Source: Rugalucina vietnamica (Eukaryota; Mollusca; Bivalvia; Lucinida; Lucinidae). Taken from it: a stretch of DNA of 64,000 nucleotides. The notes beneath the pieces are model-generated. The model was given only the letters and a program-made list of their open reading frames with translations, searched no databases and had not been told where the DNA came from. Each line of letters starts with the position of its first letter. The stretch's first letter is position 1. Position numbers and translations under genes: made by a program. Location of the stretch: assembly GCA_964017185.1 (NCBI GenBank), contig OZ024874.1:15061957-15125956 (forward strand), in the 5' to 3' direction. This document shows, one piece after another, positions 1 to 64,000 of this stretch.

Positions 1-389
1 TGACAATCTAGTTTATATATGCGAAGCGTAGACCAAGCTTTTTGTTAAAGCTTATACTTGGTAAAAGAATAACAAAGCCGAAATCAAACCAGGAAGTAAA
101 TTTGCAAATAGGTCACCTTTTAGGGCATCGGTATTTTCATGATTTAGGAGAGGATATTAACCGGCTGTCTTTTCTGCTGTTATGGACCCTGATTTCGTGT
201 CATTTTTCTTACTTTCAGATCGGAGAAAATATATATGATATGGTGAATAACTAGAAGACTAGACACTTTGTGTATCAATTATCATTAGATTTTCCAATGC
301 AAATCGAAACGAAATTAAATGGTAAGTTTTTATTTGTATTAGTTTCAGTTTGTAGCGTTACGATAACTCTGAAAAGTCAAGTCTTTGTG
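1..389. other. No recognisable gene
   Basis: AT-rich sequence between the window edge and the LINE 3' end. Short ORFs here have no recognisable content. Part of it may be the LINE 3' untranslated region. Confidence 0.4.
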
Positions 390-2260
390 CTTTCTTTAAG
401 CATAACGAGCTGCTCCTTTGTTGATATAACAGAACCACTTTAACCACTTATGTGCAGTCTATTCCCAAAACTCTGTTGGTATGTCGAAATCTTTCATGAA
501 GGCTGCGAGTGTTTGTAGCGTTTCTTCAGAGCGCTTTCCCTGATGTAGTTCACCACAGAAAACTTTCTTTGGAAGTCGCTCATCGTGCATTCTTATACAT
601 GATTATGCTCTGTCTTTAAGACCGATGCTTCGCTTTCCTCAGAACATGTGTATCTGGAATTTTGTCTTACCACTAGATTTTAACAGCTTTCTCAAACAGC
701 GTAAGTATAAATGATTAAGTATCATTGCATGACGTTGGTAACCTGTCCAAGTCTCGCATGCACATCACGGTTGGCAGTACCACATCAATTTAGACGTTTA
801 GCAAGCTAAAGGGGCGGAGGAGCTGACTAAAAAGTATTGATGATATCATTTGTGTCTGTGTTGGTGACATTGATGCCACCTCGAACGCTCCTTCATTCTA
901 AACATGTGACTGCATCCTATATTGAACTTGACGCACCACTGCTATGCATCTGGGTGGACAGCCAAACTTATCTATGAGTTTTCAGAGTACATCACGAATG
1001 CTTTGGCGAGGTAGATAAGTTACGTAAAAACTCTGTTCTTGGCATTTTATTTGGTCGTTATGCTGTGAAGATCGTATCGATTATCCCTCTGTCTTTCTCG
1101 AATCCACGTTGACTAGCTAAATCCAGTCTGATCAAGATTAAAAAAACTGAAGAAAAGAAACGCCTTTGTGGTCGTCACAGACTTCCGCTTGTATAGGTGA
1201 ATGATGGATGCATCCTTAAATTATTGTGGGATAGCTTCCCTCCTCCACATACTGTGAAACAGTTCTGTAAGTTTCTCTCCTATGGGAGGCCCCCAGATAT
1301 AAAGACCTTGACATAAATGCATTTACATCTGGAGCATAGTCAGACTGCGTGTCTTGTTTCAATGACAGCTGGAAATTCACCAAGCAGAACATTGCACTCT
1401 GGGAATCTGTTGATAGCATCGTCATAATATTTGATGGGCGATTGAACACATCGCTGAAGTGTTCTGACCACCTTTCCCATAGCATCTTTACCCGAGTGTT
1501 TCCATAAGCACTGAACAATGTGGCGGCTTCCCTACTCTTTTGGTAAATGGTATCCAATGCACTTTGCACTTTCTTCATGTTCTTTCTGTTCACAAAAGAC
1601 TGAAAATGTTCTGTTTCACCCCTCAGCCAAACATACTGCGTGTCCCTGCGTGTCCCTGAGCTTGATATGGACTGTCTAACAAATATTGATGTAGGCTGTC
1701 CACATGGATACTGAGATAGTATCATCTTGATGTACCATGCGCAATTTGTGTGCGAGTTTTTGAAGGAGCCTCTGAATTTCGTCATTATTCTCGTCAAACA
1801 AGTCTTTATATGTGCGAGATAAATGTCCTTGTCTGTATGGTGTATTGCTGATATAACATTGTCTGTAATCATAACTTATCTTTCACCTCATTTAGGTGTA
1901 TAGACACTGAGGATTATTGCGATGTTTGTCGTCCAAGGGAAGTCTCTGTGTAATATGGTGTCATTGATGCCTTTTCGGCTGTCCTGACAGGTTACCAACA
2001 AGTTATGATTTAATGGCGAAGCCAACTGTTGCTCCACGCATTTCCACACTTTTCCGTCTTTTCCAGAAGAACGTGAAGCCAGTACCAACTATAATTTTAC
2101 TTCTTTGATCTCCCCAACCTCTGCGAACTGAGTCTCACTTAGTGCAGCTATCTGTAAACCTTATGTCATAAATTCTCTCCCACCAAGGGCCGCTGTACTG
2201 ACTCATCATGTTCCATCAATGTCCGTACATTACATGACCCAAACCTCAATATAATCATCC
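390..2260 (-). pseudogene. Degenerate non-LTR retrotransposon (LINE) ORF2, endonuclease to post-RT region
   Basis: A decayed LINE read on the minus strand. Pieces in shifting frames occur in the family order. Near 2,250 is an endonuclease start resembling CNVRTLM. Near 2,040 is GATVGFAIKS, and near 1,950 GINDTILH...IAIILSVYTP. From 1,872 to 1,216 an open stretch includes the EN-RT linker ERWSEHFSDVFNRPSNI. Near 900-950 is the RT-like CPPRCIAVVRQ, near 650 DKIPDTHVLRKA, and near 430-580 the post-RT tail RMHDERLPKKVFCGEL followed by a KGAARYA-like end. This gives a nearly full-length endonuclease-RT ORF with many frameshifts and stops, so it is inactive. The motifs fit apurinic-type endonuclease LINEs, possibly RTE-like; the clade is not resolved. 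Family assignment is from recognised motifs, not a search. Confidence 0.82.
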
Positions 2261-2580
2261 TTTTTGTTTTGTTTTCGGCCGCTTTGATGTATCCCCGCTG
2301 ATCCCGGTTTCCACCAGCCAATGGGGTGGAAACAGGCTATAATTTTCTCCCCACGATACCCTTGCTCTGAAATAACAGCTGATCTTTTATATTGCATGGT
2401 TATCAATTTTGTTACTTTAAAACATTGTCTTACGCCATTGAATCTATGTATCATTATATAAAATCTATTTAATAAAGTTACAATCATCTCACTAACACAC
2501 TTTAAATCAGTATACACCCAACAGACTCCATCCCTTGCCTTGTTTTCACTTCAATCAGGACGGTTTGTTGCTAATTCATG

Positions 2581-2786
2581 AGAATCTTTAGGTAAGATCT
2601 GGGCGCTGGGTGGGGATCTTTATATCAGTCCTTTGACACTTAACACTTCGATATTTGCCTTCTTCTAGAAGGAGGCAATGTTTTGATTTTAGAATCTTTA
2701 GGTAAGATCTGGGCGCTGGGTGAGGATCTTTATCTTAACACCTCGATATATGCCTTCTTCTAGAAGGAGGCAATGTCTTGATTTTA
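2581..2786. repeat. Two-copy tandem repeat with internal palindrome
   Basis: Two adjacent copies of a roughly 95-112-bp unit, starting near 2,581 and 2,693. Each contains GGTAAGATCTGGGCGCTGGG, then a GGATCTTTAT stretch, then the palindrome CTTCTTCTAGAAGGAG. The second copy lacks about 17 bp after GGATCTTTAT. The function is unknown. Confidence 0.8.
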
Positions 2787-2847
2787 GTTTTATATATCAC
2801 TAGTCTGCAATATATTTGTAAATCAGTGATACTTTATTAATGTGTTG

Positions 2848-4617
<1,770 letters not shown>

Positions 4618-4619
4618 TA

Positions 4620-5519
4620 TACTGAGCCAAACTTATAACGCAACACGGTTACGGCATGTTTTTCGCATTTTAATGTAATGCAAGACGGTCTACCAGACAT
4701 ATGCTGGTCAGCAATCGCCAGCGAATAAATCGGGTACAAAATTTTGCTTTTCAGAGCATGGGTCACTGAGCACGAATCTGATTGGTCAAAACGGTTATTT
4801 GGGTGGCATGCGCCTCCTGAGAGATTCTGGAAGTCAGTTTTAACGCAAATTGATTCTTTACGGATCGTCCAGTGAAGCTGGACGAGGTAATTGCAAAATG
4901 CCTTCCATTTGTACCCAAAATTTTAAATCAAAGTTTGAATCATTGAAAATTGAACGTTTAATACTGTGTATTCCATTGAACAAAATAGAAAATGGAATTG
5001 GTGACAAATTCTAACGGCGAATGTTTTTACTGAAACCTTTGTGGAGACATGTTCATTCCATCATTCAGCATTGTTAGAAAACACATTAGCATCCAATTGT
5101 TAGGTCAGGACCGTTTGTAACAAATGTTAAAATGCGAGTAAACTTGAATGGTTGGTGTCGAAAATGAGTCCTCACCTCTGCTCAAAATTGAGCAAAATTG
5201 ATCTTTTGACAGTAAAATTATTCATTGGCTTAAGTAGACCAGGGATTATCCTGAAAACCGACATTAATTTCTAGGGTACGAATACACGTCACATGTCGCG
5301 TTCTGGAAAATCACAATGCATTTCATTTTTTACCAAGACCCTACCTCTGAAAAATGATTGATTTCTTGAGACGCATAACACAGAATGTTACAACCAAGAT
5401 GTTGTGAGATGTGTCGATCGTCCGATAATCTAATTCAGTAGAGACAAAGTAAATTTGATAAAGTTCCGGAGTATAACATTAAAAATAAACAGATGTTGCG
5501 TTATAAGTTTGGCTCAGTA
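4620..5519. mobile_element. 900-bp non-autonomous DNA transposon with 26-bp TIRs and TA duplication
   Basis: The two ends are perfect inverted repeats of 26 bp beginning TACTGAGCCAAACTTATAAC. They are flanked by TA at 4,618-4,619 and 5,520-5,521. A TA target duplication with short TIRs is typical of Tc1/mariner-type elements. No transposase ORF lies inside, so it must be non-autonomous. The exact superfamily is inferred only from target site and TIR form. Confidence 0.85.
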
Positions 5520-5521
5520 TA

Positions 5522-7534
5522 CAAGTTAACACATACACGCCCCCTAATATTTTAAAGCACATGGCTGGATTCAACATGTGGAGCGATCAGTCTTGATTAA
5601 AGGAAAAAAATCGGGGCATTTATCCCTCAATGCACTTAGACTATACATGGGAAAGTTGTCAGTATTAAACTTGTGCCATGGATGATCTCTAAGTTTTTTT
5701 TTTGTGTCAGCATCATGACATGAAATTTTGATTACTTTAGGCATTTGCTTTATTAATCCATGATTTACAGGGACTATTAATCTAGTCAAATACTTAAGTG
5801 GTATCATCTTGGTTCACTCTTGATATATAGTATGTCTTGACTCATTTAGACCAACAATATTTCACTGAAGTTCTTCTTACTCTATACATTTCATTGCTGT
5901 GCATAATGTAAGAGACAGCAGGGCGTGTTATAGCTAAACAGGTACATGTATAGGGGTGTATATGCCATAGTTTTAACATTGAAAAATATTTGATCAGTGT
6001 AGGAACATTTTAACAACAGAAGGCATTTAGATTTCATATGTATCCAATTTGATGGTGGCATGCGTGCATTCATTCATTCATTCCAGACTTGCAAATAAAT
6101 TCTGTGTCATTTTATGTTTGCCAAACTCATACAGTAATTGAGGCATCCATGAGAGAACGTGTTTTGCATATATATGTAACAAACTTAAAGTACAGATCAG
6201 CTGGTGGTAGTCGCCAATGGCATGTACATATTTTGCTTCCTCTGTGTTTTAAACCCCGATTTGTGAAGTATTTTGCCATGTTCTTTGGCTACATAACTTG
6301 GTTTTATGGTCTACCTGTTTCGGCAACTAATGACAGATTTTTCTCATGACTTTGCTCAATACTTGTCATTGTTAGCAGTGATATATATAGGCAACTCCCA
6401 AAATAATTTATGAAAATAATGTCTCTTATAAAGCATCAAACTTTTGAGATGAATTTTAGGGTGTCTAAGACCCTTGATGCTGAGCTACATGTTTAAAAAT
6501 CACAACAATGTTGGAACTGAATACAGACATGCAACAAAATGATTTTTATATTTATATTTTCAAATTTTGACCCCTACCTCTGCTTCGCCTGCCATATCTA
6601 TTGTATGAGGGGGAATGCTTCACACATTATAGCATTTATCCGTTCTTAGGACATCATACTACCCTCCTCATTGCAAAGTTGTAGCAGAAATTGCTTTAAA
6701 ACGGAGTTTTGGGCTTTTGAAAACAAGGCATATATTACAGGACATAGTCAATGATCCTCTAAAAGGTTTAGACAATACATTTGTTACGCATTCAATTTAC
6801 AATATGACCTAAGAAGAATATGTTGACTCGTACAGACAAGTTTATGTTGTAGTTTACATAGAATTTTATAATTGACCGTTTTAAAATAATGTTGTTATTT
6901 TGTCTGGGCTAGTTATATGTTTTGTTTGTGTGAAATCAACAAGTTTGTGTAACCACCAGCGCGTTGTACCAATGCTTCAAAAGACGCTCCCGGTGCGTTG
7001 TAATAGAAAATCCTCAATAAAACGTTTGCTTCGGTACCAAGAAAAAAATTGGCGATCGGAAATCGTGTTTCTTGAATGTTTATTCATAAATATATAATAT
7101 ATAACAAAAACTATGCTCAGACATGCATTTTTCCCTCAATTTTGGCACGAAAACATATGCCAACAGTCATGTTGGTAAAACTGTATCGGATTTGGCTTCT
7201 AACCCATGAAATAATTCACATATTGCGTGATAAAATCATAAACTATAATGCTTCCGCCCTTCTCTGCGCCAGGTGACATGGCAAATAACACACACAAAAA
7301 TTTATAAGGGAATGACAATGAAGAGAGGTACAAGTTTTGTTTACCTTTTCCGCCATTTTAATCTTACTCCAGTTCGTAATTTAATCTGCACCAGTGCGTT
7401 GCAACTAGCTCCAGTACTTTTACATTTACCAGTGTGTGCTCTGACAGTTGTCATCTAGCTATTCAGTGTTTATGGTTGTAAATAGGTAAAACACCAAAGC
7501 CCTGCTCACATCCATTCAGCTTTAATACTTATAA
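5522..7534. other. Intergenic sequence upstream of the HSPA12-like gene
   Basis: AT-rich DNA with a few 60-86-codon ORFs that look random. A non-coding first exon and the promoter of the HSPA12-like gene may lie here. No TATA box, heat-shock element array or clear donor site in the matching phase could be identified. Confidence 0.4.
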
Positions 7535-10500
7535 ATGATGTTATTTCAGGCTCACAAGGGTAAATTTCTGGTTGGCGCCATAGATTTTGGTACAACATAT
7601 TCAGGATGGGCATATTCCTTTCTTCACGACTACCAATCAAACCCTACGAATGCTGTTGTTACACACTGGTATTCAGGGACGGATACATTGGCAACCGAGA
7701 AGACCCCAACTTGTGCTCTAATAGCTCCTGATGGCAAGACACTGGTGGGGTTTGGTTACGAAGCTGAAAATAAGTATCAGAATTTTGTCGAAAATGATAC
7801 CCATAAGAAGTACTACTTTTTCAAACGATTCAAAATGGCACTGGATAAACTGGTGAGATATATGTATAGCTTTTTTTCTTCTTTTCTTTGTTTTCATCAG
7901 CTGATTGATGATAAGAATGATTTCAGCAAATTCATGTTAATCCTGTGATGGCCAGGACAAATATTATCGCTTTTGGTTTATATGTCTGACTGTGAAAAAA
8001 GTAACAACATGTGATTACGGTAGGAAACGTATGGAACTCCCATCTGCTACGCTAATTGTAAAATACTTTAATACTAGTTGTTAATTACGTATATCATAAG
8101 TTATGCAGTTTTAAAAGTAAACAAGTTATAATAAGTAACTTCAATACATATAACTAAGAAAACACTTTTTTAAAGGCATGTATTTAATCTAGAAAGTAGA
8201 AACACAGGACACAAGGCTCTATCCATGCTGGTGGGGACAGACGTAGCAGTGCATTTGCATGACAGGGATAATTCTGGAAGGGACTTTGTGCTAAAAGGCC
8301 CGAAATCTTTCGAAAAAGTTCCTCCAGTTGAGCATCTCAACAATTATCTGTATCAGAAGTGGTTGTCCTGACAAAAATATTCCATTTTCTTTCAAGAAGC
8401 CCCATCGTGTTTGTTGGCCAGAATTTAACCCTGCTTGAGTTGGCATTGACTTTAGCTGTATAATTTTTCAGACCATCAACCGAGACTTGCAAATCGAAGA
8501 AGTGATGGGAAAACCTTTGTCCGCTATGACAGTATTTTCCCTTTCTATTGGGTATCTAGCTGACAATATGATGAAATCTGTAAGTAATGGCATCGCAGGT
8601 GATGTAAGGAAATCAGATGTGGACTGGGTGTTGACCGTACCAGCTATATGGTCGGACGCTGCCAAACAATTCATGAGAGAGGCAGCTGAACAGGTACGCT
8701 TCTTTAAACATCTTTGTTAGTCACATTATTGCAACTCCATTATTGTTCAGAAACGCCATCGGTAACGTCTCTTATTGCACTTCAATTGTCCTTAAAAAGC
8801 CTTAAAATGCACTTAAGTATTGAAAAATCGGCTCACAAATCAAATACAAAAGTATGCCCATAAACTATCATGACAATTGATGTACTAGTATTTTACAAGT
8901 ACATGTACATAGGATGTAATATTAAACTTGCTTAACAGAATTGCTAATCTTAGGATGATACTTGTCTCATGCAAACTACTTAGATGACTCCTTAAATATT
9001 TTATGCATATAAAATACATCCCGTGGCCAAAAGTTACAAGGCCATTCCGGTAATTAGGCCCATTCCGGTAAAGGAACGGACCTAGATTTGGGATTGTCCG
9101 TACAGTACGTATGAGATGATGATGTTCTACGGCACCACAGAAAATGTTTAATTTATTAGTTTCAGGTCCTTTGTTAAATCATTAATATCTTATTAATCTA
9201 ACAGGCCGGGTTACACAGAGCCAAACTAACCATTGCCCTTGAGCCTGAAGCAGCCTCCATTTTTGCCCGACATCTGCCAATCAATAAGAAAGAAGGCCTT
9301 GAAATATCAACTATGGAACCAGGAACCCAGTACATTGTTCTTGATGCTGGAGGTATGTCACATTCTAATATGGTCACCAAATACACTATCGTATTAACAT
9401 ATACATTAAAAACATGCTAAAATATACCCTTAGTTATACATAAATAACTTAGTACTTTCTTCACAGAATTGACCAAATTATACCACACATCCCCTGATCA
9501 AAATTAACTAAAATATTATGTTGTCACTTAAAACACAAAACTTACAGGTTAAAGAATTGCTAAAATATGCATGAAACGACACCTTTTACCAGAACTAACC
9601 AAATTGTCACTTATTACATATTGATCGAAATATGTACAGTAGTATGATACATTTGTCATTTTTATTCTGAGGTCCAATTTTGAACAGATTACAACCTTAC
9701 TGAGATTTTTTTTTTCTTTTTCTTTTTTTTTTTTTTTGTATATTACTGATAGGTGGAACGATCGATATAATGATACATGAAATCACCCATGGAGGAGGGC
9801 TGAGAGAGGTCCATGCTGCAAGCGGTGGGGGATGGGGAGGGATCTTAGTAGACAAAGCTTTTCAGGACTTACTTACTGAGCTGGTTGGACCAGAGATGTA
9901 TGACGAGTTCAGAAAGACGCAGGCCGAAGACTGGATGTATCTTTGGAGAACATTTGAAAGTAAAAAACGAACCGTTTTGCCAGATAGTGATGAGACAATA
10001 AATATGAGGTTACCAGTGTCGCTAACTTTAATGTATTCGGAGAAAAATGGACAAAACATTAATGAATATGTCAAGAGATCAAGATATGCAAATGAAATCT
10101 CGATACGCCTTGACAAAATTTTCATCAGCCACAAGATTATGAAAGAACTTTTTGATAAGTCCGTCCAAACCACTATTGCTCATCTTAAATCTGTAATGCA
10201 GGAAACTGATGCCGACAAAATAAAGGCAATACTGATGGTCGGGGGCTTTTCAGAGAGCCATGTTCTACAAGATGCTATCAGAAGAGAGTTTAGCCATTTA
10301 CAAGTCATCATTCCACCAGCACCATCTAGTATTGTGCTACGAGGTTCTGTAATATTTGGACATGACCCGATATTAATTGAACAGCGTGTTCTGAAGAAAA
10401 CGTATGGTACCAGACACACACCTTTATTTGATGAAAGAAAACACCCAGAGGATAAAAAGACGACTCTGAAATATAAAGGGAAAACATATGATGTTGTTGA

Positions 10501-10816
10501 AACTTTTAATGTTAAAGCTACACAAGGAGAGACTGTGGTCGTAGGGCGAACCCAGCTATTAGGGTGCCATAGACCTTTATTCCGCACACAAGATGCTGTC
10601 TATATCAAATTTTATGCATCGGATGTTAAAGAGCCAATATACATTGATGACAGTTGTACACCTATAGGAGACATGATTATTGATCTTTCTGGTTTGCCAG
10701 ATGATGAGAAAAATGTTTCGGTCAGCCTTAACTTTGGTGACACAGAAATTAAAGCAACAGCACGTGTTGAGAAAACTGGGAAAGCTACTGATGTGAAGCT
10801 GAGTTTTCTAGGGTGA
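7535..10816 (+). CDS. HSPA12-like heat shock 70 family protein (four visible exons)
   Basis: Spliced gene with exons 7,550-7,852 (frame open from an ATG at 7,535), 8,472-8,693, 9,205-9,352 and 9,753-10,816. All introns are GT-AG and the frame is continuous, giving about 580 residues with stop at 10,814. Actin/HSP70-fold ATPase motifs appear in order: phosphate-1 AIDFGTTYSG, DVDWVLTVPAIW, KLTIALEPEAASIF, phosphate-2 VLDAGGGTID and adenosine-binding ILMVGGFSESHVLQ. HSPA12 proteins are atypical HSP70s without the standard peptide-binding domain; that fits the short C-terminal end here. An AG acceptor at 7,548-7,549 suggests a short upstream exon supplies the true start, so the ATG at 7,535 may be intronic. 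Family assignment is firm; the client or process is unknown. The gene ends about 115 bp before a Helitron-like repeat. Confidence 0.93.
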
Positions 10817-10930
10817 ACATTTCTAGGCAGCCAAAGTAGCCGGGTGATGCAAAGATGAGTTTTCTTGGACGGTGAAGTTTTACCGACATTGTATTCGCAG
10901 AAAGACTCGTAACTGCTTCTTTTTTAAAAC

Positions 10931-12394
10931 ATGAGCCGAAGGCTCATAGATGAGCTTATATTATACCCATGCTCCGTCGTCGTGGTTGTCGTCCTTAACA
11001 CTTTTCAAACATCTTCTTCTCTGAAACCGCTTGGCCAATCAAAGCCAAACTTCATGTGGAGCATCCATAGGAAGGAGGAACAAAAATTTGTATATATGGT
11101 TGATGTCACATGACCAAGATTGCCGCCATGGCTATAAATAGCAAAAACCTTCAAAAATCTTCTCCAGAACCAGAAGGCCTATGACTTTGAAACTTGGCAT
11201 GAAGCATCAGGCAACAAAGCTCTACAAAGTTTATATAAATCATGACCCTGTGATGACCTTGACCTATTTTACGGCAAGGTCAGTATAGGTTTCCCATGCA
11301 TTTGAATGGGGAAAATTGAAATATGATTTGAGGGGTAAAACTTGCAGGAAATGGGCAGATGGACAGAACATTTATGTTTAATATTCTGCCCCTGTCCCGG
11401 GGCTATATACATGTATATGACCATAATATTCAAACATCCTCTCCTCTGAAACCGGTTGGCCAATCAAAACTTAACTTTATATCGTTAGGAAGAGGCAATG
11501 AAAGTGTATATAAATGGTCAAGGTCACATGACCAAGATGGCCGCCATGGCTATAAATAGCAATAAACTTAAAAAATCTTATCCAGAACCAGAAGGCCTAT
11601 GATTTTGAAACTTTGCATGAAGCATCAGGCAATGGAGCTCTACAAAGTTTGTATAAACCATGACTCTTGGATGACCTTGACCTAATTTACGGCAAGGTCA
11701 ACATAGTTCGCCGATGCATTAGAATGGGGGAAAATTATTTAACTATGATTTGAGGGGCAAAACTTGCAGGAAATGGGCAAATAGACAGAATATTTATGTT
11801 TATGAAACAATTTTGTCCCTAGGGGGTTGTCTGCCCCTGTCCAAGGGTTATATACATGTACATGACCATAATATACAAACATCATCTGCTCTGAAACCGC
11901 TTGGCCGATCAAAACCAAACTTAATGTGGAGCATTGTTAGGAAGGGGCAATGAAAGTTTGTACAAATGGTCAAGGTCACATGACCAAGATGGCTGTCATG
12001 GCTATAAATAGCAAAAACGTTTAAAACCTTCTTCTCCAGAACCAGAAGGCCTATGATTTTGAAAATTAGCATGAAGCATCAGGCAATAGAGCTCTACAAA
12101 TTTTATATAAATTGTGACCTTTGGATGGCCTTGACCTATTTAACGGCAATGTCAACTTAGGTCGCCCATGCATTTGAATGGGGAAAATTGTTAAAATGTC
12201 ATTTGAAGGGCAAAACTTGCAGTAAATTGGCAAATGGACTCAAGTTTTATGATTTGAAAAATAAATTGACTCCAGGGGTTGCTCTGACCCGGCCCTGGGG
12301 TTATATATACATGTATATTACCATTCTAGTCAAACAAGTTAATTTGTATATCTCAGGTTTCAGGTGAGCCTTTACAGGACCATTGATCCTCTGG
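10931..12394 (+). mobile_element. Helitron-like non-autonomous element with internal ~430-bp tandem units
   Basis: It starts with the hairpin TGAGCCGAAGGCTCA and ends with AGGACCATTGATCCT followed by CTGG and then T. A terminal hairpin followed by CTRR and T is the 3' signature of Helitrons. Between the ends are about three diverged units beginning near 11,007, 11,431 and 11,877. Each contains CTCTGAAACCGCTTGGCCAATC, ACATGACCAAGATGGC and a GACCTTGACC block. The same family recurs at 31.2, 34.4 and 55.2 kb. No Rep/helicase ORF is present. The 5' end is less typical of Helitrons, so Helitron ancestry is an inference. Confidence 0.72.
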
Positions 12395-12407
12395 TATATT
12401 TTGATTC

Positions 12408-12525
12408 TCTTTGGCTCCATGTCCTCAAAACTATAGGGTCACTGAAGAGGCCTAGGTAGCCGAAACCGCGGTATGGCCCATCCCATCTCTCATTAATATG
12501 GTCACTGCTCAGTTTTATTTTATTT
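12408..12525 (+). repeat. Dispersed repeat (CCGAAACCGCGGTATGGCCC family)
   Basis: Contains CTCTTTGGCTCCATGT, an AGGGTCACTGA block and AGCCGAAACCGCGGTATGGC, then a GGTCACTGCTCAG end. Two better-conserved copies lie at 61,366-61,450 and from 61,697. The repeat class is unknown. Confidence 0.7.
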
Positions 12526-13100
12526 AACAAACGCCAAGGGATGTTGACATCAGACAACTTAATCAGATTGATGTTGAACCAGTTTCTGATCATTGTTCAC
12601 CATCACTTTTTATATTGAAAAAAAATAGAATACAATAAATTCAAAATTCCAATTCAACCTGAATTTTGAAATTTCAATATAAACATCAGAAATAATGGAT
12701 AATTTTTACAAAAAAAATGAATGGTTGCCCACTATATTAAATTACACATACAGTCATTCGATTTTAATTCATAGCATCAGTGAAACAACAAATGACTTTA
12801 AACCTTTATATTTTTATTTAATTATTTTTGGAAAAAATATAGCGTTCGCTTCATGATAAGTATGTTGGTCACCACAGAAATGAGATTCTATCAGGCTTGG
12901 TAGTGATGTCATATTTTACCTCATCAATTGACAATGAAATTGAATTTCATTTACAGATCCGACAATCTTATCCAAGGCAACACATAAACATAGGATCATA
13001 TAAAACTAAGGGCGGACCATGTTAATTTCTTATACCCTTAAAGGAAGCCGTTTGCCAGGCTAACTATGGTTTACCTAACTTTAAGGAATCATAAAGTATA
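12526..13100. other. Intergenic, nothing recognisable
   Basis: AT-rich sequence between the dispersed repeat and the duplicated BAR-SH3 segment. No coding signal was found. Weak similarity to the region near 42.97 kb begins around 13,100. Confidence 0.35.
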
Positions 13101-13439
13101 TAGTTATTCACTTTCAAGAAGGAGATGGATTGTTTAGAAAGAGAATATTAACAACTCGGAACAATGAATACATGTATATCATCTTTTATTTACATTTAAG
13201 GCCTGTTTCCCGTCGCTTTTTTATCTGAAAGTGTTTACTGGAAATTGGCGTGGATTGAGAATGAACTTCTAAATAGAAACCACACCCTCATGTCAGTAAA
13301 TGCAGTATTTCTGAATATTTTCCTGTTTGATTGCTATTTATGATCATTTATGCTATTTTTCGTAGTTCTTATTTTCAAATAACATTCTCTTTTCTTTCCA
13401 ATAAGTTATTCTCACTTTGACTATGTATCAAGTTGTCTT

Positions 13440-16267
13440 TTATTCAGCCAGAGCCACGTGTGTTACAGGGAAGAATCCTTTACTTTTCTTTCCAAATCTT
13501 CCTTTCTTCTCTCCAAAAGCCATTCCTTTGGAATTGGCTGGCATTATCATTGTGATGAACTTTCCTGTAACGATATCGACAGCTTCTAGTCATATGCAAT
13601 ACCAAAGTAATAATTTAACACGTTTAATGCTCCGCCGTCGACTGATTATAACGGAAGATAGCTTCCAATCGTATACAATACCAAAACGAAGACTGACTAA
13701 ATGCAAGATGTAAACTTTTTGGGAAAATAGCTGCTCACTCGGCTTACGATATGTTTTTGAAGTATAAGTACCTAACTGTCAATTTAGTTTTTCCCACCTC
13801 GGTTATTGGAGTGGGAGTTTCTTTCTGATCGCGCCTTTTCCTGATTTGCCTACTTGTACATTTTTATTAGTCGTATAATCTTGGAGTTCAATGGAAATAG
13901 ACTTTTATCTTTGTTTTAAATAATCTAGTGATAATATCAGGGAAAATGAAGTTAGAACACCACAATGTTTCGGATATTAAAAAAAAAAAATCTCGGTATT
14001 ACAAAAGATTAAATTAACTTGAAAAGATTTAAAATCCATATTGCAACTTAACCTTGTGTCAGAGAGAGTTCATTGGCTGCCTGTTTCTTGTATGTTGTCG
14101 TCACCAGAAATCGTCTTCCCACTCCTTTTGATTGACATGAAGCTAGAAATTTAGAAATTCAAATTACATTTTTATCTATGTTTTAAGCAACAAAAACATA
14201 TGAGCCGCCTCATGAGAAAACCAACAATTTGCATATGCGAAAACAAGGACGCAGATCAGCGCTTTGTTGTCGCTACACGGATAGTACACTTCCTCTTATT
14301 CTTAAATCCGAAATTTCAAGTTTCTAGACTGCTTCTGTGACTATACAGCCTGGTTTGTATCGGACCTGTTCAAAAACCACATCGTTGGTTTTCCCATGAC
14401 GCGACACATATGATAAGGAGGCAGTTTTAAACAACGTATTTGTAAGCAACTGATCAGTGTTGATTTTGCTGCATCTATTTGATTTGGAGTCTAACATTTT
14501 CGACTGAGTGCCCATTGTATATGGAAGGTTTCCCATTTATTCTGAGGTCGAATACAAAAATAAGGATTACTTCACACCTATCAAAATGTACATCTTCACA
14601 AAAGTTGCCATATTAAGAAATAAAACTGTAGTAACATGCATTAAACACAGAAAGAAAATGAACTAAGAAATTTGAAAAATAAAACGGACGTTTTCTCACC
14701 TGATATACTTTTGTCCGCAATGTTCACAACAACGTCATTATCATCACTGTCTAGTTCCTCTTCATATTTCTTTCTCTTCCGTTCTTCTTCCAATTCCTTC
14801 TTCATTTGTTGGATCAACTCTTCTTTGTTCTTTGTACTCCTGTACCTCTGTTATATAAAATGACAAGAAGCTTTGAAGTAACATGCAAAACAAGTGAATG
14901 ACAATATGCTACTGACTATACAGAATATTCATTCAGTAATTTAATCTTTTTTTTTTTTTTTTTTTTTTTTGTTTTTTTTTTTTTTTGTCTTTCATTAAAT
15001 AGTAAAAAAACACTGATAACATTCTTTTGAACGCCCTGCGTACAACCGACTTATCACAGAATTCTGCGTTCGATTATATTTACCTGTGCACCTATAAGAA
15101 CAACCATTCACCATACTTGACCGATTATTTTTGACTACCAAAATTCTATTCCAATCAAATGTTAAAAATGAAAAATAAAACTGAGGTCCTTTACGAACAG
15201 ATAATATATTAAAAGAATTTTTTAGTCATCATGAAGTAAAATGCATTTTTCTGAATTTCCTATTTTGATGGCCATTTTTGTAATTTTCTAAAGGGTTTTA
15301 AATCGGAGCTCTTACATTTCACTGACCAAACATCATGACTTACCTCAGGTTTCATTATTTCAATATTTTCTCTTGGCAACCTGCATCTAATGATATCTTC
15401 AACTTTAATTCCTTTCAAGTCAACTTCCCTGGTAAAGAAACAGAAAACAATATAAAGCATATCTTTGGTTCATAAGCGAAGACCCTATATCGATATAGGG
15501 CCGGGATATAGGGTCCTTGGTAAAAGCAACCTTTATCGAATTTAACTTTAGAAACGTTTTAAAACTATTGCCTAATAACAATCAGTTATCAATTACTGGT
15601 AATTAAAAGAACTTTACTATCTAATCCTTATCCCAAGTTTCTGGTGAGGTGAGGTTCAATTGAAAATGACAATACATGAACGTTAAAAAAAGGTAAAAGT
15701 AGGCAGTGAGTTAACTTACTCCAGGTTTTCAGGTCTTGTTTTAGCTTCCCTAGCATACAGTCCAAGTCTCTCAAGAATGAAGTCTGCTCTTTTAGTGTCA
15801 AGTATTATTCTCTCCGCAACGTACTTCTTTGATTCCTTAAAAAGACAACACTCCGTAAAATAACCATTACATACATGTATATATTGTAAACTCCATGTGT
15901 ACACCTTAATTAAATCATAAATGACTAAACACAACTTAGCATTCCCTGACATTCTTTGCAACTACATAATAACATAACATAAGAAACTTTTTATTCAAGG
16001 CTCAGATAACAAAGTTACATATGAGCATATATATACGTTACTTCAAAATATGGCTACATGGCGGTTACAACATGCTCGAAAAAATGTTTCAGAATAGGCA
16101 GAAAAAGAAATGTATGAAGAAAAGATGGTAAAACAAGGAAGAATGGGAAGAGTAGCAAAACAATTTGATAATCGCTAGCACTATACGAAATAAATAATAG
16201 CAACTTGCTAGCTTCAAATAGGAGATACAATGCTTAATGTATTACCCCAACAGGTAGAGACCGACGG

Positions 16268-16313
<46 letters not shown>

Positions 16314-17403
16314 CAGGGAGAGAGAGGGGGAAAGAGAGAAGAAAAGAGTTCAATATGTAAACAGAAAGTGAAATATAGCGTTAATCGATTTGCCAGTAAA
16401 TATGACACTCTCAAATTTTCACTGTCACTGGATGTATATTGTTTGGTCATATGGCGTGTAATTTGCACGCTTTTCTTGTGCGATCATAGGCCACATTATG
16501 GTACATGCGAGGAGTTCGGATATCCACGTGGTGATTGTGAAAACTTGTGAATGGAATATTGTAATACATTTTTATTTACACATTAGAATTCATGATGAAA
16601 AAGGCATTTTACTGGTAAGTATGAGCATGGCAATTCTTCGACATTTCATTTTCGAGGTTGGTGCCCTGTCACGAGAGAATCTGTAATCTATTCTACTTGC
16701 GGGGCTTTGTATGGGATATCAAACCGACCCAATGTGTTTTAAATACTTGTCGCTTATGCAGAAGAACAGCGCCTGTTGAAAAAGTTCAGATATGGAAATC
16801 AGATTATTTCGTGACATGGCACATTTTCGAAGAACACTATACACAATATCGTACATAAGGTGCTGCGGTAGACAAAAGGCCATTTACTGTACATAGATTG
16901 CCATTTATTTCGCCAGAATTTTAGTTTATTTTAGGTTGATTGAGCAACCAGTCGTTAGCTCGATCGTAAAGGTTTCTACATTTCCCAGTGCTCCAGTCAC
17001 ACCCCTTGTCCGCACCATTCTAGACAAGGGCCACGACCCCGGAGGCCAGGCTATAATCATGTCTCAACCGCTGCCTCGAAACCGCAAGGACAGAAGCAGT
17101 ATCTTTGGTTTGCATTGAATATCCATCGAACATGTACAGTGAATGACCTTTTCAAAGTGTCGCCTAGTGATAAAATTCTATCCACCATAGCACAATGACA
17201 TCGTCAGTTATTTTAACCATTATACCGATATATGCATATTCTGATAAATTACTGTGTTGAACCATAAGCATGCAACCTAGATGGAAGGCGTATTTGTCAA
17301 ATACTTCTTCAGCTTTTCAATATGTATATAAATAATTTATAACATCACAAGCCGGCCATTGTAACAGCGACTTTATGACGTAACTAGGGAGACAATGTGG
17401 CGT

Positions 17404-17461
<58 letters not shown>

Positions 17462-20400
17462 GAGAGCATTAAATGGATCAATCTACGTTTTGCGGTTATC
17501 GATTTTGCGGTCTACATTACGTGAACTTTTAGTGTAAATAGTATAAATAGTATACTGCACGGAATAAGTGACGCTTGTGTGTATTTTCGAAGTTTTAGAG
17601 TTTATATGTTCTTTAGGCATTCAGTTACGCTTAAAGGAGTTCATTATATAAGAAACAAATATGCTAAGTTTTGATAACTTTTGAGGCGAATTTGTTTTGA
17701 ACAGCTCATTGTATTTAAGTGTGTTTGGTCTTAGATAGTAGTAGGGCTTTAGGTACAATTTCCTTTGCTCTTCAAAAGCTTTACATACAAAAAGGTAATG
17801 GAATTCGTCGGCTGGATCTGATTTATCACATAAAGGACAGTTTCTTTCAGATACTTCTACTCTTTGTTTGCCCCATCTCAGAGTTTCAATAGGTAAAAAG
17901 TGGTTGGCTGTTCTGTATTTGATGAGGGGTATGTATTTATTTTTTGGTAATATTGTTAGGTAATTTTCCAAACAATGCTCATTTTTTATCATGCGGTAAT
18001 TAAGCCTTTAGAAGATTCAGACATGGATTCTGACCATTTTTGTTTGAATTGGTCAATAAGTATGCCCTTTATAATTTTAGAGACATGTTTAGTCATATTC
18101 ACATTTTGGTTCAGCCAAAAATCGTTTCTTCCTGCTTCTTCTAGAATAGTTTTCATTTTAGACATTTGAGCCACCTCATGAGAAAACTAACAATCTGCAT
18201 ATGCGAAAACAAAGACGGTAACCGCGAAGCTGATCAGCGCCTTTGTTTTTGCTACAAGGATAGTACTATTTCTCCTCTACTTAAATTTCGAACTTCTAGC
18301 CTGCTTCTGTGACTGTGCAGCCTGATTTTGTCAGACCTGTTGGGAAACCCACGAGGTGGCTCATTTGTTTGCCTTTTATTCCTTGTACATTACGTTCTGC
18401 AGTGGGATCGAGATCGTTATCCCTTTCAATAGAAAAGAATGATATCTATAATGTCGTGCCATGAAGTGTAACATTGTGGTGATGACGTTTGGCCCTTTTC
18501 TCAATATGTGCATTGTGTTAATTTGATTTATCTTATTAGTTTAGAATGAAAATTAAATATCAAAACTTACTTCTTTCACCGTCTTTCCAGATGACTTGAG
18601 TTTTGTAAACTCTTCCTTGTATTTCATCAAATAATCATTAGCTTTCTGTTTCAGACTTTCAGATCTGTCAGTAAATTTCTTGATTTCAGCTTCTTTATCT
18701 GTGATCTCTTTCTTAATCTCGGCTTTCTCCATTTCAAAGGACTTCTTGTGGTATTTCTAAGAGGAAATATAATAAATTTGATATTTTCGCTACACAAGCA
18801 ATAAATAAATAGGCGTTGGATAGACATCTTCGTATTGGAATGGTTGATGTGACAGTTTACCCTTAAATTGCAACTACCGTATTCGTTTTAAGGTCTGAAT
18901 CCTAGTGCCTGATAATGGTTTTTCGCAGATATCTTGCGACTGTTTTTAAAAAGATGAATAATTGAGCATTTAGTTTGTCGCAAAATGTGCAGCAAAAAAA
19001 TGAAAATCGGTTGGCAAATAAGAAATTTCTGGTCAAAAACGTTTTTGAATAGGGATTTTCTGTACAAAATCTCATGAAAGGGTGGTAAATATTTTCCCGC
19101 AAAATTTTGAATTTCTTGGTATTTTATTATGGTTGCTCAAAATCATTATAAAATATCACAAATATCACAAATAACTCTTTTCATGGTCAAGTAAAATTTT
19201 ACGAAAACTACCAATTTTCAAGATCATGGATTATTTCCCTTGCCAACCTAAAATCCCTATTCAAAATCCATTTTGGCCATTAAAACTTTATCTGCTGACC
19301 GGCTTCCAAAATTTTTACAGTGCCTATTAGGACAAACTAAAATGAAGATTTTGACATGAAATTAACTTTCCTTTCGTCCTCAACACAAAAAAAATTCTGC
19401 GAAAACCCATTATCATAAGCAAGTTTAGTTTTAACTTTAATTGGTACACAGTGCATTTTACTTTTCAAAATAATAGAAGTTTAGGAAACAAAATAACCGT
19501 CTAATTAGCACATGCACCGAATGAAAAGAAGACAAGATAATACTGAAATAATCATGTCAAAACACATATCAATGGTGATGTCATTTAAGTGTCCAAAATC
19601 GTTTTGACCATTGAAGCTGCTAATGCGGAATTAATGTGTAGAAATGTTGCAAAAATATCATATAGATCTAGATCTAGTTGTCGAGCAGTGCGTGACGTTG
19701 CGCGTGTTTTTCGGAAACGACAAGGACCTGTGCTTATTGGAACATGAACGTGCGCTAATGAGAATGAATATGGTAATTTATTTAATGATGATACTTCCAG
19801 AGTTAATTGTTTTACATAATTCCCACAACAATGTTTACTATCACTAATAAAACGCTTTTAAAATAAAAGTTTGAATGACTTGTTGTCTACCTCTTTCATT
19901 TGCTCTGTTTTTGCTCTTTGTGCCTCAAACATTTTCTTGGCATCTTTTAAGTTCTGTTTACAGTTGTGAAGTTTTAGTTTTTCTTTCTCGTCGTCTTCAT
20001 AGCTGCAAAGTAGAGCAATATAAATTATTTCTTGAAAACGAGGAATAAAAGTTAATTTTATTTAAGGTCATGTGGCCATGATGTCCACCAAATTCGCTTG
20101 TAAAATAATCTAATAATATTTTGTTACTTTCTATAGAACCAGTAAAATGTACTTAGTTATTGATTTGAGGTTTATTGCCCCACCTATGGTCAGAATCAGC
20201 AAGCTGATTTGAGGGCTGCGATGGACCAATGAGAATTCAAGTTGATGGCATGGTCTTAGCAATGCCAAATCTTGTCGCCTATCCGCCTTTTGTTAAATAC
20301 CACTTTTAACAAAAATCTTGAGAACTCAGCCAAAACTGCGTAGGCTCGCCCAAATTTTGTCGTAGCGATCTCTTTATATATTGAGATCGGTGGGTAAAGA

Positions 20401-22104
20401 CTATAATTGGGCCGCGACGCGAGAAAACCTGTCTTCGGGGTTTCCGACCCAGGTGCGACACAAAGCAATCTGTACAGTCACAGAAAAGGGCTAGAAGCTT
20501 GAAATTTCGGATTTAAGAGGAAGAGGAATTGTACTATCCGAGTAGCGAAAACAAAGGCGCTGATCAGCTTCGCGGTTACCGCGAAGCTGGTCTGCGCCTT
20601 TGTTTTCGCAAATGCAGATTGCTGGTTTTCTCATGCGAGGGCTCATATACTTACATGCTCAACGATGTTGCCATATCGCCAAACAGCTCGGCATCTTTCA
20701 GAGCATTTTCCGAGGTTTTCTTGTCCCAGTCTCTGTATGTTTGGTACTCTCTCTCCAACTTGGCATGGGCTGCATAGACAAGAACAGAAGGACAGAGTAA
20801 CAGCACGGTTTGCATTAGGGTAGTATAAAAATTCATTTCGTCTGTTTCTACAGAAGCACGTTTCAACATAATTGCGTACACAGTATATGGAATAGGATTA
20901 GATAGATCTAATATGACAGCGTTTGTGAACGGGTGTCTGGTGAAACTGGAGCGGAATAAAATGTCCGCGAGGGCGTGTGGCAGTATAGAGATAGATAGAT
21001 AGGAATAATAAAATAACTTTCGGAAACTATGAAAGCCAATATATGCTAGTGCATAAGCTAGTAAATAAGCTAATACACAATATTTATGTCATTAAGCTTG
21101 GTAACAAATTCCAAATCTTATTCTGAAAAAGAAAAGTAAATAATTGTACCTAAACAAGGAGAATACTTACAGAAATTAACAACATCCTCATTGGTAAACT
21201 TGTCCATGATGGTGTCCATTATTTGTTGCATCTTTCTCATATTGCTCCCGAACTCGTGGAAAATTCTGCTCTTTTCCTTGAAGTAGTGCTTCCATGTTGC
21301 TATATCCGTCAACACGCTGAAAATAACGAAGACAAAACTATTGTAAAAGCTCTCATAAACTCGTGGAAAATTCTGCTCATAAACTCGTGGAAAATCCTGC
21401 TCTTTCCCTTGAAGTAGTGCTTCCATGATGCTGAATCCGTCAACACGCTGAAGAAAAAAATATTGTAAAAGCTCTTTTATGGAAAGAATATTGTAAAAGC
21501 TTATTTATGGAAAGAAAGTTATGCTTTCTTTCCATAAATAAAGTAGGCAGTGCTTCCCTGTTGCTATATCCTTGGAATGCAAATACAGTATACTCCGTGG
21601 AATTTTGAACTTATTTTTTGTTTTAAATGGAAAAGCGCTTCAACAGTTTTCGTCAATGCGTTGATAGTAACAGAGAAAAATGCTGTCGAAATAAACCCAC
21701 ATGTCAGAAAGAAAATCATTCTGGATTTCATGCCCCACATGAAAAAAAAAAAAAATGAAAGTTGAAGTACCACTAACACCGGTTCAGAACACCCCTATTA
21801 AATTTGCAGAAAACAAGTCATTTGATCAAAATATTCTGTCATTTGATCAAAATAATCTTTGGAAATAAATAAATAAATAAATAAATAAATACATAAATAA
21901 ATAAATAAATAAATAAATAAAAGACAGGCAGATCTTGCTTATCATTGGCCTTTCGGAGACTTGTGAAAAATGCATATTTTAGCAATGCTTCTAAATTAAA
22001 ATGTAACGAGTAAATAATTTTTTTATTTTGATGCCCAAGTAATTAGATAATGCTTACTCATTTTCTTTATCTTTTTCCAGCTTGAAAATTTCCAAGGTTG
22101 TCAT
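13440..22104 (-). CDS. Coiled-coil (BAR/F-BAR-like) protein with C-terminal SH3-like domain, copy A
   Basis: Ten-exon minus-strand gene: 22,104-22,058; 21,316-21,171; 20,769-20,655; 20,002-19,891; 18,756-18,571; 15,835-15,720; 15,428-15,344; 14,847-14,700; 14,142-14,053; 13,585-13,440. Every junction is GT-AG, phases agree, and the joined frame is open for 396 codons. The protein starts MTTLEIFKLEKDKEN. Residues about 20-220 are strongly helical and charged, for example AKLEREYQTYRDWDKK and FEMEKAEIKKEI. A charged segment near 285-305 (KKELEEERKRKKYEEE) precedes a C-terminal SH3-like unit from about 325, with ANELSLTQ and KGFFPVTHV. The SH3 ALYDY tyrosines and the WW pair are not conserved. 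This order resembles PSTPIP/PACSIN-type membrane-curvature adaptors, but the exact family is unresolved and BAR assignment is an inference. Introns carry SINE-size MITEs and a LINE. Confidence 0.85.
14202..14411. mobile_element. ~210-bp MITE-like element (GAGCCGCCTCATGAG family)
   Basis: Left end GAGCCGCCTCATGAGAAAAC and right end (reversed) GTGTCGCGTCATGGGAAAAC form imperfect TIRs. Inside is the shared module of ATGCGAAAACAA, GATCAGCG and TGCTTCTGTGACT. It is present at the same intron position in copy B (44,074-44,291), so it predates the duplication. Confidence 0.7.
14947..14986. repeat. Poly-T tract in intron
   Basis: A long T run between exons 7 and 8. The matching tract in copy B (about 50,127-50,176) is longer, as expected for slippage. 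Confidence 0.9.
16275..16330. repeat. (GA)n microsatellite
   Basis: Nearly pure GA repeat inside the LINE insertion of copy A. Confidence 0.95.
17406..17466. repeat. (GA)n microsatellite
   Basis: Second GA tract in the same insertion, with one GGGA interruption. Confidence 0.95.
17621..18160 (-). pseudogene. LINE reverse transcriptase C-terminal fragment with zinc-binding motif
   Basis: Two overlapping minus-strand frames form one protein end. The first (from about 18,160) contains KMKTILEEAGRNDFWLNQ and ends in KGLITA-stop. The second starts at 17,992 and contains RTANHFLPIETLRWG, then CPLCDKSDPADEFHYLFVC. That motif is C-X2-C-X9-H-X4-C, typical of the post-RT zinc-binding region. The frames join if a single base is missing near 17,995. 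The piece is 5'-truncated and frameshifted, so it is inactive. Confidence 0.82.
18167..18366. mobile_element. ~200-bp MITE with GAGCCACCTC termini
   Basis: Ends TGAGCCACCTCATGAG and CACGAGGTGGCTCA are inverted repeats. The inside has ATGCGAAAACAAAGACGGTA, CGCGAAGCTGATCAGCG and TGCTTCTGTGACT. An almost identical copy is at 51,291-51,489 in the same intron of copy B. The LINE of copy A ends next to its left terminus. Confidence 0.78.
20330..20646. mobile_element. MITE-related element with 65-bp near-perfect hairpin
   Basis: Read on the minus strand, the right end matches the other MITEs (CATGAGAAAACCAGCAATCTG). It contains the hairpin 20,545-20,609, whose 32-bp arms (GCGAAAACAAAGGCGC start) differ at two positions. 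The outer boundary is uncertain. Copy B has it at about 53,450-53,766 with one hairpin mismatch. It abuts exon 3. Confidence 0.65.
21251..21470. repeat. Tandem partial duplication of exon 2 (period ~132 bp)
   Basis: The 5' half of exon 2 plus its acceptor is repeated upstream on the minus strand. GAAGTAGTGCTTCCATG occurs near 21,279 and 21,411, and a shorter third piece lies near 21,541-21,571. The extra copy keeps a pyrimidine-rich tract and the acceptor CAG followed by CGTGTTGACGG. It has no clear donor. Confidence 0.8.
21868..21921. repeat. (AATA)n microsatellite
   Basis: About 13 tetranucleotide units with one variant (ACAT) in intron 1 of the BAR-SH3 gene. Confidence 0.95.
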
Positions 22105-23185
22105 TTTAACTTAAATTTCTTCAGAGGTTTAAAAAACACGTCTGATCAGCTGTGAATCGACTCGATCACTGGTGCGGTTGCTTAGACACAAACGTCGCGT
22201 TACTTACGTTACGTTTTTTAAAACATGGCGTTACTGAAGCCGAATGTCAAAATCAATGATTCGTGCGATGTAGGTAATTCGATAGACTGCTGTTCCCCTG
22301 TTCCCTGTCAATATATTCCTACGCTGTTGGTGTCATTTGAAAGTTAAACACGTCACTGTGTTATGCCAACTGAATTAATACACTCATTTGGAAGCTGCAG
22401 AGGTTTAAATTTGCTAGTTTTTGGCATTTTGGATGCACGTACATGATCGAAATGGTGTTAAAAATTTCCTAATTGTTCATAGACAAAGTGCAAACCTTTT
22501 TGCTACTTGTAGAAGAATTCACGGCCCTTATCAGGCAACTAATCTGTAGCTTTGCTTTCAGCCAAATTTTAGTCGCTCAAAAACAAAAGTAGTGTCTGGG
22601 TTGGGTTTTTATAATATAATTGTGTCCATGGCCCGAGATTATAAAAACATCTTCATGCTCAGCTCAGGTGTGACTAAAATCTATCCTGCTCATAAATGTT
22701 AAAATGCCAAAAAATGTTGGCATTTTTACATTTATGACCAAGATAAATTACAGGCTTTGGTGATCTTTACATGAATCATTTTGATGAGCAGTTTGAATTT
22801 CGTACTCAGCTGAGATGAGAATGAAAAAAGTTTTATAACCTTAGTGCCTGTTTCCAAGGTTATAAAACTTTTTTCATGCCCAAATCGACTGAGCATGAAA
22901 TTTATGCTTTATGAGCAGGATAAATTTTAGTCTCAGCTAAGCAGAGTATGAAAAAAAAGAGTTTCATATCTTCACTTCAGGACAAGGTGTCGATTCATGT
23001 GCCAGTTACGAATGAAATTACACCAACATGCAAAAAATGTTAGCATTAAAGAATACACATCAGAAAACCTGATTGAGGACAGATCAAACAAATAAGCTGC
23101 CATATTATGATCACGCGGCTAGTCAGCAACCTTATTTTCGCTAAAAAAAAAAAGTCATACCAGGCCATTATGGAATGTTATTTTT
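22030..23185. repeat. Promoter/exon-1 segment, first tandem copy
   Basis: Contains exon 1 (22,104-22,058), its 5' flank with TTACTTACGTTACGTTTT, one unit of the 50-bp CACGGCCCTTATCAGG repeat near 22,521, and palindrome-rich upstream DNA. The same series recurs as 23,405-24,527 joined to 38,858-39,375. Confidence 0.85.
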
Positions 23186-23404
23186 TTTTTTTTAACTTAT
23201 TTGTCATTCTTCCCAAACTTATTTATTCTTATACATATTTTTAAAAGTCTCCGTTGAAAGGCCGCTGAAAAACATTGTCTGCTTTATTTATTTTTATTTG
23301 TTTATTTATTTAACCAAAAGAATAAGTTTTGACTAAACCATAGTTGTTTCGGCAAACTTGATATCTACTCTGTCATAATTTCTTCTAAAACAAATTTTTA
23401 CAGA

Positions 23405-24527
23405 TAAATATTTGTCATTTTGATGCCAAAGTAATAAGATAATGCTTACTCATTTTCTTTATCTTTTTCCAGCTTGAAAATTTCCAAGGTTGTCATTTTA
23501 TCTTAATTTTCTTCAGAGGTTTAAAAAAACACGTCTGATCAGCTGTGAATCGACTCGATCACTGGTGCGGTTGCTTAGACACAAACGACGCGTTACTTAC
23601 GTTACGTTTTTACATGGCGTTACTGGAGCCGAAGGTCAAAATCAATAATGCTGCGATGTAGGTAACTAGATAGACTGTTCCCTGTCAACATATTCCTACG
23701 CTGTTGGTGTCATTTGAAAGTGAAACAAATACGGCAATGAATTAACACCCACATTTGGAAGCTGCAGAGGTTTAAAATGCATTTTTTTTTATTTTATTTT
23801 ATTTTTTTTTTTTTGCATTTTGGGTGTACCGGGTAAGTACATGATCGAAATATTGTGTTAAAATTTTCCTAAATGTTCACAGACTTTCAAAAAAGCAAAG
23901 CTTTTGCTACATTAAGAAGACTTCACGGCCCTTATCAGGCAACTTATATGTAGCTTTACTTTCAGCCAAATTCCACGGCCCTTATCAGGCAACTTATCTG
24001 TAGCTTTACTTTCAGCCAAATTCCACGGCCCTTATCAGGCAACTTATATGTAGCTTTACTTTCAGCCAAATTCCACGGCCCTTATCAGGCAACTTATCTG
24101 TAGCTTTACTTTCAGCCAAATTCCACGGCCCTTATCAGGCAACTTATCTGTAGCTTTACTTTCAGCCAAATTCCACGGCCCTTATCAGGCAACTTATCTG
24201 TAGCTTTACTTTCAGCCAAATTCCACGGCCCTTATCAGGCAACTTATCTGTAGCTTTACTTTCAGCCAAATTCCACGGCCCTTATCAGGCAACTTATCTG
24301 TAGCTTTACTTTCAGCCAAATTCCACGGCCCTTATCAGGCAACTTATCTGTAGCTTTACTTTCAGCCAAATTTTATTTTTTCGGAAACAAAAGTAGTGTC
24401 CAGGTTGGGTTTTTACAATTAATTGTGTTCATGGCCCGAGGATATAAAACTTTTTTTCATGCTCAGCTCAGGTGTGACTAAAATTTATTCTGTCCATAAA
24501 TGTTGTCATTTTAACATTTATCAGCAA
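23405..24527. repeat. Promoter/exon-1 segment, second copy (gene-proximal half)
   Basis: Repeats 22,030-22,735 in order. It includes a 47-nt exon 1 with identical sequence at 23,496-23,450 and a conserved GTAAGC donor, then nine copies of the 50-bp unit. It ends exactly at the left terminus of the 14.3-kb element. The other half resumes at 38,858. Confidence 0.85.
23921..24370. repeat. 50-bp minisatellite, nine copies
   Basis: Nine consecutive 50-bp units starting at 23,921, 23,971 and so on to 24,321. Each has CACGGCCCTTATCAGGCAAC and TAGCTTTACTTTCAGCC. Units 1 and 3 read TTATATG; the rest read TTATCTG. The paralogous segment near 22,521 has only one unit. Confidence 0.97.
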
Positions 24528-24688
24528 CACCCTCTGTACCCGTGATTCAATCAATTACCTAACGTCGGAGAATGATACAACTAAACGCGGAAGATGGAGT
24601 CAGGTGAGTTGACGATAATTTTAATTTTACAGGCATTTATGCGGGAGAGTTTGGGTCAAGAGTTGGCAGAAAAATAAAGTGTACATAC

Positions 24689-24831
24689 CTCTGTTTGTTT
24701 GCCATCAACAGTATTCTAAACAACATCTCCTTTCCACAGAAACAATAGTTTTCTCGGCTGAAAATTCCACCATCGTCACGAAAATTGATTGCATTTGCTA
24801 AAATCTCCAATCTTTCGTCACCTTTTGACAT
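24689..24831 (-). CDS. Putative outward-facing exon in left arm of the 14.3-kb element
   Basis: Starts with ATG and is open for 143 nt (47 codons plus two bases), ending at an AGAG/GTATGT donor. It begins MSKGDERLEILANAINFRDD and continues with RENYCFCG and MLFRILLMANKQR. The right arm has the matching exon of equal length with five or so substitutions and the same donor. Transcription would run out of the element towards the BAR-SH3 gene. The protein family was not recognised, and no acceptor partner was found inside the element. Confidence 0.45.
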
Positions 24832-25148
24832 TTTTAACGTTTCAATATAGACCAAAAACATTCTTTGTTACATACAAACAGAAAACAATAATGAAGTCAG
24901 GATGGTTTGTTCACAATATGGTGTTGAACACACACAGGGTAGATCGATTAGGATACAACTTACCTATATGAGTCAATTACCTCGATACAACTAACGTATA
25001 AGACTTTTGGATAGAAAATGATGCTCCTTACGTCAGAGAATAGAGCAAAAATGATACTACTTACGTCAAAAGACTATTATACATTGAAAAGCCCACGGAC
25101 TAGAGAGCACGAGTGTGTCAGGCACGGCAAGTTTGCATGTGTTCCTTA

Positions 25149-28100
25149 TAGTCAATGTCGAATGGGAATCTCGTGCGATTTTCTTGACGATTTATGACGA
25201 CCTATATAAAACTTATCTATGGGGTACATGTATAACATTAAACCTGTTCGTCGCACTTACAGCCGCGTCAGAGTCGATTTATGACGTCATCAATATGGCG
25301 GCTATCTGACTATATATGAATTATTCGTATATCCATCAAAATCAATTGAAAACATCGCATTATTGCCTTTTTTGCGAAGAAAATGTATAAAATGCATCTG
25401 ATTATACACACTATAGACGAATTAAGTCGATGGGTTAAAGGATATTGCTTTATCCACTCATCCGTTCGTTCGTGCATACGTTGGACATACGTTTTTCTTC
25501 AAAAAACGCGCACAACTTAAAGACCCTGTGAGCTAATTTGATGCACCCCCAGGACAATTTTCATGGTTGCCAAATTATTCCCTGGGACCCCAGAAATACA
25601 AAGAATATTTGTCCTCAAAGATAAACTCAATTGCACTATGAAAAAATGTATGGTTTCCATGGCAACCGTAGCGAGATTCTTGAACATGGGGTGTACATAC
25701 AAAATTGATCATATCTCCATTGTTACTTATCCTAGACTACTGTACTTGGTCTCATTTTAAAGCTTAGACATAGCCCCTGTTTATGGTAAGTAATGCAAAT
25801 ATCTTATTTGCATATTTATTAATTTAATGAAAATATGAAAAATGGCAAAAAGTCGTTACAAATCCAAAAATTAACTAATTTCAGGCCCAAACTGCCATTG
25901 TGAAACTTTGTTATTGAACCAGTAATATCATATGACAAATTTATCGATGAACTGGCCCTATATGAAGATTATATCATTTGCATATTCATAATGTTAAAAA
26001 AACTATAACCATTGCAAGTTATTGCATATGTTATATGGCCTAACTTGCATCTCTGGGACAAATTCTCAAGGCTGTTAGTGTTGTAAGAGGTGCCACCTTA
26101 ATGCCATCAACTATTGTCCTTAAACATTAAAATGGAGAAGAATTGTGGAACAATAGGGGGTATATGTAAAATCGCTTGTTCCAGAGCTGTTTATCAACCC
26201 AGGATGCTGAAAGAGGTGTTCAATGAATGCTATGGCAATGTACTATGGTCCTGAAGTAAGTTATAAGAATAATCTGTTTTCCAATATTTGAATTTTAATG
26301 AAAACTAAAGAAATTTTAGAGAAAAGACAATGAAAAAATGGGTTAACCTGCAAAATGACTTGCATTATGGCAATCAAAAGTCTAATAGTGCTGAAAATGG
26401 CATCAACTGGTGTCTAGGGCAATATTATTACATCCTGAACTACAATTTACGAGTCATTTGGTGTTAGTTTTAAGAATATCAACAAAACCTTTTGAATTTA
26501 GTGGGTTGAGAATACGGAAAAATTAAGGGGGTATACGTAGAAGAGCTATAATTGGCATCAAACGATTGCTAGTACAAAGTTCTGTAACGATATAATCGGC
26601 TATTGTTGTTGTATGGATATTACTGAGATCTTCATAAATAAGAGAAAAACGGGTACACCAAAGAAAACCGCTCATACCTCAGCTGACAATTGCAATATCA
26701 TTAGAATGCTGAAAATGGTTCAATTAGAATGATGGGAGAATGCACTAATGCCATGCAGTACGATAGCTTAACCACGTGTTATTCAATTTTCTGAAAGCTA
26801 CATAAAGTTTCGAAAAATATGAAAATTGAAGGCTGTGCTTCAACAAAATTTATTAAATCTTGCTTGCAAGAAAGCATGATTTATACATCTGAGCACATGA
26901 CAATAAAACATTGTCCTAGCAATAAATTGGGGCCATTTTGAGTTCTCCATGGCTATTGGCTGCTGAGATATAAGCAATGTTGTTGGTGTACCCCATCATT
27001 TTTCATTGATGTTGCTATTTTTATTAAGATCTCATTTATATCAATAGATCTACAAGAAAAATAGCAGGAAACCGCGGTATGTTAACTGCTATTCAAGGAT
27101 CTCAGTTCTACTCTTTTTCTTGCTTTATATATCAGATTATATGGTTACAGAACATTGTCCTAGCAACTATTTATTACCAATTATAGCTTCATAGGTCTTT
27201 CAGTAACCCGGACACGTGCGTTTTTCTACGCATACCCCTTAATTGTTCTGTATATTTTCTCTAAATTCAAAACGTTTTGTTAATATTCTTAAAACTAAAA
27301 CACAAATGACCCATAATTTATAGTACAGGATGGTATAACATTTGATGTCATTTTCCAGCACCATATTACTTTTGATTGCCGAGATACGAGTCATTTTGTA
27401 GGCTAAATTGTTTGGTTCATGTATCACTATTATACCAATTATAGTACTCTAGAGCATTCTTTGGTAGGATATAAGTACGTATTTTTGGAAGAAAATCCTA
27501 TTCTTTAGAATCGCATGAGGAGTGGTGTGGAAACTATGTAATTTTACATCATGCAAATCTTTTTTTTTTCATTGCTGATGACAATATTTAATGGCATTAA
27601 GGTTGTCCCCCTGAAAACACTGACAGTCTTGAGAATTTATCCCATGGATGCAAAATAGATTGGATCTTATAACCTATCCAATACTTTGCAATGGGTATAA
27701 TTTTTCTCTTGTTTTTCCTCACTTTTTGGCAATTTAATAATATGCATGAATATACAAATAAGATAATTTTCATTTAGGACCAGGTCATCAATAAATTCGT
27801 CATATGATATTTACTGGTTAAATAACCAAGTGTCACAACGACAGCTTGGGCCTGAAATTACTTCATTTATGGATTTTTTAAGATTTTTCTGCCATTTTGC
27901 ATGTTTTCATAAAAAATAATGAATATGCTAATTAGAAAATTTGCATTACTTACCACAAAAAGAAGGGGCTATGTCTAAGCTTTACAATGAGACCATGTTC
28001 AATAATCTAAGATAAGTAGCAGTGGAGTTATGATCAAATTTGTATGTATACCCCCATCCTCAAGAATCACGTTAGCGGTTGCCATGGCAACCGTGCATTT

Positions 28101-28425
28101 TTTCATGGTGCATTTGAGTTTATCTTTGTGCTAAAATAGCTTTTATAAATACATTTGGTAAAATCCACCCATTTAAAAGCAGCGAGAAGCTGGAAATCAA
28201 TTTTTATCTGACAAGCATAGTATGAAAATGGTTGTTTAAAATGCATATTATGAATGCGCTGGTCGCCATTTTGATGACGTCATATTTCAGCCCAGACGCG
28301 GGTCTCAGGGCGACGATCTGGTTTAAATTGTTGCATATGCCCCAAAGTTTGATTTAAGGTAGGTCGTCACAAATCGTCATAAAATTCCTACGGGACGATT
28401 TTTTGTGCCCATTCGACATTGACTA
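25149..28425. mobile_element. 3.28-kb near-palindromic element with TTA duplication
   Basis: Ends TAGTCAATGTCGAATGGG and its inverse. Inverted similarity continues through most of the element, with arms of about 1.6 kb and little loop. Arms contain diverged subrepeats of about 200 bp, for example around 26,090, 26,330 and 26,540. TTA flanks it (25,146-25,148 and 28,426-28,428). The right arm of the host element near 38,220 lacks it and reads GTTGATATAAGGAACAC. A 3-bp TTA duplication fits PIF/Harbinger-type insertion; no transposase is present. Confidence 0.78.
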
Positions 28426-28667
28426 TTATATCAACATGTTCCCAAGGGCTCTTGTTTGTGCCAACCGTTAAAATTGCACTTTTGAACGTAAATGTTGCTG
28501 GCGCGTGCGGTTACGATTTTCGGTGTGATGGGGGACGACTCGTGAGGGCATATTTGAGACGATGACGAGGGGCGATATGAATAATTACTTGGTAAAAACT
28601 ACCTATAGCCTAACGGAGACCAATTAAACAAGACAGGCAAAAAAGAAATAGTCCACGACGTCTTACT

Positions 28668-28735
28668 CTGTAGCTCAGTAGGTAGCATGTATGGAATAAA
28701 ACCAAAAGGTCCTGGGTTGGAGTCCGGCTAGGACA
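28668..28735 (+). repeat. tRNA-like sequence in left arm
   Basis: Has an A-box-like CTGTAGCTCAGTAGGTAGC and a B-box-like GGTCCTGGGTTGGAGTCC. The acceptor stem and anticodon arm do not fold well. A matching copy lies inverted in the right arm near 36,922-36,988. It is most likely a tRNA-derived repeat, not a working tRNA. Confidence 0.5.
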
Positions 28736-29074
28736 AAAATTCTTTTTCTTTCTATTCTTAATTGCTTCCTTTTTTTCGCAGCTTAGAAAATGAAAAAGAA
28801 AAGAAAAGAAAAAAAAAATGCAAAACTCACAAAATGCACTACTGCATTTAATACTAAAATCGTTAATGTGTGGATTAAAGTGTGTAGTGAGAAGGCAGTC
28901 CGCACGTATAGGTTTTTCACTAAGTCTTGTTGTCTTTTCACCGATTTAAGCCGGTAGCTTGATCGTAATCGGCAGAAGTGCGGACCTGCGATCGATCCTC
29001 ACGTCAACTTTTATTTTCTGAAGGCTGGTACAGATAATGCGGCTAGGATAAGTTGACCGCCTCTAATGGCTTAG

Positions 29075-29300
29075 CGGCCCCCGTGGCCGAGCGGTTGAGA
29101 GCGCTGTTTCTTAATCACTCGTTCATCTTACCGCTGTGTCTTGTGTGTGTTCGAGCCCCACACTGGCCACATATGATACAAGCCAAGTTCAACTTGCGGG
29201 AGTGCCAGGTGGTTTTTCTTAGGGTGCTCACGTTTTCACCCCACCTACTGATTGGTGAGCTGAAATAATCTTGAAAGGGACGTAAAACTGAACTAAAATG
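29075..29300 (+). mobile_element. Full-length tRNA-derived SINE
   Basis: The tRNA-like head has A box TGGCCGAGCGGTT and B box GTTCGAGCCCC. The body follows with ACAAGCCAAGTTC, the CAGGTGGTTTTTC block, CACCTACTGATTGG, and the conserved end CTTGAAAGGGACGTAAAACT. The equivalent place in the right arm (about 36,540) has no SINE, so it inserted after the arms formed. It resembles the V-SINE type known from molluscs. Confidence 0.85.
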
Positions 29301-29744
29301 CGCAAGACAATAAATCAAATAGTATAGTGTACATGTTCAGATACATGTATATCTGTGTTTATTAGATGTAAAACTACAGTTTCACGTGCTGTCTCGTGAG
29401 CGAACATAATTCATTCTGTTTATATTTCAAACAGATTATCAGCTTGATGTCGAAGTTTCGCTCATTCGACAGTCATCTGCATGCCATACGAAGTGCGATG
29501 GAGGCAACATCCTACATGTAGCTACATTTCGCCAAGCCACACAACTAATTTTGTTTATTGTAGACCTTCAACAGTAATTCAGCCATATCCAGTGTGCTGG
29601 TTACGATGTAGTAAATTAATTTGGCAAGACATAAGTTTTCTTTTTGATCCATATTTATTCTGTGTGATATTGTATGCGTGTTGTTTACCTGGTTGAATTC
29701 AAATAAAAATGATTAAAATATAACTAACACAATATTATTTTTAT

Positions 29745-31170
29745 GAGTTGCTAAAGTGTTTCCATAAAGCACTCCATGTCGTAGTGGTTCAGTCAGTCGC
29801 CTCGTAAAACGGTCGAGACCAGGGTCCAGTATGTAAATAGTTGTTATTTGCACGCAAGACCCCGAATATTCCTCGTTATATGGTTTACATAAGCATGCGT
29901 GCATGATGGAATATGAATGCATTTTTTTCTTATAGGCGCGAGTAACATCGGAGAAGTTTTGCTATCTGTTAAAATTCAATCAGGGCCCAGAATTACACTA
30001 CGCCCACCTTAGTGAGGATGTGAAATTTTATTGTATCGATTCCAGGTCATTCTATTGTTACTTGATTACAGATAAGAGTCTGATTGTGCTCATTTCAGAT
30101 CATAATTTCGTTTTTATACAATTTTCGCCCCGTTCAAGATTATTTTAGTTCATATGACACGGATAAATCAGTAACAAGGTGTGTGTGGGGGGAGGGGAGA
30201 ACCCTGAGAAAACGACTTGGCACACCCACAAGCAGAATTTGGTTTGTGTCACCTGTGATTGTAAGACTGATCAACTGGGCAGCAACCTACGACGAAGTGT
30301 TCATTGTCGTGGTGATGGTTGTTGCCAAAGCGATATTGCTTTTTTCAATTACTCCATTTTATCACATGTTGTGTTATGTTGCATCAATCTTTGCTGTAAG
30401 GACTTTTGTTGTATCGCAGGCATTTACGATGGTGCTTATACTGATAGACAATTCCTGAATATACATATTCATGCACAGTATATCACGTACACATTTTACG
30501 TGCTCAATTTACCGGCTTTTAATATGTAAACAAACGAAACGACGTCCGTGAACCTAATATTGTGCTGTGTTTGGCTGTTGAATTTTTGTCCCACGGCCCC
30601 TCGGAAAAAAAAAATATCAAGCAGGATCAATTATCAAACCACATTGCTGCTTGACGAGCCGAAAACAGTTAAGTGTTAACGGCATGTGTTCGTCCTTTTA
30701 AACCAGGGACCGCGGGTTTGATCCCGGGATCCTTAAGTCTGTCGGATGATACTATAAACTGATGTCTTGTTTCCATATGACCTTTGCTGTTGGATTAACA
30801 TTAAGCCTCAAATCAACAAACCAATTAAATTTATTATTTATGTAAATTCTGATTGAGTAAGAAGCTTATGCGCATTTATGCTCGCCCGATTCCGGACGCA
30901 AAAAATGCCCATATGAGTAAGGTTACGAATGATCAAGGTGTTGTACATGTAGCTCTGTTGTCAGCATGTGTAATACATGTGCACTAAAATGGTGCCGTGT
31001 ATCTTGACGCTAGCATAACAAAACAAGCAATATACAGTGTTTTTAAAGTTGTAAAAAATGAAAATTTTCAGTTCAACATTTTTATCTTTTTATTTTGCTC
31101 AAAACATAGATTGTTGGTACACGCTAAAACTGCCTCGCAGAGGCAGTTCTAACGAGTACTCACAATCTGT
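29745..31170. other. Inner part of the 14.3-kb element, no gene recognised
   Basis: AT-rich DNA. Contains a reversed match between 29,755-29,800 and 34,170-34,215 (CAGTCAGTCGCCTC core), which extends the arms inward. Also contains a SINE fragment and a GGGTTTGATCCCGGGATCC box near 30,712. ORFs of 116-124 codons at 30.1-30.5 kb overlap the SINE fragment and look non-coding. Confidence 0.4.
30128..30255 (-). mobile_element. SINE fragment
   Basis: A minus-strand body of the same SINE: TCAAGATTATTTTAGTTCAT, then GGGAGAACCCTGAGAAAACG, then GCACACCCACAAGCAGAATT. The head is absent. Confidence 0.7.
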
Positions 31171-31174
31171 GTTT

Positions 31175-31962
31175 TAGATGCATGGGCATCCTAAGTTGAC
31201 CTTGCCGTAAAATAGGTCAATATCATCCCCGGGTCATGATTTAGGCCATGTATAAACTTTGTAGATGCTTAATGCCAAGTTTCAAAATCATAGGCCTACT
31301 GGTTCTGAAGAACATTTTAAAGGTTTTTGCAGTATATAGCCATGGCGGCCATTTATACAATCTTTCGTTCCCTTTCCATAAAGTGTGGCTTTGATCGGCC
31401 ATGCGGTTGCAGAGATGTTTGAATATTTTGGTCATATGCATGTATATAGCCCCCGGGCAGGAGCAGACACACCCCTGGGGACTAAATGTTTTCATGGACA
31501 TAAATCTTCAGTACCTTTGCATGCTCATCGGGAGTTTCCACCCATTTAATTACATTTAACTTATTTTCCCCATTTAAATGCATGGGCGACCTAAGTTGAC
31601 CTTGCCATAAAATAGGTCAAGGTCATCCCAGCATTATGATGTATACCAACTTTGTAGAACTCTATTGCCTGATGCTTCAAACTTAGTTTCAAAATCATAG
31701 GACTTCTGCTTCTGGGAAGAAATTGTTTTAAAGGTTTTTGCTATTTATAGCTATGGCAGCCACCTTAGTCATGTGGCCTGGGTCATTTATGCAAACTTTC
31801 GTTCCCCCTTCCTAAGAATGCTCCACAAGCAGTTTAACTTTGGTTTGCCATTTGGTTTCAGAGGAGAATATCATGGAAATTGTTGACGGACGACGTCGGA
31901 CGGACGACGGGGGCATGGTCATCCTATAAGCTCGCTTTTTGAGCCGAAGGGCTCATGTGAGC
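31175..31962 (-). mobile_element. Helitron-like element, truncated copy
   Basis: The 5' hairpin lies near 31,941-31,955. About 1.7 internal units follow on the minus strand, with the AAGATGGC-type, AGGTCAA and GCATGGGCGACC blocks. The 3' hairpin/CTRR end is missing. Confidence 0.68.
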
Positions 31963-33362
31963 TTAAAATAGGTATACCCATGCATACCAAAGTTTTGCTG
32001 TATAAAAGTGTGGTTCATGGGGTATTCACGGACACGTTATTCTGATATGGATAACCGACCATGCTCGAGATGACTTGAAATATGTCAAAACGTTGTAAGG
32101 CGTAGAATAAAAAAACTGCACATAAAATTAAAGATCAACTTATGTTTCAAATCGTAAATCATGCCATGTATACATGTATAAAGTTTTCTGTGCGTTCACG
32201 AAAAACACGTGAAAATGTAGCTTAGCAGAACCAATGTACGTATATACATAAGCCAGTATGTAAAATGTCACATGGCGATAACAAACAGTTGATATTGGTT
32301 TTTCCCACCAACAGTTATGGTCATATGAAGCCGGGACCTCGGTTTATCGAACGAGCGACGCCAAGTTATACACACGAGTGTCTAAAATAATCGAATTCTG
32401 CATTGGAAGCTGTTAGAATGGAGGCATTTTATTCGCGCCAAGCATTTGTAAATCCGACTCGCATTGAACCAGTAACGCATCATTAATGGCAAACATGATA
32501 AGTGATATATATATGATGCGATTTTAGAAAATATTTCGTGTCAAAGGTCAATTCTGGTTCCTTGTTCCATCAGAATTAGACAGTTTAACGGAAAGACAAC
32601 AATTTTCATTTGTAGGCGTTTCGTTCTCGCGCTCAACCTGCGAAACGAGTCAAAAGTTCTTATTAAAATCATTGGAAAAGGTCCCTCAGGACCTTTTCCA
32701 CAGTGTTTACTTTGAATATGAAGAAAATTGTACCCATGATCGACTGCTCTCTCTCAATTACGCGTTTTGTCACATAAAGCGCTAAATAAAAAACTAGTGA
32801 ACCCGTCTATGTTGACTAGACAGTTCACCGCAAACAATTTAATTTATCCATTGTTGACACACCCTGTCAAAAAGCGTTAAATATCTAGCAAGCAGTCTCG
32901 GTCGTGGCGACTTCTTATCATAGCGCATCTAAGTTAAGATCGTAGACACCCTGATGAGGGGTACATAAACTATAGGAACTCTAGATGGCTGACTTTTAGT
33001 TCATCACATCGGACCCATGGGTCTCTCTCCGGTAGTGTGGCTGCAAGTCAAAATTCAGAACTCTGTCACAAATTGACTGCACTGCAAAATGGTTTTCTAC
33101 ACTGTGACATATCGACATATTTGATTGTAATCGTGTTCTCTTTAGAATTAGCTTTGATTCTGTAACATCAGAAATTTTAGTCAATGCCTTGAGTGACAGA
33201 TACACACACTGGTCAAGCGTTCATTACATGAAACGATATTTATACGAAACTGAAACGTATGGGAATCGAAATTAATGACAAACCAGAGAATCAACAACAC
33301 TGAAATCTGGAGCAAAAGGAAGCTCTTATATCAAACTGCTGCTGACCTTTTCATTGGTTTCT
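31963..33362. other. Inner part of the 14.3-kb element, nothing recognised
   Basis: Mixed-composition DNA without supported ORFs. A perfect hairpin GGAAAAGGTCC-CTCA-GGACCTTTTCC lies near 32,676-32,701. Confidence 0.4.
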
Positions 33363-34109
33363 TTTTAAGGGGATGCCAATTGTCAAAAACTAATACTTGT
33401 ATAAATTTTACCTGTATAAAGAAAAATGACAATTTTTCTAAGGAGACTGGGAATTCTTGACACATTCTTGTATGAGTCATTCAAACATCGAATACATATT
33501 CTTTTATGCCCCAAACCTCAGCTCTAGAGGGCTCAGCAGCACGCTTATCAGCATTGTTCAAGTCACTTCCTGGTTTGATTCCATTGTCATCCGTCTGGCA
33601 TGCCGGATAAATTTTACTAAAAGCTTTCACCGTAAACATGATCTCCAATGTCTTGACTACAATCTGTGAAAGTATTTTGAACAAAAAGTCAATATTTTGG
33701 GAGAAATCATACTATTTACTGTATCTTCTGTATAAGGTTTTCAGCATATATGATAAAAACCATGTTTTCCCCGAGAAGAAATCATCTCCGAGTGGACAAA
33801 CTTTCACAGATTGTAGTCTGGCTTTTGGAGATCATGTTTATGGTGGTAGCTTTTAGTAAAACTTATCCAGCATGCCAGACAGATGACAACGGAATCAAAC
33901 CAGGAAGTAACTTGACCAATGCTGATAAGCGTGCTGCTGAGCCCTCTAGAGCTGAGTTTTTGGGCATAAAATAATCTGTATTCGATGTTTGAATGACTCA
34001 TACAAGAATGTTTCAAGAATATCCAGTCTCCTTGGAAAAATTGTCATTTTTCTTTATACAGGTAAAATTATACAAGTATTAGATTTTAACAATTGGCATC
34101 CCCTTAAAG
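33363..34109. mobile_element. ~0.75-kb palindrome with coding-like arms
   Basis: Arms 33,363-33,675 and 33,795-34,109 are inverted copies separated by about 120 bp. Both arms keep an acceptor (TTTCACAG) followed by a frame with LEIMF, YPACQTDDNGIKPGS and NADKRAAEPSRAE. The left-arm version (minus) continues to GIKEYVFDV-stop; the right-arm version (plus) stops after GIK. The fragment looks like a captured last exon. Its protein family was not recognised. Confidence 0.7.
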
Positions 34110-34435
34110 AAGCCAACTTGTTTTGTACCTGTCTTATATCAACTACGTATTTATTCTCGCCATGTGATTTTAAGAGGCGACTGACTGAGCCACTGCGAGA
34201 CAAAGTCCTCTACGGAACGTGTTTGCGTGAGTGTGTGTTTGTGAGTTAGAGTGTGTATGCGCGCTTAAAATTCAGAATATTGTTGTCCTGTTTTAGGGTT
34301 AAGCAAGGTTCGCACGTTTGATCAGCTGGCTAACCTGCACTCCGATACACTTCGTGACCTCGCTCCTTTTCTGTGTATGGAGAGGTCTAACAGAATACCG
34401 ATGGAAATATTCCGTCTAGCAACACGTAATGAAAA

Positions 34436-36044
34436 CCAGAGGACCAATGGTCCTGTAAACGCTCCCCGGGGGTCCGGACCCCCCCCCCCCGGAATCTGAA
34501 AAGTTTACCTAAAAAAGGTAATTTTGGGATTTTTTGGGGGGTTGGACCCCCCCCCCCCTCGTCTGCGACAATATTTTACCATTTTGGTTGGACCCCCTCT
34601 CGTAAAAATGTCTGGATCCCCAAATCAAGGTCATCCAAGGGTCATCATTTTATCAAATTATGATGGGCTGGAGTCATCGATGCTACATACCGATTTTCGT
34701 GAAAATCGGCCTGCCGGCTCTGGTGAAGAAGATTTTCGAGTGGTTTTAGCCATATATGGGCGTGGCGGCCATCTTGGTCATGTTACCCAGATTTCACAAA
34801 CAAACTTTCGTTCCCCCTACCCATAGATGCTCCACATAAAATTTCACTTTGATTGGCCAAGCGGTTTCAGAGGTGAAGATTTTTTTTATATTCAGTTTAA
34901 CGTCTCTTTCAAGATAATTTCAGCTCATGTGAAACGGGCCAATCAGTAGGTGGGGCGAAAACGGCAGAACCCCGAGAAAAACCACCTGGCACACCCGCAA
35001 GCAGAACTTGGCTTGTCTCACATGTGGCCAGTGCGGGGCGCGACCCTACACCAGAGACAGCGGTGAGATGATCGAGTGATTAAGAAACAGCGCTCTCAAC
35101 CGCTCGACCACGGGGGCCGCCATGAAGATGTTTTAAAAGTGTGTATGAACAACAGACTGGTCAAGGTCAAGAGATTACATACTTACATCTACTCCATTAG
35201 TTGTCTGCATCTGCTTTTTTTTCAGGTCTCAGGCTGCAATCGTTTTCGAAAAATCCATATTTTTCACTTTTTCCCATGTAACAGCCTGTTTCCAAAATTG
35301 AGCTTGCCGTAAAACAGGTCAAGGTCATCCCAGGGCCATCATTTTATCAAACTATAATGGGCTGGAGTCACTGATGGCGGCCATCTTTGTCATGTGACTC
35401 GGATTTCATGATCAAACTTTCGTTCCCCCTACCCATGGATGCTCCACATAAAATTTCAACTTGATTGGCCAAGCGGTTTCAGAGATGAAGATGTATGAAA
35501 AGTGTGTATGGAAAACAGACTGGCCAAGGTCAAGAGATGACCTTGGCCTAATTTAATCACATACTTTTATCTACTCTATTAGTTGTCTGCATCTACCTTT
35601 TTTCAGGTCTCTGGCTGCAATCGTTTTTAAAAAAATCAATAGTTTTCACTTTTTTACATGTAAAAGCCTATGTTTCCAAAATTGACCTTGCCGTAAAATA
35701 GGCCAAGGTCATCCCAGGGTCATCATTTTGCCAAACTTTGATGGGCTGGAATCACTGATGGTAAATACCAAGTTTCGTGGGAATCGGCCCGCCGGTTCTG
35801 GAGAAGAAGATTTTTAAGTGTTTTTTACCATATATGGGCGTGGCGGCCATATTGGTCATGTGACATGGATTTCGCGATCAAACTTGAAATGCCGCTACAC
35901 AAGGAGGCTCCACATAAAATTTCAACTTGATTGGCCAAGTGGTTTCAGAGAAGAAGATTGTGGACGACGACGAAGACGGACGACGGACGACGGATCATGG
36001 CCATCCTATAAGCTCTCCTTGTGAGCCTTCGGCTCAGGTGAGCT
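34436..36044 (-). mobile_element. Helitron-like element with SINE insertion
   Basis: The minus-strand 5' hairpin (TGAGCCGAAGGCTCA) is at 36,036-36,022. The 3' end is AGGACCATTGGTCCT then CTGG then TTTT at 34,454-34,432. Internal units repeat the GCGGTTTCAGAG and ATGGGCTGGAGTCA blocks near 34,660, 35,345 and 35,740. A SINE interrupts one unit at 34,881-35,122, and poly-C tracts lie near the 3' end. Confidence 0.75.
34881..35122 (-). mobile_element. Full-length SINE with TGAAGAT target duplication
   Basis: Minus-strand SINE with tRNA-like head near 35,122-35,040 and body down to the T-rich tail. TGAAGAT occurs on both sides (34,874-34,880 and 35,123-35,129). The neighbouring tandem unit near 35,482 has the uninterrupted sequence GATGAAGATGTATG. 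Confidence 0.85.
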
Positions 36045-36921
36045 AAAAAAAGACTAGATGTTTCTTAGTTTTATAATCATTTATTTACTTGAAAATAATA
36101 TTGTGTTAGTTTGAAGATTAATTATATTTATTTGAAGTCAACCAGACAAACAGCACGCATACTACAAGAGAATAAATGAGGATCATACAGAAAGCCTGTG
36201 GCTTGCAAAAATCATCTAAAATTCGTAATTATCGCACTCGATATGGCTGAAATACTGTTGGAGGCCTACAAAACCTCAAATTATTAGTATGGCTATATGC
36301 ATAATGTAGTTAGGATATCGCCCTTATGACATGCAAATGGGTGTTGTATGGGATCAAAACGAAACATCAACCAAATAAACCCCACCAAGCTTTCGAGTAT
36401 CTGTTTGAAATACATGTATAAACATGCCAAATGAATTATATTCGCTCACGAGACAGCACGTGAAACTGTAGTTTTTACACCTTATATATATACATATGTC
36501 TGTACAGGTACACTATACTATTTGAGTTAGTGCCTTACGTCCGCGGAAAACATTTAAAGTCATTCAGGGTGGCTAACTTATCCTAGCCACATTATTCCTG
36601 TACAAGCCTTCAGAATATGAACATGTTTATGTCCCCAAGAAAGAAATATTAACATGAGGATCGCTCGAAGATCAGCTCTTCTACCAAAACAAATACGATC
36701 GAGCTGTCGATTTCAACAGGTTAAAAGTTAACAAGAGAGAAACATTAATGTGAGGTGCCGTCTCGCACTTCAATTCCTTTACAATTTAAGCATTTATGCA
36801 CAAGGGCATTTCCTGATTCTTGCATTCGCCAATAAATATAATCAGCTGATAATACATTTTTTTTTATTTCCTTAGCTTTATTGTCACAGGGGAGACAAAT
36901 AAAGAAAAGAAAAAAAGCGGT

Positions 36922-36988
36922 CCGACCAAGACTCGAACCCAGAACCTTTCGTTTTGAATCCTAGCTTGCTACCTACTGAGCTACAGAG
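36922..36988 (-). repeat. tRNA-like sequence in right arm
   Basis: Inverted counterpart of 28,668-28,735, with CTGTAGCTCAGTAGGTAGC and a good B box GGGTTCGAGTC. It is better preserved than the left-arm version but still lacks a convincing acceptor stem. Confidence 0.5.
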
Positions 36989-37170
36989 ATAGACGTCCTA
37001 CACTATAACATTTATTGCATGTCTTATTTAATTCGTCTCCGTTGGGCTGTTGGTAGTTTTGACTGTGTAATTCTTCATATTGCCCCTCGTCTTAGTCTCA
37101 CATATGCCCTCACGAGTCGTCCCCCATCACACAGAAAGTCGTAACCGCACGCACCAGCAGCATTTACGTT

Positions 37171-38007
37171 CAAAAGTGAAAAATGTCTAATACGGAATGC
37201 TACTTATTTATTTATTTATTTTAGTCACAACGCATCTAAGGTTGACCAACAGTTCACACATTTCCACCAACAAACACATAAATTTTATCAGCAGAATGTA
37301 TCTCAATCTCAAAAAAAAAAGAAAGTTAGAAAAAAAAAGAAAAAAAAAGGGGAACTGTCTCTGCATTGTTCGTTCGATTGATGTTCTTCACGTAGCCCCC
37401 CCCCCCCCCCACCACACACACACACACACAACCCATCCCCCATACACCTTGTATATGGATTTGGATATAATCCTCAGATTAATTTTTGACACTTTTTTCG
37501 CAATTTGAACTTAGTCGTTTTTTTCGGACATTTTGACAATGAAAGTGAATGGACAGGGGTACCTTGTGTGCGCAACTCCTCCTACAGTTTTATTCCGATT
37601 CTTTTGAAACTTTACAGATGTCTTGACCTTGCTTTGAAGATGTGCATGTGGTTTGGATATAATCCTCAGATTAATTTTTGATACTTTTTTTGCAATTTGA
37701 ACTTAGTCGTTTTTCGGGTATTTTGACAATGAAAATGAATGGACAGTGTGTGCCTTATGTGCACAACTCCTCCTATTGTTTTATTCCGATTGTTTTGAAA
37801 ATGTACATATGTCCTGACCATGCTTTGAAACTGTGCATGTGGTTTGAATATAATACATAGATATATTTTTGGCACTTCTTTTTGCAATTTGATTGTTTTT
37901 CGGACATTTACACTAAGAAAGTGCATATGGTTTGGATATACATCATTCTCAGATTATATTTGTGTAACTAAACAATTAAGGCGGGGGACATAAATTCTCT
38001 GAATTTG

Positions 38008-38050
<43 letters not shown>

Positions 38051-38200
38051 AGATTGAGAGATACATTCTGCTGATAAAATTTATGTGTTTGTTGGTGGAA
38101 ATGTGTGAACTGTGGGTCAACCTTAGATGCGTTGTGACTAAAATAAATAAATAAATAAATAAGTAGCATTCCGTATTACCAACCGTTAAAATTACACAAA
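37171..38200. mobile_element. ~1-kb TIR element in right arm with ~190-bp tandem core
   Basis: Inverted ends of about 130 bp run from 37,188 (TACGGAATGCTACTTATTTA) and back from 38,180. The core has 2.5 units of about 190 bp starting near 37,458, 37,651 and 37,841 (GGTTTGGATATAATCC). A long T run lies at 38,010-38,050. The left arm of the large element lacks it near 28,465. No coding ORF was found. Confidence 0.65.
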
Positions 38201-38553
38201 CAAGAGCCCTTGGAACATGTTGATATAAGGAACACATGCAAACTTGCCCTGCCTGACACATTCGTGCTCGCTAGTCCGTGGGCTTTTCAATGTACAATAG
38301 TCTTTTGACGTAAGTAGTATCATTTTTTGATCTATTCTCTGACGTAAGGAGCATCATTTTCTATCCAAAAGTCTTATACGTAAGTTGTATCGAGGTAATT
38401 GGCTCATATGGGTAAGTTGTATCCTAATCGATCTACCCTGTGTGTGTTCAACACCATATTGTGAACAAACCAGCCTGACTTCATTATTGTTTTCTGTTTG
38501 TATGTAACGAAGAATGTTTTTGGTCTATATAGAAACGTTACCCGGGGTGAAAA

Positions 38554-38696
38554 ATGTCAATAGGTGACGAAAGATTGGAGAAATTAGCAAATGCAATCAT
38601 TTTTCGTGACGATGGTGGAATTTTCCGCCGAGAAAACTATTGTTTCTGTGGCAATGAGATGTTGTTTAGAATACTGTTGATGGCAAACAAACAGAG
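38554..38696 (+). CDS. Putative outward-facing exon in right arm of the 14.3-kb element
   Basis: Mirror counterpart of the exon at 24,689-24,831. It encodes MSIGDERLEKLANAIIFRDD, then RENYCFCG and MLFRILLMANKQR, and ends at AGAG/GTATGT. The frame stays open to 38,748 if unspliced. It points towards the right end of the element. The function is not known. Confidence 0.45.
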
Positions 38697-38857
38697 GTAT
38701 GTGCACTCTATTTCTCTGCCAACTCTTGACCCAAACTCCCCCGCATAAATGCCTGTAAAATTAAAATAATCGTCAACTCACCTGACTCCATCTTCCGCGT
38801 TTAGTTGTATCAGTCTCCGACGTTAGGTAATTGATTGTATCACGGGTACAGAGGGTG

Positions 38858-39375
38858 AGCAAGATAAATTACAGGCGTTGGGAATCTTAACCTAAAATTT
38901 CAATTCATTGGGTTATTTTGTCATTTATGAGCAGTTTGAATTTCGTGCTCAGCTGACTTGAGCATGAAAAAAATATTTATAACCTCGGTACCAGGCACCA
39001 AGGTTATAAAACTTTCCTCATGAAATTTCGACTGTCCATAAATGTTGAAATAGTCAAAATAAGTGGAAAATTCAGGTTCAATACTCTACATCTAGTAATT
39101 TATCCTGCTCATGAATGAGCAGGATAAATTTTAGTCTCAGCTGAGTTGAGCATGAAAAAAGTTTTATGACCTCGGTCCCAGGTGTCGATTCATATACCTT
39201 CTATTTGTGTTACGAATGTAATTACTCCAACATGCAAATTGTTAGCATGAAAGAATACACATCAGAAAACCTCAAACAAATAAGCTGCCATATTATGATT
39301 ATGCGGTTAGCCAACAACGCTACAAATAAGCTAAAAAAAAAATTCGCCCAAGCAGACCATTATTGAATTTTATTT
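38858..39375. repeat. Promoter/exon-1 segment, second copy (distal half)
   Basis: Directly repeats 22,735-23,185 in the same orientation: AGATAAATTACAGGC, the AGCAGTTTGAATTTCGT block, GGTGTCGATTCAT and AATAAGCTGCCATATTATGA. It continues the half that stops at 24,527, so the 14.3-kb element lies between them. Confidence 0.85.
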
Positions 39376-39970
39376 TATTAAATTTGATGGGAAACTGCTT
39401 TATTATATTAGCACAGTATACCCAAACGCGACATCGGTAGCGACAGTCACTCCACGAGATGCACGAGCTGAATCCAAGTCATCAAGTTTCACGTGCTGTT
39501 CTACCCGCCAAAGTTAGGACCAGCGGAAGAATTGGCAGTTGTTACCTGGATTCCTACAGAAGCAGTTCGAGTTAACCTCACTGTCTGCCGGGATTTGGGT
39601 AAGTGACTCAACCTCTGTGCCTCCGCATTAATGGTAGTGCGGGAAACCAGCTGGACGCGGTAAGTGATATTTAATTATTTAGTAGCGGGTGCGCGGTGCA
39701 CTCGCCGCTCGGCGATTTTTGGCATAAAATTTGCCATTTATTCAACAGTTTCATTTAAGTAGTGGGTGCGCGGTGTATCCCACGTTTATTTTCTCCATAT
39801 TTTAGGTTTGATTTGGTATCAAATTTGCCAATAGGACCTAGGACCGTTGCTGTTTTAGGAGCTGCCGCAGAATTCGGTTCTTAATCGTATATGGTGGCGT
39901 TTACCAACAATTTCAGTCACGATTGTCGTAGTCGTACGCATAGAAAATGACATCTAGTATTGCTTGAACG
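39376..39970 (+). other. Possible 5' leader of the 431-aa ORF
   Basis: More GC-balanced than its surroundings. It has two GTAAGT donors (39,600 and 39,660) and a TATTTTAG acceptor near 39,803, so a non-coding first exon is possible. GCGGGTGCGCGGTG is repeated near 39,684 and 39,761. No core promoter was identified. Confidence 0.4.
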
Positions 39971-41266
39971 ATGGATTTGACTAAAGCAGAGTTTACCAAT
40001 GTTGAATTATTATACATTCTGAAAAGCATTGAAAGGCAAATTGACCACCACATGTCAAATCAACTCGTACTGACTAATAAATTACATTCTATATTTCACA
40101 AAAATTTTGAAAAACATCTTGATGAGTTATGTAATAGATGGGATGCTAGAATTTCAGAGTCAATGCCCCGTGGTCAGTCATCGAACACGCCAGCATCTCG
40201 AAATCTCCGTGACGAAGAGGAGCAGCCAGTGAGTAAGGGTTTCTGCCTTGAAGACGAGTGCGACAGACAACCAGTGTACGATGACGTCAAACAGACACTC
40301 GAGGAGGGTCAGTCCCTACTTTCTTCAAGCCAGTCACTGAACAGCGAATCTGTTACCAGTGAAACTCTTACGCAGGAGTCATCCCTGTTCTCTTGTGAAG
40401 CATTTCCAACCAGTATTGCTCAAACCGGGCCGGACGTTTTTGGAGTGTCTGAACGCCATTATGCACCCGTTTCTGATCAGTTTTCGATCAATCAGGGTCC
40501 CATCATGCAAAATCCGACGTCAGTAGATTCAAACTTTCCACAGTCTGTCGCATGCTCACCTGACAAAGCCCAGGTAGAAAACGAGAACCCATTCCCGTCC
40601 GGTGAATATTCTGAACTAGCTGCTTTGAATGTTTCAGTAGGTCGCGCGTCAGATCGTGATCAAAGCCAATCAGTCTCTATTTCGGGTCTAGCGGGTGGCG
40701 GAGATGTGCGCTCAACAACCCAGGATACTTCACCACCTTTTCTCATGTCGAGCCCTCCACTTAGTGACCCTACAAGCGTTCTTCCGCTTTCCATACCCCT
40801 ACACGGTCCTGATCTGCAGTACAATATTTTCTTTTGCAGTGATTCTGAAGGACTAAAAGTACAAAATCTTACCCCTTTTTCATCATTGGGTAAGAGTGAT
40901 GTTAGCTCATTTACCCGGGAAGCTTTCCTCGTGACCGGTCCGTTACTGATGCCATCCCGATATGGTGAATATCAACCGCCTAATGCTTCTTTAGGCACCA
41001 ATCAAGTTTCAGAGGTCATAGTGGCACAAATCCTTGCTTTGTCCTTTCCCAGACACGGTCCTGATGAAAGCATAACTCGTTTCATTAGCACCTCAGTTTT
41101 GACATCTGTTCTTCTGTTGCATTTTCCAAAGCATGGGCCTGATAATCTGACGGCATTCGTCATTACGGATTTGTTGTCGTCACAATCTGTCGGGCGTACT
41201 TCCGCTATCAGAATGGCAGAAGGCAGAGAAGCATACGGGAGACTGCGTCCCGTCCGCAGACCATAA
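39971..41266 (+). CDS. Hypothetical 431-aa protein with repeated HGPD motifs
   Basis: One uninterrupted reading frame, by far the longest in the window apart from the HSP70 exon. Residues 1-60 are helical (MDLTKAEFTNVELLYILKSI, then a charged stretch with HLDELCNRWDARI). Residues 65-270 are Ser/Thr/Gln/Glu-rich and probably disordered. In the C-terminal third a short motif recurs: SIPLHGPD near 277, SFPRHGPD near 360 and HFPKHGPD near 385, with a weaker QTGPD near 151. The end is basic (GRLRPVRRP). There is no signal peptide, membrane segment or known catalytic motif. It could be a host gene or a gag-like ORF of an element; no RT was found nearby. Confidence 0.6.
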   Translation: MDLTKAEFTNVELLYILKSIERQIDHHMSNQLVLTNKLHSIFHKNFEKHLDELCNRWDARISESMPRGQSSNTPASRNLRDEEEQPVSKGFCLEDECDRQPVYDDVKQTLEEGQSLLSSSQSLNSESVTSETLTQESSLFSCEAFPTSIAQTGPDVFGVSERHYAPVSDQFSINQGPIMQNPTSVDSNFPQSVACSPDKAQVENENPFPSGEYSELAALNVSVGRASDRDQSQSVSISGLAGGGDVRSTTQDTSPPFLMSSPPLSDPTSVLPLSIPLHGPDLQYNIFFCSDSEGLKVQNLTPFSSLGKSDVSSFTREAFLVTGPLLMPSRYGEYQPPNASLGTNQVSEVIVAQILALSFPRHGPDESITRFISTSVLTSVLLLHFPKHGPDNLTAFVITDLLSSQSVGRTSAIRMAEGREAYGRLRPVRRP

Positions 41267-41385
41267 TAGAAACAGCACTGGGCCAAAAAGCAAAATGAAA
41301 ATAAAAAAAAAAATGACCCAGTCAAACCCCATAAAGATTCTTTTTAAGTTTGTTTCATTCATTTTTCATTATCCCATTTCTCATC

Positions 41386-41391
41386 AATAAA
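41386..41391 (+). terminator. AATAAA polyadenylation signal
   Basis: Canonical AATAAA 120 bp after the stop of the 431-aa ORF, preceded by T-rich DNA. It supports a transcript end but is not proof. Confidence 0.45.
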
Positions 41392-41399
41392 AAGATAAA

Positions 41400-42970
41400 A
41401 TATTTTGAAAATTCATACTCATAGAAGCCATTTTTTGTGTGTATATAAATTCATCATTTCATTTCTACCTCCGCCATTCAGGCTCTTCATAATACTTGTT
41501 AACACATTCGGTGGTTCCGTTTCCACATGACTGGAAAATATTGATGAGCGGGACGTTTAGCCAGTCACTATACGAAAGAGAAATCGTGTTCAATTAATGG
41601 TGTACCAAAGTTAGATTTACCTCCCCTGTTTTAACAATTCGCTCTCATAGCTATCAGACAGTGCACTACGCAAGCTAGTCTGGTAAAACACTTTTCATCC
41701 TGACGATTTTCATTCGTTCATTCGTCATCTACTCATTCAGTCATTCATTCGTTCATTCGTTCTTTCAGTCATTTGTTCGTACGTCATTCGGTCATTCATT
41801 CATTTATTTATAAAAAATGCACACTACCCTATGGTTATTTTGTTTTCAAATGTCTTGTGTTGTATTTTGGAATAAAAAAAAGTGGTTAGAAAAAAAGTTT
41901 GAATACTTTTTCATTGACAGCGAACATCCTTAATCAGTAACGTCAGTACTGAATTTTTGCTTAGATTTGTCTTCCAAAAATTGTCTTTTGAATGTGAGGA
42001 CTGAAATTTCACATTTCGAGCTGAATTATATCATTATCAATATTTCCATAATTTAAGGAGATTTCGATAGGGCATTTTTAAAATATTTCTATATTTATAA
42101 ACATGTAAACAGAAATTTTACGGCGTGCTCCGGGGTAGCAAACCCCACGTGTTTGTCGATGTATTTTAACCAATCAAAAATAAAGATTCGACAAATAATA
42201 TTTTGCATGAATATAGACAATATACCATTGTTACACTTGTGAAAATACGAAAACAATCGGAAGTCAATTATAAAAGTTATTAAGAAAGTCCTCAAACTTT
42301 TTGCTCGCCCCTCGTAGACTCGTGGTCTTTTTGCTCTCCGAAAATCAGAGAACACAAAAACAATCCGGACGAACTTCATTTGATGGCTGGAGAACAAGGA
42401 AAAGCGTCGCCAGTTCATACAGTCTAACTTATCAGGTAGATTATTTGCTACAGGTGTTTTATAATAAGTTTCTTTGAACTGCATCTTTGCATACATTTGT
42501 AAATCTTATTTTATGTACATGACAATTCATAGAGAATGTTATCATGGGTATGGCTATTCTAGGTGTGTTTACCATATGAAGCTATATTTTATGATTACTG
42601 TATATGACTGGTAATACAAAATAGAATAGCTGGTGGATAATACCAAAATACCATTTTATGACAGCCTTTTGGTCTGAAGTAACTTTCCATTTCAGTTTGA
42701 ACGTCATTACATCGCACCAAGCGAGTATGAAGGCAAAGAAAATGAAATTAATACATTACCAGAAATGAGGGCGTATGATCAAGTAATGGATATTCGTTTC
42801 TCATTATCATTCAAAATTTTGAACAACGAACCGAACCTCCGCAAACTTACACAGCGCCACGACCCGAGTTCAAGTTACCATTCCTTCAGACCCCTGCGTC
42901 GTTCGGTGTTCAATACAGTTCTTCAGAGCATAGCCCGATAATGGTTTGTATTATGTCTACGACACCAATT
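41400..42970. other. Intergenic; CATT-rich repeat, no supported gene
   Basis: A degenerate (CATT)n/(CATTCGTT)n tract lies at about 41,720-41,810. A 133-codon minus ORF (42,496-42,095) is Phe/Ile-rich in AT-rich DNA and has no recognised content. Confidence 0.4.
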
Positions 42971-43295
42971 GTTGCTTTCCAAGAAAGAGATAAATTAAAC
43001 AGGAGAAAATTAAAAACATAGAACAATGGGTACTCTACCATTTATTTACAAGTTAGAGCTGGTAGCTAGTCGCTTTTATTTCCGCGTACGTTCTTAACTT
43101 GGTACCGGCATGGCTTGCGACACTCATATCAGTATTTGTAGTATTTCATAAAGTGATTCTTTTTTATAACCATTTATGTTTATTTTCTTTATTTTCGGAT
43201 ATAGAATATTTGAAACTTAGATGTCAGTTTTTTTTTCTTTGATTCTTTTAGATAATGTCTTTCCATACTCTTCGTTTCTCTATGTTGTATTCTCT

Positions 43296-46200
43296 TTATT
43301 CAGCCAGAGCGACGTGTGTTACAGGGAAGAAGCCTTTACTTTTCTTTCCAAATCTTCCTTTCTTCTCTCCAAAAGCCATTCCTTTGGAATTTGCTGGCAT
43401 GATCATTGTGATGAACTTTCCTGTAACGATATCGACAGCTTCCAGTCATATGCAATACCAAAGTAATAATTTAATACGTTCAATGCTCCGCCGTCGACTG
43501 AATAACTGCAAGATAGCTTCCATTCGTATACAATACCAAAACAAAAACATGTTTAATGCTTCGTTACAAAGACTGACTAAATGCAAGATGTAAACTTATT
43601 GGGAAATAGCTGCTCACTCGGCTTACGATATGTTTTCTAAGTTTAAGTACCTAACTGTCAATTTAGTTTTTCCCACCTCGGTTTTTGGAGTGGGAGTTTC
43701 TTTCTGATTGCGCCTTTTCCTGATTTGCCTACTTGTACATTTTTATTAGTCGTATAATCTTGGAGTTCAATGGAAATAGACTTTTATCTTTGTTTTAAAT
43801 AATCTAGTGATAATATCAGTGAAAATGAAGTTAGAACACCACAATGTTTCGGATATAAAAAAATCAGTATTACAAAAGATTAAATTAACTTGAAAAGTTG
43901 CAATATGGATTTTAAATCTTTACCTTGTGTCAGAGAGAGTTCATTGGCTGCCTGTTTCTTGTATGTTGTCGTCACCAGAAATCGTCTTCCTATTCCTTTT
44001 GATTGACATGAAGCTAGAAATTTAGAAATTAAAATTACATTTTTATCTATGTTTTAAGCAACAAAAAACATATGAGCCGCCTCATGAGAAAACCAACAAT
44101 TTGCATATGCGAAAACAAAGACGCAGAAGCTGATCAGTGCCTTTGTTGTCGCTACACGGACAGTACACTTCTTCTTATTCTTAAATCCGAAATTTCAAGT
44201 TTCTAGACTGCTTCTGTGACTGTTCAGCCTGGTTTGTGTCGGACCTGTTCAAAAACCACATCGTTGGTTTTTCCATGACGCGACACATATGATAAGGAGG
44301 CAATTTTAAACAACGTATTTGTAAGCAACTGATCAGTGTTGATTTTGCTGTATCTATTTGATTTAGAGTCTGACATCTTTGCCATTAATTTTTCGACTGA
44401 GTGCCCATTGTATATGGAAGGTTTCACATTTATTCTGAGGTCGAATACAAAAATAAGGATTACTTTACACCAATCAAAATGTACATCTTCACAAAAGTTG
44501 CCATATTAAGAAATAAAACTGTAGTAACATGCATTAAACACAGAAAGAAAATGAACTAAGAAATTTTGAAAATAGTGGAGCAAATATCAGGGGCTATCTT
44601 TCAAGGGGGTGGTCTACGGAGTACCACATTTGTTTCTATATACCAAAATGTTCGTATTGGTCTGAAGTTTAAAAATCCAGCGTTTGCCACCTTGGCAAAC
44701 CTTGCATAACTCCAGTATTCAAGATGGCATCCAAGATGGCTGCCGTTTCTTAAAATCAACCCCTATACAAAAATGCATCATATTTTTCATGTGTTTGCAT
44801 TGTAATGGTATTTTAATGCCCCATTTCATGTAAGAATGATGTATTTGTCTATTTCAAGTAAAAAACCTGACAGTTTAGGTAAAACAGTTGTAAAAATCAT
44901 ATTTAAATTCACAAATGCACGTGCCCAAGGTTTTTCACCTCGGAATGTTTGTTTAATGGCTCATTATTTATGATCAGATAGTTATGGCTGCTATTTTACT
45001 TCTTTTCTATCAAATATAATATCTGTAAAGATTTTATAGAAACAGAAATTGTTTCTATATATAATATTCATGCTTAAAAACAGGTTTTAGACATCCAGCC
45101 CAACACGGAAAAAACAACAAAAAGTACATATTTTCCTATACAAAGTACGCTCTAAAATCTAATTAGTTATTGATTCTATATACCATAGTGTTTGTGTTGA
45201 TCTTAGTTTGTAGCATAAAAATACAGTGTCTGCCACCTCTGTAAAACACAAGAAAGCTCCCAGTATTCAAGATGGCATCCAAGAAGGCCGTCAAAATTTA
45301 CAATTCTGAAAAAATGAGACACATATGTCCCTTGACTTTTGTTTAGAGACAAATATGCTTAAATTGAGCTATAAACACTTAGAGTTATCTTATTATTGTT
45401 ATTTTCATGTGTTTTCCATTGTTAAAACTACATAATGCATATATATTCTAGATATGAATGGAGTAAGGTCTCACTGACAAGGCAAAAAAGAACAAAAAAT
45501 ACATATTTTCCTTTACATTATAGGCTCTTGAATCGTGATTGTTATTGATTCTATATACCAAATATTTTGTCTTGCAAGCTTATGAAGGTTTGAAGTTTTT
45601 AAATCCAGCGTTGGCCGCCTCTGCAAACCCAGCATAACTCCGGTTTTCAAAAGGGCATCCAAGAAGGCCGTCAAAATAAAACATTTCGAAAAATAAGCCG
45701 CATGTGTCCTTTAACCTTTGTTTACTAACAAAACAGTTAAAAAAATCAAGCTAAAACACTTAGATCTATCTTTTTAAAAATATTTTCATGTATATATTTC
45801 TTTTTCAGTGTTACATTATGCATACAAATCTAGAAATGCATGGGGTAAGGGCTGGAGTATGTTTGAAAAGATGCTACTTAAATTCCTTTTAATAATCTGA
45901 ATCACTGCAATTTTCCTCTGTCAACATGCCTGAAAAGATAGTATGCACAATTGTGTTTATAATAACTACATGCACATTAATTTCCACAGTGTATGGTTGT
46001 CGACACATAAAGCTTGTGCAGTATTCATCACTCATTTCTTTACGTTAGCAAACAGTGTCATTCAATAGCTCTGGAGCTGCAACTGATAGTGTTACCAATA
46101 ATACTAAGCATTTTATTTTATCATTCATTGTCCTATTCAAATCTAAAGTCTGATGGTGATTTCAGTTCTTGGAACATAGTGCAACCCATTCCGCCAAATA

Positions 46201-49200
46201 TGCAGTTGATAGGCACACCTCAGGCAATGAAACCCGAAACTTTTACCTGTCGAGGTAGCTTTTTAACCATCAACAATATTGCCTTCTCTGCGCACAGTGA
46301 ATTTAAAGACAAACTGTTTTTGTTACGAACTTAGACCACCTATGATCCTCCGAGTGTTCTAAATCTTCACCTAGATGGTGCCGATCTATATTCGTTTCAG
46401 GACCCTGCATAATGTGATAACAAAGCTAAATGAAAATAACAATCAGGAAATGGCGCAATCAGAACGATAGAGGTCATTGCATGTTTGGTAAGTTTACATC
46501 TACTGCCTTTTCGTTATTGTCAAAGTTATCGGTAACTCCCAGTATAAGCATACCCCCTGATTTCTGACGTAATTTCTGAGGGGACGGTTCCACTGAGGGA
46601 GTGTTAGCTTGTGTGCTGATGATAAAATTCGCCTCATTTCAGGGTATGTAATCGTATATCGAAGATAAGCTATTTGTTAAATCAAAGAGTCTACTCCAGA
46701 TTTGATCATGAACAACAAGACCTACATGTTTTGGGTATGCAATAGAAATTGCTGCTTTGTAATATTACAAGCAACTTAAAGACAGTGCAAGTCTACTGAA
46801 ACTCAGCCTATATGTCGGAAACATTAGCAAATCTTTCATTGCTTACACTTGAAGCTGACCATTTGTCTGGTACAGTAAAATATCTTGAAAGGCTTGCAAT
46901 GGTAGCATATTGATCCATTACAATTTCAATGTTTCTAAGAATACCATTTATAAACATACCGATAGTTTTATGATTTATCGTATCTTCTGCTATTATTTAC
47001 AAGAAGCCTGTGTGTATAATCAGCTGAAATGGTTTGGTTTAATTTTCATAGTTGATCAAACATATTCAGCGCTTCAGCCACACTGATTCGTACCAAATCA
47101 ATCTCAATACGTAAATGATAATTTGGACCATAACTAAATAAAAAGGCTCTTTTTATAAGTACCTAATTGTCAATTTAGTTTTCCCACCTCGGCTTTCGGA
47201 GTGGAAATTTCTTTCTGATTGCTCATTTTCCTGATCATTGGCTACTTGTACCTTCTCTATATTGTTTGTTTTATAACATTCTATGTCACATAACCCAGCT
47301 TTCTATTAAGTGGATAACTATGTAAATGATAATTCTTACCATAATTACAACTGGTAACGAAATCTAATGACTTTTTTCAGTTCTCCTTTCTCCACCTTTC
47401 ATCCTGTTCCTAACAGTAAAATCTGTTTTCAAAGGATGTGTAAACCCTTTGTAGTATAAAATGACCTAAGTAACCTCAGGAAGACAGCAGTATACTAGTA
47501 CAGAGCTGTGTCACATAAAAAAGACAAAATAGCCAATAACCATTTTCGACTGGACAGTTTATTTCATTTCATACGCTGCAATGCTCCATAATAAATCTAG
47601 ATGATTATCCGTTGGAAAGCTTTTGGTAATGATGTTTATATAAAGATAAAACATTAAAATATTCATTATGGCATGTTCTTCCTTTTCTCTGGACATGGCC
47701 ATTTAGTGCACCATAGTACCAAAATAGAAAAGAAAACATCTTTTGATGTAAAGTTTTGACCTCCTGATTTCAAGGACATTTAGTGATCAAAAGAAAAATG
47801 TCCCAGCTGTTTCTTTTGAAATTCAAGCGGCTTGTCAAACTTTGACAATGTGACAGTTATGTAATTGTGAATGACCAAAGCAGGAAAAATCATTAGATTA
47901 TGGAATCAGTTGTAAATAAAAAGGCTCTTTATATGGATTGTTTTTATAACATTTTATGTTATATAACCCAGCTTTCTAACTCCAGGTGTTTAAATTTGTC
48001 TATTTATTGGATAACTCTACAACTTGATTTTCGTTCATTATTGAACTTTCATACTCAGTGCCATTGAGCAAACAGCTCTTTTTACTGCACAATATATTGC
48101 TCCAGCTGCAACTAAGTCACCATTTGGAAGGTCCATTAGTACATGTATGTATAGCACTTTGAAGTAATTGCCTTTCCCTGTTGCTTCAACAACTCTTATA
48201 AATACATCAATGTTACAATCACCAACTGCGCATGCTAACATCGACCAGCTTCCACTTACTTTACTTCCATTTCTAACAGGTCACAAATCTCGCCACAAAT
48301 AAACAATTATTCTTCCAATAAAAATACTTTGTAAATGATATGGTACTTCTAGGGTTAGTCTAATCATTTCTTATGTTTGACTTTACCTCTATACTGTTTT
48401 TGCTTTAATTCTCTGATAAGTGGATTTACAGTTCTTATGGCACCACAGTTTGCATAAATCTTGTACATAAATACTCAAAGCATAATCAGTAAATGAGGAA
48501 TTAGAACCTACATATGATTATAGTGTCGAAAGAAAACATGGTTTGGTATTATTTTGTTTTATATAGTGCCATATCGTACATCCATGTCTGCACCAAGGTT
48601 TTATTAACTGTAAGATTAATACTGCACCAAAGTTATATTAAGAATTGCAGAACCAGAATTTGTGAATAACATTTGTAATAAAATTGCGGAGCTAATGATG
48701 TACAAGAAAATAAGTTTTCTTTGTTGATCTTTTTCTTGCCGGTCAAGAAAATTCCACTCATTTCTAGAATAAATACATCTGGACCTTCCTATAACTCGAT
48801 TCCAGAAACATAGTTTTGGATATAGCACTGATCATAGCTGGACTCCAAATGGTCATTTCATACTACCTTTGGTATACATATGTCTATATACTTTACTCTC
48901 GTTATAACAAAAATTGAATATAGCTAACACAAAGATTGGTTTGAACCCCAACAATAGTGTTATAAAAAGGTTATGGTGTCTGAATAACTTTGTTTTAACA
49001 AGGAAAACACACATGAAGATAACATTAAGAAAATGTTCTAAGTGTTTTGCAACTTGATTTTAGCTTTTTATTACTTAATGAAAGTCAAGGGACATATCTG
49101 GCTCATTTTTCAAAATTCTATATTTTGACGGCCTTCCTGGATGCCATCTTCAATACTGGAGCTATCCCGTGCTTTGCTAAGGTGGCAAACACTGGATTTT

Positions 49201-50126
49201 ATGCTACAAACTAGGACTGAGACAAACACTATGGTATATAGAATCAAAAACAAATACGATTGAAGAGCATATTTTATATAAGAAAATATGTACTTTTTGT
49301 TGTTTTTGTCGTGTTGGATTGGATGTCTAAAACCTGTTTTTAAGCATGAATATTATATATAGAAACAATTTCTGTTTCTCTAAAATCTTTACAGATATTA
49401 TATTTGATAGAAAAGATGTAAAAAGCAGCCATAACTATCTGATCATAAATTATGAGCCATTAAACAAACATTCCTAGGTGAAAAACCTTGGGCACGTGCA
49501 TTTGTGAATTTAAACATGATTTTTACAACTGTTTTACCTAAATTGTCAGGTTTTTTACTTGAAATATACAAATATATCATTCTTACATGAAATGGGACTG
49601 TAAAATACCATTACAATGCAAACACATGAAAAATATGATGCATTTTTTGAGTAGGGGTTAGTTTTAGGAAATGACAGCCATCTTGGACGCCATCTTGAAT
49701 ACTGGAGTTATGCAAGGTTTGCCAAGGTGGCAAACGCTGGATTTCAAAACTACAGACCAAGACGAACATTTTGGTATATAGAAACAAATGTGGTACTCCG
49801 TAGACCACCTACTCCTATTTCTAAGCTACTTTTTGAACCATATTTGCTCCACTAAAAATAAAACGGACGTTTTCTCACCTGATAGACTTTTGTCCGCAAT
49901 GTTCACAACAACATCATTATCATCACTGTCTAGTTCCTCTTCATATTTCTTTCTCTTCCGTTCTTCTTCCAATTCCTTCTTCATTTGTTGGATCAACTCT
50001 TCCTTGTTCTTTGTACTCCTATACCTCTGTTATATAAAATGACAAGAAGCTTTGAAGTAACATGCAAAACAAGTTAGTTAAAAGACAATATGCTACTGAC
50101 TATACTGAATATTCATTCAGTAATTT

Positions 50127-50176
<50 letters not shown>

Positions 50177-53100
50177 TCTTTCATTAAATAGTAAAAAAAC
50201 ACACACTAATAACATTCTTTTGAACGCCCTGCGTACAACCGACTTATCACAGAATTCTGCGTTCGATTATATTTACCTGTGCACCTATAAGAACAACCAT
50301 TCACCATACTTGACCGATTTTTTTGACTACCAAAATTCTATTCCAATCAAATGTTAAAAATGAAAAATAAAACTGAGGTCCTTTACGAACAGATAATATA
50401 TTAAAAGAATTTTTAGTCATCATGAAGTAAAATGCATTTTTCTGAATTTCCTATTTTGATGGCCATTTTTGTAATATTCTAAAGGGTTTTAAATCGGAGC
50501 TCTTACATTTCACTGACCAAACATCATGACTTACCTCAGGTTTCTTTATTTCAATATTTTCTCTCGGCAACCTGCATCTAATGATATCTTCAACTTTAAT
50601 TCCTTTCAACTCAACTTCCCTGTTAAAGAAATAGAAAACAATATAAAGCATTTATTTTATACTTTACAGTGAAATCCAATGTATATCAAAACATGATAAA
50701 ATTGATATTTTCATCGATATGAAATTTCACTGATATAAAATCTCACTGATATCAAAAGTCACTAGTGACTGATATCAGCCTATATTATCACTGTAGAAGA
50801 TGAACTACTTTTAGTATGAAAGAGAATTTGCTTTTTTTCGGTGAATACCAAATGTATATGTATTTCATCTCGTTTTGCGGCGTCCCATCTGGGGCTATTC
50901 TGTTTGCTTAGAGAATTTTCATCGAAAAATGAGATAAAAATAAAAATCACTCCTAACACCCCTAAAACTAATAACGTACTCACCCAAATGATAATGATGG
51001 GAGAATATGGGTTAATGATAACTTACTCCAAGTTTTCAGGTCTTGTTTTAGCTTCCCTAGCATACAGTCCAAGTCTTTCAAGAATGAAGTCTGCCCTTTT
51101 AGTATCAACTGTTATTCTCTCAGTAACATATTTCTTTGATTCCTTAAAAAAGACAACACTCCGTAAAATAACCATTACATACATGTATATATTGTAAACT
51201 CCATGTGTACACCTTAATTAAATCATAAATGACTAAACACAACTTAGCATTCCCTGACATTCTTTGCAACTGAACATATGTTTAGACATTTGAGCCACCT
51301 CATGAGAAAACTAACAATCTGCATATGCGAAAACAAAGACGGTAACCGCGAAGCTGATCAGCGCCTTTGTTTTTGCTACAAGGATAGTACTATTTCTCCT
51401 CTACTTAAATTTCGAACTTCTAGCCTGCTTCTGTGACTGTGCAGCCTGATTTTGTCAGACCTGTTCGGAAACCCACGAGGTGGCTCATTTGTTTGCCTTT
51501 TATTCCTTGTACATTACGTTCTGCAGTGGGATCGAGATCGTTATCCCTTTCAATAGAAAAGAATGATATCTATAATGTCGTGCCATGAAGTGTAACATTG
51601 TGGTGATGACGTTTGGCCCTTTTCTCATTATGTGCATTGTGTTAATTTGATTTATCTTATTAGTTTAGAATGAAAATTAAATATCAAAACTTACTTCTTT
51701 CACCGTCTTTCCAGATGACTTGAGTTTTGTAAACTCTTCCTTGTATTTCATCAAATAATCATTAGCTTTCTGTTTCAGACTTTCAGATCTGTCAGTAAAT
51801 TTCTTGATTTCTGCTTCTTTATCTGTGATCTCTTTCTTAATCTCGGCTTTCTCCATTTCAAAGGACTTCTTGTGGTATTTCTAAGAGGAAATATAATAAA
51901 TTTGATATTTTCGCTACACAAGCAATAAATAAATATGCGTTGGATAGACATCTTCGTATTGGAATGGTTGATGTGACAGTTTACTTAAATTGCAACTACC
52001 GTATTCGTTTTAAGGTCTGAATCCTAGTGCCTGAAAATGGTTTTTCGCAGATATCTTGCAACTGTTTTTAAAAAGATGAATAATTGAGCATTTAGTTTGT
52101 CGCAAAATGTGCAGCAAAAAATGAAAATCGGTTGGCAAATAAGAAATTTCTGGTCAAAAACGTTTTTGAATAGGGATTTTCTGTACAAAATCTCATGAAA
52201 GGGTGGTAAATATTTTCCCGCAAAATTTTGAATTTCTTGGTATTTTATTATGGTTGCTCAAAATCGTTATAAAATATCACAAATAACTCTTTTCATGGTC
52301 AAGTAAAATTTTACGAAAACTACCAATTTTCAAGATCATGGATTATTTCCCTTGCCAACCTAAAATCACTATTCAAAATCCATTTTGGCCATTAAAACTT
52401 TATCTGCTGACTGGCTTCCAAAATTTTTACAGTGCCTATTAGGACAAACTAAAATCAAGATTTTGACATGAAATTAACTTTCCTTTCGTCCTCAACACAA
52501 AAAAAAATTCTGCGAAAACCCATTATCATAAGCAAGTTTAGTTTTAACTTTAATTGGTACACAGTGCATTTTACTTTTCAAAATAATAGAAGTTTAGGAA
52601 ACAAAATAACCGTCTAATTAGCACATGCACCGAATGAAAAGAAGACAAGATAATACTGAAATAATCATGTCAAAACACATATCAATGGTGATGTCATTTA
52701 AGTGTCCAAAATCGTTTTGACCATTGAAGCTACTAATGCGGAATTAATGTGTAGAAATGTTGCAAAAATATCATATAGATCTAGTTGTCGAGCAGTGCGT
52801 GACGTTGCGCGTGTTTTTAGGAAACGACCAGGGCCTGTGCTTATTGGAACATGTGCGCTAATGAGAATGAATATGGTAATTAATTTAATGATGATAGTTC
52901 CAGAGTTAATTGTTTTACATAATTCCCACAACAATGTTTACTATCACTAATAAAACGCTTTAAAATAAAAGTTTGAATGACTTGTTGTCTACCTCTTTCA
53001 TTTGCTCTGTTTTTGCTCTTTGTGCATCAAACATTTTCTTGGCATCTTTTAAGTTCTGTTTACAGTTGTGAAGTTTTAGTTTTTCTTTCTCGTCGTCTTC

Positions 53101-53888
53101 ATAGCTGCAAAGTAGAGCAATATAAATTATTTCTTGAAAACGAGGAACAAAAGTTAATTTTATTTAAGGTCATGGGGCCATGGTGTCCACCAAGTTCGCT
53201 TGTAAAATAATCTAACATTTTTTTTATTATTATTTTCTATAGAACCAGTAAAATGTACTTAGTTATTGATTTGAGGTTTATAGTCCCATCAACAGCTAGG
53301 GTCAGAATCAGCATCCTGATTTGAGGGCTGCGATGGACCAATGGGACTTCAAATTGATGACATGGTCTTAGAAATGCCAAATCCGGTCGCCAATGCGCTT
53401 TAAAAACGCTTTCAAAATACCACTTTTAACAAAAATCTTGAGAACTCAAAGCCAAAACTGCTTAGGCGGGCCCAAACTATGTCAAAGCGATCTCTTTATA
53501 TTGAGATCGGTGGGTAAAGACTATAATTGGGCCGCGACGTGACAAAACCGGAATTCGGGGTTTCCGGCCAGGTTTGACACAAAGCAATCTGTACAGTCAC
53601 AGAAAAGGGCTAGAAGCTTGAAATTTCGGATTTAAGAAGAAGAGGAATTGTACTATCCGAGTAGCGAAAACAAAGGCGCTGACCAGCTTCGCGGTTACCG
53701 CGAAGCTGGTCTGCGCCTTTGTTTTCGCAAATGCAGATTGTTGGTTTTCTCATGCGAAGGCTCATATACTTACACGCTCAACGATGTTGCCATATCGCCA
53801 AATAGCTCAGCATCTTTAAGAGCATTTTCCGAGGTTTTCTTGTCCCAGTCTCTGTATGTTTGGTACTCTCTCTCCAACTTGGCATGGG
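43296..53888 (-). CDS. BAR/F-BAR-like SH3 protein, copy B (exons 3-10 visible)
   Basis: Exons 53,888-53,774; 53,104-52,993; 51,880-51,695; 51,142-51,027; 50,619-50,535; 50,026-49,879; 44,013-43,924; 43,441-43,296. Each has exactly the length of its copy A counterpart, and the 998-nt joined frame is open to a stop at 43,298. By eye there are about 9 amino-acid changes and about twice as many silent changes; the last exon has only silent ones. Splice sites are kept, except that the TAG acceptor of the last exon is TGG, leaving an adjacent AAG. Exons 1 and 2 were not found between 53.9 and 64 kb. The copy is either 5'-truncated or has distant first exons beyond the window. The protein role is as for copy A. 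Confidence 0.75.
44074..44291. mobile_element. MITE, copy B counterpart of 14,202-14,411
   Basis: Same position, termini and core as in copy A, with small indels. Confidence 0.7.
44573..49854. mobile_element. 5.28-kb long-TIR element in intron of copy B
   Basis: Ends TAGTGGAGCAAATA and its inverse. Inverted similarity extends about 850 bp from each end (to about 45,430 and 49,000). Arms contain diverged units with ATCCAGCGTTTGCCACC and AAGATGGCATCCAAGA near 44,670, 45,220 and 45,590. Copy A has no insertion here: GAAATTTGAAAAATAAAACG near 14,668. Flanking A-runs allow a 3-4-bp duplication. The centre has no transposase; ORFs of 106 and 67 codons (46,014-46,334 plus; 48,241-48,038 minus) are unrecognised. 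Confidence 0.8.
47153..47255. repeat. Copy of a BAR-SH3 last-intron segment inside the 5.28-kb element
   Basis: AAGTACCTAATTGTCAATTT, then CCCACCTCGG and TTCTTTCTGATTGC closely match 13,763-13,860 and 43,652-43,738. A shorter match (ATTTCTTTCTGATTGCATC) lies near 54,548. It is probably a small dispersed repeat present in both. Confidence 0.65.
51291..51489. mobile_element. MITE, copy B counterpart of 18,167-18,366
   Basis: Nearly identical 200-bp element with inverted TGAGCCACCTC ends, at the same intron position but without the neighbouring LINE. Confidence 0.78.
53450..53766. mobile_element. MITE-related element with hairpin, copy B
   Basis: Counterpart of 20,330-20,646. The hairpin at 53,664-53,728 has a single arm mismatch. 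Confidence 0.65.
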
Positions 53889-53929
53889 CTGAATAAAAAA
53901 ACAACAGAAGGACATCTAGTAACACATAT

Positions 53930-54730
53930 ACATATATTTCTACAGGGGAAACTTAATAGAACATAATGGGGTAAAGCAGCGATATGATAGCGCCTGTCAA
54001 ATGGAGAAGGGTCTACTTGCAACATCGTTGCTGAGTACGTCCGTACCCAGTACGTTTTTATATCTCTGCCCAGTACGTTATAAGAGTTATCGTTATTTCT
54101 TAAAAAAGCTATTTTAAGCTAAATATAAATAGACTTATATATGTTTTTAACATATTATGACAATTAGTCCTTTTTGTGGTCTAATTCATAATAAGAGTAA
54201 TTCATAATAAGAATATTTTTATAGCTTAATTTTATTTGATGACGTTCATGTGTAACATTCACAGTCTAAATATAATATTAAATCTACATGTAGTCTTCGA
54301 CTTTAAACCCACCTGAATATAATAAAATTTGAAATTGAAGGGTATATAAATTACGTGTTGAAATTTTCAAAAGCGACTTTACATTAGTCCGGCAGATTAA
54401 TTTATACATATATAACAGTCAGATAGTTTTTGTTTATTTACGTCCCAGTAAACGATGTTTCAGTCATTGTCCTGGCGAGCGAAAGCTAATCTAGTTGTTA
54501 GATTTGGGCATGAAAGGGCACGTACATGCGACCCATTTCCTACCGAATTTCTTTCTGATTGCATCATTTTTTTATAACCTCTCTATTATCATGATTCCAG
54601 AAACATGATCCCTGAACAACAATTTAATTAAAATGCCTTTACGAATGCAAAACTAACACTTATGATGGATATAAGTGTTGTTGTGATCATAAAAGTTCAA
54701 TCGACGTTTTGGATTCCCCCCCCCCCCCCA
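53930..54730. other. Intergenic, nothing recognised
   Basis: AT-rich DNA upstream of copy B exon 3. No match to copy A exon 1, exon 2 or the promoter segment was found. A poly-C/(CA)n tract lies at about 54,717-54,741. Confidence 0.45.
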
Positions 54731-54744
54731 CACACACACACTTT

Positions 54745-55073
54745 TTTGAATCAGTTTTACGTCCCTTTCAATATTATTTCAGCTCATATGAGAACGGCCA
54801 ATCAGAAGGTGGGGCGAAAACGGGAGAACCCCTAGAAAACCCACCTGGCACACCCGCAAGCAGAACTTGGTTTGTCTCACATGTGGCCAGAGCGGAGCTC
54901 GAACCCACACCAGGGCGGGCCCCGTGGCCGAGCGGTTAAGAGCACTGTTTCTTAATCATTCGATCACCTCACCGCTGTAAATGGTGTGGGTTCGAGTCCC
55001 GATCTGGCCACATGTGAGACAAGCCAAGTTCTGCTTGCGGGTGTGCCAGGGACGTGAAAGGGACGTAAAACTG

Positions 55074-55124
<51 letters not shown>

Positions 55125-55197
55125 AGAGACAGAGATGACATGATCGAGTCATTAAGAAACAGCGCTCTTAATCGCTCGGCCACTGGAGCCGTCATTG
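54745..55197 (-). mobile_element. Minus-strand SINE split by a second SINE
   Basis: The body lies at about 54,745-54,910 and ends in CGAACCCACACCAG. The tRNA-like head resumes at about 55,128-55,197 with AGAGACAGAGATGACATG. In an intact minus copy (near 35,040) these parts are contiguous. The plus-strand SINE and its poly-A lie between them. Confidence 0.8.
54913..55123 (+). mobile_element. SINE inserted within another SINE, with long poly-A
   Basis: Head CCGTGGCCGAGCGGTTAAGA, B box GGTTCGAGTCC, body to GAAAGGGACGTAAAACTGAA, then about 45 A. The central GTGGTTTTTC-to-TGATTGG part of the body is deleted (CAGGGACGTGAAAGG junction). Confidence 0.83.
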
Positions 55198-55227
55198 TAT
55201 GTATCGAGTCAACAATTATTAGCTTTC

Positions 55228-56555
55228 TGAGCCGAAGGCTCACAAAGTGAGATGGTCATGCTCCGGCGTCCGTCCGTCCACATTTTCAAAGATCTTCTCC
55301 TCTCAAACCGCTTAGCCAATCAAAGCCAAACTTCATGTGAAGCATCCCTAGGAAGGGGGAACCAATGTTTATATAAATTGTCCAGGTCACATGACCAAGA
55401 TGGCCGCCATGGCTATAAATCGCAAAAACCTTAAAAATATTCTTCTCCAGAACCAGAAGGCCTATGATTTTGAAACCTGGCATGAAGCATCAGGGAGAGG
55501 AGCTCTACAAAGTTTATATAAATCATGGCCTTGGGATGACCTTGACCTATTTTACAGCAAGGTCAACATAGGTCGCCCATGTATTTGAATGGGGAAAATT
55601 GACAAAATGTCATTTGAAGGGAAAAACTTGAAGGGAAAGGGTAAATGGACTGAACATTTATGATTCTGAAAAAATGCACCCCAGGGGCTGGTCTACCCCC
55701 ACTCCGGGGCAATATACATGTATATTACCATAATATTCAAAGATCTTCTTCTCTGAAACTACTTGGTCAATCAAAGCCAAACTTCATGTGGAGCATCCTA
55801 AGGAAGTTGGAACAAAAGTTTATATAAATGGTCCAGATCACATGACCAAGATGGCCGCCATGGCTATAAATAGAAAAAAATATCTTTCTCCAGAACAATA
55901 AGGTCTATGATTTTGAAACCTGGCATGAAGCACAGGGAAAGGAGCTCTACATAGTTTATATAAATCATGACCCAGGAATGACCTTGACATATTTTACGGC
56001 AAGGTCAACATAGGTGGCCCATGCATTTGAAGGGGAAACTTGTCAAAAAGTCATTTGAAGAGAAAAACATTAAGGAAATGGGCAAATGGACTGAAGATAT
56101 ATGATTCTTAAAAATGGACCCAATGGGCCGGTCTGCCCCCACCCTGGGGCAATATAAATGAATATCACCATAATATTCAAAGATCTTCTTCTCTGAAACC
56201 GCTTGGCCAATCAAAGCCCGGCAAATTTGATATAAAGCACATGTAGGAAGGAGAAACCAATGTGTACATAAATAATCCAGGTCACATGACCAAGATGGCC
56301 GCCATGTCCATATATGGTAAAAATCATTCTAAAATCTTTTTCTATGGAACGGGTGGACCAATTTCAACAAAACTAGGCATGTAGCATTGTAGACTAGAGT
56401 AGTATATGCGTGCATAAAATTATGACCCTGTGATGACCTTGACCTATTTTACGACAAGGTCAATATAGTTCGTCCATGACCATACTAGTCAAACAGGTTT
56501 ATTGGTATATATCCCTGATCTCAGGTGAGCGTTTACAGGTCCATTGGTCCTCTAG
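55228..56555 (+). mobile_element. Helitron-like element
   Basis: Begins TGAGCCGAAGGCTCA and ends with hairpin AGGTCCATTGGTCCT, CTAG, then T. Three internal units start near 55,285, 55,735 and 56,175, each with the CTGAAACCGCTTGGCCAATC-type and ACATGACCAAGATGGCCGCC blocks. No protein-coding ORF. Confidence 0.75.
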
Positions 56556-56599
56556 TACAGGTTTTCAGCTATGTCTGGACAAAGCTAGCGCTTTTTGAG

Positions 56600-56735
56600 T
56601 TTTAACCATTACTGTTGTGAGTTAATGTTGTCTTGCTCAAGGACACGGCCCGGAAACCCCTAGTGGGAATCAAACCCAATACCTCTCGATTCGGAGGCCG
56701 GTGCTCTACCACAAGGCTATCGTGCTCCATAAAAT
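56600..56735 (-). mobile_element. tRNA-derived SINE-like repeat, second family
   Basis: Minus strand: GGAGCACGATAGCCTTGTGG, TAGAGCACCGG, then GGGTTTGATTCCCACTAG. The A and B boxes are clear, but the acceptor stem is not paired and an AT-rich body follows. It is a SINE head, not a functional tRNA. Confidence 0.6.
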
Positions 56736-56739
56736 TCTT

Positions 56740-58440
56740 ATAAACAGCCAAGAAACATGCATGTTTATGAAAGTTTTTTTTACGATATATTCGTTTATCG
56801 AGATACATTAGAAAAAAAGAAAGATTATTTCTCAATCCAGGTATCACAAGCGCGGAAATGTTTCCAAACGCGGATGTGAACCAGTACATCGCGGAAATAC
56901 ACAAGGTACGAAAACATGCGGCTATAGCATTTAGTTGCTGGTTCAGATAAATAAATGTTTAAATATTATAAAACACGTATTATATTACAAGTTTCAACAA
57001 TAAAACGCTTTGCAATTTAATATGCATGGTTGCCATAGCAACAAACCGAACACCACTGGAGGAAAAATCTAAGATTTCCTTGTTTTAGGGGTTTTCAGAT
57101 ACCTTTATGTCAGAAGCTCTGCGTATCTCGGACGGTCTTACGCATAAGGAATAAGTTCTACATGCGGTAAATACGCTTTGAACGCGTTCGACGTCTTTGT
57201 ATGGTCCTCGCCCATTTGTGGCCTAAATAATTAGAAGGGCTGCTTGTGCCTCCAGGCAAAGCTTCTACGCTACCGACTGACCGTCTGATCATGTCTGAGA
57301 CAGCCCAAGGAAAGTGGTCAAAGTCAATCATCCATACAAAGTTTATATGGGTCATTATCAAAAAATGGAGCAATCCAGAAAACTGTAAGGCAAAACGAAA
57401 AAAAAAATCGTTGTCCAGTTTTTCTTTTTTAATGAGATAGTTTTATTAACAATAGCATTTAGAATATAGAAATAAAATATGCCGAGTGTAACTGAACAAA
57501 TTGTGCACCAGCATTAATCAATTGTATGGTACCCTTGAAAAAATATCAGTGCTGTCACGAACAAATTTTCTTGCGTACAACGCTTATTTGATAAGACTTT
57601 CCAAATCTGTAAGTGGGGGTATATATAACTTGTCACAAACCTTAAATACTTTCAATGAATTAACGAGGGAGAGAGCTTCAGTGATAATGCACATACTGTG
57701 ATTTGTTCTGTTTCTGAAGCGCTTTTTTCTGTAGACATAATCTTGAAGGATTAAACCAAAATTAAGTTCTTCAAAACGTTTACTATTTTAGTATAGTATC
57801 ATTACATACCAAAAGCAACTACTTTTATATGATGCGTTTTGAGTATTTTAAATAATTATGACAGTGACAGCACTGATATCGTGACAGCACTGATGCTGTC
57901 GTGACAGCACTGTTAATTATCCGATCTCGCCTTTTTTTATTCCAATGTGTGCGGAGTTGATTAACTGATTAATTTCTGACAATTGACCGATGAGCTTTGG
58001 GACAGTGACTGCCTTACGGTCGCAACCAACGAAGCCTCGGCTAATGCTCGAACCAGGGACACCTTTGGGTAGATAACACAACACGTTCGGTACACGCAAA
58101 CCAAACGCGGTGTAACACGACAAGCGCAATTAGCGCTATTCAGCTTAACACTTTAAGCAGCTGCAGCATGAGAAAATGTTTTTTGGGGCTTTCGACCAGG
58201 TCTGAAACAACCAGGATTGTTCACGACAAAAGAGTGCAATTAATTTGGGACCCTATCACGGGTTTTCTGTGTAGAAGGGCCATTAATAATAACAATAATA
58301 ATCTCTATATTTATAGAGAATAACGTATTTAGCACAACGGCCAGTCTTCCATACGGTGTTCTAGTGAATACAGACATTGATTATTTTCGGACCTCTTTTG
58401 TTATTATTCGGACATTTTCATATTAGACATGCGATGTTAG
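56740..58440. other. Intergenic; several GACAGCACTG motifs, no gene
   Basis: No supported ORF. The motif GTGACAGCACTGAT or its reverse occurs near 57,546 and three times between 57,861 and 57,915. A weak tRNA-like B box (GGTTCGAGC, minus) lies near 58,050. Confidence 0.4.
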
Positions 58441-58622
58441 TGATGCTATATTTTGTTTTGGGAGAAGAGAAGCCAGTGCTTGCCTAATAATGCTGAGCGC
58501 CAAGCAAGGTAGCCACTGGTACCATTTTTAAAGTCTTTGGCATGACCCGGCCTGGGATAGAACCCACGACCTCCCGCTCCCGAAGCGGACGCTCTTACCA
58601 TTACGCTATCGGAATCGGCAAT
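58440..58622 (-). mobile_element. tRNA-derived SINE, third family
   Basis: The minus-strand head has ATAGCGTAATGGTAAGAGCG, an anticodon-like arm TCCGCTTCGGGAGCGG and B box GGGTTCTATCCC. The body continues with CAAAGACTTTAAAAATGGTA and CTTGCTTGGCGCTCAGC. The anticodon arm recalls tRNA-Pro, but the acceptor stem does not pair. Confidence 0.65.
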
Positions 58623-58923
58623 TCGTTATCAAGGAGCTTGGGAGAACTGGAAAACATTTGAAGGGAGTTGGGGATTACTAGAAGAGAACATTTTTAGTTT
58701 TAGGAAGCTGGGAGCAAGTAAAAAAAATAGGGAGCTGGGGTCATTTTTCTTTTAGTGAGCTTGGAGCTAATACCCCCTTGGAAGGTTACACTGCAGCTGA
58801 GCTGCACTTTTGCAAAATCATGTCTTCTCATGACGCGTCTACCACTTTTTTATCTTCGTAGTAACCAGCCTCATTGGGTATACCCTGGTCGACGAAGAAT
58901 TTTGAATTTGCAGTTTTGTATCA

Positions 58924-58950
58924 CCCCCCCCCCCCCCACACACACACACC
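58924..58950. repeat. Poly-C/(CA)n tract
   Basis: C run followed by CA repeats, like those at 37,397-37,432 and 54,717-54,741. Confidence 0.9.
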
Positions 58951-59920
58951 TCAAATGGTTTGACCTCTTCTGACTGCTACTGGTGTTAGTAGCTGAGACC
59001 CTCTCGTGAAAGGCGACCTAACTCTTTTCAGTGTAGGAAATTGCCTGAATCCACACCTGCTGACAGAAGTCAACTCAGTGCTGTGACACATCAGTACTGT
59101 CACAACCGTGACAGCACTGACCGTGATAGTACTGAGTTTCACACATAAATTTAATTATTATGACTAACAGCAGAATGCAGGCTGAAAACTTTGCATATCT
59201 ATTCAAACCGGCCCTAAGCTGAAATTCAGCCATGGCCTTAAAATGTACGTGATATTTGCAAGAAGCGGCAAAATGCGCGTGATAGTACTGATGGCTAAAA
59301 AATTCCCACACCGATTTTGACATGTCTTTATGGAATATGAACGGAGTAATTTTCTCAAAAAGTTGTTTACCATGACTTCATCAGCTTGCTGTCGTCTACA
59401 AAAATGCGATTGTTTTGATCTGAGAAAATGATTCATAACTCTGGTCAAAATAGATGTTTTAAAACTGTGACAGCACTGATATGTTTTCCAGGGACAGCAC
59501 TATAATGTGCCGCCGCTCTTAAATTGCACTTAATATACCATATGATTTTTGAATTTGACTTCAATAACATTATATGCAATAGAGGGTTACAGAAAATGTA
59601 ATTTCTGTCAAGCTTCTTTTGCAATGGAAACAAATAAAACTACTTACCCAGACCCGGGGACACGATAAAAATCTTGCATTTTTTCTTTTAAATAACATAC
59701 TCGTAAACGTGAAATCCCTGTGGTTCTTGTAAAGCACGGCTGATAATAATATTATAGAAGGACGAAGCAAACCTCGGACATCGCGCTTGCGAGAAAATCA
59801 TCAGGGACAAGGATTGCTCCATTTTTTTTGATAATGACCCATGTATACAATGCGTGTCTGCAGCGTAGAAGCGAAAATGGGCTATTTTGAAAATTGTACG
59901 GCATCATACCAAATATGTGA
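58951..59920. other. Intergenic, no gene; more GACAGCACTG motifs
   Basis: Motif variants occur near 59,080-59,140 (four), 59,278, 59,466 and 59,491. ORFs of 62-82 codons on the minus strand look random. Confidence 0.4.
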
Positions 59921-61365
59921 TACCGGAACGTTCCAAGTAGAGATCTACAGCGCCATACTCTACCACAACGTTCCAAGTTGAGCCCTAGAGCGCTGTATTC
60001 TACCGTAACCTCCCTAATAAAGAGCTACAGTGCCATGCGCTACCGCAACGTCCCCAGTAGCATTCTACAATACCATACTCAACCGCAACCTCTCCAGTAG
60101 GGATATACAGTATCGTACTCTACCACAACGTACACATTAGGATTTACAGCACCATTGTTTACCGCAACGTCCCCAGTATCGATCTACAGTATCATATTCT
60201 ACTGCAACGTCCCCAGTAACGATCTACGGTTAGATACTCTACCATAACGTACTCAGTAGAGATATATAGCGCCACAGTTTACCACAAGGTCCCCAGTAGG
60301 AATCTACAGTGCCATACTCTACTGCAACGTCCTCAGTAGAGATATACAGCCATATATTTTACCGCAACGCTATACTCTACCACAACGTACCCTTTGGGGA
60401 TTTACCGCAACGTCCATAGTAGGTATCTACAGCGTCATAGTCTACCGCTGCGTTCCAAGTAGGGTTCTACAGTGTCATATTCTACCGCAACCTCCCCTAC
60501 AGCTCCATACTCTGTCACAACGTACCCAGTAGAGATATACAGCGCCTTAGTTTACGAAAACGTCCCAAGTAGGTATCTTCAGAGCCATACCCTACCATAA
60601 CGTCTACAGTATGGATCTTCAGCGTCCCCAGTAAAGATATACAGCACCAAACTGTTATGCAACGTCTTCAGTATGGAAATACAGTGCAATAATCTACAAC
60701 AACGTACCTGTAGGCATCTATAGTGCAATACTCTACTACAACATCTCCAGTTCGCAACTACCGTGCCATAGTCTACCGCAACGTATCCAATTTGGTATCT
60801 GCAGTGTCATATTCTGCCTAAAAGTACCGAGTAGAGATATACAGAGCAATATTTTACCACAAGGTCCCAATTAAGGATTTACAGTTTTTATCTATACCGC
60901 AACGTTCCCAGTAGAGACCAATAGCGCCATACTCTATCACGCAGTCTCTAGTTGAGATCTATAGCCAAATACTCTACAGAAACGTCCCCAGTAGATATCT
61001 ACTTTCAACCGCAACATCTGCTGTTTGGATCTTCAGCCACATACTCTATAACGTCCCATTATGGATCAACAGTGCCCTACTATACCGCAAATTTCCCAGT
61101 AGGGATCTACATGTCCATAGTCTACCGTCACGTCCCCAGTAGGGATCTACTGTGCAATTCTCTACCGCAACGTCCCAGGTTGTGATATACAGCGCTATTT
61201 TCTACCACAACGAAACCAGTAGGGATCTTCAGCGCAATGCTGTACCATATTGTTCCAAGTACAGACATATAGCGCCACACTCATCTGCAACGTACCCAGT
61301 AGAGATCTACAGCACCATACTCTACTGCGACGTTTCCAATAGGTATCTACAACGACATACTCACT
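59921..61365. repeat. 40-bp satellite array, first block
   Basis: About 36 diverged units of 40 bp of the form CTACCGCAACGTCCCCAGTA plus an ATCTACAG-containing half ending CCATACT. Several units have small deletions. Short ORFs across it follow the repeat. Confidence 0.93.
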
Positions 61366-61460
61366 GTCGAGGCTTGAATAGCCGAAACTGCGGTATGGCC
61401 CATCACCTTTCTGGAAAATATGCTCACTGCTCTTAAAGGATTTCATTTTTATTTTTATTT
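61366..61460. repeat. Dispersed repeat, uninterrupted copy
   Basis: GAGGCTTGAATAGCCGAAAC, GGTATGGCCCATCACC, then GCTCACTGCTCTTAAAGGAT. It is the empty-site counterpart for the foldback insertion at 61,809. Confidence 0.85.
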
Positions 61461-62699
61461 GCTATTACTGCAGCTGGTGTTGTGCCGTGTGGCGGTCCTA
61501 AAAAGTCTCCCCGTACATCATCCGTAGTGCAGATTATATTTTCCTTTTGGTCCTTTGAGATCAGAGAGGATATTTTGAGAAATCAGAAAATTATCATCGG
61601 TTTAGATTCATATTCTAACCAACGTTCAATATATTTTGCCACAATTTGATTATACTAGTCTTTGTATCGACTAGCCTGCTGAAAAATTACTGTAACTCTC
61701 TTTGGCTCCATGTTGCCAAATCTAAAGGGTCACTGACGAGGCTTGAATAGCCGAAACCGTGGTATGGCCCATCACCTTTCTGGAAAATATGCTCAGGGCT
61801 CTTAAAGGCGTGTAGGCCCGGTATTCCGAGGGCCCTGTAGTCCGAGGGTCCGTTAGTCCGAGGGTCCGTTAGCCCGAGGGCCCGATAGTCCGAGGGCCCG
61901 ATGGTCCGAGGGCCCGATGGTCCGAGGGCCCGATAGTCCGAGGATCAGAAGATTACACTGTACAACACGTAATTTGCTGTATCACTCTGACAACCACTGA
62001 TCACGGAGCTTCAATTGAAGGCCACTACCAATGCGTTCCTCTTAGGAGGTTAAAGGAAAATAATTAATTCATTTGAATGTGATCGCCATGCATGGGGTAC
62101 TTCAATTTCCTCCTCTTTTCAAAACAACCAACTCTATAGGAAGAACTCTGAAAGCCCCTATTTATACAGAAATTTCGTTGTTTGCTTTTTCCAGCGCTGC
62201 TTTTAGGAAACGCTGTTTCGCGCTCAGGTGTTGTGCATCTCACCTGCTCGATTGGTACCCGATTACTGTAAACTTAAAAGTGTCAAGATATTGTATGATA
62301 TTATCAGTTTATTCTCACCGAACCATGTAAGGGATGGGTTTGCAATGGCCTACCCGATCCCAAAATAGCTATAGTAATTTACAAATTGTACCAGTTTACC
62401 GATAATGGAACAAGTCCGTTCCCCGATAATGTTGAAGACAGTTCCCCTACAATATTTTTCTCTTTCAAATAAACATGCCTATCGTTCTCTTCGTTCGTGT
62501 AACAGCAACGTTTGCACTTATTCCAGAGTGGATACCAGAAAGAATACCACAGAATTTCAATGAAACTTCGTCGAAAAAAGATGAATGAATTCAGAACCAT
62601 ACAGAATTGTTTTAAACTTTTTAGTTTAGAGAGATATTGACTTAAAAATGTAAAATATTTTCTATACGTGTAGTCTGATTCCCAAACAGAGACTGAAAA

Positions 62700-62862
62700 T
62701 GTTTATGGTGCTCAATTGGGTCACAAGTGGCATAAGCCAAGATCTGCTTTCGGGCGTGCCAGGTGGTTTTCCTCGGGGTTCTCCCGCTTTCACCCACCTA
62801 CTGATTTGCATCGTCTCGATGAGTGAAATAATCTTGACAGGGGCGTTAAACTGAACTAAAAA
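62700..62862 (+). mobile_element. SINE fragment inside the foldback element
   Basis: Body of the main SINE family (CATAAGCCAAGATCTGC, GTGCCAGGTGGTTTTCC, CACCTACTGATTTG, TGAAATAATCTTGACAGG) without the tRNA-like head. It is followed by GT-rich microsatellites. Confidence 0.78.
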
Positions 62863-62895
62863 GTGTGCGTGCGTGCGTGCGTGCGTGCGTGCGTA

Positions 62896-62984
<89 letters not shown>

Positions 62985-62995
62985 ATCATTGTGTA
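62863..62995. repeat. (GCGT)n/(GT)n/(GTAT)n microsatellite
   Basis: Compound microsatellite directly after the SINE fragment. Confidence 0.95.
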
Positions 62996-63066
62996 AGAGT
63001 GTATCTGTATTCGTGTATAGGTATGTATGTGTATGTATGAAAGCACGTGCGTGTGTGCGTGCGCGC

Positions 63067-63069
<3 letters not shown>

Positions 63070-63136
<67 letters not shown>
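63070..63136. repeat. (GT)n microsatellite
   Basis: About 33 GT units between the compound microsatellite and the second 16-bp array. Confidence 0.95.
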
Positions 63137-63139
<3 letters not shown>

Positions 63140-63470
63140 ACCTTGGATAATGTTGCAGATCCTGATAGTCCGAGGGTCCGATAGTCCGAGGCCCAATAGT
63201 CCGAGGGTCCGATAGTCCGAGGGCCCAATAGTCCGAGGGCCCGCTAGTCCGAGAATCAGAATATTGGTATTGGATTTATTCCATAAATCCTCGGACCATC
63301 GGGCCCTCGGACCATCGGGCCCTCGGACTATCGGGCCCTCGGACCATCGGGCCCTCGGACCATCGGACCCTCGGACCAACGGGCCCTCGGACTATAGGGC
63401 CCTCGGACTATAGGGCCCTCGGAATACCGGGCCACAACCTCTTAAAGGATCTCAGTTTTATTTTTATTAT

Positions 63471-64000
63471 CTACTGCAACGTCCCCAGTAGAAATCTACA
63501 GACATAAACACTACCGCAACGCCCCAACTAGGTATCTACAGTGCCATTCTGTAGCGCAACGTCCCCAGTAGATATCAACAGCGCCATACTCTAGTGCAAC
63601 GTCTTCAGTAAGAATGTACAGTGCCGAACTCTACCACAACGTACCCAGTAGGGATATACCGCACAATTCTCTACCGCAATGTCCCCCATAGTGATAAACA
63701 GTGCCATATTCTAGCACAACGTCCCCTTGTGGATATTCAATGCCAAAGTCTATCGCAAACTCCCTGTTATGAATATACAGCGCCATACTCTACTGCTACG
63801 TCTACAGCATCTATAACGCCTTTCTCTACCGCAACCTCCCCAGTAGGGATCTACAGTGCCATACTCTACCACATCGACCCCAGTTAATATCTACAGAGCC
63901 ATACTCTACCACAACGTACCCAGTAGAGATCAACAGCGCCATACTGTACCACAACGTCTCCAGTAGGTATCTACAGCACCATACTCTATCGCAATGTCCC
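63471..64000. repeat. 40-bp satellite array, second block (continues past window)
   Basis: About 13 further units of the same 40-bp satellite, in the same orientation, up to the window end. Confidence 0.93.

Follow-up and report, generated by a model that had tools for sequence, protein, structure and literature searches.

Structure of the locus

The feature at 24528..38857 of the window (the whole 64,000-nucleotide stretch of DNA that was analysed) is bounded by inverted-repeat ends, opening at 24,528 with CACCCTCTGTACCCGTGAT... and closing with ...ATCACGGGTACAGAGGGTG at 38,857, and AGCAA lies on either side (24,523-24,527 and 38,858-38,862). The flanking sequence is duplicated and includes a 50-bp tandem array (23,924-24,372). 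Its uninterrupted paralogous site (~22,720-22,760) aligns over the joined flanks, a single ACCAA replacing the two AGCAA; this empty-site evidence concerns the window copy only. The near-identical inverted ends, the AGCAA duplication, the uninterrupted join near 22,730 and the insertion into a duplicated segment, all described in the first-pass annotation, were thus confirmed; the duplicated segment is a putative promoter in that annotation. The features are as follows.

22721..22760, no strand: empty paralogous site with a single ACCAA, within the duplicated flank, from alignment to the joined flanks
24523..24527, no strand: left target-site duplication (TSD) AGCAA, from flank comparison and TSD scoring
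24528..25148, + strand: left arm, outer part (L012 1 to ~622), 97.9% identity to L012, end read from sequence
25149..28425, no strand: nested insertion 1, an inverted-repeat element (ends TAGTCAATGTCGAATGGG) flanked by a TTA duplication
28426..28461, + strand: left arm, continuation (L012 620-655), 100% over 36 bases
28462..37187, no strand: nested insertion 2, member of a separate family with a TA-centred target, the inner terminus being CACTTTTGAACGTAAATG and the outer ends GACATTTTTCAC...
33364..34108, no strand: short inverted-repeat element within nested insertion 2 (repeats I2, I20)
37188..37345, + strand: left arm, inner part (~L012 671-828), from repeat I6 and the L012 map
37460..37892, + strand: 191-bp tandem repeat at the centre of the element, with internal repeats also in L012, L020 and L039
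38012..38857, + strand: right arm (inner boundary approximate), from repeats I1, I3, I6 and I7 and the L012 map
38858..38862, no strand: right TSD AGCAA, from flank comparison and TSD scoring

If the right end of nested insertion 1 is set TA longer, its duplication becomes TTATA. The first bases at the left end of nested insertion 2 (28462-28479) are a fragment of the host element in inverted orientation.

Nested insertions within the window copy

When the two nested blocks, one of 3.3 kb (TTA duplication) and one of 8.7 kb (a different family, with a TA target), are set aside, the window copy is collinear with another copy, L012. The closest canonical copies are ~2.5 kb long with arms of ~0.83 kb. 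Among 33 copies measured, 18 span 1.85-2.97 kb; 16 of them have a first uninterrupted arm block of 0.57-0.93 kb, the exceptions being L024 (0.45 kb) and L032 (0.27 kb). With the two nested insertions, an element of about 2.5 kb has reached 14.3 kb in the window. The element size of 14.3 kb initially proposed must therefore be revised, on the collinear map to L012, to that of a ~2.5-kb element plus two nested elements, and the arms of 1.7-1.8 kb proposed with it are the arms of two elements joined. Some long copies contain unexplained interior sequence.

It is highly improbable that one large transposon with arms of 1.7-1.8 kb makes up the full 14.3 kb. Inverted similarity does run further inward, between ~28.47-29.42 kb and 36.43-37.18 kb, as a single element would have it; however, it begins where homology to L012 ends, and it belongs to the family of nested insertion 2, for which the inner terminus has 1,106 exact matches in the genome (the ends of 10 other copies were compared). 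With the nearest copies of the host element at ~2.5 kb, the collinear map to L012 refutes this reading.

Within the arms, the B-type consensus contains four direct repeats, compared with three or fewer across 20 shuffles, and GATACAACTNACGT-like direct repeats are clustered at arm positions ~435-550.

Copy number, target-site duplications and age

The 19-mer terminus has 117 forward and 127 reverse exact matches in the 1.09-Gb genome (244 in total), whereas its reversed-sequence control has none; extended ends number 74 of A-type and 82 of B-type. We read 37 both-ended copies and listed 22 further pairs of ends. The TSD is exactly 5 bp in 27 of the 37 scored copies, the others having 4 bp (five copies), 3 bp (one), 6 bp (one) or no duplication (three). 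Because the flanks of L036a and L036b are identical, these represent one insertion, tandemly duplicated, and the independent count is 26 of 36 with a 5-bp TSD. When flanks were mispaired as a control, 2 of 1,332 ordered pairs matched, both of them L036a with L036b. The TSDs are 24% GC (27 TSDs, L036 entered twice), compared with 37% for the window. TSD length is uneven among the scored copies, and this counts against the explanation that we favour below.

The 244 termini, set against a control of zero, and the TSDs in most scored copies indicate a real DNA-transposon family. Common inverted termini at many loci, a characteristic TSD length and a paralogous empty site are together those of a TIR DNA transposon. 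Copies with both termini occur elsewhere, mostly with 5-bp duplications, so the refuting outcome named in the first-pass annotation, a window copy alone in the genome, did not arise. Divergence from the consensus is 1.9% for A arms (n=16) and 1.5% for B arms (n=30), indicating that the family is young. An assembly artefact or simple inversion, for which we found no supporting point, has a negligible probability for the feature and is excluded for the family by the counts (244 termini and 26 of 36 independent insertions with a matched 5-bp TSD), the paralogous empty site also standing against it.

Search for an autonomous partner

Reading 79 of the 244 termini in context revealed no recognisable transposase in the copies concerned; an autonomous copy could therefore lie among the other 165. 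Pfam searches of frames and peptides, 28 in all, from the copies and nested elements yielded no DDE transposase belonging to the element. The frames considered were ~100 aa or longer, with a subset scanned, a scope that an intron-rich transposase gene would escape. In Pfam, the short ORF-like stretches of the arm and the B-type interior gave no significant match (best E 0.073); one such stretch recalls a MADF domain by eye only, and we make no claim for it.

Long copies, with 4-22 kb between their ends, were examined for genes, and those recognised belong to nested retroelements or to a Polinton-like element. Three candidates for an autonomous copy were rejected, each on account of genes read as a nested insertion: (i) L035, with a reverse transcriptase and a tyrosine-recombinase-like frame; (ii) L054, with a Polinton-like set; and (iii) the C4 copy (L058), with a LINE in its middle, the sole part examined.

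A divergent-terminus pattern, consisting of CACCCTCTGTACC followed by seven free bases and a non-family base, occurs at 11 places, compared with 3 in the reversed control. Three of the 11 have the full 19-mer and one is short of it by one base, three of the four having a known end as partner. Two C8 places among the 11, considered as a possible relative, are an ordinary segmental duplication that shows no similarity to the element. The strings CACCCTCTGTACC and CACCCTCTGTACCCG are absent from the PMC literature searched.

Interpretation and significance

The feature at 24528..38857 very probably belongs, as a single copy, to a TIR DNA transposon family that is young, high-copy and non-autonomous. 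The family was not found in the literature searched. As the search yielded no autonomous partner, we infer mobilisation in trans: a DDE-type transposase encoded elsewhere would bind the arms, at a putative binding region consisting of the terminal block and the GATACAACTNACGT-like repeat cluster (arm ~435-550), and would excise the element and insert it with a 5-bp stagger, probably leaning to C[NNNNN]G targets with an AT-rich centre.

The family was recently active, and the enzyme that mobilises it would represent either (i) a new 5-bp-duplication group or (ii) a known superfamily gaining many young insertions. The locus also illustrates that nested insertions can mimic a giant element in a sequence scan.

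Comparison with known transposon systems

The first-pass annotation judged that no common superfamily fits firmly, and we agree. Tentatively, the family could fall in a further branch of the CACTA/Mirage/Chapaev/Transib (CMC/CMCT) assemblage, or in a superfamily, as yet undescribed, that leaves 5-bp duplications. In favour of this reading, the family shares CAC...GTG ends with CACTA/EnSpm-Chapaev elements, EnSpm families having 5'-CAC..GTG-3' ends and motifs common to Transib, and its TSDs are mainly 5 bp and at times 4 bp. Against it, EnSpm duplications are 3 bp, a length that is the longest match in just 1 of our 37 copies. Chapaev duplications are 4 bp. Protein evidence for either form of this reading is zero.

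hAT ends are usually CAG-like and hAT TIRs are short, whereas the element described here ends in CACCC and has arms of 0.6-0.8 kb. These differences in end sequence and arm length make a non-autonomous hAT5-type element an unlikely identification. In its favour, hAT5 is a published group with 5-bp TSDs (PMC12730594), the duplication length found here.

Mobilisation by a Transib- or RAG-like transposase, which would make the family a non-autonomous Transib/RAGL relative, was raised in the first-pass annotation and appears doubtful. The CAC terminus and the 5-bp TSD both fit Transib/RAGL (ProtoRAG-type) elements, and this part of the proposal stands. Further, the genome has an open RAG1-like frame (782 aa, PF12940, E 5.1e-79, no internal stop), which a kelch + PHD (RAG2-like) frame adjoins. 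The consensus, the TSD composition and the surroundings of the RAG1-like frames gave it no support, however. The terminus CACCCTCTGTACCCG diverges after CAC, the only part in common with the protostome RAGL TIR consensus CACTWMCAAACKTYKBB, in which similarity between species covers ~13-15 bp (PMC7204232). The TSDs are AT-rich, opposite to the bias to GC reported for RAG, ProtoRAG and Transib (PMC8289069). The arms of 0.6-0.83 kb also differ from the TIRs of TransibSU-1_PM, which are 13 bp and identical. CACCCTCTG is absent from both RAG1-like regions read (29.0 and 38.5 kb), and these loci, their surroundings being without family termini, were rejected as the element's source. A scan for the published RAGL terminus (two or fewer mismatches) returned many scattered matches with no convincing flanking pair, and a search for the Transib motif, run without a positive control, was empty. 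A mollusc survey identified one Transib element among its DDE/D elements, a further point against this reading provided that the genome is molluscan.

There is a slim chance that the family derives from an undescribed transposase lineage, one whose ends are CAC, whose arms are long and bipartite and whose 5-bp targets are AT-centred. Such a lineage could be an offshoot of the RAG-ancestral assemblage. The host genome of this candidate lineage also keeps the open RAG1-like/RAG2-like pair.

Galileo/foldback-like elements resemble the family in their long inverted arms, intra-arm repeats and internally variable non-autonomous copies. The difference lies in Galileo being a P-superfamily element, with duplications of 7 bp.

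Insertion site and genomic copies of the CACCC element

Inward-facing, inverted copies of CACCCTCTGTACCCGTGAT lie at positions 24,528 and 38,857 of the window with AGCAA on both flanks, and the joined flanks, minus one AGCAA, align to a paralogous sequence near 22,730 that carries no insert. Together, these features indicate an insertion with a 5-bp target-site duplication (TSD), confirming what the first-pass annotation had described. A 50-bp unit present nine times at 99% (23,924-24,372) adjoins the insertion; the segment that contains it is a duplicate of ~22.0-22.7 kb.

The exact 19-mer terminus was matched 117 times in forward and 127 times in reverse orientation in the 1.09-Gb genome (reversed control, 0). 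In all, 79 of these 244 ends were read in context. A further 36 copies with both termini, of the kind that the annotation had proposed searching for, were scored for TSDs together with the window copy. The duplication was exactly 5 bp in 27 of the 37 copies, 4 bp in five, 3 bp in one, and 6 bp in one; three had none. Because copies L036a and L036b share flanks and are interpreted as a tandem duplication of a single insertion, 26 of 36 independent insertions carry a 5-bp TSD. When flanks were wrongly paired as a control, only 2 of 1,332 ordered pairs matched, both being L036a with L036b. Another 22 end pairs (10 + 9 + 3) were joined by proximity and orientation only. The TSDs are 24% GC, against 37% for the window, and are preceded by C in 14 of 27 cases and followed by G in 16 of 27 (L036 counted twice throughout).

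Two subfamilies, A-type and B-type, have arms that diverge near base 60. Among 33 copies measured, 18 were 1.85-2.97 kb long, four were shorter than 1.2 kb, and 11 exceeded 3 kb. Four A-type copies (L012, L020, L033, and L039) are 2.50-2.55 kb long with arms of 0.83-0.85 kb, and 7 of 10 unread A-type pairs span 2.40-2.52 kb, judged from coordinates. B-type copies (e.g., L011) have arms of ~0.58 kb and a variable interior; the B arm consensus contains direct repeats resembling GATACAACTNACGT, most of them at ~435-550. Four were counted, against a maximum of three over 20 shuffled sequences. Arms differ from their consensus by 1.9% (A-type; 16 arms, eight copies) or 1.5% (B-type; 30 arms, 15 copies), showing that the family moved recently.

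Nested elements in the window copy

The window copy is collinear with L012, a canonical ~2.5-kb copy, in three pieces: 24,528 to ~25,150, 28,426-28,461, and 37,188-38,857. The first gap holds an inverted-repeat element of 3.3 kb that ends in TAGTCAATGTCGAATGGG and has TTA on its flanks; the second holds an 8.7-kb inverted-repeat element (nested element 2; 28,462-37,187) with inner terminus CACTTTTGAACGTAAATG, whose left end starts with an inverted piece of the host CACCC element. Thus, the 14.3 kb initially taken as the element's size reflects enlargement by these two insertions, and the arms of 1.7-1.8 kb had joined those of nested element 2 to those of the CACCC element.

The inner terminus CACTTTTGAACGTAAATG has 1,106 exact genome matches (546 + 560; control, 0), with many pairs ~6-9 kb apart among the matches listed. 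The ends of 10 other copies, picked among 100 matches listed, were read: in nine, each side bears a GACATTTTTCAC-type end adjoining a TA-centred site (one base different in L061), while the right end is missing in the tenth (L067/L068). The target is TAN-TA-NTA in most of the 10. A short inverted-repeat element within nested element 2 (33,364-34,108) forms a further nesting level. Nested element 2 (34,320-34,418) and the B-type interior (L011, 887-983) also have ~100 bp in common at ~85%, including identical blocks of ~20-30 bases; this stretch may be a short repeat or an exon that was captured.

Coding content and mobilisation

Frames in the CACCC copies were taken at cut-offs of at least 110 aa (one set, among the frames listed), 100 aa, or 80 aa, and a subset of 28 frames and peptides, taken from copies and nested elements as well as from interior sequence, was compared with Pfam. 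No DDE transposase of the element, and hence no autonomous relative of the kind the annotation had suggested seeking, was recognised among the frames inspected in the copies read (79 of 244 ends). The genes that were recognised belong to nested elements:

L035, 3014-6777: retroelement with reverse transcriptase (RVT_1); the neighbouring frame, without Pfam match, is presumably tyrosine-recombinase-like (DIRS/Ngaro-like), judging by its motifs
L054, about 713-9225: Polinton/Maverick-like group with rve (integrase) and chromo domains by Pfam; further frames we take, from motifs only, to be ATPase-like and polymerase-like, the latter without Pfam match
L058: LINE (RVT_1, endonuclease)

The Polinton/Maverick-like group, only ~8.5 kb between inverted ends TGATGAATATAAATTGGGGG, sits in an arm of its CACCC copy, with ~6 bp (CACACA) repeated at the insertion. 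The interior of some long copies (e.g., L016, L017, L052, and L053) has no recognisable genes, and we infer that it is nested or decayed material.

We are confident that the CACCC family is a real, young, non-autonomous family of terminal-inverted-repeat transposons, and that its window copy was enlarged by nested insertions. Judging from the ends and duplications of the copies, a DDE transposase would act in trans on the CACCC ends, integrating with a 5-bp stagger.

RAG1-like loci and superfamily assignment

A RAG1 family search matched the genome at three places, one on contig C9 and two on contig C11; these, with the frame beside the C9 match, are:

L045, 1538-3886 (contig C9, 34.094-34.099 Mb), minus strand: open RAG1-like frame, 782 aa (PF12940, E 1.6e-81; RING finger)
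L044, 7893-9398 (contig C9, 34.094-34.099 Mb), plus strand: RAG2L-like frame, 501 aa (kelch and PHD matches)
L048 and L049 (contig C11, 21.950-21.962 Mb): second RAG1-like locus, interrupted; its two pieces are separated by ~6 kb, and one of them contains a stop

The C9 frames are adjoining and convergent, and RAG1L 6b40 is the best solved structure for the 782-aa frame; ends of the pair were sought in its surroundings and not found. The two C11 pieces appear to be remnants of a single decayed locus, with kelch/PHD-like frames on the opposite strand (by eye). Protostome RAGL pairs were already known (PMC7204232).

The CACCC family may belong to a superfamily other than Transib/RAGL or hAT5. 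That it is a non-autonomous hAT5-type element seems improbable to us, although hAT5 gives 5-bp duplications (PMC12730594), as here. We do not place it in Transib/RAGL, a placement that the annotation had tentatively raised from the CAC terminus, since the terminus differs beyond CAC and the TSDs are AT-rich. CACCCTCTG is absent from both RAG1-like regions (29.0 and 38.5 kb read). Searching with a 70-aa Transib motif yielded nothing at E 0.001, a weak result because it lacked a positive control. The published RAGL terminus (PMC7204232) has CAC alone in common with the CACCC terminus, and the base composition of the CACCC TSDs is the opposite of the GC bias known for targets of RAG/Transib-type elements (PMC8289069).
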